Source: Flavobacteriaceae bacterium
GTDB lineage: Bacteria > Bacteroidota > Bacteroidia > Flavobacteriales > Flavobacteriaceae
Reading direction: 5' to 3'
DNA length: 64,000 bases
Assembly (NCBI GenBank): GCA_018402135.1
Contig: JAGYJF010000003.1
Coordinates: 868,001-932,000, forward strand
A model generated the notes under the pieces. That model did no database searches and was not told the DNA's origin. It worked only from the letters and a program-made list of their open reading frames with translations. The position numbers and the translations under genes were made by a program. This document shows positions 1 to 64,000 of this stretch, piece by piece (the stretch's first letter is position 1; every line of letters begins with the position of its first letter).

Positions 1-1
1 A

Positions 2-100
2 ATAGATTTCTTTTGGTACTTTAAAAATATATCTTGGTTAGCCTTGATTGGATTTTTAGCAGGTGCAGGGGCATTCATGTTCACACGAACACTCTTTTAA
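2..100 (+). CDS. C-terminal tail of a membrane protein, possibly an NhaD-type Na+/H+ antiporter (partial)
   Basis: The first 99 bases are an open frame ending in TAA, so they are the last 32 codons of a gene entering from the left. The peptide has an aromatic stretch (FFWYFKNISW) followed by one hydrophobic segment (LALIGFLAGAGAFMF) and a short RTLF end, which fits a last transmembrane helix. The tail resembles, from memory, the end of flavobacterial NhaD-like sodium/proton antiporters, but 32 residues cannot prove that. It lies 77 bases before exbB on the same strand. Confidence 0.4.
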   Translation: MDFFWYFKNISWLALIGFLAGAGAFMFTRTLF

Positions 101-177
101 ATACTTTCTGCTTGAAATATTCGTTATCTTACAAACAAACATCAATTAATTTAAACAATAAATTTTAATTTCAACCA

Positions 178-852
178 ATGCAAGACAGTACAGATTTTGT
201 AGATCTAGAACCTACTGAAAAAACCTTATCCATAATTGAATTGATAGGAAGTGGTGGCTTAGCCGGCCAAATAATTATAAGCATTTTGTTTATATTGCTT
301 GTGGCAGCTCTTTACATCTATTTTGAAAGGCTTTTTGCCATAAAAGAAGCCTCAAAAGTTGATGCCAATTTTATGAACCAAATTAAAGATCATGTAAGTA
401 AAGGCAAAATTGATTCGGCACAATTACTCTGCGCGCAGGTAAACTCTCCTGTTTCTAGGTTGATAAATAAAGGTCTGTCTAGAATAGGAAAGCCACTTGA
501 AGATATTAATACGGCAATTGAAAACTCTGGCAGATTGGAAATATATGGCCTTGAAAAAAACGTTAGTATTCTGGCGACAATTTCGGGTGCCGCTCCAATG
601 ATTGGATTTTTAGGAACCGTCATAGGTATGATTTTATCAATTTTTGAAATTGCCAATGCAGGAGGGCAAATAGATATTAAATTACTTGCGGACGGTCTGT
701 ATACTGCTATGACCACAACGGTTGCTGGTTTAATCGTTGGGATTATTGCCTATATAACTTATAATCATTTGGTAGTAAAAACCAATAAGGTGGTGTATAA
801 AATGGAAGCAAATTCGCTTGAGTTTTTAGATCACTTAAACGAACCTATATAA
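178..852 (+). CDS. exbB: MotA/TolQ/ExbB proton channel family protein
   Basis: Inner-membrane proton-channel subunit that, with ExbD, couples the proton gradient to a TonB-type transducer for outer-membrane import. At 224 residues it has the usual family length. Three hydrophobic segments are visible, near residues 30-52, 130-156 and 172-196. The middle one contains the family-typical glycine-rich run GFLGTVIGMI and the last the threonine-rich TAMTTTVAGL, which forms part of the channel. The stop TAA abuts the ATG of exbD, so the two are translationally linked. A TolQ or gliding-motor role cannot be excluded by sequence alone, but the downstream exbD and tonB-like genes favour TonB energisation. 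Confidence 0.9.
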   Translation: MQDSTDFVDLEPTEKTLSIIELIGSGGLAGQIIISILFILLVAALYIYFERLFAIKEASKVDANFMNQIKDHVSKGKIDSAQLLCAQVNSPVSRLINKGLSRIGKPLEDINTAIENSGRLEIYGLEKNVSILATISGAAPMIGFLGTVIGMILSIFEIANAGGQIDIKLLADGLYTAMTTTVAGLIVGIIAYITYNHLVVKTNKVVYKMEANSLEFLDHLNEPI

Positions 853-1245
853 ATGAACCTCAGAGGACGAAATAAAGTAACACCAGAATTCAACATGTCG
901 TCAATGACCGATATTGTGTTTTTGTTACTCATTTTTTTTATGTTAGCTTCAACTTTGGTAACCACGAATGCTATTGACATCATTTTACCAACAGCAAGTG
1001 GCAAAACTGAAAATAAGCAAACGGTTGCCGTAAGTATTAAAAAGAATCTCACCTATTACATAGATGAAAAGCTAGTTGGTGAGAGCGTATTAGAATCTCA
1101 GCTAATAGCGCTTCTTTCAACAGAAAAGCAACCAACAATTGTTTTGAGAGCTGAAAAATCGGTGCCAGTGGAGAATGTTGTGAAGGTTATGGATATTGCC
1201 AATCGCAATAAGTTTAAAGTAATACTGGCTGTAAAACCTAATTAG
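853..1245 (+). CDS. exbD: Biopolymer transporter ExbD/TolR family protein
   Basis: Second subunit of the proton-driven motor. The 130-residue protein has a short cytoplasmic N terminus, one transmembrane segment at about residues 20-40 (DIVFLLLIFFMLAS) and a periplasmic domain. Asp20, just inside the segment in MSSMTDIVF, is the conserved proton-carrying residue of ExbD/TolR. The start codon directly follows the exbB stop and the stop is two bases before the next gene, so exbB, exbD and the tonB-like gene form one operon. It has the small periplasmic dimerisation domain usual for the family, with no truncation. Confidence 0.92.
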   Translation: MNLRGRNKVTPEFNMSSMTDIVFLLLIFFMLASTLVTTNAIDIILPTASGKTENKQTVAVSIKKNLTYYIDEKLVGESVLESQLIALLSTEKQPTIVLRAEKSVPVENVVKVMDIANRNKFKVILAVKPN

Positions 1246-1247
1246 TC

Positions 1248-2126
1248 TTGAAATACCTAGAAACCAAACACGAACGCGATTCAGCAAAGGTGACCACGCT
1301 TATAATTACCTTGTTGCTATTGCTCATATTTGTAGTGGGATTACCTTTTATGGATCCTCCTTTAGAATATGGTGTGGCGGTAAATTTTGGTTCGTCGGAT
1401 GTTGGCAGTGGCGCCGTTCAGCCGCTTAATCCAGCTCAAGAAATTTCAAAAGATAATATAGAGCCACCAGTAGAGGCATCGGAGTCAGCACCTGCTGCAC
1501 CAAGTTCAAATGCGCCTATTGAAGAAGCTGTAACGCAAGATAATGCAGAGTCCATAGCCATCAATAAAGAAAAGGAAGCAACTAGACAGCTGCAGGAGAA
1601 GGCTAGACAGCAACAGCTAGAAGCTGAAAAGATAGCGAAGGAGAAGGAAAAACGCGAACAAGAAATAAAAAAGCAGCAAGAAGAAGCTGAGAAAAAGAAG
1701 AAGTTGGACGCGCTTATAGGCGGTGTTGCATCATCTGACGGAAAAGATACCCAAGGCGAAGGCACTGATACCCAAGCGGGCGATAAAGGTCAGTTAGATG
1801 GCGATCCTTATGCATCCAGTTATTTTGGAGGTTCTGGTCCTGGAAAGGGTGGCGTAGGTTATGGATTAGGAGGAAGAGGTGTTCCATCAAGAACTGTGTT
1901 TAAACAAGAGTGCAATGAATATGGATTGGTAATCGTGAGAATTGAAGTTAATAGATCTGGACAAGTAATTTCAGCTGAACCGGGTGTGCAAGGCACTACC
2001 AATACACATCCCTGTTTATTAGAACCTGCAAAAAAAATAGCGTTATCACATAAATGGCCTGCTGATAGTAATGCGCCATCCCGTCAAATTGGGTTTGTTA
2101 GTATTAACTTTAGTATCGGTCAGTAG
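1248..2126 (+). CDS. tonB: TonB-like energy transducer
   Basis: Likely the transducer of the ExbBD motor. The start is a TTG two bases after the exbD stop; no better ATG keeps the membrane anchor. The 292-residue protein has a TM helix at about residues 17-36, an Ala/Pro/Ser-rich stretch, a strongly charged Glu/Lys/Gln coiled region at about 100-155, a Gly/Asp-rich linker and a C-terminal domain of about 80 residues (from VFKQECNEYG) shaped like the TonB/TolA C domain, including an IRVEVN-type strand (VRIEVNRSGQ). The long charged helix is TolA-like, so a TolA-type role is possible. It is followed after four bases by folC. Confidence 0.8.
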   Translation: MKYLETKHERDSAKVTTLIITLLLLLIFVVGLPFMDPPLEYGVAVNFGSSDVGSGAVQPLNPAQEISKDNIEPPVEASESAPAAPSSNAPIEEAVTQDNAESIAINKEKEATRQLQEKARQQQLEAEKIAKEKEKREQEIKKQQEEAEKKKKLDALIGGVASSDGKDTQGEGTDTQAGDKGQLDGDPYASSYFGGSGPGKGGVGYGLGGRGVPSRTVFKQECNEYGLVIVRIEVNRSGQVISAEPGVQGTTNTHPCLLEPAKKIALSHKWPADSNAPSRQIGFVSINFSIGQ

Positions 2127-2130
2127 ATTT

Positions 2131-3348
2131 ATGTCATATGCTAAAACCACCTCTTGGATGTTCTCCAGGTTACCGATGTATCAAAATCAAGGTAAATCTG
2201 CTTATAAATCAGATCTAACCAACACCATTAAATTGGACAATTATCTGGGCAATCCGCACAGAAATTTTCAATCCATTCATATTGCAGGCACAAACGGAAA
2301 AGGATCAACAAGCCATATGATAGCCTCTGTGCTCCAAGAAGCTGGTTACAAGGTTGGCCTTTATACTTCACCCCATTTAAAGGATTTTAGAGAACGAATA
2401 AAAATAAATGGCAAAGAGATTCAAAAATCTTATGTAGTAAATTTCATTAAAAATCATATTGAATTTTTTGAGTTAAATGACTTGTCATTTTTTGAAATGA
2501 CGGTTGGAATGGCCTTTAATTATTTTGCTGAAAAAAATGTTGATATAGCCGTGATAGAAGCTGGTTTAGGTGGAAGATTAGATTCTACTAATGTTATCAC
2601 CCCTGAACTTTCGGTTATTACTAATATTGGTTTAGACCACACAGATTTTTTGGGAAATACCATAGGTAAAATTGCTTATGAAAAAGCAGGTATTATAAAA
2701 AGTAATGTCCCAGTTGTTATAGGTGAGACTCATCTTGAATCTCAGGCTGTTTTTTTAGAAAAATCTAAATTGATGAATGCATCTATTTCTTTTGCAGATC
2801 AGCAAACTTGGCCAGAATTTGAGTGTGACCTTAAAGGGAATTATCAGAAAAAGAATATCAATACGGCACTGTCCTCTTTAAATCAATTGGTCAAATTAGG
2901 GTTTAAGATTAGTGAAAGTCATTTAATAAACGGTTTAAAAAGCGTCACTAAAAACACAGGACTAAAAGGACGTTGGCAGGTATTGAAAAATCGTCCTTTT
3001 ACCGTCTGTGACACGGCACATAACGCAGAAGGATTAACCATTGTTTTAGAACAATTACGCTCTTTAGATTATGGCTCGCTCCATATAGTTTTTGGTGTTG
3101 TGAATGATAAGGATTTGCAGAAGATAATTCCATTAATGCCCATGGATGCGCATTACTATTTTTGTAAACCTAATGTGGTTAGGGGAATGAATCAATCTGA
3201 TTTACGGACCAAGTTTATGAATTTCGGCATTATTGGCAAGGCATATGAATCTGTTTCTTTGGCACTTAAAGCTGCGCATGAGGCTTCAAATGAAGATGAT
3301 ATCATTTTTATAGGCGGTAGTACATTTGTAGTGGCTGAAATAATTTAA
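2131..3348 (+). CDS. folC: Bifunctional folylpolyglutamate synthase/dihydrofolate synthase
   Basis: Mur-ligase-family enzyme that adds glutamate to dihydropteroate and folates. I place the start at the ATG four bases after the tonB stop, giving 405 residues that begin SYAKTTSWMFSRLPMYQ, the pattern of other flavobacterial FolC proteins; an in-frame ATG at 2071 would run through the 3' end of tonB and add an unrelated leader. The ATP-binding loop GTNGKGST is at residues 53-60, and GLGGRLDSTN and the GLDHTDFLG segment follow in the central domain. The C-terminal domain has DTAHNAEGL, the usual Rossmann-like ligase motif. Length is normal. Confidence 0.93.
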   Translation: MSYAKTTSWMFSRLPMYQNQGKSAYKSDLTNTIKLDNYLGNPHRNFQSIHIAGTNGKGSTSHMIASVLQEAGYKVGLYTSPHLKDFRERIKINGKEIQKSYVVNFIKNHIEFFELNDLSFFEMTVGMAFNYFAEKNVDIAVIEAGLGGRLDSTNVITPELSVITNIGLDHTDFLGNTIGKIAYEKAGIIKSNVPVVIGETHLESQAVFLEKSKLMNASISFADQQTWPEFECDLKGNYQKKNINTALSSLNQLVKLGFKISESHLINGLKSVTKNTGLKGRWQVLKNRPFTVCDTAHNAEGLTIVLEQLRSLDYGSLHIVFGVVNDKDLQKIIPLMPMDAHYYFCKPNVVRGMNQSDLRTKFMNFGIIGKAYESVSLALKAAHEASNEDDIIFIGGSTFVVAEII

Positions 3349-3366
3349 TTTTTTATCTAAAAAGTT

Positions 3367-3396
3367 TTTGAGGAATAAAAAACTAATTTATATTTG
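3367..3396 (+). promoter_or_regulatory. Promoter of the tRNA-Val genes
   Basis: TTTG at 3367-3370, an 18-base spacer and TATATTTG at 3389-3396 match the Bacteroidota housekeeping consensus TTTG-N19-TAnnTTTG almost exactly. Transcription should begin near 3403, six bases before the first tRNA. Confidence 0.75.
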
Positions 3397-3408
3397 CAGT
3401 CCTTAATT

Positions 3409-3483
3409 GGGCGATTAGCTCAGCTGGTTCAGAGCACCTCGTTTACACCGAGGGGGTCGGGGGTTCGAACCCCTCATCGCCCA
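3409..3483 (+). tRNA. tRNA-Val (anticodon TAC)
   Basis: A complete cloverleaf is visible. The acceptor stem is GGGCGAT paired with ATCGCCC, with discriminator A at 3483. The anticodon stem CCTCG/CGAGG encloses loop TTTACAC, giving anticodon TAC. The T arm GGGGG-TTCGAAC-CCCTC is normal. CCA is not encoded after the discriminator. Confidence 0.97.
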
Positions 3484-3491
3484 CAAAAAAT

Positions 3492-3517
3492 GTCCGTAAA
3501 AAACACGGGCTTTTTTT
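3492..3517 (+). terminator. Intrinsic terminator after the first tRNA-Val
   Basis: GTCCGT (3492-3497) pairs with ACGGGC (3505-3510), followed by seven T residues. It separates the two tRNA genes, so either some read-through occurs or the second tRNA has its own weak promoter (TATTTTAG lies just upstream of it). Confidence 0.75.
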
Positions 3518-3539
3518 ATACCTTTATTTTAGAAAAAAG

Positions 3540-3614
3540 GGGTCATTAACTCAGTTGGTTCAGAGTGTTACCTTGACAGGGTAGAAGTCACTGGTTCGAA
3601 TCCAGTATGACCCA
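3540..3614 (+). tRNA. tRNA-Val (anticodon GAC)
   Basis: Acceptor stem GGGTCAT/ATGACCC, D arm with GGTTCAGAG, anticodon stem TTACC/GGTAG around loop TTGACAG (anticodon GAC, reading GTC and GTT), and T arm CTGG-TTCGAAT-CCAG. Discriminator A at 3614, no encoded CCA. Together with the preceding TAC isoacceptor, the pair can cover all four valine codons. Confidence 0.95.
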
Positions 3615-3624
3615 CATCAAGCAC

Positions 3625-3655
3625 AATCCCAATTCCGAAGGAATTGGGATTTTTG
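3625..3655 (+). terminator. Intrinsic terminator after tRNA-Val(GAC), also the start of the repeat array
   Basis: A perfect 12-bp stem, AATCCCAATTCC with GGAATTGGGATT around a GAA loop, followed by a T-rich run. It is an efficient-looking terminator, but its outer arms are shared in inverted orientation with the 121-bp repeats that follow, so it is both a terminator and a member of that repeat family. Confidence 0.75.
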
Positions 3656-3706
3656 TTTTCTGCAAACCCAAGTCACAGACTTGAAGGTTTGCAGAAAACA
3701 AAAATC
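3648..3706. repeat. 59-bp inverted repeat with 21-bp perfect arms
   Basis: The arm at 3648-3668 is the exact reverse complement of 3686-3706. Inside it CAAGTC pairs with GACTTG around an ACA loop, with AA bulged. The whole can fold as a hairpin of 27 pairs. The right arm belongs to the first 121-bp direct repeat, so the left arm is an inverted copy of part of that unit. Confidence 0.85.
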
Positions 3707-3979
3707 ATAAAGTGCTTTAAAGCACTTGGGATTGTATTTGCAAAAGAGGTTTAATTCTGGAACAACGTAGTTAATCCAGATAATAAACCCAATTTGTAGA
3801 CTTGAAGGTTTGCAGAAAACAAAAATCATAAAGTGCTTTAAAGCACTTGGGATTGTATTTGCAAAAGAGGTTTAATTCTGGAACAACGTAGTTAATCCAG
3901 ATAATAAACCCAATTTGTAGACTTGAAGGTTTGCAGAGAATAAAAATCAAAAAGTGCATCTAAGCACTTGGGATTGTAT
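3677..3979. repeat. Tandem 121-bp palindromic repeats (2.5 copies)
   Basis: Two identical 121-bp units start at 3677 and 3798; a third, partial and diverged copy runs from 3919 to about 3979. Each unit contains an 18-bp perfect palindrome (AAGTGCTTTAAAGCACTT, at 3710-3727 in copy 1) and a second imperfect one bounded by CTGGA and TCCAG. The third copy has the first palindrome altered to AAGTGCATCTAAGCACTT. The reverse strand of the array stays open only because the unit is 121 bp and lacks stops in shifting frames; the predicted peptides are translations of the repeat and I do not regard them as genes. No transposase is nearby. Confidence 0.9.
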
Positions 3980-4019
3980 GCGTATTATGGATATATTTAG
4001 GCAATAGCGGCAATGTATT

Positions 4020-5303
4020 TTAAATTATATCGAGTAACCGCTCCATAGCCATTCCACGCGAACCTTTGATGAGAATAAACTTGTTATTTAAAGCACTATT
4101 GTTGAATTCAGATTTTAATTCGTTAAACGATTTGTATTGATGAATAAAAGTTTTAGACACTTTTGTTTTACTAAAATTTTCTCCTAGTAAATAGACCATT
4201 TCAACCGGATTGTTTTCTAAATAATTTACAATAGCTTGATGTTCTTTTGGTGCATCATTTCCGAGTTCAAACATATCACCAAGAAATAAAACCTTATTAG
4301 GATGAGATATTTCATTGAAATTGTCTAAAGCTGCCATCATGCTCGTTGGATTGGCATTGTAGGCATCCATTAAAATTTTATTGTCATTTAATTCTATTAT
4401 TTGAGAGCGGTTATTACTTGGCAGATAATTTTCAATGGCTGAAATCATGTGATTTTCGTCTATTTTAAAATAGGCTCCAATCGCAATAGCAGCAGCTATA
4501 TTATTAAAATTATAATGTCCTGCTAAACGAGAATTTATAATGCCTCCTTTGTATTTAATACTTATTAAAGGTTGCGAAGTTTGTAATTCTAAATTAAGCG
4601 TTGAAATATTTTTAGAGCCAAATCCAATGATGTTTTTGTAGCCTTTGGTTTGTTTGATTTGAAGCGCATCGTCTTCATTAACAAATATCCATTTATTATA
4701 TTTTTTAAGGTGGTTGTACAATTCCGACTTACCTTTAATGATACCTTCAATTCCACCAAAACCTTCCAAGTGCGCTTTTCCAAAGTTAGTGATGAGACCA
4801 AAATCTGGCTCTGCAATTTGGCAAAGGTGTTCAATTTCTTTTTGATGATTGGCACCCATTTCAACTATGGCAATTTCTGTGTCTTTTTTAATACTTAATA
4901 AAGTTAAAGGAACACCAATATGATTATTTAGGTTACCAATTGTGGCGACCGTTTTAAACTGGGTAGACAAAACGGCGTTTACCAATTCCTTTGTTGTGGT
5001 TTTACCATTGCTACCAGTTAAAGCAATTATAGTAGTTTTGAGTTGTTTTCTGTGATAATTGGCTAATTCTTGTAAAGTATTTAGGGTGTCATCAACATGA
5101 ATTATTTTGTTGGAATTGCTATTTAAATCTTGATCAACAACAGCGTATTTAGCCCCTTGATCTAATGCTTGTAATGCAAAATTATTTCCATTAAAATTGT
5201 CACCCTTAAGTGCGAAAAAAATGCAGTCTTTTGAAATTTGCCTAGTATCGGTGCAGATGGATGAACTTTTTAAATAAAGTTCGTAAAGTTCAGGTATATT
5301 CAT
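4020..5303 (-). CDS. murF: UDP-N-acetylmuramoyl-tripeptide--D-alanyl-D-alanine ligase
   Basis: Cytoplasmic Mur ligase that adds D-Ala-D-Ala to the UDP-MurNAc-tripeptide, the last soluble step of the muropeptide precursor. The 427-residue length is normal for Bacteroidota. Visible are the N-terminal substrate domain with TDTR (residues 18-21) and the GDNFNGN motif, the ATP loop GSNGKTTTKE at residues 97-106, the carbamylated-lysine region, GHYNFNN in the central domain, and DAYNANPTSM plus LGDMFELG in the C-terminal domain. It lies downstream of gldJ on the same strand, but a strong terminator hairpin ends only about a dozen bases before its ATG, so its own transcription start is unclear. Confidence 0.95.
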   Translation of the reverse strand: MNIPELYELYLKSSSICTDTRQISKDCIFFALKGDNFNGNNFALQALDQGAKYAVVDQDLNSNSNKIIHVDDTLNTLQELANYHRKQLKTTIIALTGSNGKTTTKELVNAVLSTQFKTVATIGNLNNHIGVPLTLLSIKKDTEIAIVEMGANHQKEIEHLCQIAEPDFGLITNFGKAHLEGFGGIEGIIKGKSELYNHLKKYNKWIFVNEDDALQIKQTKGYKNIIGFGSKNISTLNLELQTSQPLISIKYKGGIINSRLAGHYNFNNIAAAIAIGAYFKIDENHMISAIENYLPSNNRSQIIELNDNKILMDAYNANPTSMMAALDNFNEISHPNKVLFLGDMFELGNDAPKEHQAIVNYLENNPVEMVYLLGENFSKTKVSKTFIHQYKSFNELKSEFNNSALNNKFILIKGSRGMAMERLLDII

Positions 5304-5315
5304 TTATGTATAAAA

Positions 5316-5344
5316 AAAAGTCCTAACACAAAGTTAGGACTTTT
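5316..5344 (-). terminator. Terminator of gldJ, directly in front of murF
   Basis: AAAAGTCCTAAC (5316-5327) pairs perfectly with GTTAGGACTTTT (5333-5344) around a five-base loop. On the minus strand it follows the gldJ stop and is itself followed by a T run, ending about 10 bases before the murF start codon. The A/T tails on both sides mean it could also act in the plus direction. Confidence 0.8.
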
Positions 5345-5364
5345 AAAAGTTTGATTGAATTTAT

Positions 5365-7044
5365 TTAATTACGTTTTTTACCGTTTTGTGTTTTTGAGCC
5401 CACTCTAGACATTGCACATCTAAAACCGATATAATCTGTGGCCATATCTTCTGGGAAATATCTTCGTTGAGCAGGATCTAACCAATAAGATCTGTCTTTC
5501 CAAGATCCTCCTTTATAAACTCTTACATTATCATTAATAAGGGAAGTTCTGCTTGAGGATTGGTCGTACTCTCTAATTAGGTTTCCTAATGAATCTCTTT
5601 CTGTAGTGTGTTGCGGAGAATTATACATTTGTTGCGTCTCGTCCTCTTTTTTGGCATCTGCAACTTCATCAAAACTATCGCGGTAGTATCTTGAGGATTT
5701 TCTATCTCCATCGCGGAAATTTCTGTTGTCGCTAGTATCAAAATTAGTTCTTAAATAAGTTTCTTCTTCGTCTACAGGTATTTTAGCCACTTCTCCTGGT
5801 AAGTTTCTCGCAACAATTTTGCCATTACTTAGGGTGTCATAAACAATATCATCTATAGTCAAAATTTTAACAGTACCATCGTCGTTAATGGCGTTTTTTG
5901 TGTAAACGTTGCCTCGGTAATAGTTAAAGTCATTAAACTCATCATCAACAATTGGTCTGTACACATCAGCAACCCATTCAGCTACATTTCCAGCCATATC
6001 GTATAAGCCGTATGCGTTAGGTTCAAAGGATTTTACTTTGGCTGTGATGTCGGCACCGTCGTCTGACCAACCAGCTATTCCACCGTAATCACCTTTTCCT
6101 TGTTTGAAGTTTGCTAATTGATCACCTCTTGTTTTACGTTTTCCAGATCTTGTGTATTGACCATCCCATGGGTATTTCTTTCTCCCTCTGTAAACATTAT
6201 AACTTCTTAATTCACTCATGCCAAGTGCGGCATATTCCCATTCTGCTTCAGTTGGAAGTCTGTAATCGGGTGAAATAACACCTGATTCAATTTTAGCGTA
6301 GGTATTTATAGGATTTCCATCAGCATCCGTCTGTGTTCTTCTTTTACCGCCTTCTAATACTTCGGTGTTTCCACCGTAAGTCGATGAAGGAGAGTTGATA
6401 TAAGTATCAGTGCTAAAATTACTTTCGGCACTCACATCTGTAATTTTTGCATCACGCTTAATGAAACCAGCTTGCTCTAAAAATAATTCATTTACTCTAT
6501 CAGTTCTCCATTTCGCAAATTCCACAGCTTGAATCCAGCTAACACCAACCACTGGATATTCAGCATAACCAGGATGACGTAAATAATTTTGGGTCATCAT
6601 TTCTGCATAACCTAATCTGTTTCTCCAGACAAGTGTATCAGGAAGTGCACCATGATAAATGTTTTTGTAGGTAGGATCTTCTGGAGGATAAACACGCTTC
6701 ATATAATCTAAGTATTCAGTATACATTAAATTGGTTACCTCAGTTTCATCCATATAGAATGACTGTATATGTTGCTGATTGGGATTATTGTTCCAATCAT
6801 GCATCGGATCATCCTGAACTCTACCCATGGTAAACGTTCCTCCTTCAATAAAAACCAAGCCAGGAGCGGTTTGTTGCTCTTTGAAATTAGGATTGTATTG
6901 AAATCCACCTTCTTTGCTGTTAATATTCCAGCCAGTGGCTCTCGAGCTATTACTGCTCGATGAATTTCTTTTGCAGCTAGTTACAGCTAATGCCATAAGA
7001 AACAATGCTATAATTTTGAGATTTGAGACCTTATTCATATTCAT
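5365..7044 (-). CDS. gldJ: Gliding motility lipoprotein GldJ
   Basis: Lipoprotein required for gliding and stability of the type IX secretion machinery in Flavobacteriia. From the chosen ATG it has a lipoprotein signal with LMALAVTSC (Cys24), then Ser-rich linker and a formylglycine-generating-enzyme-like sulfatase-modifying domain: FIEGGTFTMG, DETEVTN, GVSWIQAVEFAKW, RLPTEAEWEYAA, GNVAEWVADV and the C-terminal RVYKGGSWKD...GFRCAM. An upstream in-frame ATG at 7095 would add 17 residues before the signal; the lipoprotein signal fits better from 7044 (or 7038). Order gldJ-porU-porV on diverging strands is typical for the family. The catalytic role of the sulfatase fold is not expected in GldJ; it is structural. 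Confidence 0.95.
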   Translation of the reverse strand: MNMNKVSNLKIIALFLMALAVTSCKRNSSSSNSSRATGWNINSKEGGFQYNPNFKEQQTAPGLVFIEGGTFTMGRVQDDPMHDWNNNPNQQHIQSFYMDETEVTNLMYTEYLDYMKRVYPPEDPTYKNIYHGALPDTLVWRNRLGYAEMMTQNYLRHPGYAEYPVVGVSWIQAVEFAKWRTDRVNELFLEQAGFIKRDAKITDVSAESNFSTDTYINSPSSTYGGNTEVLEGGKRRTQTDADGNPINTYAKIESGVISPDYRLPTEAEWEYAALGMSELRSYNVYRGRKKYPWDGQYTRSGKRKTRGDQLANFKQGKGDYGGIAGWSDDGADITAKVKSFEPNAYGLYDMAGNVAEWVADVYRPIVDDEFNDFNYYRGNVYTKNAINDDGTVKILTIDDIVYDTLSNGKIVARNLPGEVAKIPVDEEETYLRTNFDTSDNRNFRDGDRKSSRYYRDSFDEVADAKKEDETQQMYNSPQHTTERDSLGNLIREYDQSSSRTSLINDNVRVYKGGSWKDRSYWLDPAQRRYFPEDMATDYIGFRCAMSRVGSKTQNGKKRN

Positions 7045-7234
7045 ACTTTTAGGCAAGTGGGTTAAATTTTGCATCGCAATATAGTAATTAAACACAAACT
7101 AACAACATTTTTCATCGTTAAAATGTAAAAAAAATTGCATTTCATCCTATTTATCATACCGAATATCGGATTTTTAGAGGATTTTAAGCTGTATTTTGTT
7201 TCATATAAACGGTATTAAAAATAAATTATTGTTG

Positions 7235-7242
7235 TAATTTTG
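7235..7242 (+). promoter_or_regulatory. Likely -7 element of the porU promoter
   Basis: TAATTTTG matches TAnnTTTG. No TTTG is found at the usual distance upstream. Start of transcription would be near 7249, leaving a leader of about 45 bases. Confidence 0.45.
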
Positions 7243-7294
7243 AACAAAAAAGTAGTTCCTTATAATAAGCCGAATACGCAAACGTTAATGCAAT

Positions 7295-9964
7295 ATGAAG
7301 AAGAATATTTTTGGCCTTTTTTTCTTAGTTATTTCAATAAGCTTGGCACAACAGAGGCAATTTGATATCAAATGGCAAGAAACCAAAGTTTTAGAAACTG
7401 ATTATTCTAGAATTGAAATACCATTCTTCGATGAAAGGCACTTCAGTTTTGATGATAATAATGGTATAAAATATTTTAATCAGTGGGAATCTTCTGAGCA
7501 AGTTGATGAGGACTCATCACAAATCACCAATATTGTTTACGAAACTATCACCAAAGGAGATTTAAAGCAATTGGACGAATCGTTAATACCAACGGATCAT
7601 CAATTATATCTTAGAAATGCTGTTGCCAGAAACCAGCAGTTTGTTTATTTAGAGTTATCTCCCATTATAAATGACAGCGGAGTTTACAAAAGGATAAAGA
7701 GTTTTTCGATTACTTACAATACTACTGCGCAGAATAGAAATTTTCAGTCTTCACGTAATACCAATCAGTTGATGAACTCGGTTTTGAGAACTGGTAATTG
7801 GTATAAATTCTACGTGACAGAGTCCGGTGTTTACAGGCTGAACAAATCGTTTTTAAATGCTTTGGGTTTAAACACCAATGGTTTAGACCCAAGAACGATA
7901 AAAATATATGGGAATGGTGGACGAATGTTACCGTTACTCAATTCAGAAGAATACCCTATTGATCTTACAGAAAATGCCATAAAGTTTGTAGGTGAGGAAG
8001 ACGGCAGCTTCGACAATGGTGATTTCATTCTTTTTTATGCTGAAGGTGTCAATGGTTACAGTATTGATAGCGATACCCATAATAATATTTATACAGATAA
8101 ATCCTATTATTATGTAAATGTAAGTTCAGGTCTGGGCAAACGCATTCAATCAATGCCTCAGCCACCAGTAGATGCTGATTTTTTGGTGGATACTTTCGAT
8201 GATTATCAATTTCATGAAAACGACGAGTTTAATTTGGTTAAACTTGGCAGGCGTTGGTATGGTGATCGATTCGACATAGAAACTGAGAGAGATTTTGAAT
8301 TTACTTTTCCTAATTTAATTACAGCAGAACCTATAACATTCGCAATTAAGGGTGCTGCAATTTCACCTCAGGTATCTAGTATGAGTGTTACTGCGAATGG
8401 ACAGCAAGCCACTAATTTAAATTTTTCAGCAGTTGATATTACTAGTGCGGTATTAGCAAGTGTTAATTCATTTACCGGAATAATCAATCCCTCCTCTGAA
8501 ACGATTAATGTTAATGTGGCTTACAATAATAATGGCATTCCTTCAGCAGTAGGATACATAGATTACATTACAATTAGAGCTACCAGAGCTTTACGTTATG
8601 CAGGTGAGCAACTTTTTTTTCAAAAAAATAACGTAGCCAACACTGGCGGTGTGGTGGCTTATCAAATTTCAAATGCGCAAGCAGTAAATGAAGTTTGGGA
8701 CATAAGTGACAGATTCAATGTTACCAATGTTTTAAATGAAAATTCTTCTGCAACATTTGATTTTAAAGCTCAGGCAGGAAGCAGCCGAAAATATGTTGCT
8801 TTTTCAAACAATAACGCTCCAGAGCCATTAAGAGATAATAGCGCTGCAGTAGCAAACCAGGATTTAAAAGGCAGTATTTTTTTAAATCGACAAGGTGAAT
8901 TTGAAGATGTTGATTATTTAATAATCGCACCGCAGTTATTTTTTTCACAAGCTCAAAGATTAGCCGACATAAATAACAGGGTATATAATTTAAATGTTAA
9001 AGTGGTTTCTCTCGATGACATTTACCTAGAATTCAGTTCAGGAAACCAAGATATTGCAGGCATAAGAAATTTTATCAAATATGTTTATGATAATGCAAGC
9101 GCTCAAGATAAACGTTTGAAATATGTATGCTTATTTGGCGACGGATCTTACGATTATAAAAACCGCATTCAAAATAACACCAATTTTGTACCTTCTTGGT
9201 ACGCTTTGGAAAGTTTCAGTCTTACAAGTTCTTTCGTGTCTGATGATTTTTATGGGATGATGGATCCAAATGAAGGAACACTTTCTGCCAATAACAGATT
9301 AGATTTGGCAATAGGAAGAATTTTGGCGGATTCACCGCAACGTGCAAGAGATTTAGTGGATAAGATTGAAACCTATCACGCCAAAGAATCTTATGGTAGC
9401 TGGCGTAATAATATCATAATGATTTCGGATGATGTTGATGAAGCCTGGGAACGAATTTTACAAGGAACAACCGACGATATCGGAAATAGTATTTCGGCAC
9501 AAAGTCCTTTTTTTAATGTTGTAAAAATTCACGCCGATGCATTTCAGCAAGCATCATCTTCTGCAGGAGATAGATACCCCGAAGTTAATGGTGCTATTAA
9601 AGATGCCATAGAAGTAGGTGCAATTTTGGTAAATTATTTTGGTCACGGTGGTGAAGACTTTTTGGCTAAAGAGCGAATTTTTGATAAAAACGATGCGCAG
9701 TCCATTAGTAATGATTGTAAATTTAATTGTTTTGTGACCATCACCTGTGAGTATACCAAATTTGATGATCCAAATCGACCCACAGCTGGCGAATTTACCT
9801 ATTGGAACAAAAAAGGCGGCGCTGTAAGTTTAGTGACCACAACGAGACAAATATTTGTGAGCGTTGGAGTTTCCTATAATATCGTCTTTTCAAATTACAT
9901 ATTCGAAACCATTAATGGTGAATATCCGTCTATTGCCGAGGCCCTTGCGGCTTACAAAAATTGA
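7295..9964 (+). CDS. porU: Type IX secretion system sortase PorU, N-terminal and catalytic part (frameshifted gene)
   Basis: PorU is the cell-surface gingipain-like (C25) sortase that removes C-terminal sorting domains of type IX cargo and attaches the protein to the surface. This frame gives 889 residues: signal peptide (FFLVISISLAQ), a long beta-rich N-terminal region, and the C25 catalytic domain with His784 in NYFGHGGEDF and Cys818 in TITCEYTKFD. The frame then breaks: after GEYPSIAEAL it reads AAYKN and stops, whereas the next frame continues with RLTKIDP and KRLVFYIGDP, exactly what PorU should have. One base too many in the CCC run at 9942-9944 explains it. Neighbours gldJ and porV confirm identity. 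Confidence 0.9.
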   Translation: MKKNIFGLFFLVISISLAQQRQFDIKWQETKVLETDYSRIEIPFFDERHFSFDDNNGIKYFNQWESSEQVDEDSSQITNIVYETITKGDLKQLDESLIPTDHQLYLRNAVARNQQFVYLELSPIINDSGVYKRIKSFSITYNTTAQNRNFQSSRNTNQLMNSVLRTGNWYKFYVTESGVYRLNKSFLNALGLNTNGLDPRTIKIYGNGGRMLPLLNSEEYPIDLTENAIKFVGEEDGSFDNGDFILFYAEGVNGYSIDSDTHNNIYTDKSYYYVNVSSGLGKRIQSMPQPPVDADFLVDTFDDYQFHENDEFNLVKLGRRWYGDRFDIETERDFEFTFPNLITAEPITFAIKGAAISPQVSSMSVTANGQQATNLNFSAVDITSAVLASVNSFTGIINPSSETINVNVAYNNNGIPSAVGYIDYITIRATRALRYAGEQLFFQKNNVANTGGVVAYQISNAQAVNEVWDISDRFNVTNVLNENSSATFDFKAQAGSSRKYVAFSNNNAPEPLRDNSAAVANQDLKGSIFLNRQGEFEDVDYLIIAPQLFFSQAQRLADINNRVYNLNVKVVSLDDIYLEFSSGNQDIAGIRNFIKYVYDNASAQDKRLKYVCLFGDGSYDYKNRIQNNTNFVPSWYALESFSLTSSFVSDDFYGMMDPNEGTLSANNRLDLAIGRILADSPQRARDLVDKIETYHAKESYGSWRNNIIMISDDVDEAWERILQGTTDDIGNSISAQSPFFNVVKIHADAFQQASSSAGDRYPEVNGAIKDAIEVGAILVNYFGHGGEDFLAKERIFDKNDAQSISNDCKFNCFVTITCEYTKFDDPNRPTAGEFTYWNKKGGAVSLVTTTRQIFVSVGVSYNIVFSNYIFETINGEYPSIAEALAAYKN
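9942..9944 (+). other. porU: Frameshift point in porU
   Basis: Removing one C from this CCC restores an uninterrupted reading EALRLTKIDP across the junction. The two frames differ by +1. No recognised programmed-frameshift signal (prfB-like stop context or slippery heptamer with pseudoknot) is apparent. Confidence 0.8.
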
Positions 9965-11156
9965 TCCTGCAGTTGCCGGAATCTCACAGAAACGATTGGT
10001 TTTTTATATTGGTGATCCCGCGATGAAATTATCTATTGCGAAGCCGGATGTAAGACTAACGCATATAAATGATGTGCCAGTTGCAGAAAACCCAAATACT
10101 TTGCAAGCGCTTGGTTATGCAAAGCTTTCAGGTCAGGTTACAGATGCTTCTGGAAATTTACTTAATAATTACAATGGAAAACTTTCTGCTACTGTATATG
10201 ATAAACCGTTAGAGCGCGAAACACTAGCGAACGACGGTGTTCAATTGGCTGGGCAAGTTATTAAATTAAATTTTGAAACCTTAGGTCAAGTAATTTTTAG
10301 AGGCCAAGCTACTGTCACAAACGGACAATTTGAATTTGATTTTATTGTGCCGCGAGATATTGGTATTCCAGTTGGCGCAGGCAAGGTAAGTTTTTACGCT
10401 ACCGACACCAACATAACTTCAGATAAAACGGGTTCAAGCTTTGATATTAACGTTGGTGGTATTAATGAAAATGCTGCTCAAGATAATATAGGTCCAATTA
10501 TAAACCTTTATATGAACGATGAAAATTTTGTTACTGGTGGTATAACTAACGAGTCGCCAACCTTGCTAGCAAAACTTCAAGATGATAATGGTATTAATAC
10601 GTCAAGCGGAATAGGGCACGATATCGTGGCAATACTAGACGGTGATGTTGCCAACCCTTTCATCCTTAATAATTACTATCAGGCCGATGTAGATGATTTT
10701 CAAAATGGAACCGTTTCTTATCCTTTGCGAGATTTAGAGCCTGGTTTGCACACACTCAATTTAAAAGCTTGGGATGTTTATAACAATTCATCAACAGCTG
10801 AAATTGAGTTTATGGTATTTAATCAAGATGAGGTATTGAAAATTGATAATGTTTTAAATTATCCTAATCCTTTTGTTAATTACACCGAATTTTGGTTTAA
10901 TCACAATAGTTCAACACCTTTAGACGTTTCAGTACAAATATTTACGGTTTCAGGTAAATTGGTTAGAACCCTTAACGGCCAAACCATGGGAGGCACAAAA
11001 TCTGTGAGCGCCTTGTCTAAGGATATTGTCTGGGATGGTCGTGACGATTTTGGCGAAAAAATTGGTAAAGGCGTATACGTTTATAGGCTAAAAGTACGTT
11101 CTAACAGTCTGAATAAAGAAGTTGAAAAGGTTGAAAAACTTGTAATACTACAATAA
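9942..11156 (+). CDS. porU: PorU, C-terminal part after the frameshift
   Basis: Continuation of porU in the +1 frame, about 404 residues. It opens with RLTKIDPAVAG, then KRLVFYIGDPAMKLSIAKP, the end of the C25 domain, followed by beta-sandwich domains and a C-terminal segment with NYPNPF, a SGKLVRTL strand, and GKGVYVYRLKV, which is the FlgD/type IX-like carboxy domain PorU carries. The frame is open from 9864 but residues before the junction are not PorU-like. There is no start codon with a convincing leader at the junction, so this part is probably not made separately. If the extra base is a sequencing error, the intact protein is about 1,290 residues, normal for flavobacterial PorU. Confidence 0.85.
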   Translation, partial: PLRLTKIDPAVAGISQKRLVFYIGDPAMKLSIAKPDVRLTHINDVPVAENPNTLQALGYAKLSGQVTDASGNLLNNYNGKLSATVYDKPLERETLANDGVQLAGQVIKLNFETLGQVIFRGQATVTNGQFEFDFIVPRDIGIPVGAGKVSFYATDTNITSDKTGSSFDINVGGINENAAQDNIGPIINLYMNDENFVTGGITNESPTLLAKLQDDNGINTSSGIGHDIVAILDGDVANPFILNNYYQADVDDFQNGTVSYPLRDLEPGLHTLNLKAWDVYNNSSTAEIEFMVFNQDEVLKIDNVLNYPNPFVNYTEFWFNHNSSTPLDVSVQIFTVSGKLVRTLNGQTMGGTKSVSALSKDIVWDGRDDFGEKIGKGVYVYRLKVRSNSLNKEVEKVEKLVILQ

Positions 11157-11169
11157 AAAATTATATTTG
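11139..11169 (+). promoter_or_regulatory. Promoter of porV
   Basis: CTTG at 11139-11142, a 19-base spacer and TATATTTG at 11162-11169. It overlaps the end of porU and would start transcription near 11176, giving porV its own promoter in addition to any read-through from porU. Confidence 0.6.
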
Positions 11170-11198
11170 CTATCCATTAAAGCCTTTCTGTAAGGTAT

Positions 11199-12458
11199 AT
11201 GAACTTAAAATTACTTATGAAGAATTACGCTCTAAACATCATTGCTCTTGCCTCAATAAATCTTTTTTTTGCTCAAAGTTCATTTGAAACTTTTCCAAAT
11301 CCGAACGATTCTCGTGTTATAACTACTGGTGTTCCCTTTATGCTGATAGCTCCAGATGCCCGAGCGGCTGGTATGGGTGATATGGGCGTAGCAACTTCTG
11401 TTGATGGTTTTTCACAACAATGGAATGCTGCAAAATATGCATTTTCAGAAGCAAAATCAGGTATTGGCTTGAGTTATACTCCCTATTTGAGCAGATTGGT
11501 AAACGATATCTCAATAGGTTATGTTACTTATTTTAATCGTTTATCAGAAAACAGCTCGATTTCAGGTAGTTTTAAATATTTCAGTTTAGGTGATATCACC
11601 CTAACTCAAGGGCCCAACGATCCAGGTTTAAATGTAAAACCAAATGAATTTACGGCAGATATTGCCTACACCCTAAGATTAGCGGATCAATTTGCCATGG
11701 GCGTTACCATGCGTTACTTAAGATCAGACTTGCGAATCAACCAAATTGATCCTAATGCCAATGCAGCGAGTACTTTTGGTGTTGATATTTCAGGATATTA
11801 CCAAAGTGAAGAAGAAGCCTATAACGATTTTAATGGTAGATGGAGAGGTGGTTTCGCGGTACAGAATTTGGGTCCAAAATTTAGATACGACGATGGTGGT
11901 CGTGAAAACTTTCAACCTACCAATATAAGAGTTGGTCTAGGTTTTGATTTTATTTTTGATGATTATAATAAATTAGGAATTACGTCTGAGTTTAGTAAAT
12001 TATTAGTCCCAACGCCCCCAATTTTTGGCGATAGAATTGAATATATTGACGACAACGAGAATGGTCAATATGATGAAGGTGAAGATACTTTGGTAAACGA
12101 AGAAAACAATGTAATTCTATCAGGACAAAGTAATGATGTTAGTTTTATCAGTGGAATATTTCAATCATTCGGTGATGCTCCAGGTGGTTTTAGCGAAGAA
12201 TTGAAAGAAATAACATGGGCGCTTGGCGCAGAATACACCTATCAAGATTCATTCGCTTTACGAGCAGGTTATTTTAATGAAAGCGACGAAAAGGGTGCTA
12301 GAAAGTTTTTTGCATTAGGTGCTGGTTTTAAATACACCACCATCAATATCGATTTATCCTACTTATTCTCGGCCTCACAAGTACAAAGTCCGTTAGAGAA
12401 TACTTTGAGATTTTCATTGACCTTTAATTTTGGAGATAAAACTTATCAAGAATTTTAA
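11199..12458 (+). CDS. porV: Type IX secretion system outer-membrane protein PorV (LptO)
   Basis: Outer-membrane beta-barrel that shuttles type IX cargo from the translocon to the PorU sortase complex. The 419-residue protein has a signal peptide ending near LFFAQ, then the PorV signature TTGVPFMLIAPDARAAGMGDMGVATS and an FadL-like barrel with alternating aromatic strands to a C-terminal LRFSLTFNFG strand. An alternative ATG seven codons in (MKNYALNII) would also give a good signal peptide. It directly follows porU; the pair is the attachment complex core, and the order gldJ, porU, porV, cdd, pdhA is typical in this family. Confidence 0.95.
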   Translation: MNLKLLMKNYALNIIALASINLFFAQSSFETFPNPNDSRVITTGVPFMLIAPDARAAGMGDMGVATSVDGFSQQWNAAKYAFSEAKSGIGLSYTPYLSRLVNDISIGYVTYFNRLSENSSISGSFKYFSLGDITLTQGPNDPGLNVKPNEFTADIAYTLRLADQFAMGVTMRYLRSDLRINQIDPNANAASTFGVDISGYYQSEEEAYNDFNGRWRGGFAVQNLGPKFRYDDGGRENFQPTNIRVGLGFDFIFDDYNKLGITSEFSKLLVPTPPIFGDRIEYIDDNENGQYDEGEDTLVNEENNVILSGQSNDVSFISGIFQSFGDAPGGFSEELKEITWALGAEYTYQDSFALRAGYFNESDEKGARKFFALGAGFKYTTINIDLSYLFSASQVQSPLENTLRFSLTFNFGDKTYQEF

Positions 12459-12482
12459 AGAATAACAATGAAACCAAATTTA

Positions 12483-12511
12483 AAACTATTGTCAAAAGCA
12501 ATAGTTTTTTT
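12483..12511 (+). terminator. Intrinsic terminator of porV
   Basis: AAACTATTG (12483-12491) pairs with CAATAGTTT (12499-12507) and is followed by a run of T. It isolates porV from cdd. Confidence 0.85.
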
Positions 12512-12577
12512 GTCGCATAATGTTTTTTAAGAAATACTGGTATTGATTTAATCGATTATCAATCGAATAAAATCATT

Positions 12578-12585
12578 TATCTTTA
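12578..12585 (+). promoter_or_regulatory. Possible -7 element for cdd
   Basis: TATCTTTA differs from TAnnTTTG by the last base only and lies 38 bases before the start codon. No clear -33 element. Confidence 0.3.
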
Positions 12586-12623
12586 CATAAAGTTATACTC
12601 AAAATTAAATTTAAGCGCCACTA

Positions 12624-13106
12624 TTGAAAGAATTACAAATCACCACCGATCTTCAGATATTTGAAAGTTTGAACGAACTGCCAAAAACGGTTAAAGAACT
12701 TATGAAAGTTGCATCAGAGGCGAGATTGAAAGCTTACGCGCCATATTCAAATTTTAGTGTAGGTGCGGCAATTCTTTTAGAAAACGGTGAAATTATTACG
12801 GGCAGTAACCAAGAAAATGCATCCTTTCCATCAGGCTTGTGTGCCGAAAGAACCGCTATTTATTACGCGGGAGCAAAATTCCCCAATAGTATAATTAAAA
12901 CTATGGCCATTATAGCCGGTTCTCAAAATCATAAAACAATCACACCAATACCGCCATGCGGTGCTTGCCGTCAAGCCATTGCCGAATACGAAATAAAGCA
13001 AGCGCAACCCATTGAGCTTTACTTTATGGGTGAAGAAGGCGAGATTATAAAATCAAATTCCTTGGCTAATTTGCTGCCATTACTCTTCGATAAAAACGTA
13101 CTGTAA
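12624..13106 (+). CDS. cdd: Cytidine deaminase
   Basis: Zinc enzyme of pyrimidine salvage, converting cytidine or deoxycytidine to uridine or deoxyuridine. The start is a TTG (the only candidate giving the usual N terminus KELQITTDLQIFESL); no ATG occurs before residue 27. At 160 residues it is the homotetrameric short type. Visible are YAPYSNFSVGAA, the catalytic CAE at residues 73-75 and the second zinc site PCGACRQ with Cys112 and Cys115. It sits between porV and the pyruvate dehydrogenase genes, in its own transcription unit given the terminator upstream. Confidence 0.93.
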   Translation: MKELQITTDLQIFESLNELPKTVKELMKVASEARLKAYAPYSNFSVGAAILLENGEIITGSNQENASFPSGLCAERTAIYYAGAKFPNSIIKTMAIIAGSQNHKTITPIPPCGACRQAIAEYEIKQAQPIELYFMGEEGEIIKSNSLANLLPLLFDKNVL

Positions 13107-13181
13107 CCACAAAGTTAAAATCAGAAGGAATTTCGTGCAATTTTTTAGTAATTAGCGTTTCTTCGTTAGTAACTAAAGTAC

Positions 13182-13189
13182 TATTTTTG
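13182..13189 (+). promoter_or_regulatory. Likely -7 element for pdhA
   Basis: TATTTTTG matches TAnnTTTG and lies 34 bases before the pdhA ATG. Upstream at the right distance only a TTTC is seen. Confidence 0.4.
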
Positions 13190-13222
13190 TATTTCCTTTA
13201 AACAAAACGTAAAAGGTTATCA

Positions 13223-14221
13223 ATGCAGAAAATCACAAAAGAAGTTTACCTTAAATGGTACGAGGACATGTTGTTCTGGAGAAAGTTTGAAGACAAACTT
13301 GCTGCCGTCTACATTCAACAAAAAGTAAGAGGTTTTTTACACCTTTATAATGGTCAAGAAGCGGTTCTTGCTGGTGCATTGCACGCAATGGATCTTACAA
13401 AAGATAAGATGATTACAGCCTACCGAAACCACGTTCAGCCTATTGGTATGGGAGTTGACCCTAGACGTGTTATGGCGGAATTATACGGCAAAGCAACAGG
13501 AACATCCCAAGGCCTTGGTGGTTCTATGCATATTTTTTCCAAAGAACACCGCTTTTACGGTGGTCATGGTATTGTTGGCGGTCAAATTCCTCTGGGAGCA
13601 GGAATTGCTTTTGGAGACAAATATCACGGTGTAGATGCTGTAACTTTATGTTGTTTTGGTGACGGAGCAGCTAGACAAGGGTCTTTGCACGAGACTTTTA
13701 ATTTGGCCATGCTTTGGAAATTACCAGTTGTATTTGTTTGCGAAAATAATGGTTATGCGATGGGAACTTCGGTTGAACGTACCGCTAATCATACAGAAAT
13801 TTGGAAATTAGGTTTAGGTTACGAAATGCCAGCGGGGCCAGTTGATGGTATGAATCCAGTAAAAGTTGCTGAAGCGTTTGATGAAGCCATTGGTAGAGCT
13901 AGACGTGGCGATGGACCAACATTTTTAGAGTTGAAAACGTACCGCTATAGAGGTCATTCTATGAGCGATGCGCAACACTACAGAACGAAAGATGAGGTGG
14001 CCGAATATAAAAAGATTGATCCTATTACGCAGGTAAAAGATATTATTCTTGAGAAGAAATATGCTACCGAAGAAGACATCAAAAAGATAGATAAACGCGT
14101 TAAAGATTTGGTAAACGAGTGCGAGAAATTTGCCGAAGAATCACCATACCCGGAGTTAAACGTTATGTATGATGCCGTATACGAGCAAGAAGATTACCCA
14201 TTTTTAAAACACAAAATATAG
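13223..14221 (+). CDS. pdhA: Pyruvate dehydrogenase E1 component subunit alpha
   Basis: Thiamine-diphosphate-dependent subunit that decarboxylates pyruvate as the first step of the pyruvate dehydrogenase complex. The 332 residues match E1-alpha length. The TPP/Mg motif is GDG at residues 146-148 ending in NN at 175-176; GGSMHIF and the phosphorylation-loop-like YRYRGHSMSD are also typical. Preference for pyruvate over branched-chain acids is inferred from the PdhA-like sequence and the partner gene. pdhC follows three bases after the stop, so the two are one operon. The E1 beta subunit (pdhB) is not adjacent and must be elsewhere, as is common in Flavobacteriia. Confidence 0.95.
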   Translation: MQKITKEVYLKWYEDMLFWRKFEDKLAAVYIQQKVRGFLHLYNGQEAVLAGALHAMDLTKDKMITAYRNHVQPIGMGVDPRRVMAELYGKATGTSQGLGGSMHIFSKEHRFYGGHGIVGGQIPLGAGIAFGDKYHGVDAVTLCCFGDGAARQGSLHETFNLAMLWKLPVVFVCENNGYAMGTSVERTANHTEIWKLGLGYEMPAGPVDGMNPVKVAEAFDEAIGRARRGDGPTFLELKTYRYRGHSMSDAQHYRTKDEVAEYKKIDPITQVKDIILEKKYATEEDIKKIDKRVKDLVNECEKFAEESPYPELNVMYDAVYEQEDYPFLKHKI

Positions 14222-14224
14222 ATT

Positions 14225-15892
14225 ATGGCCGAAATTATAAACATGCCTCGATTGAGTGATACTATGGAAGAAGGTACTGTGGCCACTTGGTTGAAGAAAG
14301 TTGGCGACAAAATTGAAGAAGGTGATATCTTAGCAGAAATTGAAACCGACAAAGCAACTATGGAATTTGAATCGTTTCATCAAGGAACGCTGTTGCATAT
14401 TGGTGTTCAAGAGGGCGAAACAACCAAAGTAGACGAATTGCTTGCTATAATTGGTGAAGAAGGCGAAGATGTTTCTAACTTAATAAAAGGTGCTAAAACA
14501 TCTAATGATAAAGATTCAGACAAAGAAGAAGCCAAAAAAGAAAGTAAAGAAGCCGAATCAAAATCTGAGGAGCCAAAAAATAAAGAATCAAAACCCGAAT
14601 CAGTCGAAATTCCTGAGGGTGTTACCGTGGTTACTATGCCGCGTTTAAGTGACACTATGGAAGAAGGAACTGTTGCAACTTGGCTGAAAAAGATTGGCGA
14701 TGAAGTAAGTGAAGGCGATATCTTAGCTGAAATCGAAACAGATAAGGCCACAATGGAATTTGAATCTTTCCAATCAGGTACACTTTTGCATATTGGTTTG
14801 AAAGAAGGCGAAACTGCTAAAGTAGACGAACTTTTAGCCATTATTGGCCCAAAAGACGCCGATGTTTCAAATATAGCCAAGAATTTTTCAGCAACTTCAG
14901 CTTCTGATTCCGATGAAAAAGTTGAGGCACCAAAACAAGAAACTCCAAAACAAGAAACAAAGCAAGTTGAAGCTCCAAAAGTTGATATTAAAATGGAGGC
15001 TAAACAAGACATACAATCCAACGATACTGTTAATGGTAGAATATTCATTTCACCGCTTGCCAAAAAAATGGCCGATGAAAAAGGTATTCAGTTATCTCAA
15101 GTAAAAGGAAGTGGCGACCAAGGAAGAATAGTTAAAAGAGATATAGAAAATTTCACGCCTGCAGCATTGCAAGGCGTTGGTTCTACTGCTAAATTTGTGT
15201 CTTCAGGGCAAGAGGATTTTGATGAAAAACCTAATTCTCAAATGCGTAAAGTCATCGCTAAAAGACTTGCTGAATCAAAATTCACGGCACCTCATTATTA
15301 CTTAAATGTTGAGTTTGATATGGATAACGCTATTGCGTTTAGAGCACAGTATAATTCTATACCAGACACAAAAATATCATTCAACGATATGGTTGTGAAA
15401 GCTTGTGCGTTGGCTCTAAAAAAACATCCACAAGTCAACTCCCAATGGTTTGCCGATAAAATGAAACTTAACAATCACGTTCACATTGGTGTGGCTGTAG
15501 CCGTTGAGGATGGTTTGCTGGTTCCCGTTGTGCGGTTTGCTAATGAGCAAAGTTTGCCTCAAATAAATGCAGGGGTAAAAGATTTTGCAGTTAGAGCGCG
15601 TAATAAAAAGCTTACACCACAAGAAATGGAAGGCAGCACTTTTACCATTTCAAATTTAGGTATGATGGGTATAGAAAGTTTCACATCAATAATCAACCAA
15701 CCTAATTCAGCTATCTTGTCGGTAGGTGCAATTATTGAAAAACCGGTAGTTAAAAATGGCCAAATCGTGGTTGGTAACACAATGAAACTGACCTTAGCTT
15801 GTGACCATCGAACCGTTGATGGCGCTACAGGTGCTGAATTTTTATTAACATTAAAGGGATATATCGAAAATCCGTTAACTATGCTGTTGTAA
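14225..15892 (+). CDS. pdhC: Pyruvate dehydrogenase E2, dihydrolipoamide acetyltransferase
   Basis: Core of the complex; transfers the acetyl group from lipoyl-lysine to CoA. Domains in order: a first lipoyl domain (residues 1-80, lipoylated Lys43 in ETDKATM), an acidic Lys/Glu/Ser-rich linker, a second nearly identical lipoyl domain (about 137-215, Lys174), a Gln/Lys linker, the peripheral-subunit-binding domain (SPLAKKMADEKGI to GRIVKRDIE, about 275-315) and the catalytic acyltransferase domain, with the active-site motif DHRTVDG and His528. The two lipoyl copies share long identical stretches at DNA level too, an internal duplication. 555 residues is normal for a two-lipoyl E2. Confidence 0.95.
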   Translation: MAEIINMPRLSDTMEEGTVATWLKKVGDKIEEGDILAEIETDKATMEFESFHQGTLLHIGVQEGETTKVDELLAIIGEEGEDVSNLIKGAKTSNDKDSDKEEAKKESKEAESKSEEPKNKESKPESVEIPEGVTVVTMPRLSDTMEEGTVATWLKKIGDEVSEGDILAEIETDKATMEFESFQSGTLLHIGLKEGETAKVDELLAIIGPKDADVSNIAKNFSATSASDSDEKVEAPKQETPKQETKQVEAPKVDIKMEAKQDIQSNDTVNGRIFISPLAKKMADEKGIQLSQVKGSGDQGRIVKRDIENFTPAALQGVGSTAKFVSSGQEDFDEKPNSQMRKVIAKRLAESKFTAPHYYLNVEFDMDNAIAFRAQYNSIPDTKISFNDMVVKACALALKKHPQVNSQWFADKMKLNNHVHIGVAVAVEDGLLVPVVRFANEQSLPQINAGVKDFAVRARNKKLTPQEMEGSTFTISNLGMMGIESFTSIINQPNSAILSVGAIIEKPVVKNGQIVVGNTMKLTLACDHRTVDGATGAEFLLTLKGYIENPLTMLL

Positions 15893-15917
15893 AAATAGCA
15901 TTGTTTTTATAAGTTAT

Positions 15918-15952
15918 ATCCCGTTTTGCTACTGCGAAACGGGATTTTTTTT
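15918..15952 (+). terminator. Intrinsic terminator of the pdhA-pdhC operon
   Basis: ATCCCGTTTTGC (15918-15929) pairs with GCGAAACGGGAT (15934-15945), one G-T pair, TACT loop, followed by eight T residues. Confidence 0.9.
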
Positions 15953-15972
15953 ACATTTACAATAAAAAAAGC

Positions 15973-16653
15973 GTGAAAAATATAATTATCACTGGTACTA
16001 GTCGCGGTATAGGTTTTGAATTAGTGAAGTTATTATCCCAACAAGGACATCAAATACTAGCATTATCAAGAAATTCTAAACCCATAGCACAGTTAAATTT
16101 AAAGAATGTTAGTTGTTTCGATTTTGACTTATCAGAGCCTGTGCAGTATGCAGAGGTAGAATCATTCATAAAATCGAATTGGAAAACTGTCAATATTCTT
16201 ATTAATAACGCAGGAGCATTACTAAACAAGCCATTTGCAGATACTTCTTATTTGGATTTTAAAAGTGTTTACGACACCAATGTTTTTGGTGTAGCTGAAA
16301 TGATAAAAACGGTGTTACCATTTTCTAACAGCGAAACACATGTGGTCACTATTAGTTCTATGGGAGGAGTTCAAGGAAGTTCAAAATTCCCAGGATTGGC
16401 TGCTTACAGTTCAAGTAAAGGTGCTGTAATAACACTTTCCGAATTATTAGCCGAAGAATATAAAGAAAATGGACCAAGCTTTAATGTATTGGCTTTAGGT
16501 GCTGTTCAAACAGAAATGTTAGCGGAAGCTTTTCCCGGATATCAGGCACCAACTAGTGCTGAAGAGATGGCTGCGTATATTGCTGAATTTGCAATGAACG
16601 GTCATAAATATTACAATGGAAAGGTTTTGCAAGTTTCTAATTCTACGCCTTGA
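15973..16653 (+). CDS. Short-chain dehydrogenase/reductase
   Basis: NAD(P)-dependent oxidoreductase of the classical SDR family; the substrate cannot be told. The start is GTG, placing the nucleotide-binding GTSRGIG at residues 8-14. Further motifs are NNAG at 78-81, catalytic Ser128/129, and the YxxxK pair Tyr145-Lys149 in AAYSSSKGA. At 226 residues it is slightly short but complete, ending after the substrate loop with a strand (YYNGKVLQVSN). It stands alone between the pdh terminator and the large secreted protein, 24 bases before the latter's start, so the two could be co-transcribed. Confidence 0.85.
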   Translation: MKNIIITGTSRGIGFELVKLLSQQGHQILALSRNSKPIAQLNLKNVSCFDFDLSEPVQYAEVESFIKSNWKTVNILINNAGALLNKPFADTSYLDFKSVYDTNVFGVAEMIKTVLPFSNSETHVVTISSMGGVQGSSKFPGLAAYSSSKGAVITLSELLAEEYKENGPSFNVLALGAVQTEMLAEAFPGYQAPTSAEEMAAYIAEFAMNGHKYYNGKVLQVSNSTP

Positions 16654-16677
16654 TTTACTTAAAATAACTTAAATGAA

Positions 16678-19600
16678 GTGAAAACTACTTTTGCAAAATA
16701 TATAGAAGCCTTAATTATAGTAGCTATAGTTTTTATGCCATTTCAATCTTTTAAAGCTCAAAATTTTGAAAGAATTGAAACTATTAGCTCATTAAATGCG
16801 CTTAGAGAAAACAATGGTGTGGCTGTTTCCGATTACGATCAAGATGGTGATTTAGACATATTTGTCGTTGCAAAAGCCAAGGATGACCAAAACAATCCTA
16901 TAACTTTAAGTAAATTATATCGTAATAATAACGACGGTTCATTTACAGATGTTACAGAAGCATCGGGTTTAATAAATTTATATTCGGAGTTAGAAGATCC
17001 AGGAACTTTTTTTGGCCTAGATGGCTATAAATTTGGTGCTTTTTGGGGCGATTATAACAATGATGGGTTTCCTGATATTTTCTTTACCCATTTAGATAAA
17101 GTTCAGTTATTTAGAAATCAGGGAAATGGTCTCTTTGTTGAAGTGACGGTTCCGGCTGGAATTAGAGGCTTTAATGGTTGCGGCAATACAAATGCCTTGT
17201 GGTTTGATTATAATAATGATGGATTTTTAGATTTATTTATAAGTGATTGGCGTCGCTGTGATAATAATACACTCTACAGAAACAACGGCAACGAAACTTT
17301 TACCAATGTTACAGAATCCGCTGGAATATCATCCTATCCAAATCATTACAGTTATACGGCGTTGCCATTCGATTTTAATGATGATGGATTCATGGATATT
17401 TTTTTAATGAACGATTTCAGTGCTCCTAATCAATTATTCATTAACCAAAATGGTATTTCATTTACTGAAGAAGCAATGAATTATGGCGTTAACCAAGCGG
17501 TAGATGCTATGGGATTGACCATTGGGGATTTTAATAATAATGGAAGTTTTGATTTTTATATTTCTGCTATTGACGAAAATGTATTGCTTCAAAATAATGG
17601 TTCAAATAACTTTAGCGATGTGGCTCAATCCTTCGGGGTAAGAGAAACCGGTTGGTCTTGGGGAACTAAATTTGTTGATTTTGATTTAGACGGTGACGAG
17701 GATTTAATTGTAGTTAATGGTTTTGAATTTGGAAGTTTTGGATTTGGGGACGAAAACAATGCTGAAAATAATTTTTATTTTGAAAACAACTTAAGTCAAG
17801 GCTCTGTTGGTTTTACTGATGTTTCAGTTTCATCAGGATTTAACGCGGAAACCATAAGTGTAGAAGCTTTAGCTTTTGATTATGATAACGATGGCGATTT
17901 AGATGTTTATATTTCCAATGCAGATAGACCTTCATTTTTTTATGAGAATAAGCTTATCAATTTTAATGAGGAGCACAGTTTTAATTGGTTGAAAATAAAT
18001 TTGGAAGGTACTATTTCAAATCGTGATGCTATTGGTACAAAAATAAAACTCAGTACTGCAGAAGGAAATTTAATTCGATATTATAGCGGGGTTGGTTTTT
18101 TAGGACAAAGTCTACAACCTGTTCATTTTGGGTTAGACCAATCTTCCGGAATTTTGAGTATTGAAATAACTTGGCCTTCTGGACTTGTCGAAACACATCA
18201 AAATTTAAACTCTAATACAACAATAAAAGCTACAGAAGGTCAGGGGTTTGTGGTTTTAGATATTCAACCAAGTCAAAAAATATTTGGATGTACCGATCCA
18301 AATTCATGCAATTACAATCCCAATGCTACTTTAAATGATGGTAATTGTTCTTACCTAGATTCCAACCAGATTATAGGTAGCGTTTCTGCTGGTTATTATT
18401 CTTTACAAACCTATTCTTACGCAATGGCATCCGATTCAGAGGCTTTATGGGAAGTTGCAGGAGGTGAAATTATTGAAGGGCAAGGTACTAGTGTTATTAC
18501 TGTACTTTGGGAAATTGAATCGGAAGGCACTGTTAGGGTTCAAGAATTAAACCAGCAGTGCAATGGGTTGCCAGTGCAGCTTAATGTTGAATTAAGTATT
18601 GATGAACTACCTGAAAACATCTCAATTGCCCGACTATGGAATGAAGCGCTTTTGGCATCTATCAGAGGTGATTTTGCGCGACCCAATGTTCATGCTAGAA
18701 ATTTATTTCATAGCAGTGTTGTGATGTACGATATTTGGGCAGTCTATGATGAGCGCGCAAATCCATATCTTCTTGGCAATGTAGTTAATAATTTTAGTAG
18801 TAATCTAGAAGAATTTTTGCTTATCGAAAGTGTTGAAGAATCCAGGCAAAAAGCAATTAGTTATGCCATGTATCGTTTATTGTCGCATAGATTTAGAAAT
18901 TCACCGGGGGCTGAAAAATCTCAAGCGCGTTATGATTTAATTATGAGTCAATTGGATTATGACATTAATTACACATCAACCAATTATCAATTTGGGAATG
19001 CCGCAGCCTTTGGAAATTATGTAGCCCAGGTAATGATAAGCTACGGAAACAATGATAATTCACGTGAATCATCCGATTATAACAGTGCTTTTTACCAACC
19101 CGTGAATCCACCAATAATATTAAATGAATATGACAATGGTGATGTAATCGACATTAACCGATGGCAGCCTTTAACTTTCAATACTTTTATTGATCAAAGT
19201 GGTAATTTAATTACCGGTTCCACACCACCATTTTTAGGCCCAGAATGGGGAAGTGTTCACACCTTTGCCCTAAACCAAGACGATAAAACAACGTTTCAAC
19301 GTGACGGAAACACTTATGCTGTGTATTTAGATCCTGGGGAACCACCGAAATTAAATCTAAATACAAACGACCAAAGCAGTGAAAACTTTAAATGGAATTT
19401 TTCTTTGGTTTCTGTTTGGAGCGCCCACCTCGATCCTGCAGATAATGTAATTATCGATATTTCTCCAAATAGCATTGGTAATGTTGATATATCTCAATTT
19501 CCTTCAAATTTTAACGATTTTGATACCTTTTATAATTTCATTGAAGGTGGTGATATATCCGATGGTTATAATATCAACCCCAAAACAAATCAACCATACC

Positions 19601-20730
19601 AAACACAGTTGGTGCCTAGAGCTGATTATACGCGAGTGCTTGCGGAGTTTTGGGCAGATGGTCCAGACTCCGAAACACCGCCAGGTCACTGGTTCACCAT
19701 ATTAAATTATGTCAGTGATCAGCCTGAATTAGAAAAACGATTTAGTGGAACAGGCGATATTTTAGGCAATTTAGAATGGGATGTGAAGTCTTACTTTATT
19801 TTAGGAGGAGCAGTTCATGATGCGGCTATTGCGGCTTGGGGTGCGAAAGGATGGTACGATTATGTAAGACCCATTTCGGCAATTCGCTATATGGCAGCCT
19901 TAGGACAAAGTACCGATGCGTCATTACCAAATTATCACGTAGCAGGTTTACCACTTGTTCCAGGTTATATTGAAACTGTTGAAATTGGTGATCCGCTGGC
20001 TGGGTTTAATAATGAGAATGTAGGAAAAATTAAAGTTTACGCATGGCGCGGTCATGATTTTGTAAGCAATTCTGAGACAGATATTGCTGGTGTTGGATGG
20101 ATTCTTGGCGAGCGTTGGTGGCCCTACCAACGACCATCCTTTGTTACGCCACCTTTTGCAGGATATGTATCAGGTCATTCAACTTTTTCGAGAGCAGCAG
20201 CGGAGGTCCTCACCTTAATTACCGGCGACGAATATTTCCCAGGTGGAATGGGCGAGTTTGTTGCAAAAAAAGATGAGTTTTTGGTATTTGAAAAAGGCCC
20301 ATCGGTTGATATCAAACTGCAATGGGCGACATATCGCGACGCTTCCGATCAAACGAGTTTATCTAGAATTTGGGGTGGTATTCATCCGCCAGCCGATGAT
20401 ATTCCAGGAAGAGTGATGGGAAATATTGTTGGAAATAGAGCTTTTAATTTTGCGGTTCCTTACTTTAACTCTGAAATTTTAAATGCAGATGACCAAGAAA
20501 TCAAGATGTATCCAAATCCTGTAACACAAAATCTAGTAAACATTACCAACACAAACTTTGATGATATATTTGAAATTTATGATATAAATGGTAGAGCTAT
20601 TAGAATTCAAAACGTGATTTACAACGAGTTCACACGTACTTCCCAAATCACTTTACCAGAATCGGTTGTCACTGGACTTTATATTTTAAAAGCCAAAGGG
20701 CAATCTAAAGTAATTATTGTAAAAAATTAA
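16678..20730 (+). CDS. Secreted FG-GAP/ASPIC-UnbV protein fused to a vanadium-haloperoxidase-like (PAP2) domain, type IX sorted
   Basis: A 1,350-residue exported protein. Start is GTG, giving a signal peptide ending near FKAQ. About seven FG-GAP/VCBS calcium-binding repeats follow (DYDQDGDLDIF, DYNNDGFPDIF, DYDNDGDLDVY and others, residues 50-425), then an ASPIC/UnbV domain (about 440-530), a cysteine motif CTDPNSCNYNPNA, and a PAP2/vanadium haloperoxidase-like domain (about 650-1265). Phosphate/vanadate-binding candidates are Arg in YDYVRPISAIR, His1167 in VSGHSTFSR and Arg/His1236 in SRIWGGIHPP. The end (MYPNPVTQN to KVIIVKN) is a type IX sorting domain. Haloperoxidase versus acid phosphatase activity cannot be decided from sequence. 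Confidence 0.85.
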   Translation: MKTTFAKYIEALIIVAIVFMPFQSFKAQNFERIETISSLNALRENNGVAVSDYDQDGDLDIFVVAKAKDDQNNPITLSKLYRNNNDGSFTDVTEASGLINLYSELEDPGTFFGLDGYKFGAFWGDYNNDGFPDIFFTHLDKVQLFRNQGNGLFVEVTVPAGIRGFNGCGNTNALWFDYNNDGFLDLFISDWRRCDNNTLYRNNGNETFTNVTESAGISSYPNHYSYTALPFDFNDDGFMDIFLMNDFSAPNQLFINQNGISFTEEAMNYGVNQAVDAMGLTIGDFNNNGSFDFYISAIDENVLLQNNGSNNFSDVAQSFGVRETGWSWGTKFVDFDLDGDEDLIVVNGFEFGSFGFGDENNAENNFYFENNLSQGSVGFTDVSVSSGFNAETISVEALAFDYDNDGDLDVYISNADRPSFFYENKLINFNEEHSFNWLKINLEGTISNRDAIGTKIKLSTAEGNLIRYYSGVGFLGQSLQPVHFGLDQSSGILSIEITWPSGLVETHQNLNSNTTIKATEGQGFVVLDIQPSQKIFGCTDPNSCNYNPNATLNDGNCSYLDSNQIIGSVSAGYYSLQTYSYAMASDSEALWEVAGGEIIEGQGTSVITVLWEIESEGTVRVQELNQQCNGLPVQLNVELSIDELPENISIARLWNEALLASIRGDFARPNVHARNLFHSSVVMYDIWAVYDERANPYLLGNVVNNFSSNLEEFLLIESVEESRQKAISYAMYRLLSHRFRNSPGAEKSQARYDLIMSQLDYDINYTSTNYQFGNAAAFGNYVAQVMISYGNNDNSRESSDYNSAFYQPVNPPIILNEYDNGDVIDINRWQPLTFNTFIDQSGNLITGSTPPFLGPEWGSVHTFALNQDDKTTFQRDGNTYAVYLDPGEPPKLNLNTNDQSSENFKWNFSLVSVWSAHLDPADNVIIDISPNSIGNVDISQFPSNFNDFDTFYNFIEGGDISDGYNINPKTNQPYQTQLVPRADYTRVLAEFWADGPDSETPPGHWFTILNYVSDQPELEKRFSGTGDILGNLEWDVKSYFILGGAVHDAAIAAWGAKGWYDYVRPISAIRYMAALGQSTDASLPNYHVAGLPLVPGYIETVEIGDPLAGFNNENVGKIKVYAWRGHDFVSNSETDIAGVGWILGERWWPYQRPSFVTPPFAGYVSGHSTFSRAAAEVLTLITGDEYFPGGMGEFVAKKDEFLVFEKGPSVDIKLQWATYRDASDQTSLSRIWGGIHPPADDIPGRVMGNIVGNRAFNFAVPYFNSEILNADDQEIKMYPNPVTQNLVNITNTNFDDIFEIYDINGRAIRIQNVIYNEFTRTSQITLPESVVTGLYILKAKGQSKVIIVKN

Positions 20731-20738
20731 AAATTTAA

Positions 20739-21350
20739 ATGGTCAAACAAAACCTCGATGCTGAATTGTATCAGTATATCCCTGCTAAATCACATGATTA
20801 TATTTCGCAGCTAATTGAGAATGACAATCTCATCATTGAGGTCAAAAATGAGCGAAAAACAAGACATGGCGATTATAAAGAATTGCCATCTAAGAAACAT
20901 AAAATAACGGTTAACAACAACTTAAATCAATTCCGTTTTTTAATAACCTTAGTTCATGAGATTGCGCATTTTGAAACCTACCAGCACTACAATCGATGTA
21001 TAAAACCTCATGGTAAAGAATGGAAGCATACCTTTCAAAGATTGATGTTGCCGTTAATACATCCTGAGGTTTTTCCAATGGATGTGCTTCCTTTACTTGC
21101 GAGACATTTCAGAAACCCAAAAGCGTCTAGCGATACAGATGTGCAATTATCGCAAGTCCTAAGGCGTTATGATGTTGAAAATAATAAAACATACATTCAC
21201 GACGTAAAGGTTGGAATGCATTTTAAAATTTATAATGGAAGAGAATTTAAACGCGGTACCAAAAGAACTAAACGATATGAATGCCTTGAAATTAGTTCAG
21301 GTAAATTATATTTGTTCAACGCAAATGCAGAGGTAGAAATAATTGATTAA
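20739..21350 (+). CDS. SprT-like zinc metalloprotease domain protein
   Basis: Putative metal-dependent protein of the SprT/WSS1 type, 203 residues. The zinc-binding HEIAH is at residues 73-77, with a further likely ligand in CIKPHGKEWK (His91), exactly the SprT spacing. Bacterial SprT proteins often carry a C-terminal zinc ribbon; here the C-terminal part (YDVENNKTYIHDVKVGMHFK) lacks paired cysteines, retaining only one Cys in YECLEIS, so the ribbon is replaced or lost. It starts eight bases after the haloperoxidase fusion, suggesting read-through. Function in flavobacteria is untested; in eukaryotes relatives cut DNA-protein cross-links. Confidence 0.8.
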   Translation: MVKQNLDAELYQYIPAKSHDYISQLIENDNLIIEVKNERKTRHGDYKELPSKKHKITVNNNLNQFRFLITLVHEIAHFETYQHYNRCIKPHGKEWKHTFQRLMLPLIHPEVFPMDVLPLLARHFRNPKASSDTDVQLSQVLRRYDVENNKTYIHDVKVGMHFKIYNGREFKRGTKRTKRYECLEISSGKLYLFNANAEVEIID

Positions 21351-21385
21351 AAGTTATCAATCGCTATTTAACTCGATATATCAAA

Positions 21386-22480
21386 ATGATGTCAAATTCA
21401 ATGAATAAAAATTATTATGCAATTTTAATGGCTGGAGGCGTCGGTTCCAGATTTTGGCCAGTAAGTACAAAATCCTTTCCTAAACAATTTCATGATATGC
21501 TAGGTACTGGGGACACGCTCATTCAAAAAACCTTTAAACGACTAACGCAAATCGTTCCAAAAGAAAATATATTTATTCTCACCAATGAACTTTATAATGA
21601 TTTGGTATTACGGCAATTGCCAGAAGTTACAAGTCGTCAGGTTGTGCTAGAACCAGCCATGCGAAACACTGCGCCCTGCATATTATATGCATCATTAAAA
21701 ATTCAGAAGGAAAATCCTGATGCCATTATGATTGTTGCACCAAGTGACCATTGGATAGAAGATGAAGTTGCTTTTGCGGAAAATGTTCGTATGGCCTTCG
21801 ATTTCTGTGCTAATAATAATACGTTAATGACACTTGGTATTCAACCAACATTTCCAAATACTGGTTATGGTTATATTGAATATGATAAGTCTGGTAGCAA
21901 CACTATAAAACCGGTAAAACAATTTAGAGAAAAGCCAGACTATAGCACTGCTAAAAGCTTTATTGAGCAAGGCAACTTTTTATGGAATGCAGGCATTTTT
22001 ATGTGGAGTGTTAAAAGTGTGATTGAGTCATTTCAAATCAATCAATCTCAATTATACGCGCTTTTCAAATTAGGCATTTCGGATTATAATACAGAAACTG
22101 AATCTGATTTTATTGCTGAAAATTACGCTAAGGCAGAAAATATTTCTGTTGACTATGCAATCATGGAACCGTCATCAAATGTTTTCGTCATTCCAGCCAC
22201 ATTTGACTGGAACGATTTAGGCACTTGGGGTAGTCTTTACGATAAGCTTGAAAAAGACGTTGACAATAACGCCATTGTAAATACAAGGGTTTTATCAACT
22301 GATGCTAATAATAACTTGATTAAAACCAAAAACAACAAAATTGTGGTAGTTGACGGTATTTCAGATTACATAATTGTTGATGAAAATGATGTTTTGCTTA
22401 TCTTTCCAAAGAAAAAGGAGCAATACATTAAAGAGGTTGTAAGACAGGTTACCGATAAATTTGGCGACAAATACAGTTAA
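21386..22480 (+). CDS. Mannose-1-phosphate guanylyltransferase
   Basis: Makes GDP-mannose from mannose-1-phosphate and GTP for glycan synthesis. The nucleotidyltransferase signature LMAGGVGSRFWPVS and the FPKQF loop are near the N terminus; PSDHW, NTGYGYIE, EKP, NAGIFMW and the FDWNDLGTWG motif follow in the expected order. At 364 residues it is the single-domain form without the C-terminal isomerase of ManC/AlgA. Homologues begin MNKNYYAI, so the ATG at 21401 may be the true start rather than the one given. Downstream gene spacing is 16 bases. Confidence 0.93.
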   Translation: MMSNSMNKNYYAILMAGGVGSRFWPVSTKSFPKQFHDMLGTGDTLIQKTFKRLTQIVPKENIFILTNELYNDLVLRQLPEVTSRQVVLEPAMRNTAPCILYASLKIQKENPDAIMIVAPSDHWIEDEVAFAENVRMAFDFCANNNTLMTLGIQPTFPNTGYGYIEYDKSGSNTIKPVKQFREKPDYSTAKSFIEQGNFLWNAGIFMWSVKSVIESFQINQSQLYALFKLGISDYNTETESDFIAENYAKAENISVDYAIMEPSSNVFVIPATFDWNDLGTWGSLYDKLEKDVDNNAIVNTRVLSTDANNNLIKTKNNKIVVVDGISDYIIVDENDVLLIFPKKKEQYIKEVVRQVTDKFGDKYS

Positions 22481-22496
22481 TTAATTCAAAAACAGA

Positions 22497-23945
22497 ATGG
22501 AAGAAAGCAAATTCAATTTTGAAGGCGATGAAGATTCAAACGCATCTGAACAAAGTGTAAATTTAAAACAAGAAGCGAAAGGATTTTTAAATAATTTAAT
22601 GGCATTTGTTAGTAATGTATTCAATTTCAGAAAAGATACTGATACTGAAGAAACTATTGAAGCCATAAAAAGAGACATTCCTTTTAAAGGTGCAACAGCA
22701 TGGATTTTAATTTGTTCCATATTTGTTGCGTCGGTTGGATTAAACGCAAACTCTACAGCGGTTGTAATTGGAGCCATGTTAATTTCACCATTAATGGGTC
22801 CGATTTTAGGAATTGGAATGTCAATCGCCATTAATGATATTTTTACGCTCAGGAAATCTTTAATCAACTTTGCGATTATGGTGGTGTTGAGCGTGCTTAC
22901 TGCCTTTTTGTTTTTCTGGCTGTTTCCGTTAAGCGAGGTGACCTCTGAATTATTCGCCAGAACAAGACCAGATATTCGCGACGTTCTAATTGCATTTTTT
23001 GGTGGATTGGCGCTTATCATTGCGCGAACCAAAAAAGGTACTATTGCTTCAGTTATTTTTGGGGTGGCTATTGCAACGGCTTTAATGCCGCCGCTATGCA
23101 CCGCCGGTTTTGGCTTAGCGAAGGGTAATTGGCCTTACTTTTTTGGTGCCATGTATTTGTTCTTGATCAATACTATTTTTATAGGCTTAGCAACCTTTTT
23201 AGTTTTAAAAATTCTGGGTTTTCCCATGTTGCAATATGCCAATTCAAAAAAGCGTAAACGTATTTCAAATTTGGCTTCGTTGTTAGCGATTGTGGTAATG
23301 ATCCCGGCAGTATGGACATTTATATCGGTGTTGAACGAAACTAATTTCACCAGAGATGCCAAAGCCTTTATAGATTTAGAATTAGAAGGTTTACCTCATG
23401 CGGAGTTTGTAAAAAAGAATGCGGTTGTTGCATATTTAGAAGATGGTGGTTCAAAAATAGAATTAAATACCTTTGGTTTGGATGAGATTCCCGATGAAGC
23501 AATTGCGTTACTAAAGGAACGACTAAAATCGTACAAAAACCTTGAGGAAACCGAATTAATTGTAAACCAAAATAAATATAAAAACATTGATAATTTTAAA
23601 TACATGGAGCAGCTTCGCTACCGTGATTCTGTTGATTTATTGTCGCAAAGCCAAAAAATTAATTTCTTGGAAGATGAATTACGTAAAAAAGAACGTTATG
23701 AACGCAACCAAATTCCATTAGATAAATTTGCTGAAGAGTTAAGTATCAATTATAATAATATTGAAAAAGTTGCATTTTCGAATTTAATTTCAACCGATTT
23801 CCAAAAGATAGATACCATTGCAGTGCTTTCGGTAAAATGGAAATCGAATGTATCTTCAGATGAAATATTTACACAACGCAATAAATTGGAGCGTTGGTTG
23901 AAAGTTAAATATAAATTGGATTCTGTTGTGGTAAAAAGTATGTAA
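22497..23945 (+). CDS. DUF389 family membrane protein
   Basis: Integral membrane protein of the DUF389 family, function unknown. In the 482 residues an acidic N terminus is followed by about six hydrophobic helices between residues 65 and 285, including the family-typical SVGLNANSTAVVIGAMLISPLMGPI region and GGLALIIARTKKGT. A soluble C-terminal region of about 190 residues (from about 290) with charged, coiled-coil-like stretches follows. The stop lies one base from the end of the convergent mlaF gene. The long open frame on the opposite strand here has no codon or family support. Confidence 0.85.
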   Translation: MEESKFNFEGDEDSNASEQSVNLKQEAKGFLNNLMAFVSNVFNFRKDTDTEETIEAIKRDIPFKGATAWILICSIFVASVGLNANSTAVVIGAMLISPLMGPILGIGMSIAINDIFTLRKSLINFAIMVVLSVLTAFLFFWLFPLSEVTSELFARTRPDIRDVLIAFFGGLALIIARTKKGTIASVIFGVAIATALMPPLCTAGFGLAKGNWPYFFGAMYLFLINTIFIGLATFLVLKILGFPMLQYANSKKRKRISNLASLLAIVVMIPAVWTFISVLNETNFTRDAKAFIDLELEGLPHAEFVKKNAVVAYLEDGGSKIELNTFGLDEIPDEAIALLKERLKSYKNLEETELIVNQNKYKNIDNFKYMEQLRYRDSVDLLSQSQKINFLEDELRKKERYERNQIPLDKFAEELSINYNNIEKVAFSNLISTDFQKIDTIAVLSVKWKSNVSSDEIFTQRNKLERWLKVKYKLDSVVVKSM

Positions 23946-23946
23946 G

Positions 23947-24714
23947 TTAATTGCGCTCTTCGAGATACATTTGTTTTACTTTTTTAAATAACTCAGAAGA
24001 GTAAACAAAGTTCGTTACGGCTTCATTGTCTGTTTTAAAAATCGTTTCTTTTGAACCTTCCCATTCTTTAACCCCATCTTTTAGAAACACAATTTTTTCA
24101 CCAATCTCCATAACTGAGTTCATGTCATGAGAGTTAATAACGGTGGTTATATTGTATTCGTCTGTAATTTCTTTAATTAAATTGTCAATTACAATGGCTG
24201 TTTTTGGGTCTAAACCAGAGTTGGGCTCGTCGCAAAATAAATATTTGGGATTATTTACGATGGCACGCGCAATGGCCACACGTTTTTGCATGCCTCCAGA
24301 AGCTTCGCTCGGTTTTTTATGATGCGCATTTGGCAAGTTTACACGTTTTAATACTTCATCGGCGCGGTCTTGTCGTTCTGAAAGGTTCATTTTTGTAAAC
24401 ATTCGCAACGGAAACATTACATTTTCTAAAATACTCATAGAATCGAACAAAGCGCCGCCTTGAAAAACCATACCTATTTTAGAGCGGATATCTCGTCGCT
24501 CATTTATTGTTAATTCGGAATAAGTTTGACCGTCAAAGCAAATGGTGCCTTCTTCAGGTTCTATTAACCCAAGCAGACATTTCAGAAACACTGTTTTCCC
24601 CGAGCCAGACTGCCCAATGATCAAGTTGGTATAGCCAGGTAAAAATTTAGTGCTAATTCCTTTTAATACGTGTAAGTCTCCGAATGACTTATGTAAATTA
24701 TTAACTTCTATCAT
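23947..24714 (-). CDS. mlaF: ABC transporter ATP-binding protein (MlaF/Ttg2A type)
   Basis: ATPase of an MlaFEDB-like phospholipid transport system that maintains outer-membrane asymmetry. Walker A GQSGSGKT is at residues 34-41; the Q-loop GMVFQGGALFD, signature ASGGMQKR and Walker B YLFCDEP follow, with the H-loop NSHD. MlaF-type features are the GGALFDSM after the Q-loop and SGGMQKRVAIARA. 255 residues is normal. Its ATG overlaps the stop of the permease gene by one base, so the two are translationally coupled. No MlaD (MCE) gene is adjacent, though one is needed for function and is presumably elsewhere. Confidence 0.9.
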   Translation of the reverse strand: MIEVNNLHKSFGDLHVLKGISTKFLPGYTNLIIGQSGSGKTVFLKCLLGLIEPEEGTICFDGQTYSELTINERRDIRSKIGMVFQGGALFDSMSILENVMFPLRMFTKMNLSERQDRADEVLKRVNLPNAHHKKPSEASGGMQKRVAIARAIVNNPKYLFCDEPNSGLDPKTAIVIDNLIKEITDEYNITTVINSHDMNSVMEIGEKIVFLKDGVKEWEGSKETIFKTDNEAVTNFVYSSELFKKVKQMYLEERN

Positions 24715-25451
24715 TAGCCTAACATTATACTTGTTAAAAGGTAATTCAATAAAATAATTACAACACTACACCAAACAAAAGCCGTTGTACTAGCTTTTCC
24801 AACTTCCAAAGCACCACCTTTCATAAAGAACCCATAGAACGACGGAATGGTCGCTAAAACAAATGCGAAGACAAGGGTTTTTATAAATGCATAAACAATG
24901 TGAAATGGTATAAAATCTAATTGTACACCGTTTATAAAGTCTTCCGATGTACTGTAACCGCCGTAAACACAAGCCACATAGCCTCCAAAAATACCTAGAA
25001 ACATAGCAATTGCTATAACAAAAGGATACAAAAGCATAGCCATAAGTTTTGGAAATACTAGGTAGTTTAAGGCGTTTATTCCCATTACTTCTAAGGCATC
25101 TATTTGTTCGGTAACTCTCATCGTACCAATACTAGAGGTAATAAAAGAACCAACCTTTCCCGCAATAATAATAGATATAAAAGTAGGTGCAAACTCTAAT
25201 ATTACAGATTGTCTTGTGGCAAAACCAATTAAATTTTTTGGTATTAATGGATTGTTAATGTTTAAAGACGTTTGAATGGCAACCACACCACCGACAAAAA
25301 AAGAAATGAAGGCAACTATACCGAGCGAACCTATGACTAAGTCGTCAATATCTTTTAAGATGAGAGTTTTCATGACAGACCATTTTGTGGGTCGTCTAAA
25401 CATATCCTTAATCATCAGGAAATAAGCACCAATATTATGCAGGTAATTCAT
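24714..25451 (-). CDS. mlaE: ABC transporter permease (MlaE family)
   Basis: Membrane subunit paired with the MlaF-like ATPase. The 245 residues contain five to six hydrophobic segments and the MlaE signature region ATRQSVILEFAPTFISIIIAGK, GTMRVTEQIDALEVMGI and the C-terminal VGKASTTAFVW. An amphipathic N-terminal segment precedes the first helix. The gene is first of the two-gene operon. Substrate is inferred to be phospholipid or a related lipid from the family only. Confidence 0.9.
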   Translation of the reverse strand: MNYLHNIGAYFLMIKDMFRRPTKWSVMKTLILKDIDDLVIGSLGIVAFISFFVGGVVAIQTSLNINNPLIPKNLIGFATRQSVILEFAPTFISIIIAGKVGSFITSSIGTMRVTEQIDALEVMGINALNYLVFPKLMAMLLYPFVIAIAMFLGIFGGYVACVYGGYSTSEDFINGVQLDFIPFHIVYAFIKTLVFAFVLATIPSFYGFFMKGGALEVGKASTTAFVWCSVVIILLNYLLTSIMLG

Positions 25452-25529
25452 ACATTCAATGTTACCGCTAAATTAAAAAAACTTAATGGTATTTAACCTT
25501 AAATTTAAATTAAGATAAGGCAAATTCAG

Positions 25530-25537
25530 TATTTTTG
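25530..25537 (+). promoter_or_regulatory. Likely -7 element of the pafA promoter
   Basis: TATTTTTG, an exact TAnnTTTG match, 25 bases before the pafA ATG. No TTTG at the usual upstream distance. No phosphate-box-like element is recognisable. Confidence 0.5.
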
Positions 25538-25562
25538 GACTCCAATTAATTATTCTTTCACA

Positions 25563-27218
25563 ATGCAACACTATTTCACATATTTATTGACTATTACGCT
25601 AACGATATTAAGTTTTTCACCAATTATTGGTCAAACAGCATCTACTGAAAATTCAAAAATTCAGCCGAAATTGGTGGTTGGTATTGTGGTAGATCAAATG
25701 CGTTATGATTATCTCACAAGGTTTTACGATAAATTTAGTGACGGTGGATTTAAAAGAATGATGAATGACGGATATGACTGCAAAAATAACCATTACAATT
25801 TTATACCAACGTTTACAGCACCTGGACATGCTTCCATCTATACGGGCACCACTCCAAAATATCATGGCATAATAGGCAATAACTGGTACGATAAGGTAGA
25901 AAAGAAATCTGTTTATTGTGTGAATGATGATAGTTTTAAACCTGTAGGTACTGAAGACAAATACAGTTACGTGTCTCCAAGACGAATGCTGGTTTCTACT
26001 GTAACAGATCAACTCAAGTTGCACACGCAACAACAGTCTAAGGTAATAGGAATTGCTATGAAAGATCGCGGTGCGGTATTGCCTGCTGGCCATTCGGCCA
26101 ATGCTGCGTATTGGTTTGTTGGAAAAGGAGAAGGTAACTGGGTGAGCAGCGATTATTATATGAGCGAGTTGCCAAAGTGGGTCCAAGATTTCAATACATC
26201 TGAAGCTGTTGAAAAATATCTCAATACTTGGAATACCTTATATGATATTAATACCTACACCGAAAGTGGACCAGATTTAAATAATTTTGAAAAAGGATTT
26301 AAAGGAAAGGAAACCGCAACATTTCCTTACGATTTAAAGACATTGAGTAAAGATAATGGCAGTTTCGATATTTTAAAGGAAACACCATTTGGAAATAGTA
26401 TCACTACCGATTTTGCACTTGCCACCATGAAAGGTGAACAATTAGGAAAGGATTATGTTACGGACTTTTTAACCATCAGTTATTCCAGTCCTGATTATAT
26501 TGGGCATAATTTTGGTGTAGATGCCAAAGAAATTCAAGACACTTATTTAAGATTAGATTTAGATATAGAACGTTTGTTAAATTATTTTGATTCTGAAGTA
26601 GGTGAAGGTAACTATACAGTTTTTCTAACTGCCGATCATGCTGCAGTTCACGTGCCTGCGTTTTTGGAAAGTTTAAAAATCCCTTCAGGTTATTTTGATA
26701 ACAAAACCTTTAAAGCTCAATTGGACGCTTTTTTAATAAAAAAATATGCAGCCTCCGATTTGGTGGAAGACATTGGCAATTTTCAAATATTTTTAAATAG
26801 ACAGCGCATTGCACAACTCAACTTCAATCTGCATGAAGTTCAACAAAGTATTGTAGACGAAATTATTGCCTATGATTTCATCGAAAGAGCCTATTCAGCT
26901 CATACCATGCATAATACTTCGTTTAATGATGGAATTGAATTGCTTTTACAAAACGGGTATCACCAAAAACGTTCAGGAGATGTTTTGATGTCTTTTAATG
27001 CTGCGGTTATATCCTATTCAAGAAAAGGGACCACACATGGATCTGGTTATCTATATGATACGCATGTACCATTATTATTTTTCGGAAAAGGAATAAAAAA
27101 GGGTAGTACATTTCAAAAAACTAACATCACAGATATAGCGCCTACCATTTCGGCATTATTAGGGATTAGTTTTCCAAATGCCTCTATTGGAGTACCTTTA
27201 GAATTTGTTTTAGATTAA
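25563..27218 (+). CDS. pafA: Alkaline phosphatase PafA
   Basis: Exported phosphomonoesterase of the alkaline-phosphatase superfamily, like the phosphate-irrepressible PafA of flavobacteria, releasing phosphate from organic esters. A signal peptide ends near SFSPIIGQ. Metal ligand Asp44 in GIVVDQMRYD and nucleophile Thr85 in FTAPGHASIYTG are visible, as are DYIGHNFG and LTADHAAVH with further ligands and a C-terminal GTTHGSGY with the last histidine. 551 residues fits PafA. It is convergent with, and overlaps by four bases, the glycosyltransferase gene, so the two 3' ends must share their termination region. Confidence 0.93.
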   Translation: MQHYFTYLLTITLTILSFSPIIGQTASTENSKIQPKLVVGIVVDQMRYDYLTRFYDKFSDGGFKRMMNDGYDCKNNHYNFIPTFTAPGHASIYTGTTPKYHGIIGNNWYDKVEKKSVYCVNDDSFKPVGTEDKYSYVSPRRMLVSTVTDQLKLHTQQQSKVIGIAMKDRGAVLPAGHSANAAYWFVGKGEGNWVSSDYYMSELPKWVQDFNTSEAVEKYLNTWNTLYDINTYTESGPDLNNFEKGFKGKETATFPYDLKTLSKDNGSFDILKETPFGNSITTDFALATMKGEQLGKDYVTDFLTISYSSPDYIGHNFGVDAKEIQDTYLRLDLDIERLLNYFDSEVGEGNYTVFLTADHAAVHVPAFLESLKIPSGYFDNKTFKAQLDAFLIKKYAASDLVEDIGNFQIFLNRQRIAQLNFNLHEVQQSIVDEIIAYDFIERAYSAHTMHNTSFNDGIELLLQNGYHQKRSGDVLMSFNAAVISYSRKGTTHGSGYLYDTHVPLLFFGKGIKKGSTFQKTNITDIAPTISALLGISFPNASIGVPLEFVLD

Positions 27219-28066
27219 AACCCAAGTTTTTTGTAAATTCCATTCCAACGCAATCGCCTAATGAACGCACCTTGTTCTTCAGTAACCAAAAAAGGAATAT
27301 TGTTGCTTTTTGCTAAATTATAGCCTTTTAAATAATCAGAAATAATTGAAATATGTTTCTTTTTGAAAGCAATTTTTATCGCGGATATCAAAGTAATTAA
27401 AAAACCGTAGCGCATTTTATACATCGCTTCACCTTGAAGTAATTTAGCATTTTGATTGTAGGTACTTCCTGTAGGTCGCAAATGCTTTACTTTTAAACTA
27501 GCATCTGTTTGTACGTTCCAATTATAGAATTTTGCTAATAATTCGTCTACTGTATCCCAGCCAATAGATGCTTTTAATTTACCAATGTCTTCAAAACATT
27601 GTTTTCGGTAAGTTTTTAAGGCACCGCGAATGTGATCTTTATTAGTGATGTTCTCTAAAACCCATTTATTATTATTCTCGATATAACAATATCCGCCAGC
27701 GATTCCTAGTTTCTCATCTTCAGTAAAATGATGAGCTAGTTTTTCTAAATAGGTTTGTGGAAAAATTAAATCGGCATCAAATTTACAAAGCAAGTCATAT
27801 TCGTTGTCAAGGGTTTCAAAACCCTTGAAAAAAGCATTAATTACTTTTGAGCCCGGCATATGTTGTTCAGATGATTGGCTTGAAACCACGGTTACAAATG
27901 AAAAGGTTTCAGCAAATTGTTGGGCTATTTTTAAGGTGTTATCGGTGCAATTATCAGTGACAATCACCAATTGCTTTGGTAATAAAGTTTGTTGTGTTAA
28001 AGATTTTAAAGTATAACCTATGAAATCTTCTTCATTATGCGCTGGGATAACAATGTAGATGTTCAT
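27215..28066 (-). CDS. Family 2 glycosyltransferase
   Basis: GT-A-fold glycosyltransferase, 283 residues. The N terminus IVIPAHNEEDFIG and TDNCTDNT form the nucleotide-sugar site; the metal-binding DxD is in CKFDADLIFP and an acceptor/GWDTVDEL motif follows. Substrate and product are unknown. It has no transmembrane segment, so it is cytosolic or peripheral. It lies 44 bases downstream of the methyltransferase gene on the same strand, in a set with a KAS III-like enzyme, which hints at lipid or surface-glycan decoration. Confidence 0.85.
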   Translation of the reverse strand: MNIYIVIPAHNEEDFIGYTLKSLTQQTLLPKQLVIVTDNCTDNTLKIAQQFAETFSFVTVVSSQSSEQHMPGSKVINAFFKGFETLDNEYDLLCKFDADLIFPQTYLEKLAHHFTEDEKLGIAGGYCYIENNNKWVLENITNKDHIRGALKTYRKQCFEDIGKLKASIGWDTVDELLAKFYNWNVQTDASLKVKHLRPTGSTYNQNAKLLQGEAMYKMRYGFLITLISAIKIAFKKKHISIISDYLKGYNLAKSNNIPFLVTEEQGAFIRRLRWNGIYKKLGF

Positions 28067-28110
28067 AGGTTATAATTTACTTTTGAAAATTCACTTTAAA
28101 ATATTTAGAT

Positions 28111-28641
28111 TTAGAATGTGGTATTCCGTGTAGCATAAACTATGTAATATCTAGTTGTAAACCATCTGAGTAAAGGTCTTATTCCAATTTTTTTTGTAGG
28201 ATTGGTCCACTTTGTGGAGGCTTGAATATTCCACCCGGCTTTCTCTAAAAGCCAGTCGAATTGCCAGTCTTCAAATTCGTGATAATGTCTGTCCCATGCA
28301 TCTGTTTTGCTACGGTAAGCCTTGGCAAACCATAATTTTAGTGGGACACTCGCTACTAATTTATTTGATTTGATGGCTCTTAATACCGTAAAAGGTGATA
28401 ATAAATGTTCAAATATTTCAAAAGCAGTAACAACTTCAGCATCAGAATTTAATAATCCAGATATATCAACGTCTAAATCTTCTCCTTTTGTGTTCGATAC
28501 CTTATAACCAATTCGTTTCATTTCTAAAGAGAACGGATTTTCAACACCTAAGTCTAAAATTTTTTCCGATTTAGATATGTATTTCTTTAGAAAGTCTAAG
28601 GTTATTTGATACCGCTTTTTAGGATAATATTTTTGGTACAT
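28111..28641 (-). CDS. SAM-dependent methyltransferase-like protein
   Basis: I place the start at the ATG one base after the KAS III gene stop, giving 176 residues (MYQKYYPKKRYQ...). A longer in-frame start inside the KAS gene would add an unrelated leader. Class I methyltransferase features: KILDLGVENP as motif I (a degenerate GxGxG), GEDLDVDI as the acidic motif II and EVVTAFEIFEHLLSP as motif post I. The C-terminal half HYHEFEDWQFDWLLEKAGW resembles the lid of methyltransferase type 11/12 proteins. Acceptor unknown. The missing glycines in motif I make catalytic status uncertain. Confidence 0.7.
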   Translation of the reverse strand: MYQKYYPKKRYQITLDFLKKYISKSEKILDLGVENPFSLEMKRIGYKVSNTKGEDLDVDISGLLNSDAEVVTAFEIFEHLLSPFTVLRAIKSNKLVASVPLKLWFAKAYRSKTDAWDRHYHEFEDWQFDWLLEKAGWNIQASTKWTNPTKKIGIRPLLRWFTTRYYIVYATRNTTF

Positions 28642-28642
28642 A

Positions 28643-29701
28643 TTAATATCTATAAACAAGTGCGTTGATGTGCATACCGGCGCCAACGCTCGCAAAGATA
28701 ATAATATCGTTTTTGTTTATTTGATGGTCTTTTAGTTTGTTTTTGATAATTAAATCGAAAAGGGTTGGCACAGTCGCTACAGAACTGTTGCCAAGTGTAT
28801 GAATGCTCATTGGCATAATGCCTTGCGGTGTTTCTAGACTGTGAAGTTTGTAAAATCTTTTTATGATGGCTTCGTCCATCTTTTCGTTGGCTTGATGAAT
28901 TAAGATTTTCTTGACATCCTTAATGTCAACACCACTGTTTTCAAGACAAGTCTTCATGGCTTCGGCAACATTCTTTAATGCAAACTCATAAATTTTACGA
29001 CCGTGCATTTTAATATACTTGGTATCTGGATCTAATTGCGGATTGTTAGAGTTTCCGAAGAAAAGGTAGTAAGCTTCATCATAGGTGAAACTTGCCGTTT
29101 CGTGAGCTAAAATACCAGTATTGTCTGGTGTTTCTTCAATAATAGTTGCGCCAGCACCATCGGAATAAATCATGGAATCTCTATCATGCTTATCAACAAC
29201 TCTCGATAATGCCTCAGTGCCAATAACCAAACAACGCTTTGCCATACCAGCTTTAATGAAAGCTTGCGCTTGGATTACGCCTTCAATCCAACCTGGACAA
29301 CCAAATAAAATATCGTAAGCAACGCATTTGGGGTTTTTAATTTGCAGGCTGTGTTTAATTCTAGAAGCTAAGCAAGGTAGCAAATCACTTTGAATGGTAT
29401 TATATTTCACATCACCAAAATTATGAGCAACTATGATATAGTCGATTGTTTCAGGATCGATATTGGCATCTTGGATTGCTTTTTCTGCAGCAAAAAAACC
29501 TAAATCGGAAGTGTTAAGATGTGGATCGGCATAGCGACGTTCTGCTATACCAGTGATGTCCTTAAATTTCTCAACAATTACCTCGTTGGGATAGTTTATA
29601 GTAGAGCCATCAGTATTTAAAAATTCATGTTGATGAAAATTGTCGTTATGCTCTATTTTATTCGGAATATAACTACCGGTTCCCGTTATTTTGATACCCA
29701 T
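28643..29701 (-). CDS. 3-oxoacyl-ACP synthase III family protein (KAS III-like)
   Basis: Thiolase-fold condensing enzyme. Catalytic Cys135 in FGCPGW, His269 in LIHQANEK and Asn305 in TLGNSSVA make the KAS III triad. At 352 residues it is longer than housekeeping FabH and carries an insertion (NTDGSTINYPNE) near the N terminus, so it is more likely one of the accessory flavobacterial KAS III-like proteins. Substrate unknown. It is followed by a methyltransferase with one base between them, and a glycosyltransferase further on: a small tailoring cluster for a lipid or polyketide-like product, which is inference. Confidence 0.85.
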   Translation of the reverse strand: MGIKITGTGSYIPNKIEHNDNFHQHEFLNTDGSTINYPNEVIVEKFKDITGIAERRYADPHLNTSDLGFFAAEKAIQDANIDPETIDYIIVAHNFGDVKYNTIQSDLLPCLASRIKHSLQIKNPKCVAYDILFGCPGWIEGVIQAQAFIKAGMAKRCLVIGTEALSRVVDKHDRDSMIYSDGAGATIIEETPDNTGILAHETASFTYDEAYYLFFGNSNNPQLDPDTKYIKMHGRKIYEFALKNVAEAMKTCLENSGVDIKDVKKILIHQANEKMDEAIIKRFYKLHSLETPQGIMPMSIHTLGNSSVATVPTLFDLIIKNKLKDHQINKNDIIIFASVGAGMHINALVYRY

Positions 29702-29830
29702 TTTAAAAACATTTATTGTATTGGTTTTGCTAAACTAATTATTAAAATAAAATGACAATTTATTTTTTATTGAAATATCGACTTTTTGTTAATTTTTCAA
29801 AAATGTTATCTAAAGTTAATGAAATCAATT

Positions 29831-29871
29831 AAAAAAACCTTCAATTTTTTAATAAATCAATTTAAGGTTTT
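29831..29871 (-). terminator. Possible terminator of gcvP
   Basis: On the minus strand AAAACCTT (29864-29871) and AAGGTTTT (29834-29841) enclose an A/T-rich loop and are followed by further T residues. The loop is long, so strength is uncertain. Confidence 0.45.
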
Positions 29872-29890
29872 GTTAAGCATTACTTTTTAA

Positions 29891-32740
29891 TTAGACTTCC
29901 ATGTAATCTTCTATAGGTGCACAAGTGCAAATCAAGTTGCGGTCGCCATAGGCCTCGTCAACACGTCTAACCGTTGGCCAGAATTTATTGTCTCTAACAA
30001 ATGCTAAAGGAAATGCAGCTTTTTCTCTTGAATATGGAAAATACCATTCATCACTTGTAATCATATCAAGTGTATGTGGTGCGTTTTTTAGTACATTATT
30101 GAGTTCGTTTTTATGAAGTGTGTCAATTTCCTCTTTTATGGAGATCATAGCATCACAAAAACGATCCATTTCTTCTTTGCTTTCACTTTCTGTTGGCTCT
30201 ATCATCATGGTTCCCGCAACTGGAAAAGACACTGTTGGTGCATGGAAGCCATAATCCATAAGTCTTTTGGCGATGTCTACCACTTCAATACCTTGCTCTT
30301 TAAACGGTCTGCAATCAATAATCATTTCATGTGCTGCTCTCCCGCGTTCGCCACTGTATAAAGTGTTGTAATAACCATTAAGGCGTTCTTTAATATAGTT
30401 TGCGTTTAAAATTGCTACTTCGGTGGCCTGTTTTAGACCTTGAGAACCAAGCATTTTTATATAGCCATAAGAAATCAAACAAGCCAAAGCCGAACCAAAC
30501 GGCGCCGCTGAAATAGCAGTAATGGCATGAGTTCCGCCAGTTTCTACAACTGGATTTCCAGGCAAAAATGGCACTAATTGTTCTGCTACACAAATAGGCC
30601 CAACGCCTGGTCCACCGCCGCCATGTGGAATGGCAAAGGTTTTGTGTAAATTTAAATGGCAAACATCCGCGCCAATATTACCGGGATTGGTAAGACCAAC
30701 TTGTGCGTTCATATTAGCGCCATCCATATAAACTTGGCCGCCGTTATCGTGAATTATTTGGGTGATTTCTTTTATAGCTGACTCGTAAACGCCGTGTGTT
30801 GAAGGATACGTTACCATCAAGCCTGCTAAATTATCTTTGTGCATTTCTGCTTTTTCTCTTAGATCGTCAACATCGATGTTGCCATTTTCTGACGATTTGG
30901 TGACGATAACCTTCATGCCTGCCATTACTGCACTTGCTGGGTTAGTGCCGTGAGCAGACGATGGAATAATACAAATATTTCGGTGAGCGTCACCTCTCGA
31001 TAAATGATACGCACGAATCACCATCAAGCCTGCATATTCGCCTTGAGCACCAGAATTTGGTTGTAATGATGTGCCAGCAAAACCGGTAATTTCGTTGAGT
31101 TGTTCTTCCAATTTTTTCAAAACCAGTTGATATCCTTTCGCTTGATTTAATGGCACAAACGGATGGATATTTCCCCATTTAAACATACTTAAAGGTAACA
31201 TTTCTGCTGCCGCATTTAGCTTCATGGTGCATGAGCCTAAAGAAATCATAGAATGGTTTAAAGACAGATCTTTACGTTCTAGTCTTTTTATGTAACGCAT
31301 TAACTCAGTTTCTGAATGGTACTGATTGAAAATGGGCAAACTTAAAAAGTCAGTTTTGCGCTGTAATGATTCTGGAATGCTATTGGCTTCCACAATTTTG
31401 GTGATTGTTGGTGCTGTTGTGCCTCGTGCTTCCGCAAAAATGGAGACAATTAAATTGATGTCACTAAGCGAAGTAATCTCATTTATAGATATTGAAATTG
31501 TATCTTCTGAAGGATAATAAAAATTAACCTTATTACGCTCAGCTATAGGTTTTACAGCCTTTGCATTTGATTTGATTAATAATGTATCGAAATAGGATTG
31601 GTTAAGCTGTTCCAAACCTAATTTGGAAATGGCATCTGATAAAGTTGCAGTTAAATTATGAACGTGATTGGCTATAAAGGTTAAACCTTTAGGTCCATGG
31701 TACACGGCATACATTCCAGCCATAACGGCGAGTAGCACCTGAGCCGTGCATATATTTGAAGTTGCCTTATCTCTTTTTATATGTTGTTCTCGAGTTTGAA
31801 GCGCCATTCTTAGTGCGCGGTTTCCGTTAAGGTCTTTGGTAACACCAATAATTCTGCCAGGCAATTCTCTTTTGTACATGTCTTTTGTAGCAAAATAGGC
31901 AGCATGTGGGCCGCCGTAACCCATCGGAATTCCGAATCTTTGGGTTGTGCCAACTACAACATCGGCGCCGAATTTCCCAGGTGCCTCAAGTTTTATAAGA
32001 CTTAAAATATCTGCTGCAACTGCAACTTTAATATTATTTTCGTTTGCTTTGGAAATAAAGGTTTTGATATCGGATATTTGCCCGTGTTTTCCGGGATACT
32101 GAACAATAGCTCCAAAAAACTCACTAGAGTGATTAAAATCCGATTCATTTCCTATAACCAACTCTATCCCAATAGGAACAGCGCGTGTTTGCAAAAGCGA
32201 AAGTGTTTGAGGTAAAATTTGGTCTGAAACAAAAAATTTGTTTACATTATTCTTTTTCTGATCGCGATCTCTTACAGCGAAAAGCAAGGTCATTGCTTCG
32301 CCTGCAGCAGTACTTTCGTCCAGTAGTGAAGCATTGGCAATCTCCATTCCAGTTAAATCTGTTACCATAGTCTGAAAGTTGAGCAAGGCTTCTAATCGGC
32401 CTTGAGCAATTTCAGCTTGATATGGAGTGTAGGCAGTATACCACCCTGGATTTTCTAAAATATTTCTTTGAATAACAGCTGGAAGAATACTTGGGTGATA
32501 ACCCAAACCAATAAATGTCTTGTAAACTTTATTTTTCTTTGAAAGCGCATTCATGTGAACTAAAAATTCTTGCTCGCTCATAGGTGCTTCCAAGTCTAAT
32601 TCATTTTTAAGCTTGATGTTATCAGGGATGGCTTGCTCAATGAGCTCATCCATAGATTTTACGCCAATGTAACGAAGCATTTCTGTTTGATCTTCGGGTC
32701 TTGGGCCAATGTGACGAAGTGCGAAATTGTTGGTATTCAT
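29891..32740 (-). CDS. gcvP: Glycine dehydrogenase (decarboxylating), P protein
   Basis: PLP enzyme of the glycine cleavage system, releasing CO2 from glycine and passing the aminomethyl group to H protein. I choose the ATG at 32740 (MNTNNFALRHIGPRPEDQ), 949 residues; the upstream ATG at 32773 lies inside the likely promoter. This is the single-chain form with fused alpha and beta halves. PLP-binding Lys700 lies in LNLHKTFAIPHGG, after the DGANMNAQ and TYPSTHGVYE motifs. N-terminal features are the GYHPSILPAVIQ and GWYTAYTPYQAE segments. No glycine riboswitch is visible upstream. It is a single gene, not in an operon with gcvT/gcvH. Confidence 0.96.
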   Translation of the reverse strand: MNTNNFALRHIGPRPEDQTEMLRYIGVKSMDELIEQAIPDNIKLKNELDLEAPMSEQEFLVHMNALSKKNKVYKTFIGLGYHPSILPAVIQRNILENPGWYTAYTPYQAEIAQGRLEALLNFQTMVTDLTGMEIANASLLDESTAAGEAMTLLFAVRDRDQKKNNVNKFFVSDQILPQTLSLLQTRAVPIGIELVIGNESDFNHSSEFFGAIVQYPGKHGQISDIKTFISKANENNIKVAVAADILSLIKLEAPGKFGADVVVGTTQRFGIPMGYGGPHAAYFATKDMYKRELPGRIIGVTKDLNGNRALRMALQTREQHIKRDKATSNICTAQVLLAVMAGMYAVYHGPKGLTFIANHVHNLTATLSDAISKLGLEQLNQSYFDTLLIKSNAKAVKPIAERNKVNFYYPSEDTISISINEITSLSDINLIVSIFAEARGTTAPTITKIVEANSIPESLQRKTDFLSLPIFNQYHSETELMRYIKRLERKDLSLNHSMISLGSCTMKLNAAAEMLPLSMFKWGNIHPFVPLNQAKGYQLVLKKLEEQLNEITGFAGTSLQPNSGAQGEYAGLMVIRAYHLSRGDAHRNICIIPSSAHGTNPASAVMAGMKVIVTKSSENGNIDVDDLREKAEMHKDNLAGLMVTYPSTHGVYESAIKEITQIIHDNGGQVYMDGANMNAQVGLTNPGNIGADVCHLNLHKTFAIPHGGGGPGVGPICVAEQLVPFLPGNPVVETGGTHAITAISAAPFGSALACLISYGYIKMLGSQGLKQATEVAILNANYIKERLNGYYNTLYSGERGRAAHEMIIDCRPFKEQGIEVVDIAKRLMDYGFHAPTVSFPVAGTMMIEPTESESKEEMDRFCDAMISIKEEIDTLHKNELNNVLKNAPHTLDMITSDEWYFPYSREKAAFPLAFVRDNKFWPTVRRVDEAYGDRNLICTCAPIEDYMEV

Positions 32741-32770
32741 AGCTTTTTTGAAAGTTGAATTTTTAAGCTG

Positions 32771-32778
32771 CAAAAATA
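32771..32778 (-). promoter_or_regulatory. -7 element of the gcvP promoter
   Basis: On the minus strand TATTTTTG, an exact TAnnTTTG match. Transcription would start near 32764, downstream of the longest possible ATG, which supports the shorter start at 32740. Confidence 0.5.
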
Positions 32779-32864
32779 CGGATTTGCCATTGTTTTTTAG
32801 TTAAAGAATGCCTAAGTTTTCAACCATTCAAATAGATTATTAACAGTTTCATTATTTTTACTAG

Positions 32865-33695
32865 ATGCAATGGTTTAAAGCCTTTTTAAATTTCTATTTA
32901 AATGCTAGTCTACACGTAGCTTTGGTGGCATTAAGCTTTCTTTTTATTACTGCTTTTGAATATGAATTAAACTTAACTATCGAGCTACAAGGATTTGTTT
33001 TTTCTGCTACAATTCTAGCTTACAATTTTGTTAAATATTACGGTGTTTCAAAAAATCATTTTCAAAAATTCACCAATAAAATTCTGTTAATTCGAGCGAT
33101 CATGCTGCTAAGCTTTGCATGTATAGTTTACACGTCTTTTTTCTTACAATTTAATACTATAATGTTAGCCTCTGTACTCGCTTTAATTACCGTGTTATAT
33201 GCGATGCCGTTTGTTCCTGAAAAATGGTTGTTTTTATCGATTTCTAACTTAAGAAATATACCAGGTATAAAGGTTTATATTATTGCTTTGGTTTGGGCTG
33301 GAACTAGCGTTATATTGCCAATAATTGAAAATGGTCGTGAAATAAACGGCCAAATAATTTTGACAATAATTCAGCGGTTTGTTTTAGTTATTGTTCTTAT
33401 GCTACCCTTCGAAATTAGAGACCTTCGATTTGACGATTTAAAACTCGAGACAATTCCTCAAAAAATTGGTATAACTACTACCAAAGCTCTTGGTTTTACT
33501 TCTATTGGCATCGTTGTCTTATTAGAGTATTTAAAAGGGAATCAGCCAAACACATACATGATTTCATTGCTGTTAACATTGTGTTTAACAGCATTTTTGT
33601 TGAGATTCATGAATATAAATCGAAGCTGGTATTATACTGCTTTTTGGGTAGAATCCGTTCCGATTTTTTGGATGTTATTATTGCTGTTGCTTTAG
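32865..33695 (+). CDS. UbiA-like polytopic membrane protein
   Basis: 276 residues with about eight to nine hydrophobic helices and almost no soluble loops. The helix pattern and the motif PFEIRDLRFDDLK resemble the second Asp-rich motif of UbiA-superfamily prenyltransferases; the first motif position (NFVKYYGVSKNH) lacks the usual NDxxD. It could be a diverged UbiA-like enzyme or have lost catalysis. Widespread in Flavobacteriia as an uncharacterised protein, to my knowledge. It is convergent with the small protein that follows, with an 18-base overlap at the 3' end. Confidence 0.6.
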   Translation: MQWFKAFLNFYLNASLHVALVALSFLFITAFEYELNLTIELQGFVFSATILAYNFVKYYGVSKNHFQKFTNKILLIRAIMLLSFACIVYTSFFLQFNTIMLASVLALITVLYAMPFVPEKWLFLSISNLRNIPGIKVYIIALVWAGTSVILPIIENGREINGQIILTIIQRFVLVIVLMLPFEIRDLRFDDLKLETIPQKIGITTTKALGFTSIGIVVLLEYLKGNQPNTYMISLLLTLCLTAFLLRFMNINRSWYYTAFWVESVPIFWMLLLLLL

Positions 33696-33935
33696 TTGCT
33701 GTTCAAATGTCTTTTGAAGTTGTTTGCGTTCGTTTTGCTTTAGGCATTCAATTTTGTGTTGCTTTATAAAAATAGATAATTGGTTATTTTTTTTGGCATA
33801 AGCTTTCGTAAAATGACACCATGAGAGTCTAATATTTAATTCAATTTTTTCCCACCAAGAGGCCTCATCATATTGTGCTTTGTCGCAAATGTGCATCGCT
33901 TCTTCGCACGAAATAAATAAAAATCCTTTTTTCAT
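33678..33935 (-). CDS. Small protein, possible anti-sigma-factor-like zinc protein
   Basis: 85 residues, starting one base after the stop of the sigma factor gene, so the two are translationally coupled. The N-terminal part is MKKGFLFISCEEAMHICDK; a second conserved-looking stretch, LNIRLSWCHFTKAYAKKN, resembles the HxxxCxxC-type helix of zinc-binding anti-sigma domains, although one cysteine position is occupied by another residue. The C terminus is Gln/Lys-rich. Position directly behind an ECF-type sigma factor supports an anti-sigma role, but there is no transmembrane segment. The identification is inference. Confidence 0.6.
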   Translation of the reverse strand: MKKGFLFISCEEAMHICDKAQYDEASWWEKIELNIRLSWCHFTKAYAKKNNQLSIFIKQHKIECLKQNERKQLQKTFEQQLKQQQ

Positions 33936-33936
33936 T

Positions 33937-34485
33937 TTAATACCAGTGTTTTTCTAAACATTCAGCCAAAGCGGTTCTTGCTCTATGAATCATCACCCAA
34001 AAGTTAGACGCTGTAATATTTAATTCATTACAAATAACATCCGTTTCTATATTTAAAATCGTTTTCATTTTAAAAACTTCGGCTTGCTTAGTATTAAGTT
34101 TAGACAAGCAGTTGTGAATGGCTAATCCTAGTTCTTCATTTTCCATTTGATCTTCGGCGGTTTTATCAAACGGATCGGCTACTTTATTTTCAAGCCATGC
34201 GCCTTCACTTTCTTCCTCGCTAGAATTTATTCTAACTTCAGCCTTACCTTTATTCGAATTTATTTTGCGGTAATAATCTATAACTTTTCTTTTCAAGATG
34301 GCAGTAAGCCAAGTGCGTTCATTAGCTTCACCTTTAAAGTTTTTCATGGCTCCTAAGGCGGCTAAAAAGGTTTCTTGTACTAAATCCTTCGCAATTTCTC
34401 TGTCGTTTACACGCGAAATGGTGTAATTAAACAAGTAATCGGAGTATAACTGTATCCAATTATTAGGATTTAGTTTGTGTTTCAT
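33937..34485 (-). CDS. RNA polymerase sigma factor, sigma-70 family (ECF type)
   Basis: 182 residues. Region 2 includes NYTISRVNDREIAKDLVQETFLAAL and the -10-recognition part WLTAILKRKVIDYYRK; an acidic linker (SSEEESEGAW) separates it from region 4, LSKLNTKQAEVFKMKTILNIETDVICNELNITASNFWVMIHRAR, with the helix-turn-helix. The region 4 helix is of the type seen in a flavobacterial ECF subgroup. The regulon is unknown. Followed after one base by the small anti-sigma-like gene, an arrangement typical of ECF sigma operons. Confidence 0.9.
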   Translation of the reverse strand: MKHKLNPNNWIQLYSDYLFNYTISRVNDREIAKDLVQETFLAALGAMKNFKGEANERTWLTAILKRKVIDYYRKINSNKGKAEVRINSSEEESEGAWLENKVADPFDKTAEDQMENEELGLAIHNCLSKLNTKQAEVFKMKTILNIETDVICNELNITASNFWVMIHRARTALAECLEKHWY

Positions 34486-34507
34486 AAATAGCTTTTATGC
34501 CTTAATT

Positions 34508-34515
34508 CAAAAGTA
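34508..34515 (-). promoter_or_regulatory. Likely -7 element of the sigma factor operon
   Basis: On the minus strand TACTTTTG, an exact TAnnTTTG match, 23 bases before the sigma factor ATG. This suggests transcription by the housekeeping sigma factor rather than purely by autoregulation. Confidence 0.45.
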
Positions 34516-34581
34516 GCAATTTTTGGTTTAAATTTCATTTAAAAAAAACCTAATTCATTTAACGAGAAAGCAATCGAATTA

Positions 34582-36609
34582 TTAGAGCAAACCAGCCCGT
34601 TTAAGTAAGGCTTCTGGTTTTGGTTCCTGACCTCTGAATTTTTTGTAAAGCACCATTGGATCTTCTGTGCCACCTCTTGAAAGCACATAGGTTTTGAATT
34701 TTTGGGCTATCTCACTACTGAAAATACCATGTTCTTGAAAATAGGCGAAAGCATCCGCATCTAAAACTTCTGCCCATTTGTAGCTATAATAACCACTTGA
34801 ATAACCACCTTGAAAAATATGTGAAAACGAGGTGCTCATACAGTTTTCAGCAACATCGGGATACAGATTGGTGTGTTTAAAAGCTTCCAATTCATGTACT
34901 TTTACATTGTTGATGTTTTTAGGATTGTAACCGTGCCAACTCATGTCTAATAAACCAAAACTTATCTGGCGGAGTGTCTGCATACCCTGATGAAAGCTTG
35001 CTGACGCTTTTATTTTTTCAATATATTTCATAGGGATTACCTCATTGGTTTCGTAATGTCTTGCAAACAATTCCAGCGCTTCTTTTTCGTAGCACCAGTT
35101 TTCTAGAATTTGACTTGGCAATTCCACAAAATCCCAGTAAACACTAGTTCCAGATAAACTTGGATAGGTTGTGTTGGCCAACATACCATGAAGTGCATGA
35201 CCAAATTCGTGAAATAAGGTAGTTACTTCGTTAAAGGTGAGTAAGGAGGGTTTGGTTTTTGTTGCATTTGTGAAATTACAAACAATAGAAACATGTGGAC
35301 GTTCGTTGGTTTCATTTTTGATGAATTGCGGTTTGTAAGAAGTCATCCACGCGCCATTCCTTTTTCCAGGTCTAGGAAAAAAATCGGCATAAAAAATTGC
35401 CACCAGATTACCGTCGTTGTCTTTTACTACGTAGGTTTTAACATCCTGATGGTAAGTATCAATATCATAAACTTCTTCAAATTTTAATCCGAAGAGTTTG
35501 TTAGCGATTGAGAACACGCCAGTCATGACATTATTTAATTTGAAATAGGGTTTTAACAACTCATCATCTAACTGAAAAAGTTTTTGTTTAAGTTTTTCCG
35601 CGTAATAGGCAGCATCCCATTTTTGCAAGTCGTTTAAACCGTCAAGCTCTTTTGCAAATTGTTGAAGTTCGTAAAACTCTCTTAATGCTGCTGGTTTTGC
35701 CTTTTCTAATAATTCATTCAAAAATGATTGCACACTTTCTGGTGATTTGGCCATACGCTCTTCCAATACAAAATGCGCATGCGATTGGTACCCTAATAAC
35801 TGTGCCCGTTCGTGTCTTAGATTAGCGATTTTTAAAACGATTTTTTCATTATTGAAATTATTATCTTGAAAACCTTTTTTACCAGCAGCAATGGCTAGTT
35901 CCTTTCTTAAAGCCCGATTGTCGCAATAAGTCATGAAAGGAATATAACTGGGATAATCTAAAGTAAATAACCAACCGTTTTTATCTTTACTTTCTGCTAA
36001 TTGTTTGGCAGCTTCAATGGTGCCTTCTGGCAATCCAGCCAAATCACTTTCATTGGTGATGTATAGTTCATAGTTGTTGGTCTCGGCTAGAACATTCTCT
36101 CCAAATTTTAGTTTAAGCTGACTCAATGCTTTGTCAATTTCCCGTAATTGAAGCTTTTGTTCGTCGTTTAGGTTGGCGCCATTTCTTGCAAAACTTTTGT
36201 ACTTTTTGTCTAAAAGTGTTGCTTGCTCTGTGCTTAAATTAAGTTGCGCTTTTTGATTGTAAACGGCCTTTACTTTTTCAAAAAGTGATTCGTTTAGGGT
36301 AATATCATTATTGAATTCTGAGAGTATAGGTGAAATTTCCTGAGCGATTTTTTGAATATCATCATTGGTTTCGGCCGCATTCAGATTGAAAAATATGCTT
36401 GTAATTCGGTCTAATTGGGATCCGGAAAATTCTAAGGCTTCAATAGTATTATGATACGTAGGTGATTCAGAATTTTCGGTTATTTGATTGATTTCGGTCT
36501 TTGCTTCTTCAATGGCTTTTATAATAGCAGGTATAAAATCTTCATTTTTTATTTTTGAAAATGGAGCAGTATTATAAGGTGTTTGAAATGAATTAATTAA
36601 AATTTCCAT
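34582..36609 (-). CDS. M3 family metallopeptidase (oligopeptidase A/Dcp type)
   Basis: Zinc peptidase that trims short peptides. 675 residues with no signal peptide, so cytoplasmic. The zinc site HEFGH is at residues 467-471 (FHEFGHALHGM), followed by the family's downstream Glu region WDFVELPSQILENW. N-terminal helical region and C-terminal GGYSSGYYSYKWAEVLDADAFAYF (the M3 substrate-binding YxxxY element) are intact. Shorter proteins of this type in Bacteroidota are annotated as Dcp (peptidyl-dipeptidase) or OpdA; the sequence does not distinguish them here. Confidence 0.93.
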   Translation of the reverse strand: MEILINSFQTPYNTAPFSKIKNEDFIPAIIKAIEEAKTEINQITENSESPTYHNTIEALEFSGSQLDRITSIFFNLNAAETNDDIQKIAQEISPILSEFNNDITLNESLFEKVKAVYNQKAQLNLSTEQATLLDKKYKSFARNGANLNDEQKLQLREIDKALSQLKLKFGENVLAETNNYELYITNESDLAGLPEGTIEAAKQLAESKDKNGWLFTLDYPSYIPFMTYCDNRALRKELAIAAGKKGFQDNNFNNEKIVLKIANLRHERAQLLGYQSHAHFVLEERMAKSPESVQSFLNELLEKAKPAALREFYELQQFAKELDGLNDLQKWDAAYYAEKLKQKLFQLDDELLKPYFKLNNVMTGVFSIANKLFGLKFEEVYDIDTYHQDVKTYVVKDNDGNLVAIFYADFFPRPGKRNGAWMTSYKPQFIKNETNERPHVSIVCNFTNATKTKPSLLTFNEVTTLFHEFGHALHGMLANTTYPSLSGTSVYWDFVELPSQILENWCYEKEALELFARHYETNEVIPMKYIEKIKASASFHQGMQTLRQISFGLLDMSWHGYNPKNINNVKVHELEAFKHTNLYPDVAENCMSTSFSHIFQGGYSSGYYSYKWAEVLDADAFAYFQEHGIFSSEIAQKFKTYVLSRGGTEDPMVLYKKFRGQEPKPEALLKRAGLL

Positions 36610-36696
36610 AAACTATTTTGTAAGGGTTTTAACGACAGCTTTGTCTATATTTTCCTACTAGGGAATTGATTTTCTGACATTTAACTATTCTTTATG

Positions 36697-36727
36697 ATTG
36701 GATAACAATATTAAATTTCTATCTTTG
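36697..36727 (+). promoter_or_regulatory. Promoter of an orphan transcript upstream of purE
   Basis: ATTG at 36697-36700, a 19-base spacer and TATCTTTG at 36720-36727 match TTTG-N19-TAnnTTTG closely. No gene starts downstream in this direction, only a terminator about 60-80 bases later. Confidence 0.6.
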
Positions 36728-36733
36728 CAAAAG

Positions 36734-36811
36734 ATTTTGGGAAGGACTTTATTGTACTTCATAAAATGTTGATTAATAGCTTTAAAACCTCGAATTTATT
36801 CGGGGTTTTTT
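36734..36811 (+). ncRNA. Candidate small non-coding RNA
   Basis: Between a well-formed promoter and the terminator hairpin at 36786-36807 lies about 78 bases with no open frame that looks coding. It runs antiparallel to, and ends at the stop of, purE. The segment begins AAAGATTTTGGGAAGGAC. Whether it belongs to a known flavobacterial RNA family (for example flavo-1) I cannot tell without a covariance-model search. An alternative is that the signals are coincidental and the hairpin only terminates purE. Confidence 0.45.
36786..36811 (+). terminator. Intrinsic terminator of the candidate sRNA (may also serve purE)
   Basis: AACCTCGAAT (36786-36795) pairs with ATTCGGGGTT (36798-36807), one mismatch, then T residues in the plus direction. 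In the minus direction it directly follows the purE stop but has a weaker T tail, so it may be bidirectional. Confidence 0.7.
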
Positions 36812-37292
36812 AGTTGATACCCTTCGCCGATTCTTCAACTTTTAGTTTTAAATCGGATTTATAAGCTATTATTTTCGCTAAAATATTACCGTCGGATGTC
36901 CCTAGAATCTGAGCCGCCAAAATACCGGCGTTTTTAGCGCCATTTAAAGCAACTGTTGCAACAGGTACGCCACCAGGCATTTGCAGAATTGAAAGAATAG
37001 AATCCCATCCATCAATAGAATTGCTGCTTTTTACAGGCACACCAATTACGGGTAAAGGCGATAACGATGCCACCATTCCAGGTAGGTGGGCAGCGCCACC
37101 AGCACCAGCTATAATTACTGAAATACCTCTTAAATGGGCATTTGTACCATAGTCAAATAACTTTTCAGGTGTGCGATGTGCTGAAACTATATCAACTTCA
37201 ACCGTAATTCCGAATTGTTTTAAAATATCAATGGCGTCCTGCATTACTGGCAGATCGCTTTTGCTTCCCATAATAACTCCAACTTTTTGCAT
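36810..37292 (-). CDS. purE: 5-(carboxyamino)imidazole ribonucleotide mutase
   Basis: Purine biosynthesis enzyme that converts N5-CAIR (from PurK) to CAIR. 160 residues, class I PurE. Motifs MGSKSDLPVM at residues 8-17, SAHRTPEKLF and GAGGAAHLPGMVAS are all present. It starts 34 bases after the purK stop, so purK-purE is an operon, as expected for enzymes that use each other's product. The stop codon overlaps the T run of the opposite-facing terminator. Confidence 0.96.
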   Translation of the reverse strand: MQKVGVIMGSKSDLPVMQDAIDILKQFGITVEVDIVSAHRTPEKLFDYGTNAHLRGISVIIAGAGGAAHLPGMVASLSPLPVIGVPVKSSNSIDGWDSILSILQMPGGVPVATVALNGAKNAGILAAQILGTSDGNILAKIIAYKSDLKLKVEESAKGIN

Positions 37293-37326
37293 AATATGTT
37301 TGTGTTATATTAAATTCGACATTGTA

Positions 37327-38481
37327 TTACTCACTGATAACCTCAATTGTTTTTTTAACCTTTTCAGCGATTACTCGTGCTGTGTTTAAATCTGAATTCA
37401 CTATGGTTACATGCCCCATTTTCCGAAAAGGTCTGGTTTCTTTTTTTCCATAAATATGAGGTGTAACACCATCTAAGGCTAAAATGCTTTCGATGTTTTT
37501 GTAAACTACTTTTCCCTGATAATCTTCTGCTCCCACCAAATTAACCATAACCGCTGATTGCTTGCTTTCTGCACTTCCCAGAGGTAAATCTAGAATGGCT
37601 CGCAAGTGCTGTTCATATTGCGATGTGTAGCTGGCTTCAATACTAAAATGTCCTGAATTATGAGGTCTCGGAGCTACTTCATTTACCAAAACATCACCAT
37701 TTTTCGTTAAAAACATCTCCACTGCTAGCAAGCCAACATGGTTAAATGCGGCCGATGTTCTTAATGCAATTAGTTCCGCTTTTTTAGCGATTTCTGAATT
37801 TATTCTTGCCGGACAAAGTACATATTCTACCTGGTTAGCTTCCGGATGGAATTCCATCTCAACAACCGGATAGGTGCTTACTTTTCCCGAAACAGAACGC
37901 GCAACAATCACTGCTAATTCTGTTTCAAAAGGGATTAATGTTTCGGTGATGCATTCGTCAGGCGATAATTTATCTAAATCGGAATAGGTTTTAACAATTT
38001 TAACGCCGTTGCCATCATAACCAAACTGCGCACTTTTCCAAACAAAGGGAAAACTAAGACTTTCGTTTTCAATGGCAGTAAGAATCTCATCCTTGTAAGC
38101 AAACCGCGAAAAATTTGCTGTAGGAATATTGTGATCTACGTAGAATAATTTTTGACTAGATTTATTTTGGATGGTTCTTAAGGTTTTAGAACTTGGATAA
38201 ACTTTTATGCCTTCTTTTTCTAAACTTTCAAGGGCATTTACATTTACATTTTCAATTTCGATGGTAAGCACATTAGCGCGTTTTCCAAAGTTGTAAACGG
38301 TATCGTAATCCATTAAATCACCTTGAAAAAATTCGTTGCAACCCAACTTGCACGGCGCTTCGCTACTCGGGTCTAAAACCAAGGTGTGAATATCATATTT
38401 TCTAGTTTCGGCAAGTAACATTTTGCCTAATTGTCCGCCGCCTAAAATGCCTAATTTAAATTGAGAAGAAAAATAATTCAT
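37327..38481 (-). CDS. purK: 5-(carboxyamino)imidazole ribonucleotide synthase
   Basis: ATP-grasp ligase that makes N5-CAIR from AIR, bicarbonate and ATP. I start at MNYFSSQFKLGILGGGQLGKMLL, 384 residues; a longer in-frame start at 38529 lies upstream of the promoter element and lacks homology. The glycine-rich nucleotide fold GILGGGQLGK is at the N terminus; the ATP-grasp core FPFVWKSAQFGYDGNGV and the EVAPRPHNSGHFSIEA active-site segment follow. It is transcribed divergently from the HPRT-adenylate kinase gene. Confidence 0.95.
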   Translation of the reverse strand: MNYFSSQFKLGILGGGQLGKMLLAETRKYDIHTLVLDPSSEAPCKLGCNEFFQGDLMDYDTVYNFGKRANVLTIEIENVNVNALESLEKEGIKVYPSSKTLRTIQNKSSQKLFYVDHNIPTANFSRFAYKDEILTAIENESLSFPFVWKSAQFGYDGNGVKIVKTYSDLDKLSPDECITETLIPFETELAVIVARSVSGKVSTYPVVEMEFHPEANQVEYVLCPARINSEIAKKAELIALRTSAAFNHVGLLAVEMFLTKNGDVLVNEVAPRPHNSGHFSIEASYTSQYEQHLRAILDLPLGSAESKQSAVMVNLVGAEDYQGKVVYKNIESILALDGVTPHIYGKKETRPFRKMGHVTIVNSDLNTARVIAEKVKKTIEVISE

Positions 38482-38497
38482 ATTAACATATTTGTTG

Positions 38498-38505
38498 CAA
38501 AAATA
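38498..38505 (-). promoter_or_regulatory. -7 element of the purK-purE promoter
   Basis: On the minus strand TATTTTTG, exact TAnnTTTG match, 17 bases before the chosen purK ATG. No PurR-like operator is recognisable. Confidence 0.5.
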
Positions 38506-38579
38506 CAAATCAAATTTTGCTCTTAACACTAAATTAAAAACAATCTATTGTTGGGCTGGTAAAACCTTAAACAAATGAT

Positions 38580-38587
38580 TATCTTTG
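38580..38587 (+). promoter_or_regulatory. -7 element of the hpt-adk promoter
   Basis: TATCTTTG, exact TAnnTTTG match. Transcription near 38594 would leave only about six bases before the TTG at 38600, so either the leader is very short or translation begins at the GTG at 38609. Confidence 0.45.
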
Positions 38588-38599
38588 TTTTTTTAAAAT

Positions 38600-39721
38600 T
38601 TGAAAACAGTGATAAAGCTTCACGATTTAATCTTTAAACCATTTGTTTCGTCGCAACAGTTAGATGAAATAATAGGTAGAATGGCAAGCGAAATTGCAGC
38701 AGATCTCAAAGATGAAGTTCCAGTTTTTATTGGAATTTTAAATGGTTCGTTTATGTTGGTAAGTGATTTTGTAAAGAAATATCCCCATCCGTGCGAGGTG
38801 ACTTTTATAAAATTGGCCTCGTATGAAGGATTAAAATCAACCGAAGACATTCAGCGATTAATTGGTTTAACCCAAGATTTAACTGGCAGAACCGTTGTTA
38901 TTCTTGAAGATATTATCGATACAGGTAGTACTTTACATGAAGTTCACCGAATATTCAAAAATGAAAATGTTAAACAATTAAAAATTGCTACTTTATTTTT
39001 TAAACCAGAAGCTTATAATAAAGACTTTAAACTGCATTATGTGGGTCTTGAAATCCCAGATAAATTTATAGTGGGTTACGGTTTAGATTACAACGGATTG
39101 GGTAGAGATTTGCCAGAAGTATATCAACTTAAAACAACACAATACATGACTAATTTAGTGCTATTTGGACCTCCGGGCGCAGGCAAAGGGACACAAGCCG
39201 AATTTTTAAAGGACAAATATAATTTGGTACATATTTCTACGGGCGATGTATTTCGTTTTAATATTAAAAATGAAACAGCCTTAGGTATGTTAGCCAAATC
39301 TTACATGGATAGAGGTGAATTGGTACCAGATCAATTAACCATAGATATGCTAAATGCAGAGGTTGAAAAAAATCAAGATGCCAAAGGGTTTATTTTTGAC
39401 GGTTTTCCAAGAACCAACGAGCAAGCCAAAGCATTGGATGCCTTAATGGAAAGTAAGGACTCACAAATCAACGCAATGATTGCGCTTGAAGTAGATGATG
39501 AAGTATTAGTTAAAAGACTATTAGATCGCGGTAAAACTAGTGGTCGTGCAGACGATGCTGACGAAAACATCATTAGAAACCGAATCACCGAATATTACAC
39601 TAAAACAGCCGTTTTGAAGGATTTTTATTCGGAACAGAATAAGTATTTTGGTGTTGACGGTGTTGGTAGTATTGAGGAAATTACGCAGCGTTTGAGTAAA
39701 GTAATAAACGAATTAAAATAA
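38600..39721 (+). CDS. adk: Hypoxanthine phosphoribosyltransferase-adenylate kinase fusion
   Basis: A 373-residue bifunctional protein. Residues 1-182 are a phosphoribosyltransferase with the PRPP loop VVILEDIIDTGST at 99-111, of the hypoxanthine/guanine type. Residue 183 is a methionine at the normal start of adenylate kinase: LVLFGPPGAGKGT (P-loop 190-198), STGDVFRFNI, FDGFPRTNEQ and a short lid with RGKTSGRADD, lacking the zinc cysteines. Start is TTG at 38600 or GTG at 38609. Fusion joins purine salvage (IMP/GMP formation) to adenylate balance in one chain. The arrangement is seen in other Flavobacteriia and is not an assembly artefact, as the frame is continuous. Confidence 0.93.
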   Translation: MKTVIKLHDLIFKPFVSSQQLDEIIGRMASEIAADLKDEVPVFIGILNGSFMLVSDFVKKYPHPCEVTFIKLASYEGLKSTEDIQRLIGLTQDLTGRTVVILEDIIDTGSTLHEVHRIFKNENVKQLKIATLFFKPEAYNKDFKLHYVGLEIPDKFIVGYGLDYNGLGRDLPEVYQLKTTQYMTNLVLFGPPGAGKGTQAEFLKDKYNLVHISTGDVFRFNIKNETALGMLAKSYMDRGELVPDQLTIDMLNAEVEKNQDAKGFIFDGFPRTNEQAKALDALMESKDSQINAMIALEVDDEVLVKRLLDRGKTSGRADDADENIIRNRITEYYTKTAVLKDFYSEQNKYFGVDGVGSIEEITQRLSKVINELK

Positions 39722-39755
39722 TTTAATTTTGGCCTATTTAAATTAATTAATTATC

Positions 39756-39968
39756 ATGGAGTTTATAACACCGGGTTCAGGACTTATCATTTTTACAATA
39801 ATCTTTCTCCTATTTTTATTGCTGCCTTTTTTAGCATTGATAAGTATTGTTACAAATAAGTTTCCAGATAATGATAAACTTATTTGGGTTGTTATTGTTT
39901 TATTGCTGCCAGTTCTTGGTGCTATTTTATATTTTAGTATAGGCAGACGTAAGCGATTAAAAGAATAA
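39756..39968 (+). CDS. Small membrane protein, PLD-nuclease N-terminal-like domain
   Basis: 70 residues with two transmembrane segments (about 8-33 and 43-63) and a basic tail RRKRLKE. The second helix VVIVLLLPVLGAILYFSIGR matches the pattern of PLDc_N domains, normally found at the N terminus of cardiolipin synthases or as stand-alone small proteins. No catalytic residues. It lies between the adenylate kinase fusion and obg, on the same strand, and may share their transcript. Confidence 0.75.
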   Translation: MEFITPGSGLIIFTIIFLLFLLLPFLALISIVTNKFPDNDKLIWVVIVLLLPVLGAILYFSIGRRKRLKE

Positions 39969-40024
39969 ACGTAAGTGTTACTATTTTAAATAAGCACTGT
40001 CGTTAAATTAACTTATTAAAAAGA

Positions 40025-40042
40025 TTCCCGTTTTCACGGGAA
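40025..40042 (+). promoter_or_regulatory. Hairpin in the obg leader
   Basis: TTCCCGT (40025-40031) pairs with ACGGGAA (40036-40042) around a TTTC loop. It ends six bases before the obg ATG and is not followed by a T run, so it is not a terminator; it could affect initiation. Confidence 0.5.
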
Positions 40043-40048
40043 ATAAAT

Positions 40049-41047
40049 ATGACCGAAGGAAATTTTGTAGATTACGTAAAAATATATGTTACTTCTGGAA
40101 ACGGAGGAAAAGGTTCGGCGCATTTACACCGAGAAAAATATGTGGAAAAAGGTGGTCCAGATGGTGGTGACGGTGGCCGTGGAGGTCATGTAATAGTTAG
40201 AGGTAGTTCAAACCTTTGGACGCTTTATCACCTAAAATTCAAAAAACATTTTAAGGCAGACCATGGCGAACATGGCAGTAAATCCAGAAGTTCTGGTGCC
40301 GAAGGTAAAGATGTATATATTGATGTTCCTCTTGGTACCGTGATAAAAGATTGCGAAACCGATGAGGTTTTATTTGAAATCACCGACGAAGGTGAAGAAA
40401 AAATTGTTGTTGAAGGGGGCATGGGTGGTCGCGGTAATTGGCATTTTAAAACCTCTACCAATCAAACACCCCGATATGCACAACCAGGCACTCCGGGAAG
40501 TGAAAGTCGGATTACCATAGAGCTAAAAGTGTTGGCCGATGTTGGCTTGGTAGGCTTTCCCAATGCTGGAAAATCTACACTACTTTCTGTTATAACGTCA
40601 GCTAAACCAAAGATAGCCGATTACGAGTTCACCACTTTAAAACCAAATTTAGGCATTGTTGAATACCGCGATTTTCAATCATTTGTCATGGCCGATATTC
40701 CTGGAATTATTGAAGGCGCTGCTGAAGGTAAAGGTTTGGGTCATTATTTCCTGCGTCATATAGAACGTAATTCTACCTTGCTGTTTTTAATTCCTGCCGA
40801 TGCGCCTGATATATCGAAGCAATACGATATATTGTTAGATGAATTAAAGCGGTACAATCCTGAATTGCTCGATAAAAGCAAGCTAATCGCCATCTCAAAA
40901 TGCGATATGCTGGATGATGAATTAAAGGCTGAGCTAAAAATTGAATTGGATAAGCAATTACCTATTCCATATTTATTTATTTCTTCAATCGCGAATCAGG
41001 GTATTAAGGAATTAAAAGATAAATTGTGGAACATGTTGAATGAATAG
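40049..41047 (+). CDS. obgE: GTPase Obg
   Basis: Essential ribosome-associated GTPase involved in 50S assembly and stress control. Residues 1-158 form the glycine-rich Obg fold ([20 protein letters not shown]). The G domain follows: G1 GFPNAGKST at 169-177, G2 TTLKPNLG, G3 [10 protein letters not shown]4 AISKCD and G5 SSIAN. At 332 residues it lacks the long C-terminal OCT extension, as is usual for Bacteroidota. It is preceded by a small hairpin in the leader. Confidence 0.97.
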
Positions 41048-41239
41048 CATGAATCGTGTTATGAATGAATTATCGTGTATTTTCGTTTCCATTATCAAAT
41101 AATATTATCGATGTTCTGAAATATTGATTTTGTAAGATTTTTTTCATTTTTAATTTCTTTTATACATCCCAAATAAATTATTACCTTTATTCAGCTTGTT
41201 ATGGAAGCCTCATTTTCATGAATCAAAACTTAAAAACCT

Positions 41240-41755
41240 ATGAAAAAGATTTCAATTTTATTCCTTTTCGCCCTACTTATGGGCTGCGGTGCCACTATAA
41301 ATTACGACTATGAAAAGTCCACGGATTTTTCACAATACAAAACCTATAGTTATTTTTCCGACATGCAATCTGGTTTAAGTGAACTAGATGAAAAACGTTT
41401 TATAGCTGCTTTAAACGAGGCGTTAAAAGTTAAGGGGTTTACCATGGCCGAATCGCCAGATTTTTTTATTGACATCCAGACGGAGGTCTATGACACGAAC
41501 AACCAGAGCAATGTTGGCGTGGGACTTGGCGGTGGCGGCCGTAATGTTGGTGGCGGTTTAAGTATTGGAATTCCTGTGGGTCAAAGCAGTATGACAAGAT
41601 TGATTTTAGTTGAATTTATAGATAAGGATCGAACTGGATTATTTTGGCAAGCAAACTCTTCTAGCTCCTATAGACAAAATGCTTCACCCGAAAAACGAGA
41701 AGCAGATTTTAGAACGCTGGCAGCAAAAATATTATCGAAATATCCACCAAAATAA
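41240..41755 (+). CDS. DUF4136 lipoprotein
   Basis: 171 residues. Lipoprotein signal MKKISILFLFALLMGC with Cys16, then the DUF4136 fold: YDYEKSTDFSQYKTYSYF near the start and LFWQANSSSS plus AAKILSKYPPK at the end. A glycine-rich run (GVGLGGGGRNVGGG) lies in the middle, also typical. Anchored in a membrane leaflet; function unknown. It is a single-gene unit ending in a terminator. Confidence 0.9.
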   Translation: MKKISILFLFALLMGCGATINYDYEKSTDFSQYKTYSYFSDMQSGLSELDEKRFIAALNEALKVKGFTMAESPDFFIDIQTEVYDTNNQSNVGVGLGGGGRNVGGGLSIGIPVGQSSMTRLILVEFIDKDRTGLFWQANSSSSYRQNASPEKREADFRTLAAKILSKYPPK

Positions 41756-41757
41756 AT

Positions 41758-41792
41758 ACGGCTAGCACTTTATCGCATTAGCCGTTTTTTTT
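41758..41792 (+). terminator. Intrinsic terminator of the DUF4136 gene
   Basis: ACGGCTA (41758-41764) pairs with TAGCCGT (41779-41785), followed by T residues, three bases after the stop codon. Confidence 0.8.
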
Positions 41793-41810
41793 AGAAAACT
41801 CATGTGGTTC

Positions 41811-42182
41811 TTATTTTAGCAAGGGCTTGTATTTGTCTTTGTATCCTATAAGCACCACAATATTTAGTATTAAAAAAACTGCGGCTCCAGCTATACCTCC
41901 GGGATCTAAAGTAGCATGAAACAGTACTGAGTTTACTCCAATACTAATTAAAATGATGGCTAATAATGTGCCATACCTGTTAAAAATAAGTGCTAATCCA
42001 GCCACAATTTCTACAATTGCTACCAGAGTAAGTGTTTTGGCGCTCGAAAGCGCACCAAAATAAGTACCGGCGTCTTCCGACATTTCAGGCATGGGCATAA
42101 AGTTAAAAAACTTATTTAACCCAAATACAAGTGCGAAAAGGCCAAGAAAAATTCTTAGGACCATAAAAACTTTTGAATTCAA
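41811..42182 (-). CDS. DoxX family membrane protein
   Basis: 123 residues with four hydrophobic helices, the standard four-helix DoxX fold. LGLFALVFGLNKFFNF at the first helix and SSAKTLTLVAIVEIVAGLALI are typical. Role in this organism unknown; relatives take part in redox or thiosulfate metabolism, but that cannot be inherited here. Convergent with the DUF4136 gene. Confidence 0.85.
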   Translation of the reverse strand: MNSKVFMVLRIFLGLFALVFGLNKFFNFMPMPEMSEDAGTYFGALSSAKTLTLVAIVEIVAGLALIFNRYGTLLAIILISIGVNSVLFHATLDPGGIAGAAVFLILNIVVLIGYKDKYKPLLK

Positions 42183-42352
42183 AATAGTTTGGTTTATTTA
42201 GTTAGTGAATTAAATAGTGTAAAAGTGGAGCGCTGATTTTATTACTTGCAAAAGTTTTAACAAATCTGGTTAATGCGGACTTTCAAAAACGGGTTATTGT
42301 GTTAAATTAACTAAAATTATTATCTTAGTAATGATTCTAACACACCAACACA

Positions 42353-43120
42353 ATGGATACAAACAACTCACACAAAAAAATCACAAAAGTAACTGAAGGC
42401 GCCTCAGAAAATGTTCAATCACGCACATTTGTTCCAACAGATGAAGCTAAAGCCAAAGCCAATAGATTGCGTTTAATTGCAATTATTTCATGGGTTGTTG
42501 CCATTGTCGCGCAACTCTTTGCCATTTCATTATTATTTAAGGAACCCATAAACATGACATGGCTCATTGTTTTAATTGTGGTTGACTTGATATTTGTGGT
42601 CATCGGTTCTGTTCTTTGGAAAAAATCGAATCGACTTGATCCAGCTTCAGAAAAGGATAAGTTTAAATTTTTTATGCAGAATCAACTTGGGCTCGTCGTT
42701 GCCATCATTGCATTTTTACCACTTATCATCTTTATTTTTACCAATAAAAATATGGATGGTAAACAAAAGGGAATTGTTGGTGGTATTGCCGTTGTGGCCT
42801 TGTTAATAGCGGGTGTTACAGGGATTGATTTTAATCCGCCATCCATAGAACAATACACTGAGCAAACCAATAGAGTAGAATGGCTTAACCAAGGTGCTAA
42901 TAATGTGTATTGGACTAAGTCGGGAACAGTGTATCATTTATTTAGCGATTGTTCCTATATCAATACAGCTAAAACTTCCGAAATATTTGAAGGCACTGTG
43001 GCACAGTCAAGAGAACTTAAGAACATTACTAATCTTTGTAGCCGTTGTGAAAATAAAGCCATGAAGGAGCGTAACTTAGACGAATCCGACTATAATACAA
43101 AACCAGAACTTACGGATTAA
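42353..43120 (+). CDS. Membrane protein with C-terminal Ada-like metal-binding motif
   Basis: 255 residues. A polar N terminus with KAKANRLRL precedes four hydrophobic segments at about 40-62, 68-90, 111-130 and 138-158. The cytosolic or periplasmic C-terminal part has NVYWTKSGTVYHLFSDCSYI with His195 and Cys200, then NLCSRCENK with Cys229 and Cys232: a three-Cys/one-His pattern like the Ada_Zn-binding fold. No catalytic domain is visible. The last 22 codons exist a second time at 44395-44460, beyond the inserted toxin-antitoxin block. Confidence 0.75.
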   Translation: MDTNNSHKKITKVTEGASENVQSRTFVPTDEAKAKANRLRLIAIISWVVAIVAQLFAISLLFKEPINMTWLIVLIVVDLIFVVIGSVLWKKSNRLDPASEKDKFKFFMQNQLGLVVAIIAFLPLIIFIFTNKNMDGKQKGIVGGIAVVALLIAGVTGIDFNPPSIEQYTEQTNRVEWLNQGANNVYWTKSGTVYHLFSDCSYINTAKTSEIFEGTVAQSRELKNITNLCSRCENKAMKERNLDESDYNTKPELTD

Positions 43121-43148
43121 CTTTTATTCTTATGACTTCACTATGACT
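43051..43148 (+). repeat. 98-bp direct repeat, left copy
   Basis: About 90 percent identical to 44391-44488, with a spacing of exactly 1,340 bases and no gaps. It contains the 3' end of the membrane-protein gene (intact here) and, reading the other way, the last 12 codons of the macroglobulin gene (a relic here). Confidence 0.9.
43110..43148 (-). pseudogene. Relic of the macroglobulin gene's 3' end
   Basis: Minus-strand reading SHSEVIRIKVNP then TAA, matching SHSEGIRIKVNL at the true end of the macroglobulin at 44450. It no longer connects to a gene and marks the left junction of the inserted block. Confidence 0.8.
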
Positions 43149-43273
43149 GGTTAATCGTTGTGTAATTAATGCTTAATGGCTAGTTGGATTACACATCTGT
43201 ATGGGTTTTCAAGTACCACGCAAAAGGATTAGATATCGCTAAATTTATTTTTTCGCGCGGTAGGTCGGATAAA

Positions 43274-43564
43274 TTATCTTATCTTTTTTTCTGGATTTTG
43301 CCATGTGTTGAAGACGGAATACACAATAATTTTTTCTTTTGAAATTTGATAAATAATCAGGAAGGGGAAGCGTTTTATAAAAGCTTCGCGATAGGGTTTC
43401 CTTTTTTGAGGGAAGTGTCTTGGGCGTGATGTAATCCTATCAAAATAAGCATCTAGATGTTCTAAGAATTCTTCACCAAGTCCTATGCGTTTTTCCTCGT
43501 AATAAAGAAAAGCTTCAATAATCTCTAAATTAGCCTCGTCTTTGACCTCTAAAAAATATGTCAT
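43274..43564 (-). CDS. RelE/ParE family toxin
   Basis: 96 residues, type II toxin fold: EVKDEANLEIIEAFLYYEEKR at the N terminus, the central KRKPYREAFIKRFPFLIIYQI and the C-terminal IIVYSVFNTWQNP all fit the ParE/RelE pattern. Whether it cleaves mRNA on the ribosome or inhibits gyrase is not decidable; the YREAF...FPFLIIY strand-rich core is commonly called RelE/ParE. It starts three bases after the antitoxin stop. Together they form a toxin-antitoxin operon inside the inserted block. Confidence 0.85.
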   Translation of the reverse strand: MTYFLEVKDEANLEIIEAFLYYEEKRIGLGEEFLEHLDAYFDRITSRPRHFPQKRKPYREAFIKRFPFLIIYQISKEKIIVYSVFNTWQNPEKKIR

Positions 43565-43567
43565 TCA

Positions 43568-43801
43568 CTAACCAGCGTTTCTTGCGTTCTGTTTTACTTC
43601 TTCCCAAGTGAAGGATTTGCTCTCACCTTTTAAATGTCTTTCTCTACGCTTGTCAATCATTTGATATTGTTCTTCGCTTAACATAAGCTCTTGCTCGTCA
43701 TTTTGATAGCTTTCCGCTAATGCTTTTATCAATTTCAGAAGCCTTATATCGGCGGCATTTACATACGCTTTAACCGTGTTTCTCAAATCTGTTGTTGCCA
43801 T
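43568..43801 (-). CDS. Antitoxin of the RelE/ParE pair
   Basis: 77 residues from the ATG chosen (MATTDLRNTVKAYVNAAD). A longer start at 43885 is unlikely because a -7-like element lies at 43823-43830. The N-terminal half is helical and probably dimerising; the C-terminal half (MIDKRRERHLKGESKSFTW) resembles the toxin-wrapping tail of small flavobacterial antitoxins, ending WEEVKQNARNAG, a common pattern next to ParE/RelE toxins. No known DNA-binding fold can be named with certainty. It precedes the toxin, the usual order. Confidence 0.75.
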   Translation of the reverse strand: MATTDLRNTVKAYVNAADIRLLKLIKALAESYQNDEQELMLSEEQYQMIDKRRERHLKGESKSFTWEEVKQNARNAG

Positions 43802-43822
43802 AACATTTACTTTTTTCTTATG

Positions 43823-43830
43823 TAAATATA
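43823..43830 (-). promoter_or_regulatory. Possible -7 element for the toxin-antitoxin operon
   Basis: On the minus strand TATATTTA, one mismatch to TAnnTTTG, 22 bases before the antitoxin ATG. It supports the short antitoxin start. Confidence 0.3.
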
Positions 43831-43921
43831 CAATTTCTGTTTTATAAGTTTTTATTTTTAGTCGTCGCAATCCCTCGAAACCCAACGAAAATGTAGTTTC
43901 GACGCAGTCAACTAAACAGTT

Positions 43922-44284
43922 CTAGTTTCTATATGCCGCAGGTATAATATGTGAACTTTTAACTTGGATGTTATTACATTTATTTTCTTCATACCACTTT
44001 AATATATTTACACGGTCTTTTTCGAAAACTCCAGAGGGGTAAGTTCTGCCATAATTCATGATGCGGTTGGTTGAAACTGGCGAGTAGTATGATATAAAAG
44101 TGACTGATACCCTAAATAAGGAATCTTGTGATATGAACATATTATCTTCAATATAGTTAAGATGGTAAAAAAACTTTTTTTTAAATTGAGCATTCTCTAT
44201 ACAATCATCACCGTTATTAGCAATTTTAGCTGATTTACAAGAAAGAAACAATACCACGATAATTAAAAAATAAATATTTTTCAT
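43922..44284 (-). CDS. Small lipoprotein of unknown function
   Basis: 120 residues from the ATG that places a lipoprotein signal at the start (MKNIYFLIIVVLFLSCKS, Cys17). The longer frame from 44362 adds a leader without homology. No domain recognised; two cysteines (DDCIEN, NKCNNI) in the mature part may pair. It lies in the inserted block next to the toxin-antitoxin genes and is absent of its own terminator. It may be passenger cargo of the insertion. Confidence 0.6.
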   Translation of the reverse strand: MKNIYFLIIVVLFLSCKSAKIANNGDDCIENAQFKKKFFYHLNYIEDNMFISQDSLFRVSVTFISYYSPVSTNRIMNYGRTYPSGVFEKDRVNILKWYEENKCNNIQVKSSHIIPAAYRN

Positions 44285-44385
44285 AATTACTTGATTTTTG
44301 TTACTAAGGCAGCATGCTGAAGTTAAAATATTAATACGAAAATAACGCTCTTCTCTCGACACCTTGGGATTCCTATTTCACAGCT

Positions 44386-44460
44386 ATAAAAAACAAAGCC
44401 ATAAAAGAGCGTAACTTAGACGAAGCCGACTATAATACAGATCCAGAACTTACAGATTAA
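44386..44460 (+). pseudogene. Relic of the membrane-protein gene's 3' end
   Basis: Plus-strand reading NKAIKERNLDEADYNTD then PELTD and TAA, matching NKAMKERNLDESDYNTK and PELTD at the true end of the 42353-43120 gene. The upstream part is missing. It marks the right junction of the inserted block. Confidence 0.8.
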
Positions 44461-44488
44461 CTTTTATTCTTATGCCTTCGCTGTGACT
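44391..44488 (+). repeat. 98-bp direct repeat, right copy
   Basis: Ten mismatches relative to 43051-43148. Here the macroglobulin end is intact and the membrane-protein end is the relic. Confidence 0.9.
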
Positions 44489-47400
44489 ACTAAATTCTGG
44501 CGCATACATACTTTGAATCGTGGTAATACCATTGCTCATATTTCCAGAATTATTGACTCTTAAATCGTATTCAAATACGTAAATCCCTTTTGGTAAATAG
44601 TCAAAAAAGAAATTGGTTGAAGCATCTTTGGTAGCCTCGTAGTAGCCAAGTCCGTCTTGCCATTTGTATTGTGATAACACATTCACAGGTTCTAAACCTG
44701 CCGCGCGCATATCTTTCATGTGAATGAACTCCATGTCGCGATCACTTCTCAATTCAATTCGAACGCGAACTAAATCGCCAACCTTTAGGCTGGTGCTGTC
44801 GTCGATTTCGGTAATGACTTCACCTTTATCAGCATTAGATTTTAAAAATAGTTTTTTGTTTAACTTCAAGGGTGTTTCCGCTTTGGTGATTTTATCTAGG
44901 TCTTCAAAATATTGCCAGTATAAACTTCCCCAGGCGATACCTTCACCTTTTTTGGCTAAAGTGACTTCAGACATTTTTGGTTGAATTTCGGAATCGATCC
45001 ATGTGGTTTTAAAATAGCCTGTACCGGCTTCAATTTTAACATGTTCTAGCTTTGAAGGTTCTATTTTTTGAGAACCAACCATAATTTCAACGGCTTCTGT
45101 TATACTGAGCCAATCACTTCCTTGTAACAATAAGGCGTAAATTGCTTTAGTTGTGGCCTTGGTAGTTTTCCAACTATTGGTTTGTTTGTGTTTGAGTAAC
45201 CAAATTTTAAGATTGTCTATAGTGGTTGCATTGTTTTTGCTAGCATTATCAATTTCAGAAAAGGCTTCAATTATCAAGGACTGCGTTTCAATAGGTGCTT
45301 GATACCAATGCCAAGAGGCTGTATTTTCTTTCCAATACATACCCAATTCGTCACTCACAATGGCGGTTTCTTTTAGAGATTTTAAGATTTTTTGAGCTTG
45401 ATTTGCGTTGTCATTTCTGTTTGAAATTAAGGCCATCAGACCTTTCGCGTACAATGGTCTGTTCAACCAATAGTTGTTTATTTGCGTGAGATAGTAATTT
45501 ACGATGCGTTGCACTTCTTCGCTTTTTGCGACTTCGGGAAAGAAACTTCGCATGTACAAGTAATGCAACTGCATAGCACTTAAATGATCTTTTGAAAGGT
45601 CTACTTTTGAGCTGTATTTGGTTAGATTTTTATATTCTTCAACAAATTCAGCATCTAAATAATTGATGGCTTTTGTAATCGTACCCTCTTCTAAGGAGTT
45701 TTCGGTAACGCTTAATTTTTTTAAATGTCCGAGACCAATAATGATGTGCTGGGTGATGTAGCGGTTTGGTTTTCCACCTTCAAACCAAGCCCAAGCGCCG
45801 TTAGACATTTGATTGTTTTGAATTTGGCGTTGCGCTTTTTGCAATTCGCTATTCATTTTATTTAAATCGAAAAGTAGAGCGATGCGTTTCTTTTGTTCAC
45901 TTTCACTTTGCGCATCACGTAACCACGGTGTTTCCTCAATTAATATGGATTTAAGCTCTTGATTTTTCTCAAGATTAGAAATTAAGGCATCCGAATTTCT
46001 CCAAAGCTCAAAAACTTCTTTAATACGCGGATTGGAATTCGCTATATGACTTGCCAAAGCGTTTGCATAGAAGCGGGAGAAAATCTGTTCGTTACAATCG
46101 TAAGGATATTCCATTAAATAAGGTAGTGCCTGTACGGCGTACCAAGCTGGATTGGATGTCATTTCTAAAGTGAGCTGGTGGTGTTTTAAAGTAATTGAGG
46201 TATTGTTTTTTAGTTTATCTAGGGTGAAGGTTCTAGTTTCGTTACTTCTAACCCACATTGGCAAGGTTTCGGTTACTAGCATTCTGTTTGATAATACCGG
46301 CAAGGCGTTTTGCTCAGCATCGCTAAATTCCTCTGATTTTGCAATAACAGTATATTGCACGGCATCAATATTATCGGGTATGCGCAAACTCCAAGTTATT
46401 TCTGTGTTGCCTGACGCTTCCACACTGAATAGCCCACTCTGTCCTTCGGACATCTCTCCCAAAGGGAGAGAATTTGTAGTACTCTTAATCAAGCTTTGGG
46501 TAATATCCTTTCCTGTAACGGCATCCACTAATTGCAGTACGGCTTGACCTGTTAAGGTTTTATCGGTTAAATTGGCAATTTTAGTACTGATATTAATGTC
46601 ATCACCTTGACGTAAAAAGCGCGGTGCGTTGGGAATTACCATCAATTCTTTTTGCGTTACTGTTTCAAGGGTTTTGGTGCTGCTTTCTAGGGTTTTTGTA
46701 TGCGCTAGTAATTGCAATTTCCAACGCGTTAAGGCTTCAGGGGTTGTAAAACTAAAACTGATATTTCCTTCTGCATCGGTTTGTAATTGCGGAAAGAAAA
46801 AGGCGGTTTCTTGTAGATTTTTACGGATTTTGATATTTTGAAATTGCTGTTGCGATTTTTTTTCGCCGGATTTTGTAGTAACTAAAATAACTCCACCAGC
46901 TCCTCGATTTCCATAAATTGCAGTAGCCTCAGCGTCTTTCAAAACTGATAAGCTTTCAATGTCAGTTTGACTTAAACTTTGGAAATCACTTTGACTTACA
47001 GGCACACCATCAATTATATAAAGTGGTTCATTATCAGAATTAAGTGAACTTCGTCCTCTGATTATAATTGTTGAATCGGCTCCAGGTTGTCCAGAAGCAG
47101 CAGAGACATTTACTCCTGCTGCCTGTCCAGAAAGTAATTGATCCATTTCAACAATTGAAACATCTTCTATTGCCATAGCTTCATTTCTCTTGTACATCAT
47201 ATTATTCCTATTACTCCCAAAATAAAACCCATACCAATTAACCTGGTCGTATTGCTGACGCGGATAAGCTGCACCCACCCTAGGTAGATAAACCCTAAAT
47301 GATTTATTACCAAAACTGCCAACATTATTTCGTTTTGAATAACTGTAATAAACGGGATTTTGAATAGGACTAAATTGCCATTGGTGCATTTTAAATTGAT

Positions 47401-50400
47401 CTAAAGACGCGTCGTACATGCTAGCCAAAAGCTCGGCACTTACTTTTTCGCCTTGTGGACCTTTGATTTTAAATTGCCAAGTTTCGTCGGTTCCTGGTTG
47501 TAATTTATCTCTAAAAACCGAGGTTTCTATCTCTAAGTCTGATTTAGGATATGGCACTGAAATGTTCATGGTCCCACTTTCAAAACTGTTGAAAACAGCA
47601 TAACTGTAATGAATGGCAAAGCCTCCAACATCTTCTGGATGTATAGGAATAACGATACTTTTTTTGTGATTATCAAGTGGAATGATATAGGTATTTACAA
47701 TTTTTTCGTTTTTTTCTACGTCAACAGTCACCGTTAATTTCGTGGCAGAACCAAAGCTTATTACTGTGACATCATTTGGTTGATAGCTGGATTTATCAGT
47801 GTTTACAGTGAATAAAGTTTGATCGGAAACGGTTTTATCGTCATCGCTGTATAGTGTCATCTGGGTTTCATCTTTCACCACTTGATTAAATTCATCTTGA
47901 CTTTCCAGAAGTACGATATAGCTGCCAGACTGCCATTTTTTTAAATTGCCTAGTTTTATTTCTTTAGCGATTGCAGTATTGAAATCAACTTCAAAAACAA
48001 GTTTACCTTGCTTCCAGTTTTTTGGATTGTGTTCGTTATTATAAGCGTCGTGTGGGAATAATTTTTTGAATGCTGCTTCGTCTAATGTCGCTAAATCGGG
48101 CGCAGACCACGGTCTTGGTCTCAACACTTGCTGTGGTGCAGTGAGTTTGTAGATTTTTATGGTACCATTGGCGGCTACAAATTCGCCATTTAGATTTTTT
48201 GTATCAATAGTGATTTGCGGATCTTTAATGTTTTTGTCTAATTTATTGGCAATTCCGATAGTGGCTGTCATCGCATGGTACCCAACATTCACGGTTGTGG
48301 TTGCGCTTCTTGTTTCGCCATTTAGATCGGTGATATCGGCTGTAATTTCGTAGGTGAAAATCGGATTTCCTTTTTTATCGACGGATTCGTCTGGAATGGC
48401 TTTGAATTTAATTTCAAAATTTCCTTCTGCGTCGGTTTCGGTGTCGCCATAAGTTATTTCTTGAGACTGACTATATATAGGCATTCTTCTCCAAGAATAC
48501 CAGCGTGGATATTGAACCGTTCTGACTACGCGATAGGCCACGGTTGCATTGGTGATATTGCTTCCGGCGTAAGCCATGGCATTTCCTTTCGCACTGATGC
48601 TATCGTTAATGCGGTAGGATTCTTTAATTGGATTGAACTTAGCTTCAAATTTTGGACGTTTGTATTCTTCAACTGATACATATACGTTATTGAAAAGTTC
48701 GATATTGTCGGCCTCAATTTCTATTTCAAATTCACCGGTAAGTCCGCTTTGTGGTAGCATGAATTCACCAGAAACAGAACCAAATTCATTTGTTTTGAGC
48801 TCAAGCGTTTTAAGGTCTTGTGAGTTGGCATCGTACAATATTACTTCAACTTTTTGATTGGCTAGTACTTCAGATTTCCCATGGTTATTTTTTATAACAA
48901 TGCCTTTAAAATAAACGGTTTGACCTGGTCTGTAAATGCTGCGGTCGGTAAATAAAAATGCTTTGTACTTAATACTAACCTCGCTTTCTTCAGATTTTTG
49001 ATTCATGTACAAATTCCCAAAATGAGCCGTTTCTTCATTGCGTTTGGCATTCAAACTTAAATTTAAATAGCGAACATTATTTTTTTGAATGGAAACTTCT
49101 CCGTTTTTATCGGTTACAAATGACTTATTGATAAATGGCCCGTTGTATTTTTCTTGATAGGAAATTTCCACGCTAACGCCAGGTAAAGGTTTGCCGTTAT
49201 TTCTATTGATAATTTGATAGGTTTCAGATGTGTTGGTGGATTTCGACAGTAATGCCATATCGCTTACCTGAATGGTGGTAAATCCGAAAGTTTCATTGCC
49301 ATTTGGTAGTTGTGAAAAAAGTATATAATTACCATTGTTTAAGGCAGGCATTACCACTTCGGTACTGTGAGTTTGATAGTCATTTTTTGTAGGAAGTGTT
49401 ATTTGCCAAGATTCCGTAGCGGTTAAGTTTGATACAAATTGGTATTGTTCATCTTTTTTATAGGTTTTATTGAACTGCTCAAGTTGGGCTTTGCTAATTT
49501 TAAAAATCTTAAAATCAAGATTCTTAATGTTAGCATGTCGTAACAGCACCAATGAGTGTTTTTGGATGGGTAAAAACTGTTCTGCGGTGATTTGGAGTTC
49601 AGGTTTAAGAATTTGAGTTTTTAAAATCTCTGCCTTTTCAGAAGCGTTGCTGTTTGGGAAATCATGGCTGATAGTGGTGCAAATTTCTAAGGCTTTTTTT
49701 AGTTGCCATTGCACCTCGGTATTCGTGTCGATGTTGAATTTTCTACCTTGTTTATAGTAGAGTGATGCCATTTCAAAATGGTATAATCCTGAAACATCGG
49801 ATTTATACATATCAGTGGAAGCTTTTAAAGTTGCTTCTAAATAGATGTCTTTGTTTTCGAAAGTGGCGTTTTGATACACGAAATTTATGCGTTGGATATC
49901 GATATCAACCAATGCAAATGGCTCTTTATCATTTTTATGGAAAGCGGTGAGTTGCTGATAAATTTTGAGTGCATTGAGCTCAAGTGATAAACTGTCTTTT
50001 GTTTGGATGTTTAAATTTGAAAATTTGGTAACTTCTGAAAGCAATTCAGGATTTTCAATATTAAATTTATACGAAGGCTGGTTAATGCTGCTTTCGGAGG
50101 TTTCGTAAAATTTTAATGCATTATGGCTTAATAAATCGAATAAGGTTGGCCGGTAGCGTTTTGATGATTCACCTTTCAATAGTAATTCATCATACTGAAC
50201 CAAACGTGTTTGTTGTAAAACTGAAATATTTTCTAAAGAATTTTGATACAGCTTATGAATTTCATTAAACAAGATTTGTAAATCCCAAGTTCTAAAATCG
50301 TCCGAAACTTTTTCGGTAGTTGCAGATCTATTGTAAAACTTCCATCTGTTTGATTGAAAATATTGCCAGTACATGGTTGCCATTAAATTCTCTAGCAAGT

Positions 50401-50704
50401 TTTTTGTAGGTGCTTGGCTAATGGCTATTTCAGATTTAAAGTTATTGATAATGCTTAATTGCGCGTCTTCTTCTAGCGTTAAAGCATATTTACTTTCATA
50501 GATTAGGCATTTAATACGTTGCGTTGCGTTGTTCTCTTTTTCAGCTAAATTTGAAATTTTAGAAACTACTTCTAAAGCTGATTTTGGCAAGCCTTGTGCT
50601 TCAAATTTGGTTACCTCTTGCCATAAAGCGGTGTAGTTTTCAGATTGACCAAAAGAGAAATTTGCAAAAAGGAAAATCGTTAATAGTGCTGTAAAATGTT
50701 TCAT
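44450..50704 (-). CDS. Alpha-2-macroglobulin family protein with a TonB-receptor plug-like domain
   Basis: 2,084 residues, exported (signal LLTIFLFANFSFGQ). Expected role: bacterial macroglobulin, trapping attacking proteases. N-terminal helical repeats (to about 380) are followed by MG-type beta domains, including the MG2 region FTDRSIYRPGQTVYFKGI (about 585-600). At about 1180-1275 lies a TonB-dependent-receptor plug-like stretch (GQAAGVNVS, IIIRGRSSL, PLYIIDGVPV, AIYGNRGAGGVILVTTK). Then the A2M domain and the thioester-like YDCNEQ (Cys1537) with an alpha/alpha-toroid after it. At about 1410-1424 an insertion from a palindromic repeat reads LPLGEMSEGQ. The last codons lie in the direct repeat of the neighbouring insertion. 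The C-terminal bait/receptor part is complete. Confidence 0.92.
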   Translation of the reverse strand: MKHFTALLTIFLFANFSFGQSENYTALWQEVTKFEAQGLPKSALEVVSKISNLAEKENNATQRIKCLIYESKYALTLEEDAQLSIINNFKSEIAISQAPTKNLLENLMATMYWQYFQSNRWKFYNRSATTEKVSDDFRTWDLQILFNEIHKLYQNSLENISVLQQTRLVQYDELLLKGESSKRYRPTLFDLLSHNALKFYETSESSINQPSYKFNIENPELLSEVTKFSNLNIQTKDSLSLELNALKIYQQLTAFHKNDKEPFALVDIDIQRINFVYQNATFENKDIYLEATLKASTDMYKSDVSGLYHFEMASLYYKQGRKFNIDTNTEVQWQLKKALEICTTISHDFPNSNASEKAEILKTQILKPELQITAEQFLPIQKHSLVLLRHANIKNLDFKIFKISKAQLEQFNKTYKKDEQYQFVSNLTATESWQITLPTKNDYQTHSTEVVMPALNNGNYILFSQLPNGNETFGFTTIQVSDMALLSKSTNTSETYQIINRNNGKPLPGVSVEISYQEKYNGPFINKSFVTDKNGEVSIQKNNVRYLNLSLNAKRNEETAHFGNLYMNQKSEESEVSIKYKAFLFTDRSIYRPGQTVYFKGIVIKNNHGKSEVLANQKVEVILYDANSQDLKTLELKTNEFGSVSGEFMLPQSGLTGEFEIEIEADNIELFNNVYVSVEEYKRPKFEAKFNPIKESYRINDSISAKGNAMAYAGSNITNATVAYRVVRTVQYPRWYSWRRMPIYSQSQEITYGDTETDAEGNFEIKFKAIPDESVDKKGNPIFTYEITADITDLNGETRSATTTVNVGYHAMTATIGIANKLDKNIKDPQITIDTKNLNGEFVAANGTIKIYKLTAPQQVLRPRPWSAPDLATLDEAAFKKLFPHDAYNNEHNPKNWKQGKLVFEVDFNTAIAKEIKLGNLKKWQSGSYIVLLESQDEFNQVVKDETQMTLYSDDDKTVSDQTLFTVNTDKSSYQPNDVTVISFGSATKLTVTVDVEKNEKIVNTYIIPLDNHKKSIVIPIHPEDVGGFAIHYSYAVFNSFESGTMNISVPYPKSDLEIETSVFRDKLQPGTDETWQFKIKGPQGEKVSAELLASMYDASLDQFKMHQWQFSPIQNPVYYSYSKRNNVGSFGNKSFRVYLPRVGAAYPRQQYDQVNWYGFYFGSNRNNMMYKRNEAMAIEDVSIVEMDQLLSGQAAGVNVSAASGQPGADSTIIIRGRSSLNSDNEPLYIIDGVPVSQSDFQSLSQTDIESLSVLKDAEATAIYGNRGAGGVILVTTKSGEKKSQQQFQNIKIRKNLQETAFFFPQLQTDAEGNISFSFTTPEALTRWKLQLLAHTKTLESSTKTLETVTQKELMVIPNAPRFLRQGDDINISTKIANLTDKTLTGQAVLQLVDAVTGKDITQSLIKSTTNSLPLGEMSEGQSGLFSVEASGNTEITWSLRIPDNIDAVQYTVIAKSEEFSDAEQNALPVLSNRMLVTETLPMWVRSNETRTFTLDKLKNNTSITLKHHQLTLEMTSNPAWYAVQALPYLMEYPYDCNEQIFSRFYANALASHIANSNPRIKEVFELWRNSDALISNLEKNQELKSILIEETPWLRDAQSESEQKKRIALLFDLNKMNSELQKAQRQIQNNQMSNGAWAWFEGGKPNRYITQHIIIGLGHLKKLSVTENSLEEGTITKAINYLDAEFVEEYKNLTKYSSKVDLSKDHLSAMQLHYLYMRSFFPEVAKSEEVQRIVNYYLTQINNYWLNRPLYAKGLMALISNRNDNANQAQKILKSLKETAIVSDELGMYWKENTASWHWYQAPIETQSLIIEAFSEIDNASKNNATTIDNLKIWLLKHKQTNSWKTTKATTKAIYALLLQGSDWLSITEAVEIMVGSQKIEPSKLEHVKIEAGTGYFKTTWIDSEIQPKMSEVTLAKKGEGIAWGSLYWQYFEDLDKITKAETPLKLNKKLFLKSNADKGEVITEIDDSTSLKVGDLVRVRIELRSDRDMEFIHMKDMRAAGLEPVNVLSQYKWQDGLGYYEATKDASTNFFFDYLPKGIYVFEYDLRVNNSGNMSNGITTIQSMYAPEFSSHSEGIRIKVNL
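46440..46471. repeat. Palindromic repeat inserted in-frame in the macroglobulin gene
   Basis: Two hairpins back to back: TGTCC-TTC-GGACA (46440-46452) and TCTCTCCC-AAA-GGGAGAGA (46453-46471). They code for the LPLGEMSEGQ stretch. The sequence looks like an interspersed flavobacterial palindromic repeat that happens to keep the frame. Confidence 0.65.
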
Positions 50705-50830
50705 GGGTTTAAAATATTGATTTTTTTATGAGATGTCTTTATGATACCTCAGTTTCTATGGAAAATGGTTAATTTACAACCATATTAATTAAGTTTTTTG
50801 ACAGGTATTGCATACTAAAAGCGTTTCATA

Positions 50831-50838
50831 CAAAGTTA
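50831..50838 (-). promoter_or_regulatory. Possible -7 element of the macroglobulin promoter
   Basis: On the minus strand TAACTTTG, exact TAnnTTTG match, about 127 bases before the ATG, giving a long leader. A TTTG occurs upstream with a 16-base spacer, shorter than usual. Nothing else recognisable is in the 288-base gap between the macroglobulin and the TPR gene. Confidence 0.35.
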
Positions 50839-50991
50839 TAGTCAAAATGCGTTCCAAAAAATTCAAAATGAACTAACAAGTCACTTTTATTGGGTGAAGT
50901 GGTGGTTTGGATGCGTAAGCGCGACCCTATTATGTTTTAAAGTTAGGTTATAAAGCCGTAAGTTTACCAAATTCAAATCGACAATAGCTAT

Positions 50992-51948
50992 ATGGTTAAG
51001 TGGTTTTTTTTTGTAATGATACCTTGCTTATGTTGGTCGCAGGAATCTACTATTATTAAAGTTCAGCGGTTAATTTCTGATAAATCGTATAAAAAAGCAG
51101 AAATCTTGATTTCGTCCTTTTCAAACGACAATCCAAGCAATCTGCATGCTATGGAACTTTATGGCGACTCTGTTGCACATCAAGAAAATTGGGACGAAGC
51201 TATTCAAATTTATAAAAAATTAATTGCTCAACAACCCGATAACGCAAACTACCATTATAAGTATGGGGGTTCTTTAGCTAAAAAGATTTTATCGGTCAGT
51301 AAATTAAAAGCTTTAAATTATGTTGGTGACGCTAAAAGTGCATTTTTAAAAGCGGCTGAGTTAGACCCAAACCATATTGATACACGTTGGGCTTTGATTG
51401 AAATGTATTTACAACTTCCAGGAATTTTGGGTGGCAATAATGCAAAAGCATTAAGCTATGCCAACGAGTTAGAAAGTATTTCTAAAGTTGATGGTAATAT
51501 GGCAAAAGGTTATTTTTATGAGTATACTAAGGAGCCAGAATTAGCCGAGAAATATTACAAAATGTCGGTGGATATTGGCGGTTCGTTAATTTGTTATGAT
51601 AAATTAAGTAAGTTTTACCAACAGCAAAACAACCCAGAAAAAGCTATTGCAACCATTCAAACCAGTATAGATAAACACCAGCGCAACTCCTTGCACTACC
51701 AGCTGGGTCGGGTTTGTGCCGAGTATAATTTGCATTTGGATAAAGGTGAGGAATGTCTTAAAACTTACATTAAAAAGCATACTGCCAGAGATGGTGTGCC
51801 GATAGCTTGGGCAAACTGTCGGTTGGCACAAATTTACCGACACAAAAAAGACAGACAGTCTGCTTTAAAATACATCAATTTGGCAATTAGTGAATTGCCA
51901 AACATTTCATATTTTCAGGATGAAAAACAAAGTATCCTCTTACTCTAA
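50992..51948 (+). CDS. TPR repeat protein, exported
   Basis: 318 residues with a short signal peptide (WFFFVMIPCLCWSQ). Tetratricopeptide repeats fill the rest: WDEAIQIYKKLIAQQPDNA, AKSAFLKAAELDPNHIDT, PELAEKYYKMSVDIG, PEKAIATIQTSIDKH and SALKYINLAISELPN. A protein-protein interaction scaffold in the periplasm is likely; partner unknown. A long helix segment (LPGILGGNNAKALSYANELE) resembles the family of TPR proteins paired with enzymes in Bacteroidota. Single gene. Confidence 0.8.
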   Translation: MVKWFFFVMIPCLCWSQESTIIKVQRLISDKSYKKAEILISSFSNDNPSNLHAMELYGDSVAHQENWDEAIQIYKKLIAQQPDNANYHYKYGGSLAKKILSVSKLKALNYVGDAKSAFLKAAELDPNHIDTRWALIEMYLQLPGILGGNNAKALSYANELESISKVDGNMAKGYFYEYTKEPELAEKYYKMSVDIGGSLICYDKLSKFYQQQNNPEKAIATIQTSIDKHQRNSLHYQLGRVCAEYNLHLDKGEECLKTYIKKHTARDGVPIAWANCRLAQIYRHKKDRQSALKYINLAISELPNISYFQDEKQSILLL

Positions 51949-52132
51949 AATTTATCCTTGGTTTTAGACTTGTGGTATTTACCAAAAATAGATTAACCTT
52001 AAATTGAATATGCAAAATTATTTTTTAGTTCTAAAAACCTAAATAAAATAAGAAACAAAACGCTAGAAAATTCTTAATTTTAGACCCTTAAATGTCAATT
52101 TTTTTTAAATAAATCAATTCCAACTTAGAAAA

Positions 52133-54304
52133 ATGAAAAGAATCATCAATTTATTACTGATAGCGATTATGGTATTACCATTGAGCGCTAACGAAGGTAT
52201 GTGGTTTTTAATGCATATCGAAAGGTTAAACTACGTAGATATGCAAAAAATGGGCTTGCAGCTCACACCTGAAGAAATCTACAGCATAAATAACTACAGC
52301 TTAAAAGATGCAATTGTACAATTTGGTGGTGGCTGTACTGCCGAGATTATCTCTAAAAATGGGCTTGTACTTACCAATCATCACTGTGGCTACGGACAAA
52401 TAGCTGAGCTTTCCACAGAGGAAAACGATTACCTTACCAACGGCTTTTGGGCTAAAGATTATACGGAAGAATTAAAACCTGCCAATCTTTCGGTACGTTT
52501 TTTTGTAAGAATGGACGATGTTTCGCAGCGTATTTTAAGTTTGGTTAATGAGGACATGACAGAGTTAGAACGCGAGAAAGTCATCAATCAAGAAATCGCT
52601 AAAATTCAAAATGAAAATGACGAAGGAGGGAAATATACGGTATCGGTGCGTTCTTTTTACAGTGGAAACGAATATTACTATTTCGTATATCAAGATTATA
52701 CAGATGTACGTTTGGTAGGAACGCCTCCAAATAGTATTGGTAAATTTGGTGGCGACACCGATAATTGGGAGTGGCCGCGTCACACAGGCGATTTTTCATT
52801 GTTCAGAGTTTATGCCGATGCTGAAGGTAATCCAGCTTCTTATTCAAATGACAACGTACCATTACAAGTAAAATACCATTTGCCAGTAAGTATGAAAGGT
52901 TATGAGGAAAATGACTTTTCAATGATATTAGGTTATCCAGGCCGTACCAACAGATGGATGCCTTCCGCAGGTATAGACCAAAATGTAAAATATGCTTATC
53001 CTGCTTGGGTTGAAGGTTCAAAAACATCAATGGATGCTATGAAAAAACACATGGAGCAGAGCCAACAAGTTAACCTTGATTATGCATCAAAATATGCTGG
53101 CATTGCCAATTATTGGAAGAATAGACAAGGCATGATAGATGCGCTCACCCAGCACAAAACTGCCGAGGCTAAAAAAATTAAAGAAGATGATTTTGTAAAA
53201 TGGATTAACACGAAAGACAGAAAACTTGGAGGTAAGACTGGTCAAGACCAACGCAGGAAGAATTACGGAAACGTGATGGATGCTATTAACAACTATTACC
53301 AAAAAACCAATGTAAAAAGTAAAGACGATAATTACCTCGTTAGTGCTTTAAGAGGTAGTAATATGATAACACTTCCCAACAGATTGAACCGTATAATGTC
53401 CTCTCTTTTTAATGGAGAAGCAATGGATGAAGCTAAATTTAATGAAAATATTCAGCCTCAAATAGACAATTTATACGCTAAATTACACATGCCATTAGAG
53501 CGTGACGTGTTCATCGAAACACTGAGTTTATACGCCAATAAAGCTTCAAGTCCTATTGAATCCTTAATTAAAATGAAAGAAAATAATGCTGATATAAGAT
53601 TGCAGTTAGGTGTTTTGTTCGACCAAAGTATGTTAAGCTCAAAAGAAAGGTTGACCAAGTTTGCGACAAAGCCAGATAAAGAAGTTTACAATAGCGATCC
53701 ATTAATACAACTTTCCAATGAGCTTTTTACGGCCTATCGTTATCAATCGGATGAATTAAAATCGCTTGACGAGCAATATCAAAAAGCCTTTAGGAATATG
53801 ATAAAAGGTATGAGAGAAATGAATCCTGATGTTACCTATTATCCCGATGCCAATAGCACATTGAGATTAACTTACGGCACGGTAAGACCGCTTCCATTGG
53901 GTGCAAAACCAAACGATGCTGCCATTAATTATTTTACAACTCTGAAGGGAACCGTTGCAAAGTATCAGCCTGGCGATGAAGAATTCGACATGCCACAAAG
54001 ATTGATTGATTTATACAATCAAAAAGATTATGGACCCTATGCAGATAAAATGGGTCACTTACCGGTTAACTTCTTAACAGACCATGATATTACTGGAGGG
54101 AATTCTGGTTCGCCAGTTTTAAACGCTAAAGGGGAGTTGATTGGTTTAGCTTTTGATGGTAATATTGAAGCTATGGCAGGCGATGTGATTTTTGATGAAG
54201 CATTGCAACGCACCATAAGCGTTGATATTAGATATGTTCTCTTTGTCATCGACAAATATGCAGGAGCCAAACATATAGTTGACGAATTAACCCTTGTAAA
54301 CTAA
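52133..54304 (+). CDS. Peptidase S46, dipeptidyl-peptidase 7
   Basis: Exported serine exopeptidase releasing dipeptides from the N terminus of peptides, feeding amino-acid-based metabolism. Signal ends near LPLSANEG. The chymotrypsin-like part has His83/84 in LTNHHCGYGQ and catalytic Ser658 in GGNSGSPV. Specificity is read from the residue 18 positions after Ser658: it is Gly676 (AFDGNIEAM), equal to Gly673 of DPP7 and unlike Arg673 of the acidic-preferring DPP11, so hydrophobic P1 residues are expected. The large helical domain between is intact. 723 residues is normal. Confidence 0.94.
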   Translation: MKRIINLLLIAIMVLPLSANEGMWFLMHIERLNYVDMQKMGLQLTPEEIYSINNYSLKDAIVQFGGGCTAEIISKNGLVLTNHHCGYGQIAELSTEENDYLTNGFWAKDYTEELKPANLSVRFFVRMDDVSQRILSLVNEDMTELEREKVINQEIAKIQNENDEGGKYTVSVRSFYSGNEYYYFVYQDYTDVRLVGTPPNSIGKFGGDTDNWEWPRHTGDFSLFRVYADAEGNPASYSNDNVPLQVKYHLPVSMKGYEENDFSMILGYPGRTNRWMPSAGIDQNVKYAYPAWVEGSKTSMDAMKKHMEQSQQVNLDYASKYAGIANYWKNRQGMIDALTQHKTAEAKKIKEDDFVKWINTKDRKLGGKTGQDQRRKNYGNVMDAINNYYQKTNVKSKDDNYLVSALRGSNMITLPNRLNRIMSSLFNGEAMDEAKFNENIQPQIDNLYAKLHMPLERDVFIETLSLYANKASSPIESLIKMKENNADIRLQLGVLFDQSMLSSKERLTKFATKPDKEVYNSDPLIQLSNELFTAYRYQSDELKSLDEQYQKAFRNMIKGMREMNPDVTYYPDANSTLRLTYGTVRPLPLGAKPNDAAINYFTTLKGTVAKYQPGDEEFDMPQRLIDLYNQKDYGPYADKMGHLPVNFLTDHDITGGNSGSPVLNAKGELIGLAFDGNIEAMAGDVIFDEALQRTISVDIRYVLFVIDKYAGAKHIVDELTLVN

Positions 54305-54327
54305 AAAAAATAAATGTCAAATTTTTT

Positions 54328-54357
54328 AAACCTGCCTTTGCCGAGGCAGGTTTTTTT
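54328..54357 (+). terminator. Intrinsic terminator of the dipeptidyl-peptidase gene
   Basis: AAACCTGCCT pairs with AGGCAGGTTT around a short loop (54338-54343), followed by T residues. Confidence 0.88.
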
Positions 54358-54396
54358 GTTTACAATACTTATCTTTACGCATCATTTATTTTAACT

Positions 54397-55752
54397 ATGT
54401 ATATACATTTTATAGCCATTGGTGGTAGTGCCATGCATAACCTAGCCTTAGCACTTTACCTAAAAGGAGATACTATTACAGGAAGCGACGATGAAATTTT
54501 TGAACCCTCTAAATCAAGACTTGCTGAACGAGGATTATTACCAGAAGTTTTTGGTTGGTTTCCGGAGAAAATCACTTCAGACTTAGACGCTGTCGTCCTA
54601 GGAATGCATGCCAAAGCTGACAATCCAGAATTATTAAAGGCTCAGGAATTAGGCTTGAAAATTTATAGTTATCCCGAATTTCTTTACGAACAATCCAAAA
54701 GTAAAACCAGAGTAGTTATTGGTGGAAGCCATGGCAAAACTACTATAACCTCAATGATATTACATGTAATGCATTACCATGATAAGGACGTAGATTATAT
54801 GGTTGGCGCGCAATTAGAGGGTTTTGATATAATGGTAAAACTTACCGAACACAATGATTTTATGGTTTTGGAAGGCGATGAATATTTAAGTTCTCCAATT
54901 GACCGACGACCGAAATTTCATTTGTATAAACCAAATATTGCGCTACTGAGCGGTATAGCTTGGGATCATATAAACGTATTTCCGACTTATGAAAATTACG
55001 TTGATCAATTCAAAATATTCGTAGACTGTATTGTGCGTGGCGGCAGTATAACTTACAATGAAGAAGATCTTGAAGTTAAACGCGTAGTTGAAGCCAGTGA
55101 AAACACCGTAAGAAAACTTCCGTATCAAACACCAGTTTATACAGTTGAAAACGGACAAACTTTTTTAGAAACACCAGAAGGTCCTTTGCCAATCGAGGTT
55201 TTTGGCGCACATAATTTAAATAATCTCGCTGGGGCCAAATGGATTTGCCAGCACATGGGTATTGATCAAGATGACTTTTATGAAGCTATCTCAACTTTTA
55301 AGGGCGCTAGTAAACGCCTTGAGAAAATAGCAGAAAGTAAAAGCAGTGTAGCTTATAAAGATTTTGCGCATTCACCTAGTAAAGTCGAAGCCACTACCAA
55401 AGCCGTAAAGGCACAATATCCACAAAGAGTATTATTAGCTTGTCTTGAACTTCATACTTATAGTAGCCTCAATGCGGAATTTTTGAAAGAGTATAAAGGT
55501 GCTTTGGATGCAGCCGATACTGCCGTAGTTTTTTATTCGCCGCATGCTATTGAAATCAAAAAATTAGAAAGCGTAAGCGAGCAACAAATCGCCGAGGCAT
55601 TTCAAAGAGAAGATTTAATTATATACACCAATCCAACAACTTTTAAAGAGTTTTTATTTGCGCAAGATTTTAACAATAAAACCCTGTTAATGATGAGTTC
55701 CGGAAATTATGGTGGATTAGATTTAGAAGAGGTAAAAGTTTTATTAAAATAG
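54397..55752 (+). CDS. mpl: UDP-N-acetylmuramate:murein tripeptide ligase (Mpl/MurC-like)
   Basis: Mur-ligase family, 451 residues. IAIGGSAMHNLALAL and the GSDDEIFEP pattern open the Rossmann domain; the ATP loop is VVIGGSHGKTTITSM (about residues 108-122); MVLEGDEYLSSPID and the WDHINVFPTYE metal site follow; and the C-terminal domain has DFAHSPSKVEAT and LELHTYSSLN. It lacks the MurC-specific first-domain features and fits Mpl, which reattaches recycled tripeptide (L-Ala-D-Glu-DAP) to UDP-MurNAc, more than MurC. Flavobacteria often have such a protein beside a true MurC. Single gene. Confidence 0.85.
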   Translation: MYIHFIAIGGSAMHNLALALYLKGDTITGSDDEIFEPSKSRLAERGLLPEVFGWFPEKITSDLDAVVLGMHAKADNPELLKAQELGLKIYSYPEFLYEQSKSKTRVVIGGSHGKTTITSMILHVMHYHDKDVDYMVGAQLEGFDIMVKLTEHNDFMVLEGDEYLSSPIDRRPKFHLYKPNIALLSGIAWDHINVFPTYENYVDQFKIFVDCIVRGGSITYNEEDLEVKRVVEASENTVRKLPYQTPVYTVENGQTFLETPEGPLPIEVFGAHNLNNLAGAKWICQHMGIDQDDFYEAISTFKGASKRLEKIAESKSSVAYKDFAHSPSKVEATTKAVKAQYPQRVLLACLELHTYSSLNAEFLKEYKGALDAADTAVVFYSPHAIEIKKLESVSEQQIAEAFQREDLIIYTNPTTFKEFLFAQDFNNKTLLMMSSGNYGGLDLEEVKVLLK

Positions 55753-55808
55753 TATTCAACTTTACCCTGTCAAGATTTTTGAAATCATGCTATCTTACAT
55801 AGGAAGTC

Positions 55809-56144
55809 TTAATAAATAATGTTATCCAGCACCTTATCAAGTCTTTGCTCCATTATCGTGAATTTGTTATCTGCAAAAAATACCTGACGAATTTCTTCTC
55901 GTAATTCCGATAGCTCCATTGTAGAAAAATGATGTTGGCTAATGCTGTCTTCTAGTTTTTCAAAACAAACGTCTTCTTTGTCGTCACAAAATTCGTGGTA
56001 CATTTTATCATAAATCGATGCGCTCGTTTTAGATTTTATGAGTTCGAGTTCTTCTTGGCTTTCAACAGAATCGGCTCTAGCACAAAGAAGCAAAATATAG
56101 ATTTTTATTTCTTCTTTACTCCAGTTGGTCATTTTATTGGTCAT
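55809..56144 (-). CDS. Small TerB-like protein
   Basis: 111 residues. Two blocks, WSKEEIKIYILLLCARADSVESQEELELI and FADNKFTIMEQRLDKVLDNI, resemble the helical TerB/tellurite-resistance-related fold that binds metal in related proteins, but with acidic substitutions (a DKEDVCF run). An ATG at 56132 is an equally good start. Role unknown; the fold has been found in diverse stress contexts. Convergent with mpl. The roughly 190 bases between it and the dienelactone hydrolase gene show nothing recognisable. Confidence 0.5.
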   Translation of the reverse strand: MTNKMTNWSKEEIKIYILLLCARADSVESQEELELIKSKTSASIYDKMYHEFCDDKEDVCFEKLEDSISQHHFSTMELSELREEIRQVFFADNKFTIMEQRLDKVLDNIIY

Positions 56145-56332
56145 GGTTTGGCTGTTTTGTGGTTTAAAAATATACTTTTAACAAGCGGGTTGGATATTTT
56201 AACAAGGTAGTGTCCCAGCCTTCAATCTTGTAGCATCGCTATAAAGATACGTTTTAATTTTATTTTTTTAAATGAACCCTACTGATTTTAATAAATTATC
56301 CCTGTTCCGATGATTTACTAATGTTTGTGAAA

Positions 56333-57220
56333 TTATCCCAGTTTTTCTTTAAAAAAATCAATGGTGCGTTTCCAAGATAATTCTGCTGCTTCCTTGTCGT
56401 AACGCGGTGTAGAGGTATTGTGAAAGCCATGATTTACACCTGCGTAAAAATGCGCTTCGTAGGGAATGTTGTTGGCTTTAAGTACTATTTCATAATCAGC
56501 CCATCCTGCATTAACTCTGGTGTCTAACTCAGCAAAATGCAAAAGTAAGGGTGTTTTTATGTTGGTAGCATCTTCGCTATTTGGTTGCGAACCATAATAT
56601 GGAACTGCTGCTAAAAGTTCAGGAACTTTAACCGCCATCATATTAGAAATCCAACCACCGAAACAAAAGCCAACCACACCAATATTACCATTGCAATCGG
56701 GATGCGTTTTTAAATAATTGAATGCTGCTATAAAATCTTCTAACATTTCATTTCTGTCGCGTTGTTGTTGAAGTGCTCTGCCGTCATCATCGTTTCCTGG
56801 ATATCCACCCAAAGGTGTTAAGGCATCGGGTGCAATTGATATAAAACCATCTAAAGCCGTTTGTCTTCCAACATCTTCAATGTAAGGATTTAACCCTCTG
56901 TTTTCGTGAACGACAACAACTCCTGGAAGTTTTTGAGAACTGTTTGCTGGCTTAGAAAGTAATCCGCGAATGGCACCACCACCTTTTGAAGAATTGTAGG
57001 TTACATAATCCGACTCAAGTCTATCGTCGTTGGGCTGTACGAGTAATGTGTCAATATAATTGGGTGACATAAAACTCATTAAGGACCCAAGTGTTAAACC
57101 GCCTACCGCATATACAGACAGTTTTTCCATAAATTTCCGTCTACCTATTTTGTTGTGTGCATAGTCATCGTAAAGATCAAAAACTTCTTGACTTATTTGT
57201 TCTTTTTTCAGTGATTTCAT
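56333..57220 (-). CDS. Dienelactone hydrolase family protein, membrane-anchored
   Basis: Alpha/beta hydrolase, 295 residues. Catalytic Cys186 in GFCFGGW, Asp233 in ELDTRVNAGW and His264 in GVNHGFHN form the dienelactone-hydrolase triad; Glu106 in VVHENRGLNP is the typical partner of the cysteine. The N terminus has a basic IGRRKFMEK followed by LSVYAVGGLTLGSLMSFM, a Tat-like or signal-anchor segment, so the enzyme is probably exported. Substrate unknown; the family includes lactone hydrolases and general esterases. Confidence 0.88.
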   Translation of the reverse strand: MKSLKKEQISQEVFDLYDDYAHNKIGRRKFMEKLSVYAVGGLTLGSLMSFMSPNYIDTLLVQPNDDRLESDYVTYNSSKGGGAIRGLLSKPANSSQKLPGVVVVHENRGLNPYIEDVGRQTALDGFISIAPDALTPLGGYPGNDDDGRALQQQRDRNEMLEDFIAAFNYLKTHPDCNGNIGVVGFCFGGWISNMMAVKVPELLAAVPYYGSQPNSEDATNIKTPLLLHFAELDTRVNAGWADYEIVLKANNIPYEAHFYAGVNHGFHNTSTPRYDKEAAELSWKRTIDFFKEKLG

Positions 57221-57246
57221 TTACAATATATTATATTTAATTTTCT

Positions 57247-57254
57247 TAATTTTG
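57247..57254 (+). promoter_or_regulatory. Possible -7 element for radC
   Basis: TAATTTTG, exact TAnnTTTG match, 65 bases before the radC ATG. No -33 element seen. Confidence 0.35.
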
Positions 57255-57318
57255 ATATGTTGTTATGCAGTTTTGATATAAACAACGTTCATAAAAATAC
57301 GATTTTAATCTCTAATTT

Positions 57319-58017
57319 ATGACCAAACTAAACAACTCGTTTTCAATAAAAAACTGGTCGCAAGATGATCAACCAAGAGAAAAACTTCGAGACAAAGGCA
57401 AAGACGTTCTTAGTGATGCCGAACTAATAGCCATTCTAATAGCATCTGGAAATAAGGAAGAAAGTGCTGTTGAATTGAGCAAACGTATCCTCGCAAGCGC
57501 AAACCACAACCTAAACTCCTTAGGTAAACTATCTTTAAAACAACTTATGGAATTTAAAGGTATTGGCGAAGCCAAAGCTATTACGATAGCCGCGGCCATG
57601 GAATTAGGCAGGCGTCGTCGTTTAGTAGATAATTTAGAATTAACAAAAATAAATTCGAGCAATTCTGTTTTTCAACTTATGCTACCTATTTTAGGTGAAT
57701 TGCCGCACGAAGAATTTTGGATAATTTATCTAAATAATTCTAATAAAGTCATTCTCAAAAGTCAACTAAGTAAAGGCGGAATAACAGGTACCTTGGTAGA
57801 TGTTAGACTCGTTTTAAAAACAGCTTTAGAAGTTGGTGCTGTAGGATTAATTTTAACGCATAACCATCCGTCGGGCACCTTAAAACCAAGTAACGCTGAT
57901 ATAGAAATAACTAAAAAGCTAAAATTAGCAGCCGAAAGTTTAGATATAAAAGTTCTAGATCATTTAATCATTACCGAAAAGGCCTATTTTAGCTTTGCCG
58001 ATGAATCGTTGCTTTAA
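57319..58017 (+). CDS. radC: DNA repair protein RadC (JAB domain)
   Basis: 232 residues. N-terminal helix-hairpin-helix (LMEFKGIGEAKAITI) and the C-terminal JAMM/MPN+ domain with LTHNHPSGTLKPSNADIEI: His181, His183 and Asp194 bind zinc, with an upstream acidic residue at LPHEEFW. The RadC name is historical; direct repair activity is not established for the family. Followed after 12 bases by the DUF7033-type gene and possibly co-transcribed with it. Confidence 0.92.
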   Translation: MTKLNNSFSIKNWSQDDQPREKLRDKGKDVLSDAELIAILIASGNKEESAVELSKRILASANHNLNSLGKLSLKQLMEFKGIGEAKAITIAAAMELGRRRRLVDNLELTKINSSNSVFQLMLPILGELPHEEFWIIYLNNSNKVILKSQLSKGGITGTLVDVRLVLKTALEVGAVGLILTHNHPSGTLKPSNADIEITKKLKLAAESLDIKVLDHLIITEKAYFSFADESLL

Positions 58018-58029
58018 TTATTACTGCAA

Positions 58030-59331
58030 ATGCTATTAGTTTACACCCATAAAATTACGCCCAGACTCACCTATGTATTTAAGCATATGGTAAAGCGAAT
58101 TCTTGGTATTCCTGTTGAATTTACTACCACCATAGAAGAGTTTATAGCACATAACGGATTAAAATTGTCCTACACCAAACAGCCATTAAGCAACGAATTG
58201 TTTATAAGAAGTAATGAATTGTTATTTGAAGTTGGTTTTTCGGATGTAGAAATAAACGTTCAAAAATGGGACGATACAGTGGGTTTTTTTGTAACCTCTG
58301 AACGCAGTCATTTACCATATGATATATTTGCAGCTTCCTTCTATTTAATTAGCAGATACGAAGAATATTTGCCCCATGTTAAGGATCATTATGGAAGGTA
58401 TTTTGCTACCGAAAGCTTGGCGTTTAAGAACAATTTTCTAAATCAACCTGTAGTTGATATTTGGGCATATAAATTTAAAAGTATTTTACAAGAAAAATTT
58501 CCTGAGTTCGAGTTTCCAGTACAGTCTTACAAAGTTATCCCGTTAATAGATGTTCCAATGGCGTATCTATTTAAAAATAAAGGAATGATTAGAACCATTG
58601 GTGGCATTTTAAATGACATATATAGGTTGAATTTCAAACAGTTGTCACGTCGTCTTTTAGTCATGCTTCAATTAAAAAAGGATAATTATGACACCTTCGA
58701 TGCCTTAATTGCATTACAAAAACAGTCTCAGGCTCGGTTCCTATTTTTATTTCTAATTGGAAAATTCTCATCCTATGACAAAAATATAAGTATTAATAAA
58801 TCGGGGTTTAGAAGCCTCATTAAATCTGTGGCGGATTATAGTAGAATCGGACTCAAATTTTCGTTTGCATCAATAGACCATCTACAAATAATGAAGGAAG
58901 AAAAGGATAAATTTAATTTGGTAATTAATAGAAAAACTAGCGTGAGCAGAAACTCCTATTCAAAGGTAAATTTACCACAAGCCTACAGAAATTTGTTAGA
59001 ACTTGATATTGAAGAAGACTACACCATGGGTTATGTAAATCATCTAGGCTTTAGAGCCGGAACTTGTACACCCTTTCATTTTTACGATTTAGATTATGAA
59101 ATAGAAACACCTCTAAAAATATATGGATACCATTGTAACGATTACGCTTTACTTAAATACAAATCACTACTAGATAAAACGGAAACACTTAACAAATTAA
59201 TAACGGAGGTTAAAAATGTAAATGGTACTTTTATCACGGTGTTTCACAATTATACATTTAGCGATGATCTTCGTTGGAATGGTTTTGAAACACTTTTTAA
59301 AATTATTTTAAACTCCAACAACCATGCATAA
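58030..59331 (+). CDS. Polysaccharide-deacetylase-like protein (DUF7033-type)
   Basis: 433 residues, no signal peptide. The N-terminal part (YTHKITPRLTYVFKHMVKRIL, LPYDIFAASFYLISRYEEY) matches the DUF7033 domain found before polysaccharide deacetylase domains in Bacteroidota. The C-terminal part, with IDHLQIMKE, NHLGFRAGTCTPFHFYDLDYE and VFHNYTFSDD, has the shape of a deacetylase-like barrel, but the usual metal-binding TFDD of NodB enzymes is not present, so activity is doubtful. It overlaps the next gene by eight bases. Confidence 0.7.
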   Translation: MLLVYTHKITPRLTYVFKHMVKRILGIPVEFTTTIEEFIAHNGLKLSYTKQPLSNELFIRSNELLFEVGFSDVEINVQKWDDTVGFFVTSERSHLPYDIFAASFYLISRYEEYLPHVKDHYGRYFATESLAFKNNFLNQPVVDIWAYKFKSILQEKFPEFEFPVQSYKVIPLIDVPMAYLFKNKGMIRTIGGILNDIYRLNFKQLSRRLLVMLQLKKDNYDTFDALIALQKQSQARFLFLFLIGKFSSYDKNISINKSGFRSLIKSVADYSRIGLKFSFASIDHLQIMKEEKDKFNLVINRKTSVSRNSYSKVNLPQAYRNLLELDIEEDYTMGYVNHLGFRAGTCTPFHFYDLDYEIETPLKIYGYHCNDYALLKYKSLLDKTETLNKLITEVKNVNGTFITVFHNYTFSDDLRWNGFETLFKIILNSNNHA

Positions 59332-60007
59332 AATAGAGCATGTATTTTTTGATCTAGATCACACACTTTGGGATTTTGACAAAAATTCGGCCTTAACTTT
59401 TGAAAAGGTATTTAATACTCATAAAGTAGAAGTTAATCTCAGTGATTTTTTAAGTATTTACGAACCAATCAATCTGAATTATTGGAAGTTGTATCGAGAA
59501 GAACGTGTTGATAAATCCTCGTTGCGTTATGGCCGACTTAAAGACACTTTTGATGGTTTAAGCTATCGAATTGACGATGAATTAATTCATTTATTATCTG
59601 AAGAATATATTACATATTTAACCAGTTTTAACCATTTATTTGAAGGCACGCTCAACATCTTAGATTACCTTGAGAAGAAATATCAGTTACATATCATCAC
59701 CAATGGATTTGAAGAAGCTCAAAACAGAAAAATGACCAATGCTAAAATCATTCATTTTTTTAAAACCATCACAAATTCTGAAATGGTTGGTGTAAAAAAA
59801 CCAAACCCGCTAATTTTTAATTTTGCTCTAGAAAGCGCCAAGGCTAAACCCGCTAGTAGCCTTATGATTGGCGATAATTACGAAGCTGACATTTTGGGTG
59901 CCTTAAATGTAGGTTTGGATGTCATTTTATTTGATTATCATAAAACCGAAACCACAAATGGTATCAAAAAGATTGATTCTTTATTAGAATTAAAACAGTA
60001 TCTTTAA
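59324..60007 (+). CDS. yjjG: YjjG-type HAD pyrimidine nucleotidase
   Basis: HAD phosphatase of the noncanonical pyrimidine nucleotidase family, 227 residues. Catalytic Asp10 and Asp12 in VFFDLDHTLWDF, motif II ITNGF, motif III with Lys in VGVKKPNP, and motif IV IGDNYEADILGA are all there. The substrates of the E. coli enzyme are pyrimidine nucleotides including non-canonical ones, which this protein may also clear. Overlaps the upstream gene by eight bases, indicating coupling. Confidence 0.9.
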   Translation: MHKIEHVFFDLDHTLWDFDKNSALTFEKVFNTHKVEVNLSDFLSIYEPINLNYWKLYREERVDKSSLRYGRLKDTFDGLSYRIDDELIHLLSEEYITYLTSFNHLFEGTLNILDYLEKKYQLHIITNGFEEAQNRKMTNAKIIHFFKTITNSEMVGVKKPNPLIFNFALESAKAKPASSLMIGDNYEADILGALNVGLDVILFDYHKTETTNGIKKIDSLLELKQYL

Positions 60008-60031
60008 TTTTCAAAATCAACAAAAACATTC

Positions 60032-60826
60032 ATGAAAAATCACTTAATTACTTTCATTTTATTTGTATTAGTGGGTGTATTCTCATTAGTTTATGCGCAA
60101 AAATCTATCAACGATTATAAATATGTAATAGTGCCAGAATCCTATGATTTTTTAGAAGGTAAAGATCGCTATCAAATTAATTCACTCACCAAATTTTTAT
60201 TCAACAAATACGGTTTTACTGCTTACATGATTACGGATAGTTTGCCTGAAGATTTATTTAAAAACAGATGTTTGGCATTATATGCTGACGCCGAAAAATT
60301 ACCAGGTAAATTGTTTAAAACAGAAATTAAAATCGTGTTGAAAGATTGTTTTGGCCAGCTTGTGTACGAGTCTGAAATTGGCTCCACCAGAGAAAAAATG
60401 TTTGATAAAGCCTATAGTTATGCCATTAGAAATGCTTTTGAAAATTTTGAATTTCTCAATTATCAATACCAACCAGTTTCTGAAAATATCGTTTCGAAGA
60501 CGCCTGAAAAGGTTGAGCTAAAAACTGACACTAACGGTGTTTTACCTTCAAAAACATTAAAGAATCCATCCGTCACGGAAAAAATAACGACAACCGAAAT
60601 AATTGAAAAAAACAATTATTATGCTCAAACCACAGCAGATGGCTACAGGATTATTGATGACGAGCCTAAGCTTGTCATAGTTTTATTAAGAACTGCTAAA
60701 GAAAATACCTTCACCGTAAAAGATAAAAATGCTATCGTTTATTTAGAAAATGGGGTTTGGTATTATTCTGAAATTTCAGAGGGAAAAACACTCAAAAAAG
60801 TTTTAAACCTTAAATTTTACGATTAA
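60032..60826 (+). CDS. Exported protein of unknown function
   Basis: 264 residues with a signal peptide (FILFVLVGVFSLVYAQ). The mature part begins KSINDYKYVIVPESYDFLEGKDRYQ and FLFNKYGFTAYMITD, a pattern repeated in flavobacterial proteins of unknown function, followed by a basic, Thr/Lys-rich linker and a C-terminal strand-rich part (AIVYLENGVWYYSEI). No domain assigned. Last gene of the radC-to-here run and convergent with rarA, with two bases between the stops. Confidence 0.6.
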   Translation: MKNHLITFILFVLVGVFSLVYAQKSINDYKYVIVPESYDFLEGKDRYQINSLTKFLFNKYGFTAYMITDSLPEDLFKNRCLALYADAEKLPGKLFKTEIKIVLKDCFGQLVYESEIGSTREKMFDKAYSYAIRNAFENFEFLNYQYQPVSENIVSKTPEKVELKTDTNGVLPSKTLKNPSVTEKITTTEIIEKNNYYAQTTADGYRIIDDEPKLVIVLLRTAKENTFTVKDKNAIVYLENGVWYYSEISEGKTLKKVLNLKFYD

Positions 60827-60828
60827 AA

Positions 60829-62109
60829 TTAATAACCGTATTTATCTTTCCACTTAGATTTTAAATAAGCTCTCTGGGCTTGTTCACGCTGGTTGTCACC
60901 TGGTTCGTAAATCTTGGTTTTACTCAGTTCTGAGGGAAGAAATTCTTGATGGGCAAAATTTCCATCATAATCGTGTGCGTACTTGTAATTTTGACCATAA
61001 TTTAGATCTTTCATTAATTTGGTAGGGGCATTTCGCAAGTTTAACGGTACGCTTAAATCGCCCGTTTCTTTCACAATTTGCTGTGCTTTGTTGATTGCTA
61101 AATAAGCGGCGTTACTCTTTGGTGAGCATGACAAATAAGTAACGCATTGGCTAAGTATAATTCTGGACTCTGGATTTCCCACCACAGAAACAGCCTGAAA
61201 GGTATTATTAGCAACAACTAAGGCCGTGGGATTGGCGTTTCCGATGTCTTCACTTGCTAAAATAAGTAATCTGCGTGCAATGAATTTAACGTCTTCGCCA
61301 CCTTCAATCATGCGTGCTAAATAGTAAACAGCTGCATTTGGGTCGCTACCTCTTATAGATTTTATAAAAGCTGAAATAATATCGTAATGTTGCTCTCCCG
61401 TTTTATCGTATCTGGCTGTATTGGTGGTTATTTGTTTTTGAACCAGTTCGTTTGTAACTATGATAGGTTCACCTTGAGGAAACGAACCGATAATTAATTC
61501 GAAAATATTAAGTAATCTCCTTGCATCGCCACCTGAAAATCTTATAAGCGCTTCAGTTTCCTTAAGTTCGATTTGTTTTGAAGACAATTCGGTATCTTCG
61601 GTCATGGCGCGTTCTAACAAGGCTTCTAAATCATCTTTACTAAAGGCGTTCAAGACATAAACTTGGCAGCGCGAAAGCAATGCGGGAATAACTTCAAAAC
61701 TCGGATTTTCAGTTGTGGCACCAATAAGCGTCACCCAACCTTTTTCAACCGCTTCTAGTAAAGAATCTTGCTGCGATTTACTAAATCGGTGGATCTCATC
61801 GATGAATAAAATGGGATTTTTGACTGTGAATAATCCACCTTGTTGCTTTGCCTTATCAATAACATCTCTAATATCTTTAACACCAGAATTAATAGCACTC
61901 AATTTATAAAAAGGTCGGTTGGTAGTATTGGCAATTATATTAGCTAGTGTTGTTTTACCTATTCCAGGCGGACCCCAAAAAATGAGTGACGGTAAAACAC
62001 CAGATTCAATCTGCCTAGTTAAAACACCATTGTTTCCAACCAAATGTTCTTGACTAAGATAGTCTGTCAAAGTTTGTGGTCGGAGGCGTTCTGCTAACGG
62101 TGTATTCAT
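60829..62109 (-). CDS. rarA: Replication-associated recombination protein RarA (MgsA)
   Basis: AAA+ ATPase, 426 residues, that acts at stalled replication forks. Walker [11 protein letters not shown] (45-54), Walker [10 protein letters not shown], sensor 1 [12 protein letters not shown] and sensor 2 [12 protein letters not shown], followed by the C-terminal MgsA domain with [15 protein letters not shown] and the [16 protein letters not shown] end, are characteristic of RarA rather than RuvB or clamp loader. Single gene. Confidence 0.96.
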
Positions 62110-62277
62110 AGGCTAAATTTACAAATATTCAACGGACTTTAATGTTTAGTAAGTATCATTTCAGATAAACGACTAATAATTCATCATGCAGACTTTTTGT
62201 CAATAAAATTCAAGGGATGTCATATCTTTCAAAGATGGATTGGTTTTTGAAACCAAAGAAAAAAAAATTAACTAGAC

Positions 62278-63024
62278 GTGCAGCAACAAGAATTCAGATT
62301 TTCTACAGGTGTGATTGCCTACCCGATACTTTTTGTATTAATCATTTGGATTGTGTTTTGGTTTCAAGTGCGCGTGCATTATGGAATTAAAAGCTTCGGT
62401 ATTTATCCGCAATCCTTAGAAGGATTAAGAGGTATCATTTTTAGTCCGTTTATACACGCGGATGTAACCCATTTATACCACAATACCATTCCCCTTTTTG
62501 TGTTATCAGTTGCCTTGTTTTACTTCTACCGTAAAATAAGTTGGAAAGTCATTGTATATGGTATTTTACTTTCGGGGCTGATAACTTGGGTAATTGGCCG
62601 ACCTGCAAATCATATTGGCGCTAGCGGACTGATTTATGTATTGGTGAGTTTTATCTTTTTTAAAGGTGTATTTGCGAAACATTACCGTTTAATTGCCTTG
62701 TCGTTGTTGGTTATTTTCCTGTATGGCAGCATGATTTGGTATGTGTTTCCTGTAAAAGATAATATGTCGTGGGAAGGACATTTGGGCGGATTGATAACAG
62801 GATTCCTATTTGCTTTATTTTTCAGAAAACAAATTGCAAAACCAGAAAAATATAAGTGGGAACAACCAGGCTACAATGAAGAAGACGATGAGTTCATGAA
62901 GCATTTTGATGAGAATGGCAATTTCATCGAGTTTAAAAAAGAAGATGAAATGGATACTCAAGAAAAATTGGAAAATTCATCTCCTAAAATCACCTATATA
63001 TTTAAAGAGAACAAAAAAGACTAG
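62278..63024 (+). CDS. Rhomboid family intramembrane serine protease
   Basis: 248 residues, start GTG. Six hydrophobic helices. Catalytic Ser116 in HIGASGLIYV and His168 in SWEGHLGGLITG form the rhomboid dyad; Asn69 in LYHNTIPLF stabilises the oxyanion. After residue 185 there is an acidic cytoplasmic tail (NEEDDEFMKHFDENG) typical of flavobacterial rhomboids. The 3' end overlaps rlmB convergently by four bases. Confidence 0.92.
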   Translation: MQQQEFRFSTGVIAYPILFVLIIWIVFWFQVRVHYGIKSFGIYPQSLEGLRGIIFSPFIHADVTHLYHNTIPLFVLSVALFYFYRKISWKVIVYGILLSGLITWVIGRPANHIGASGLIYVLVSFIFFKGVFAKHYRLIALSLLVIFLYGSMIWYVFPVKDNMSWEGHLGGLITGFLFALFFRKQIAKPEKYKWEQPGYNEEDDEFMKHFDENGNFIEFKKEDEMDTQEKLENSSPKITYIFKENKKD

Positions 63025-63755
63025 CGTCGTTGCCTCACCACTTCGTACAAAAAAGCGCCGCAGGCAACACTAACATTAAGTGAATCAATAGAGCCTAAAA
63101 TTGGTAATTTAGCTTTGTCATCTACAATTTTTAATACTGATGGATTGATACCATCACCTTCAGAACCCATTACAATCGCGCAAGGTTCAGTAAATGATAC
63201 GTCGTAAAGTAAGTTATCAGTTTTTTCGGTTGCAGCAACTACTTTAATGCCCGAAGCTTGCATATGGAAAATGGCGTCTTTAATATGATCTACCTTGCAG
63301 ATAGGAATATTAAAAATGGCACCGGCACTAGTTTTTACTGCATCGGCATTAAGCGGTGCGCCTCCTTTTTTCTGAACAATGATACCAGAAACGCCGGTAC
63401 ATTCTGCAGTTCTAATAATAGCACCAAAATTACGAACATCACTAATTTGATCTAAAATAAGAAATAATGGAACGGTACCAGATTCAACCACGTTTAAAAC
63501 CAAATCGTCTAAATTGTAAAACGAAACAGGTGCAATTTGAGCCACAACGCCTTGGTGATTTTTTTTAGTTAAGCGATTTAGTTTTTCAACCGGAACGTAA
63601 GAAGTGCTGATACTTTCCTTTCGGAGTAATTGCTCTAATTCCTGAATTAAATCGCCACGAAGTCCTTTTTGTACAAAAACTTTGTCAACGCTTTTTCCAG
63701 CATTGATAGCTTCTATCACAGCGCGAATACCAAATATATTATAATCTTGTTCCAT
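63021..63755 (-). CDS. rlmB: 23S rRNA (guanosine(2251)-2'-O)-methyltransferase RlmB
   Basis: SpoU/TrmH family methyltransferase, 244 residues, modifying 23S rRNA in the peptidyl-transferase region. The N-terminal RNA-binding part (residues 1-75) precedes the SPOUT knot with motif 1 NFGAIIRTAE, motif 2 IVMGSEGDGI and motif 3 LNVSVACGAFLYEV. A SpoU relative (TrmH) is possible but the N-terminal substrate-binding domain fits RlmB. The likely promoter is so near the ATG that the mRNA may lack a leader. Confidence 0.93.
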   Translation of the reverse strand: MEQDYNIFGIRAVIEAINAGKSVDKVFVQKGLRGDLIQELEQLLRKESISTSYVPVEKLNRLTKKNHQGVVAQIAPVSFYNLDDLVLNVVESGTVPLFLILDQISDVRNFGAIIRTAECTGVSGIIVQKKGGAPLNADAVKTSAGAIFNIPICKVDHIKDAIFHMQASGIKVVAATEKTDNLLYDVSFTEPCAIVMGSEGDGINPSVLKIVDDKAKLPILGSIDSLNVSVACGAFLYEVVRQRR

Positions 63756-63759
63756 GTTG

Positions 63760-63767
63760 CAAAAGTA
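63760..63767 (-). promoter_or_regulatory. -7 element of the rlmB promoter, next to the start codon
   Basis: On the minus strand TACTTTTG, an exact TAnnTTTG match. It ends four bases before the ATG, so the transcript would begin at or one to two bases from the start codon. Confidence 0.45.
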
Positions 63768-63813
63768 GCGTAATTCTTTGTTGAAATTTCAATCTAGTTT
63801 TGAAGTTTTTGAT

Positions 63814-64000
63814 TTAGGATTTTATAAACTTTAACGTGGTACTTTTATTGTTCAACACTAATTTAATAAAATATAAACCGCTGTTTAAGTCTTTTACATT
63901 GACTGTTTCGACCCCATTAGAAAGCATTACTTGATTCCCCAAAATATCATAAATGATATAGTGCTCTATCGGATTACTTGATTCAATGTTTATAATGTCA
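63814..64000 (-). CDS. C-terminal part of a type IX-secreted protein (partial)
   Basis: Open frame running out of the right edge, 61 codons visible. It reads YDILGNQVMLSNG, VNVKDLNSGLYFIKLV and ends STTLKFIKS, which is the type A sorting domain read by the PorU system (conserved strand, GLYF turn, and basic end). The rest of the protein, including any catalytic domain, lies outside the window. Confidence 0.85.
   Translation of the reverse strand, partial: DIINIESSNPIEHYIIYDILGNQVMLSNGVETVNVKDLNSGLYFIKLVLNNKSTTLKFIKS

Follow-up and report, generated by a model that had tools for sequence, protein, structure and literature searches.

In the 64-kb stretch of Flavobacteriaceae DNA analysed here (the window), insertion with long target duplication is the probable route by which a toxin-antitoxin (TA) operon, along with some extra sequence, came to lie at the junction of two convergent genes; we give this reading a probability of about 0.72. 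Some 100 bp of host sequence at the target, comprising the 3' ends of both genes, would have been copied at insertion; the left copy would complete the gene for a membrane protein and the right copy the gene for a macroglobulin, each keeping a useless relic of the other end. The repeat, the single-copy site in a congener, the foreign TA pair, the lack of a recombinase gene and of terminal inverted repeats, and the parallel cases at other loci are sequence evidence; the molecular step that joined the DNA is what we infer. The window comes from a draft genome of the family Flavobacteriaceae (2.69 Mb, 6 contigs, ca. 89% complete), where it lies on a contig of 1.04 Mb.

The repeat pair, the block and the empty site

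A direct-repeat search of the window paired 43050-43155 with 44390-44495, two copies with 88% identity over 106 nt and a spacing of 1,340, and BLAST of the copies gave 90% identity over 99 bases. This agrees with an earlier note on this DNA, which had described direct repeats of about 90% identity at a constant offset of 1,340. No other direct repeat in the 64 kb has its copies separated by more than 400 bp (minimum length 35 nt, distance up to 6,000), and a query of 43040-43160 against the whole draft genome matched at these two places only. Elsewhere in the window there are three tandem 121-bp units (3664-4026; the second 97% and the third 69% identical to the first) and a 236-bp direct repeat pair (14243-14871; 77% identity, spacing 393).

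As target duplication we consider 43050-43149 (left copy) and 44390-44489 (right copy). The left flank is the intact gene of a membrane protein of 255 amino acids (42353-43120, plus strand; an ORF with no Pfam match), the final 71 bp of which lie inside the left repeat copy. This copy also holds the 3' end of the macroglobulin gene as a relic, readable on the minus strand as LTSHSEVIRIKVNP*. The right flank is an intact alpha-2-macroglobulin family gene encoding 2,084 amino acids (44450-50704, minus strand; PF17973, PF01835 and PF00207), whose 3' end is intact in the right copy, where the membrane-protein end is the relic, readable as KNKAIKERNLDEADYNTDPELTD*. That each copy contains both gene ends, with intact end and relic swapped between left and right, had already been noticed and is borne out here. 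The macroglobulin protein (44450-50704) also includes a TonB-dependent receptor Plug domain (PF07715, residues 1178-1272).

The inserted block between the copies measures 1,240 bp (43150-44389, 33% G+C). It encodes a predicted ParE-type type II TA operon, consisting of a ParE/RelE-type toxin of 96 amino acids (43274-43564, minus strand; PF05016 ParE_toxin, 25.3 bits, cut-off 23) and an antitoxin of 79 amino acids from the ATG used here (43568-43807, minus strand; PF09720 Unstab_antitox, 25.5 bits, cut-off 23.3). The assignment is based on both families scoring above the Pfam cut-off and on the gene arrangement, with the antitoxin first and 3 bp between the genes; against TIGR02574 the antitoxin reached 27.9 bits, under the cut-off of 31.9. 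The third ORF of the block encodes a small lipoprotein-like polypeptide of 121 amino acids (43922-44287, minus strand; lipobox read by eye). It has no Pfam or NCBIfam match; apart from the window itself, a search of 299 genomes gave matches in just 3, all of them weak. The ORF list of the block contains no integrase- or transposase-sized ORF, as the earlier note had also stated, and Rfam gave no match over 42000-45500. Translated searches revealed no membrane-protein or macroglobulin sequence between the repeat copies. The toxin matched 8 plasmid records, all with less than 60% identity, and gave no phage match; no vehicle was identified in these searches.

In Paucihalobacter ruber, the one congener compared, the same neighbourhood is found with a single junction and no block. 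The order obg, DoxX-family gene, membrane-protein gene and macroglobulin gene is conserved, with the last two convergent; the membrane-protein orthologue (75% amino acid identity) is at the same place and the macroglobulin orthologue is adjacent. This comparison supports the view that a TA-bearing block was inserted between two convergent genes in the window. The earlier note had expected that a relative lacking the block would have the two genes directly convergent with one copy of the junction, which is the arrangement in P. ruber; the case that it had named against its reading, with the block present in all relatives, does not hold for this congener. Since the block is missing and the junction is single in P. 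ruber, the block is better regarded as an insertion than as the result of a loss in P. ruber, which is less likely.

The two convergent stop codons are separated by 35 bp in P. ruber (hand count), whereas in the right copy of the window they overlap in a short stretch (44450-44460), so the ancestral junction was shorter than that of P. ruber. The exact ends of the target in the window cannot be fixed since P. ruber is a distant outgroup with its gene ends 35 bp apart. When the differences between the copies were polarised with P. ruber, the left copy had 6 changes and the right copy 4, over a short and partly ambiguous alignment, and this split does not decide between origins. The comparison also bears on an integron gene cassette (attC), which was rejected because the window repeat shows homology with two core genes of P. 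ruber, at their coding ends. An IS-flanked composite element or an IS or REP repeat at the window was likewise discarded, since the repeats are gene ends and have two copies in the genome.

Related TA pairs and their flanking repeats

Toxin matches were found in 41 of 299 Flavobacteriaceae genomes (the window genome and 40 others), the best of them being 80-85% identical and from other genera. The DNA similarity of the homologues to the block spans about the TA operon only (ca. 43270-43858 in the window). The blocks of the window, of genome G212 (locus L113) and of genome G410 (locus L211) have a core of 570-580 bp in common, composed of the TA operon and little else (43272-43851, minus strand, in the window), with 76-79% DNA identity overall and 77-79% between the window and the other two. 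They are located at three different loci between three different flanking repeats, and no other long match among the three blocks was found beyond the TA core. None of the five neighbour genes from the window was detected near the TA pair in the seven regions with the closest homologues, which cover 3-20 kb around each pair.

The flanks of the homologous pairs were surveyed in 101 regions: window positions 34001-54000, L110-L149 and L190-L249, of which 40 surround the 53 non-window toxin places of a first search and 60 more surround places from a second search (4 new ones were left out). Toxin homologues were re-found at 96 loci, and 12 of the 101 regions gave none at E 0.1. A simple repeat pair was defined as 35-400 bp copies of at least 75% identity at a spacing of 500-2,600 bp, with at most one other overlapping repeat. 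Such a pair flanks 12 of the 96 TA loci (the window, L112, L113, L120, L137, L142, L146, L148, L190, L211, L215 and L242), or 11 of 95 when the window is left out. The permutation mean for the full set was 1.68 and none of 20,000 random placements reached 12, a comparison that tests position only and not TA pairs against other strain-specific genes. Three of the twelve are probably other kinds of repeat: L120 has a 251-bp repeat with a palindromic end motif (REP/IS200-like by eye), while L112 and L146 lie in repeat-rich regions. All three are included in the 12 of 96, although we regard them as doubtful; without them and the window, 8 of 91 loci are flanked versus a permutation mean of 1.29, a count again reached by 0 of 20,000 placements. 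In an earlier and cruder control, 6 of 39 toxin loci were flanked; among 1,338 control positions the figure was 32, and these were concentrated in 8 of 41 regions. The remaining 84 of the 96 TA loci have no such repeat, in a sample that comprises one bacterial family and ParE-like toxins and in which clear and doubtful cases were sorted by eye.

Locus L122 was not counted, as its flanking repeat is 5 kb apart and near an integrase-like ORF. In this region (L122, 2782-10274) the integrase-like ORF (by eye) is accompanied by several repeats and by a series of ORFs of TA and Rhs-like type, and the region is possibly cassette-like; lists of attC motifs for L112, L118, L122 and L146 gave nothing clear. 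A further 15 simple repeat pairs in the survey regions do not flank a TA pair, and the 11 inspected are tandem paralogues and others. Among these, at L204 (13581-16031) a DNA polymerase IV-like gene has its end copied over 202 bp with 97% identity, and the two copies enclose a Bro-N gene, a footprint of similar kind around different cargo; L209 (1467-2225) has a 55-bp repeat pair (87%) around a small lipoprotein-like ORF.

The homologous TA pairs of other genera are located at unrelated loci, and some lie between two copies, 46-100 bp long, of the target itself; in the clearest cases this target is a gene 3' end. Repeat length is 100 bp for the window, ranges from 46 to 99 bp over seven other TA blocks and reaches 202 bp in the one block with other cargo. 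Besides the window, four loci (L142, L113, L190 and L211) have a gene end inside the repeat. The cleanest case is L142 in genome G268, where a 54-bp repeat with 100% identity represents the end of polA (DNA polymerase I) up to the stop codon. The convergent gene of a 2-oxoacid dehydrogenase acyltransferase adjoins polA, and the two genes are found end to end in 9 of 10 congeners of G268; in the tenth (73% complete) no orthologue was found. Each copy of the polA end is 70-76% identical to the four congeners compared, a pattern as would be expected if the host's own target had been copied at insertion.

At L113 (G212) a 65-bp repeat with 94% identity corresponds to the end of a ketoacyl-synthase-family gene, followed by a biotin-synthase-like gene; the orthologue was found at 64% identity or more in 9 of the 12 congeners searched. 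The TA pair is at the same place in four species (G212, G324, G328 and G327), and the relic copy has a DNA identity of 82% in G324 and 75% in G328, with none detected in G327. The 65-bp target is present once in G323, which has the two genes and no TA pair, and twice around 701 bp in G212.

L190 (G414) has a 99-bp repeat (96%) with the end of one gene and the stop codon of the gene convergent to it; here the toxin frame is interrupted by a stop and the antitoxin has no Pfam match. The single congener of G414 differs downstream, which leaves L190 with no full empty site. At L211 (G410) the 48-bp repeat (90%) consists of the final bases of a MeaB-like gene together with the spacer downstream. 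In the congeners G440 and G199 the corresponding genes are adjacent with no TA pair, with a 25-bp overlap of the two matches in G440. The repeats of L242 and L215 are intergenic, and those of L148 (both copies) and L137 (right copy) are strong terminator hairpins, which could be alike for other reasons.

Nine of the blocks, eight of them with a TA pair, were measured and range from 581 to 1,240 bp. No terminal inverted repeats were found at E 0.05 within 80 bp of their ends. Comparison of the target repeats of the window, the ketoacyl-synthase gene and polA showed nothing in common except short matches attributable to chance.

Origin of the duplicated junction

The earlier note had proposed integration by a single homologous crossover of a circle that came from a related strain and brought both the junction and the TA pair. 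This would lead to the same final structure as insertion with long target duplication, the 10% divergence between the copies would fit a donor allele, and a RecA-type circle could spread an existing duplication between strains. Still, the proposal leaves unexplained how the circle first gained the TA pair together with the junction, and it is not needed, as copies that start identical can drift apart afterwards. Likewise, the deduction that the 10% divergence points to another strain is no longer compelling: in G268 the copies do not differ from one another and both have the same 70-76% identity to the four congeners compared, and in the genus of G212 the relic decays along with the species, so that post-insertion drift can account for the divergence in the window. 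With the polarised changes in the window (6 left, 4 right) showing no donor pattern either, we consider integration of a donor circle unlikely.

The position of the repeats at gene 3' ends, which they restore, also recalls integrative elements that use the 3' ends of protein genes as attachment sites. CIME-like elements and e14 at icd are examples of this arrangement, and the block could be a remnant of such an element that has lost its integrase. Against this, the three target repeats (window, ketoacyl synthase and polA) have no common sequence and hence no shared attachment core, the blocks are just 581-1,240 bp with no integrase in their ORF lists, and the cases differ in target and in TA subtype, which makes a remnant quite improbable. 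We give about as little weight to a longer tandem duplication that was partly lost, the other origin suggested earlier, with the TA pair entering later or coming along. Duplicated gene ends are the residue expected from such an event, but translated searches found no residue of either gene between the copies, the TA pair of the block is related to pairs of other genera, and this TA core recurs at two other loci between target repeats unlike those of the window, so that two separate events would be required at each. A misassembly or chance repeat is hardly credible; the genome is a draft of 6 contigs with 89% completeness, but the copies are ca. 10% different, lie inside the 1.04-Mb contig and each run into a different intact gene. 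On this evidence the tandem duplication and the chance or misassembly explanation were rejected.

For insertion with long target duplication, the lack of terminal inverted repeats in the blocks, the sharing of the TA core alone and the unlike targets argue against a transposase or a site-specific integrase and for a repair-like event. The route that we tentatively favour, at slightly under even odds, is capture of the TA DNA during repair of a break, in which the strands would be cut or resected 50-100 nt apart and fill-in would make the repeat. Template switching during replication, where copying jumps back, is our next choice and a less probable one. Only insertions that leave both genes whole would survive, and a copied gene end would leave the gene whole and so allow the insertion to persist. 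Direct repeats of 50-100 bp also allow exact deletion, so that the cargo which remains would be one that punishes its own loss, such as a TA pair. It may be, although we would not yet bet on it, that TA operons are mobile units in their own right in the Flavobacteriaceae that insert, as some restriction-modification systems do, with a long target duplication and no transposase, with addictive cargo holding inserts that otherwise delete themselves. In this respect the footprint hints at how TA pairs may move without a jumping enzyme.

Comparison with known insertions

In the accessible text of a 2020 review, the mechanism by which type II TA systems integrate is described as unelucidated (PMC7167474), and the searchable part of the open-licence PMC literature yielded no report of a TA insertion with long target duplication. 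The recurrent footprint with its empty sites provides a concrete and datable signature for this integration question. As type II TA insertions, passages of the same review describe mazEF (between relA and mazG), yafNO (between dinB and yafP) and ccd (between folA and apaH) of Escherichia coli. Similar to the block in the window, these are positioned between core genes and missing from other strains, and in these passages no carrier is named (PMC7167474). One filled and one empty genome were compared for each, and no long target duplication was found: ccd replaces 74 bp and mazEF 59 bp, and yafNO has a 7-bp overlap. The route is hence not universal; target duplication is one route among others, or older cases have lost its trace.

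Flanking direct repeats of host sequence, many of which are present at the orthologous empty site, have also been described for transposed genes of Arabidopsis, according to excerpts of PMC2869330. That case differs in concerning plant genes, and in the same excerpts the authors favour circles and homologous target sites (PMC2869330).

The closest parallel is offered by restriction-modification systems, for which insertion with a long and variable target duplication on the order of 100 bp is described in sections of PMC3874152 and PMC3031569. This type of insertion is credited to Nobusato et al. 2000 and Furuta et al. 2010, as cited in portions of PMC3874152, PMC3031569, PMC1643837 and PMC3154945. 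The mobility of TA systems is discussed in PMC3874152 as well; in the portion available to us the footprint is named for restriction-modification systems only. Judged from these partial texts, the insertions have in common with ours a small self-promoting unit, a long and variable duplication, no named carrier and detection by genome comparison. They differ in that the cargo here is a type II TA pair and the host group is the Flavobacteriaceae, and in that the clearest cases here involve gene 3' ends, which in three instances belong to convergent pairs. With a TA pair as cargo, the block in the window is a variant rather than a strict member of insertion with long target duplication as published. 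The footprint thereby links TA pairs with restriction-modification systems, and it suggests asking whether inserts prone to deletion through direct repeats are protected by addiction.
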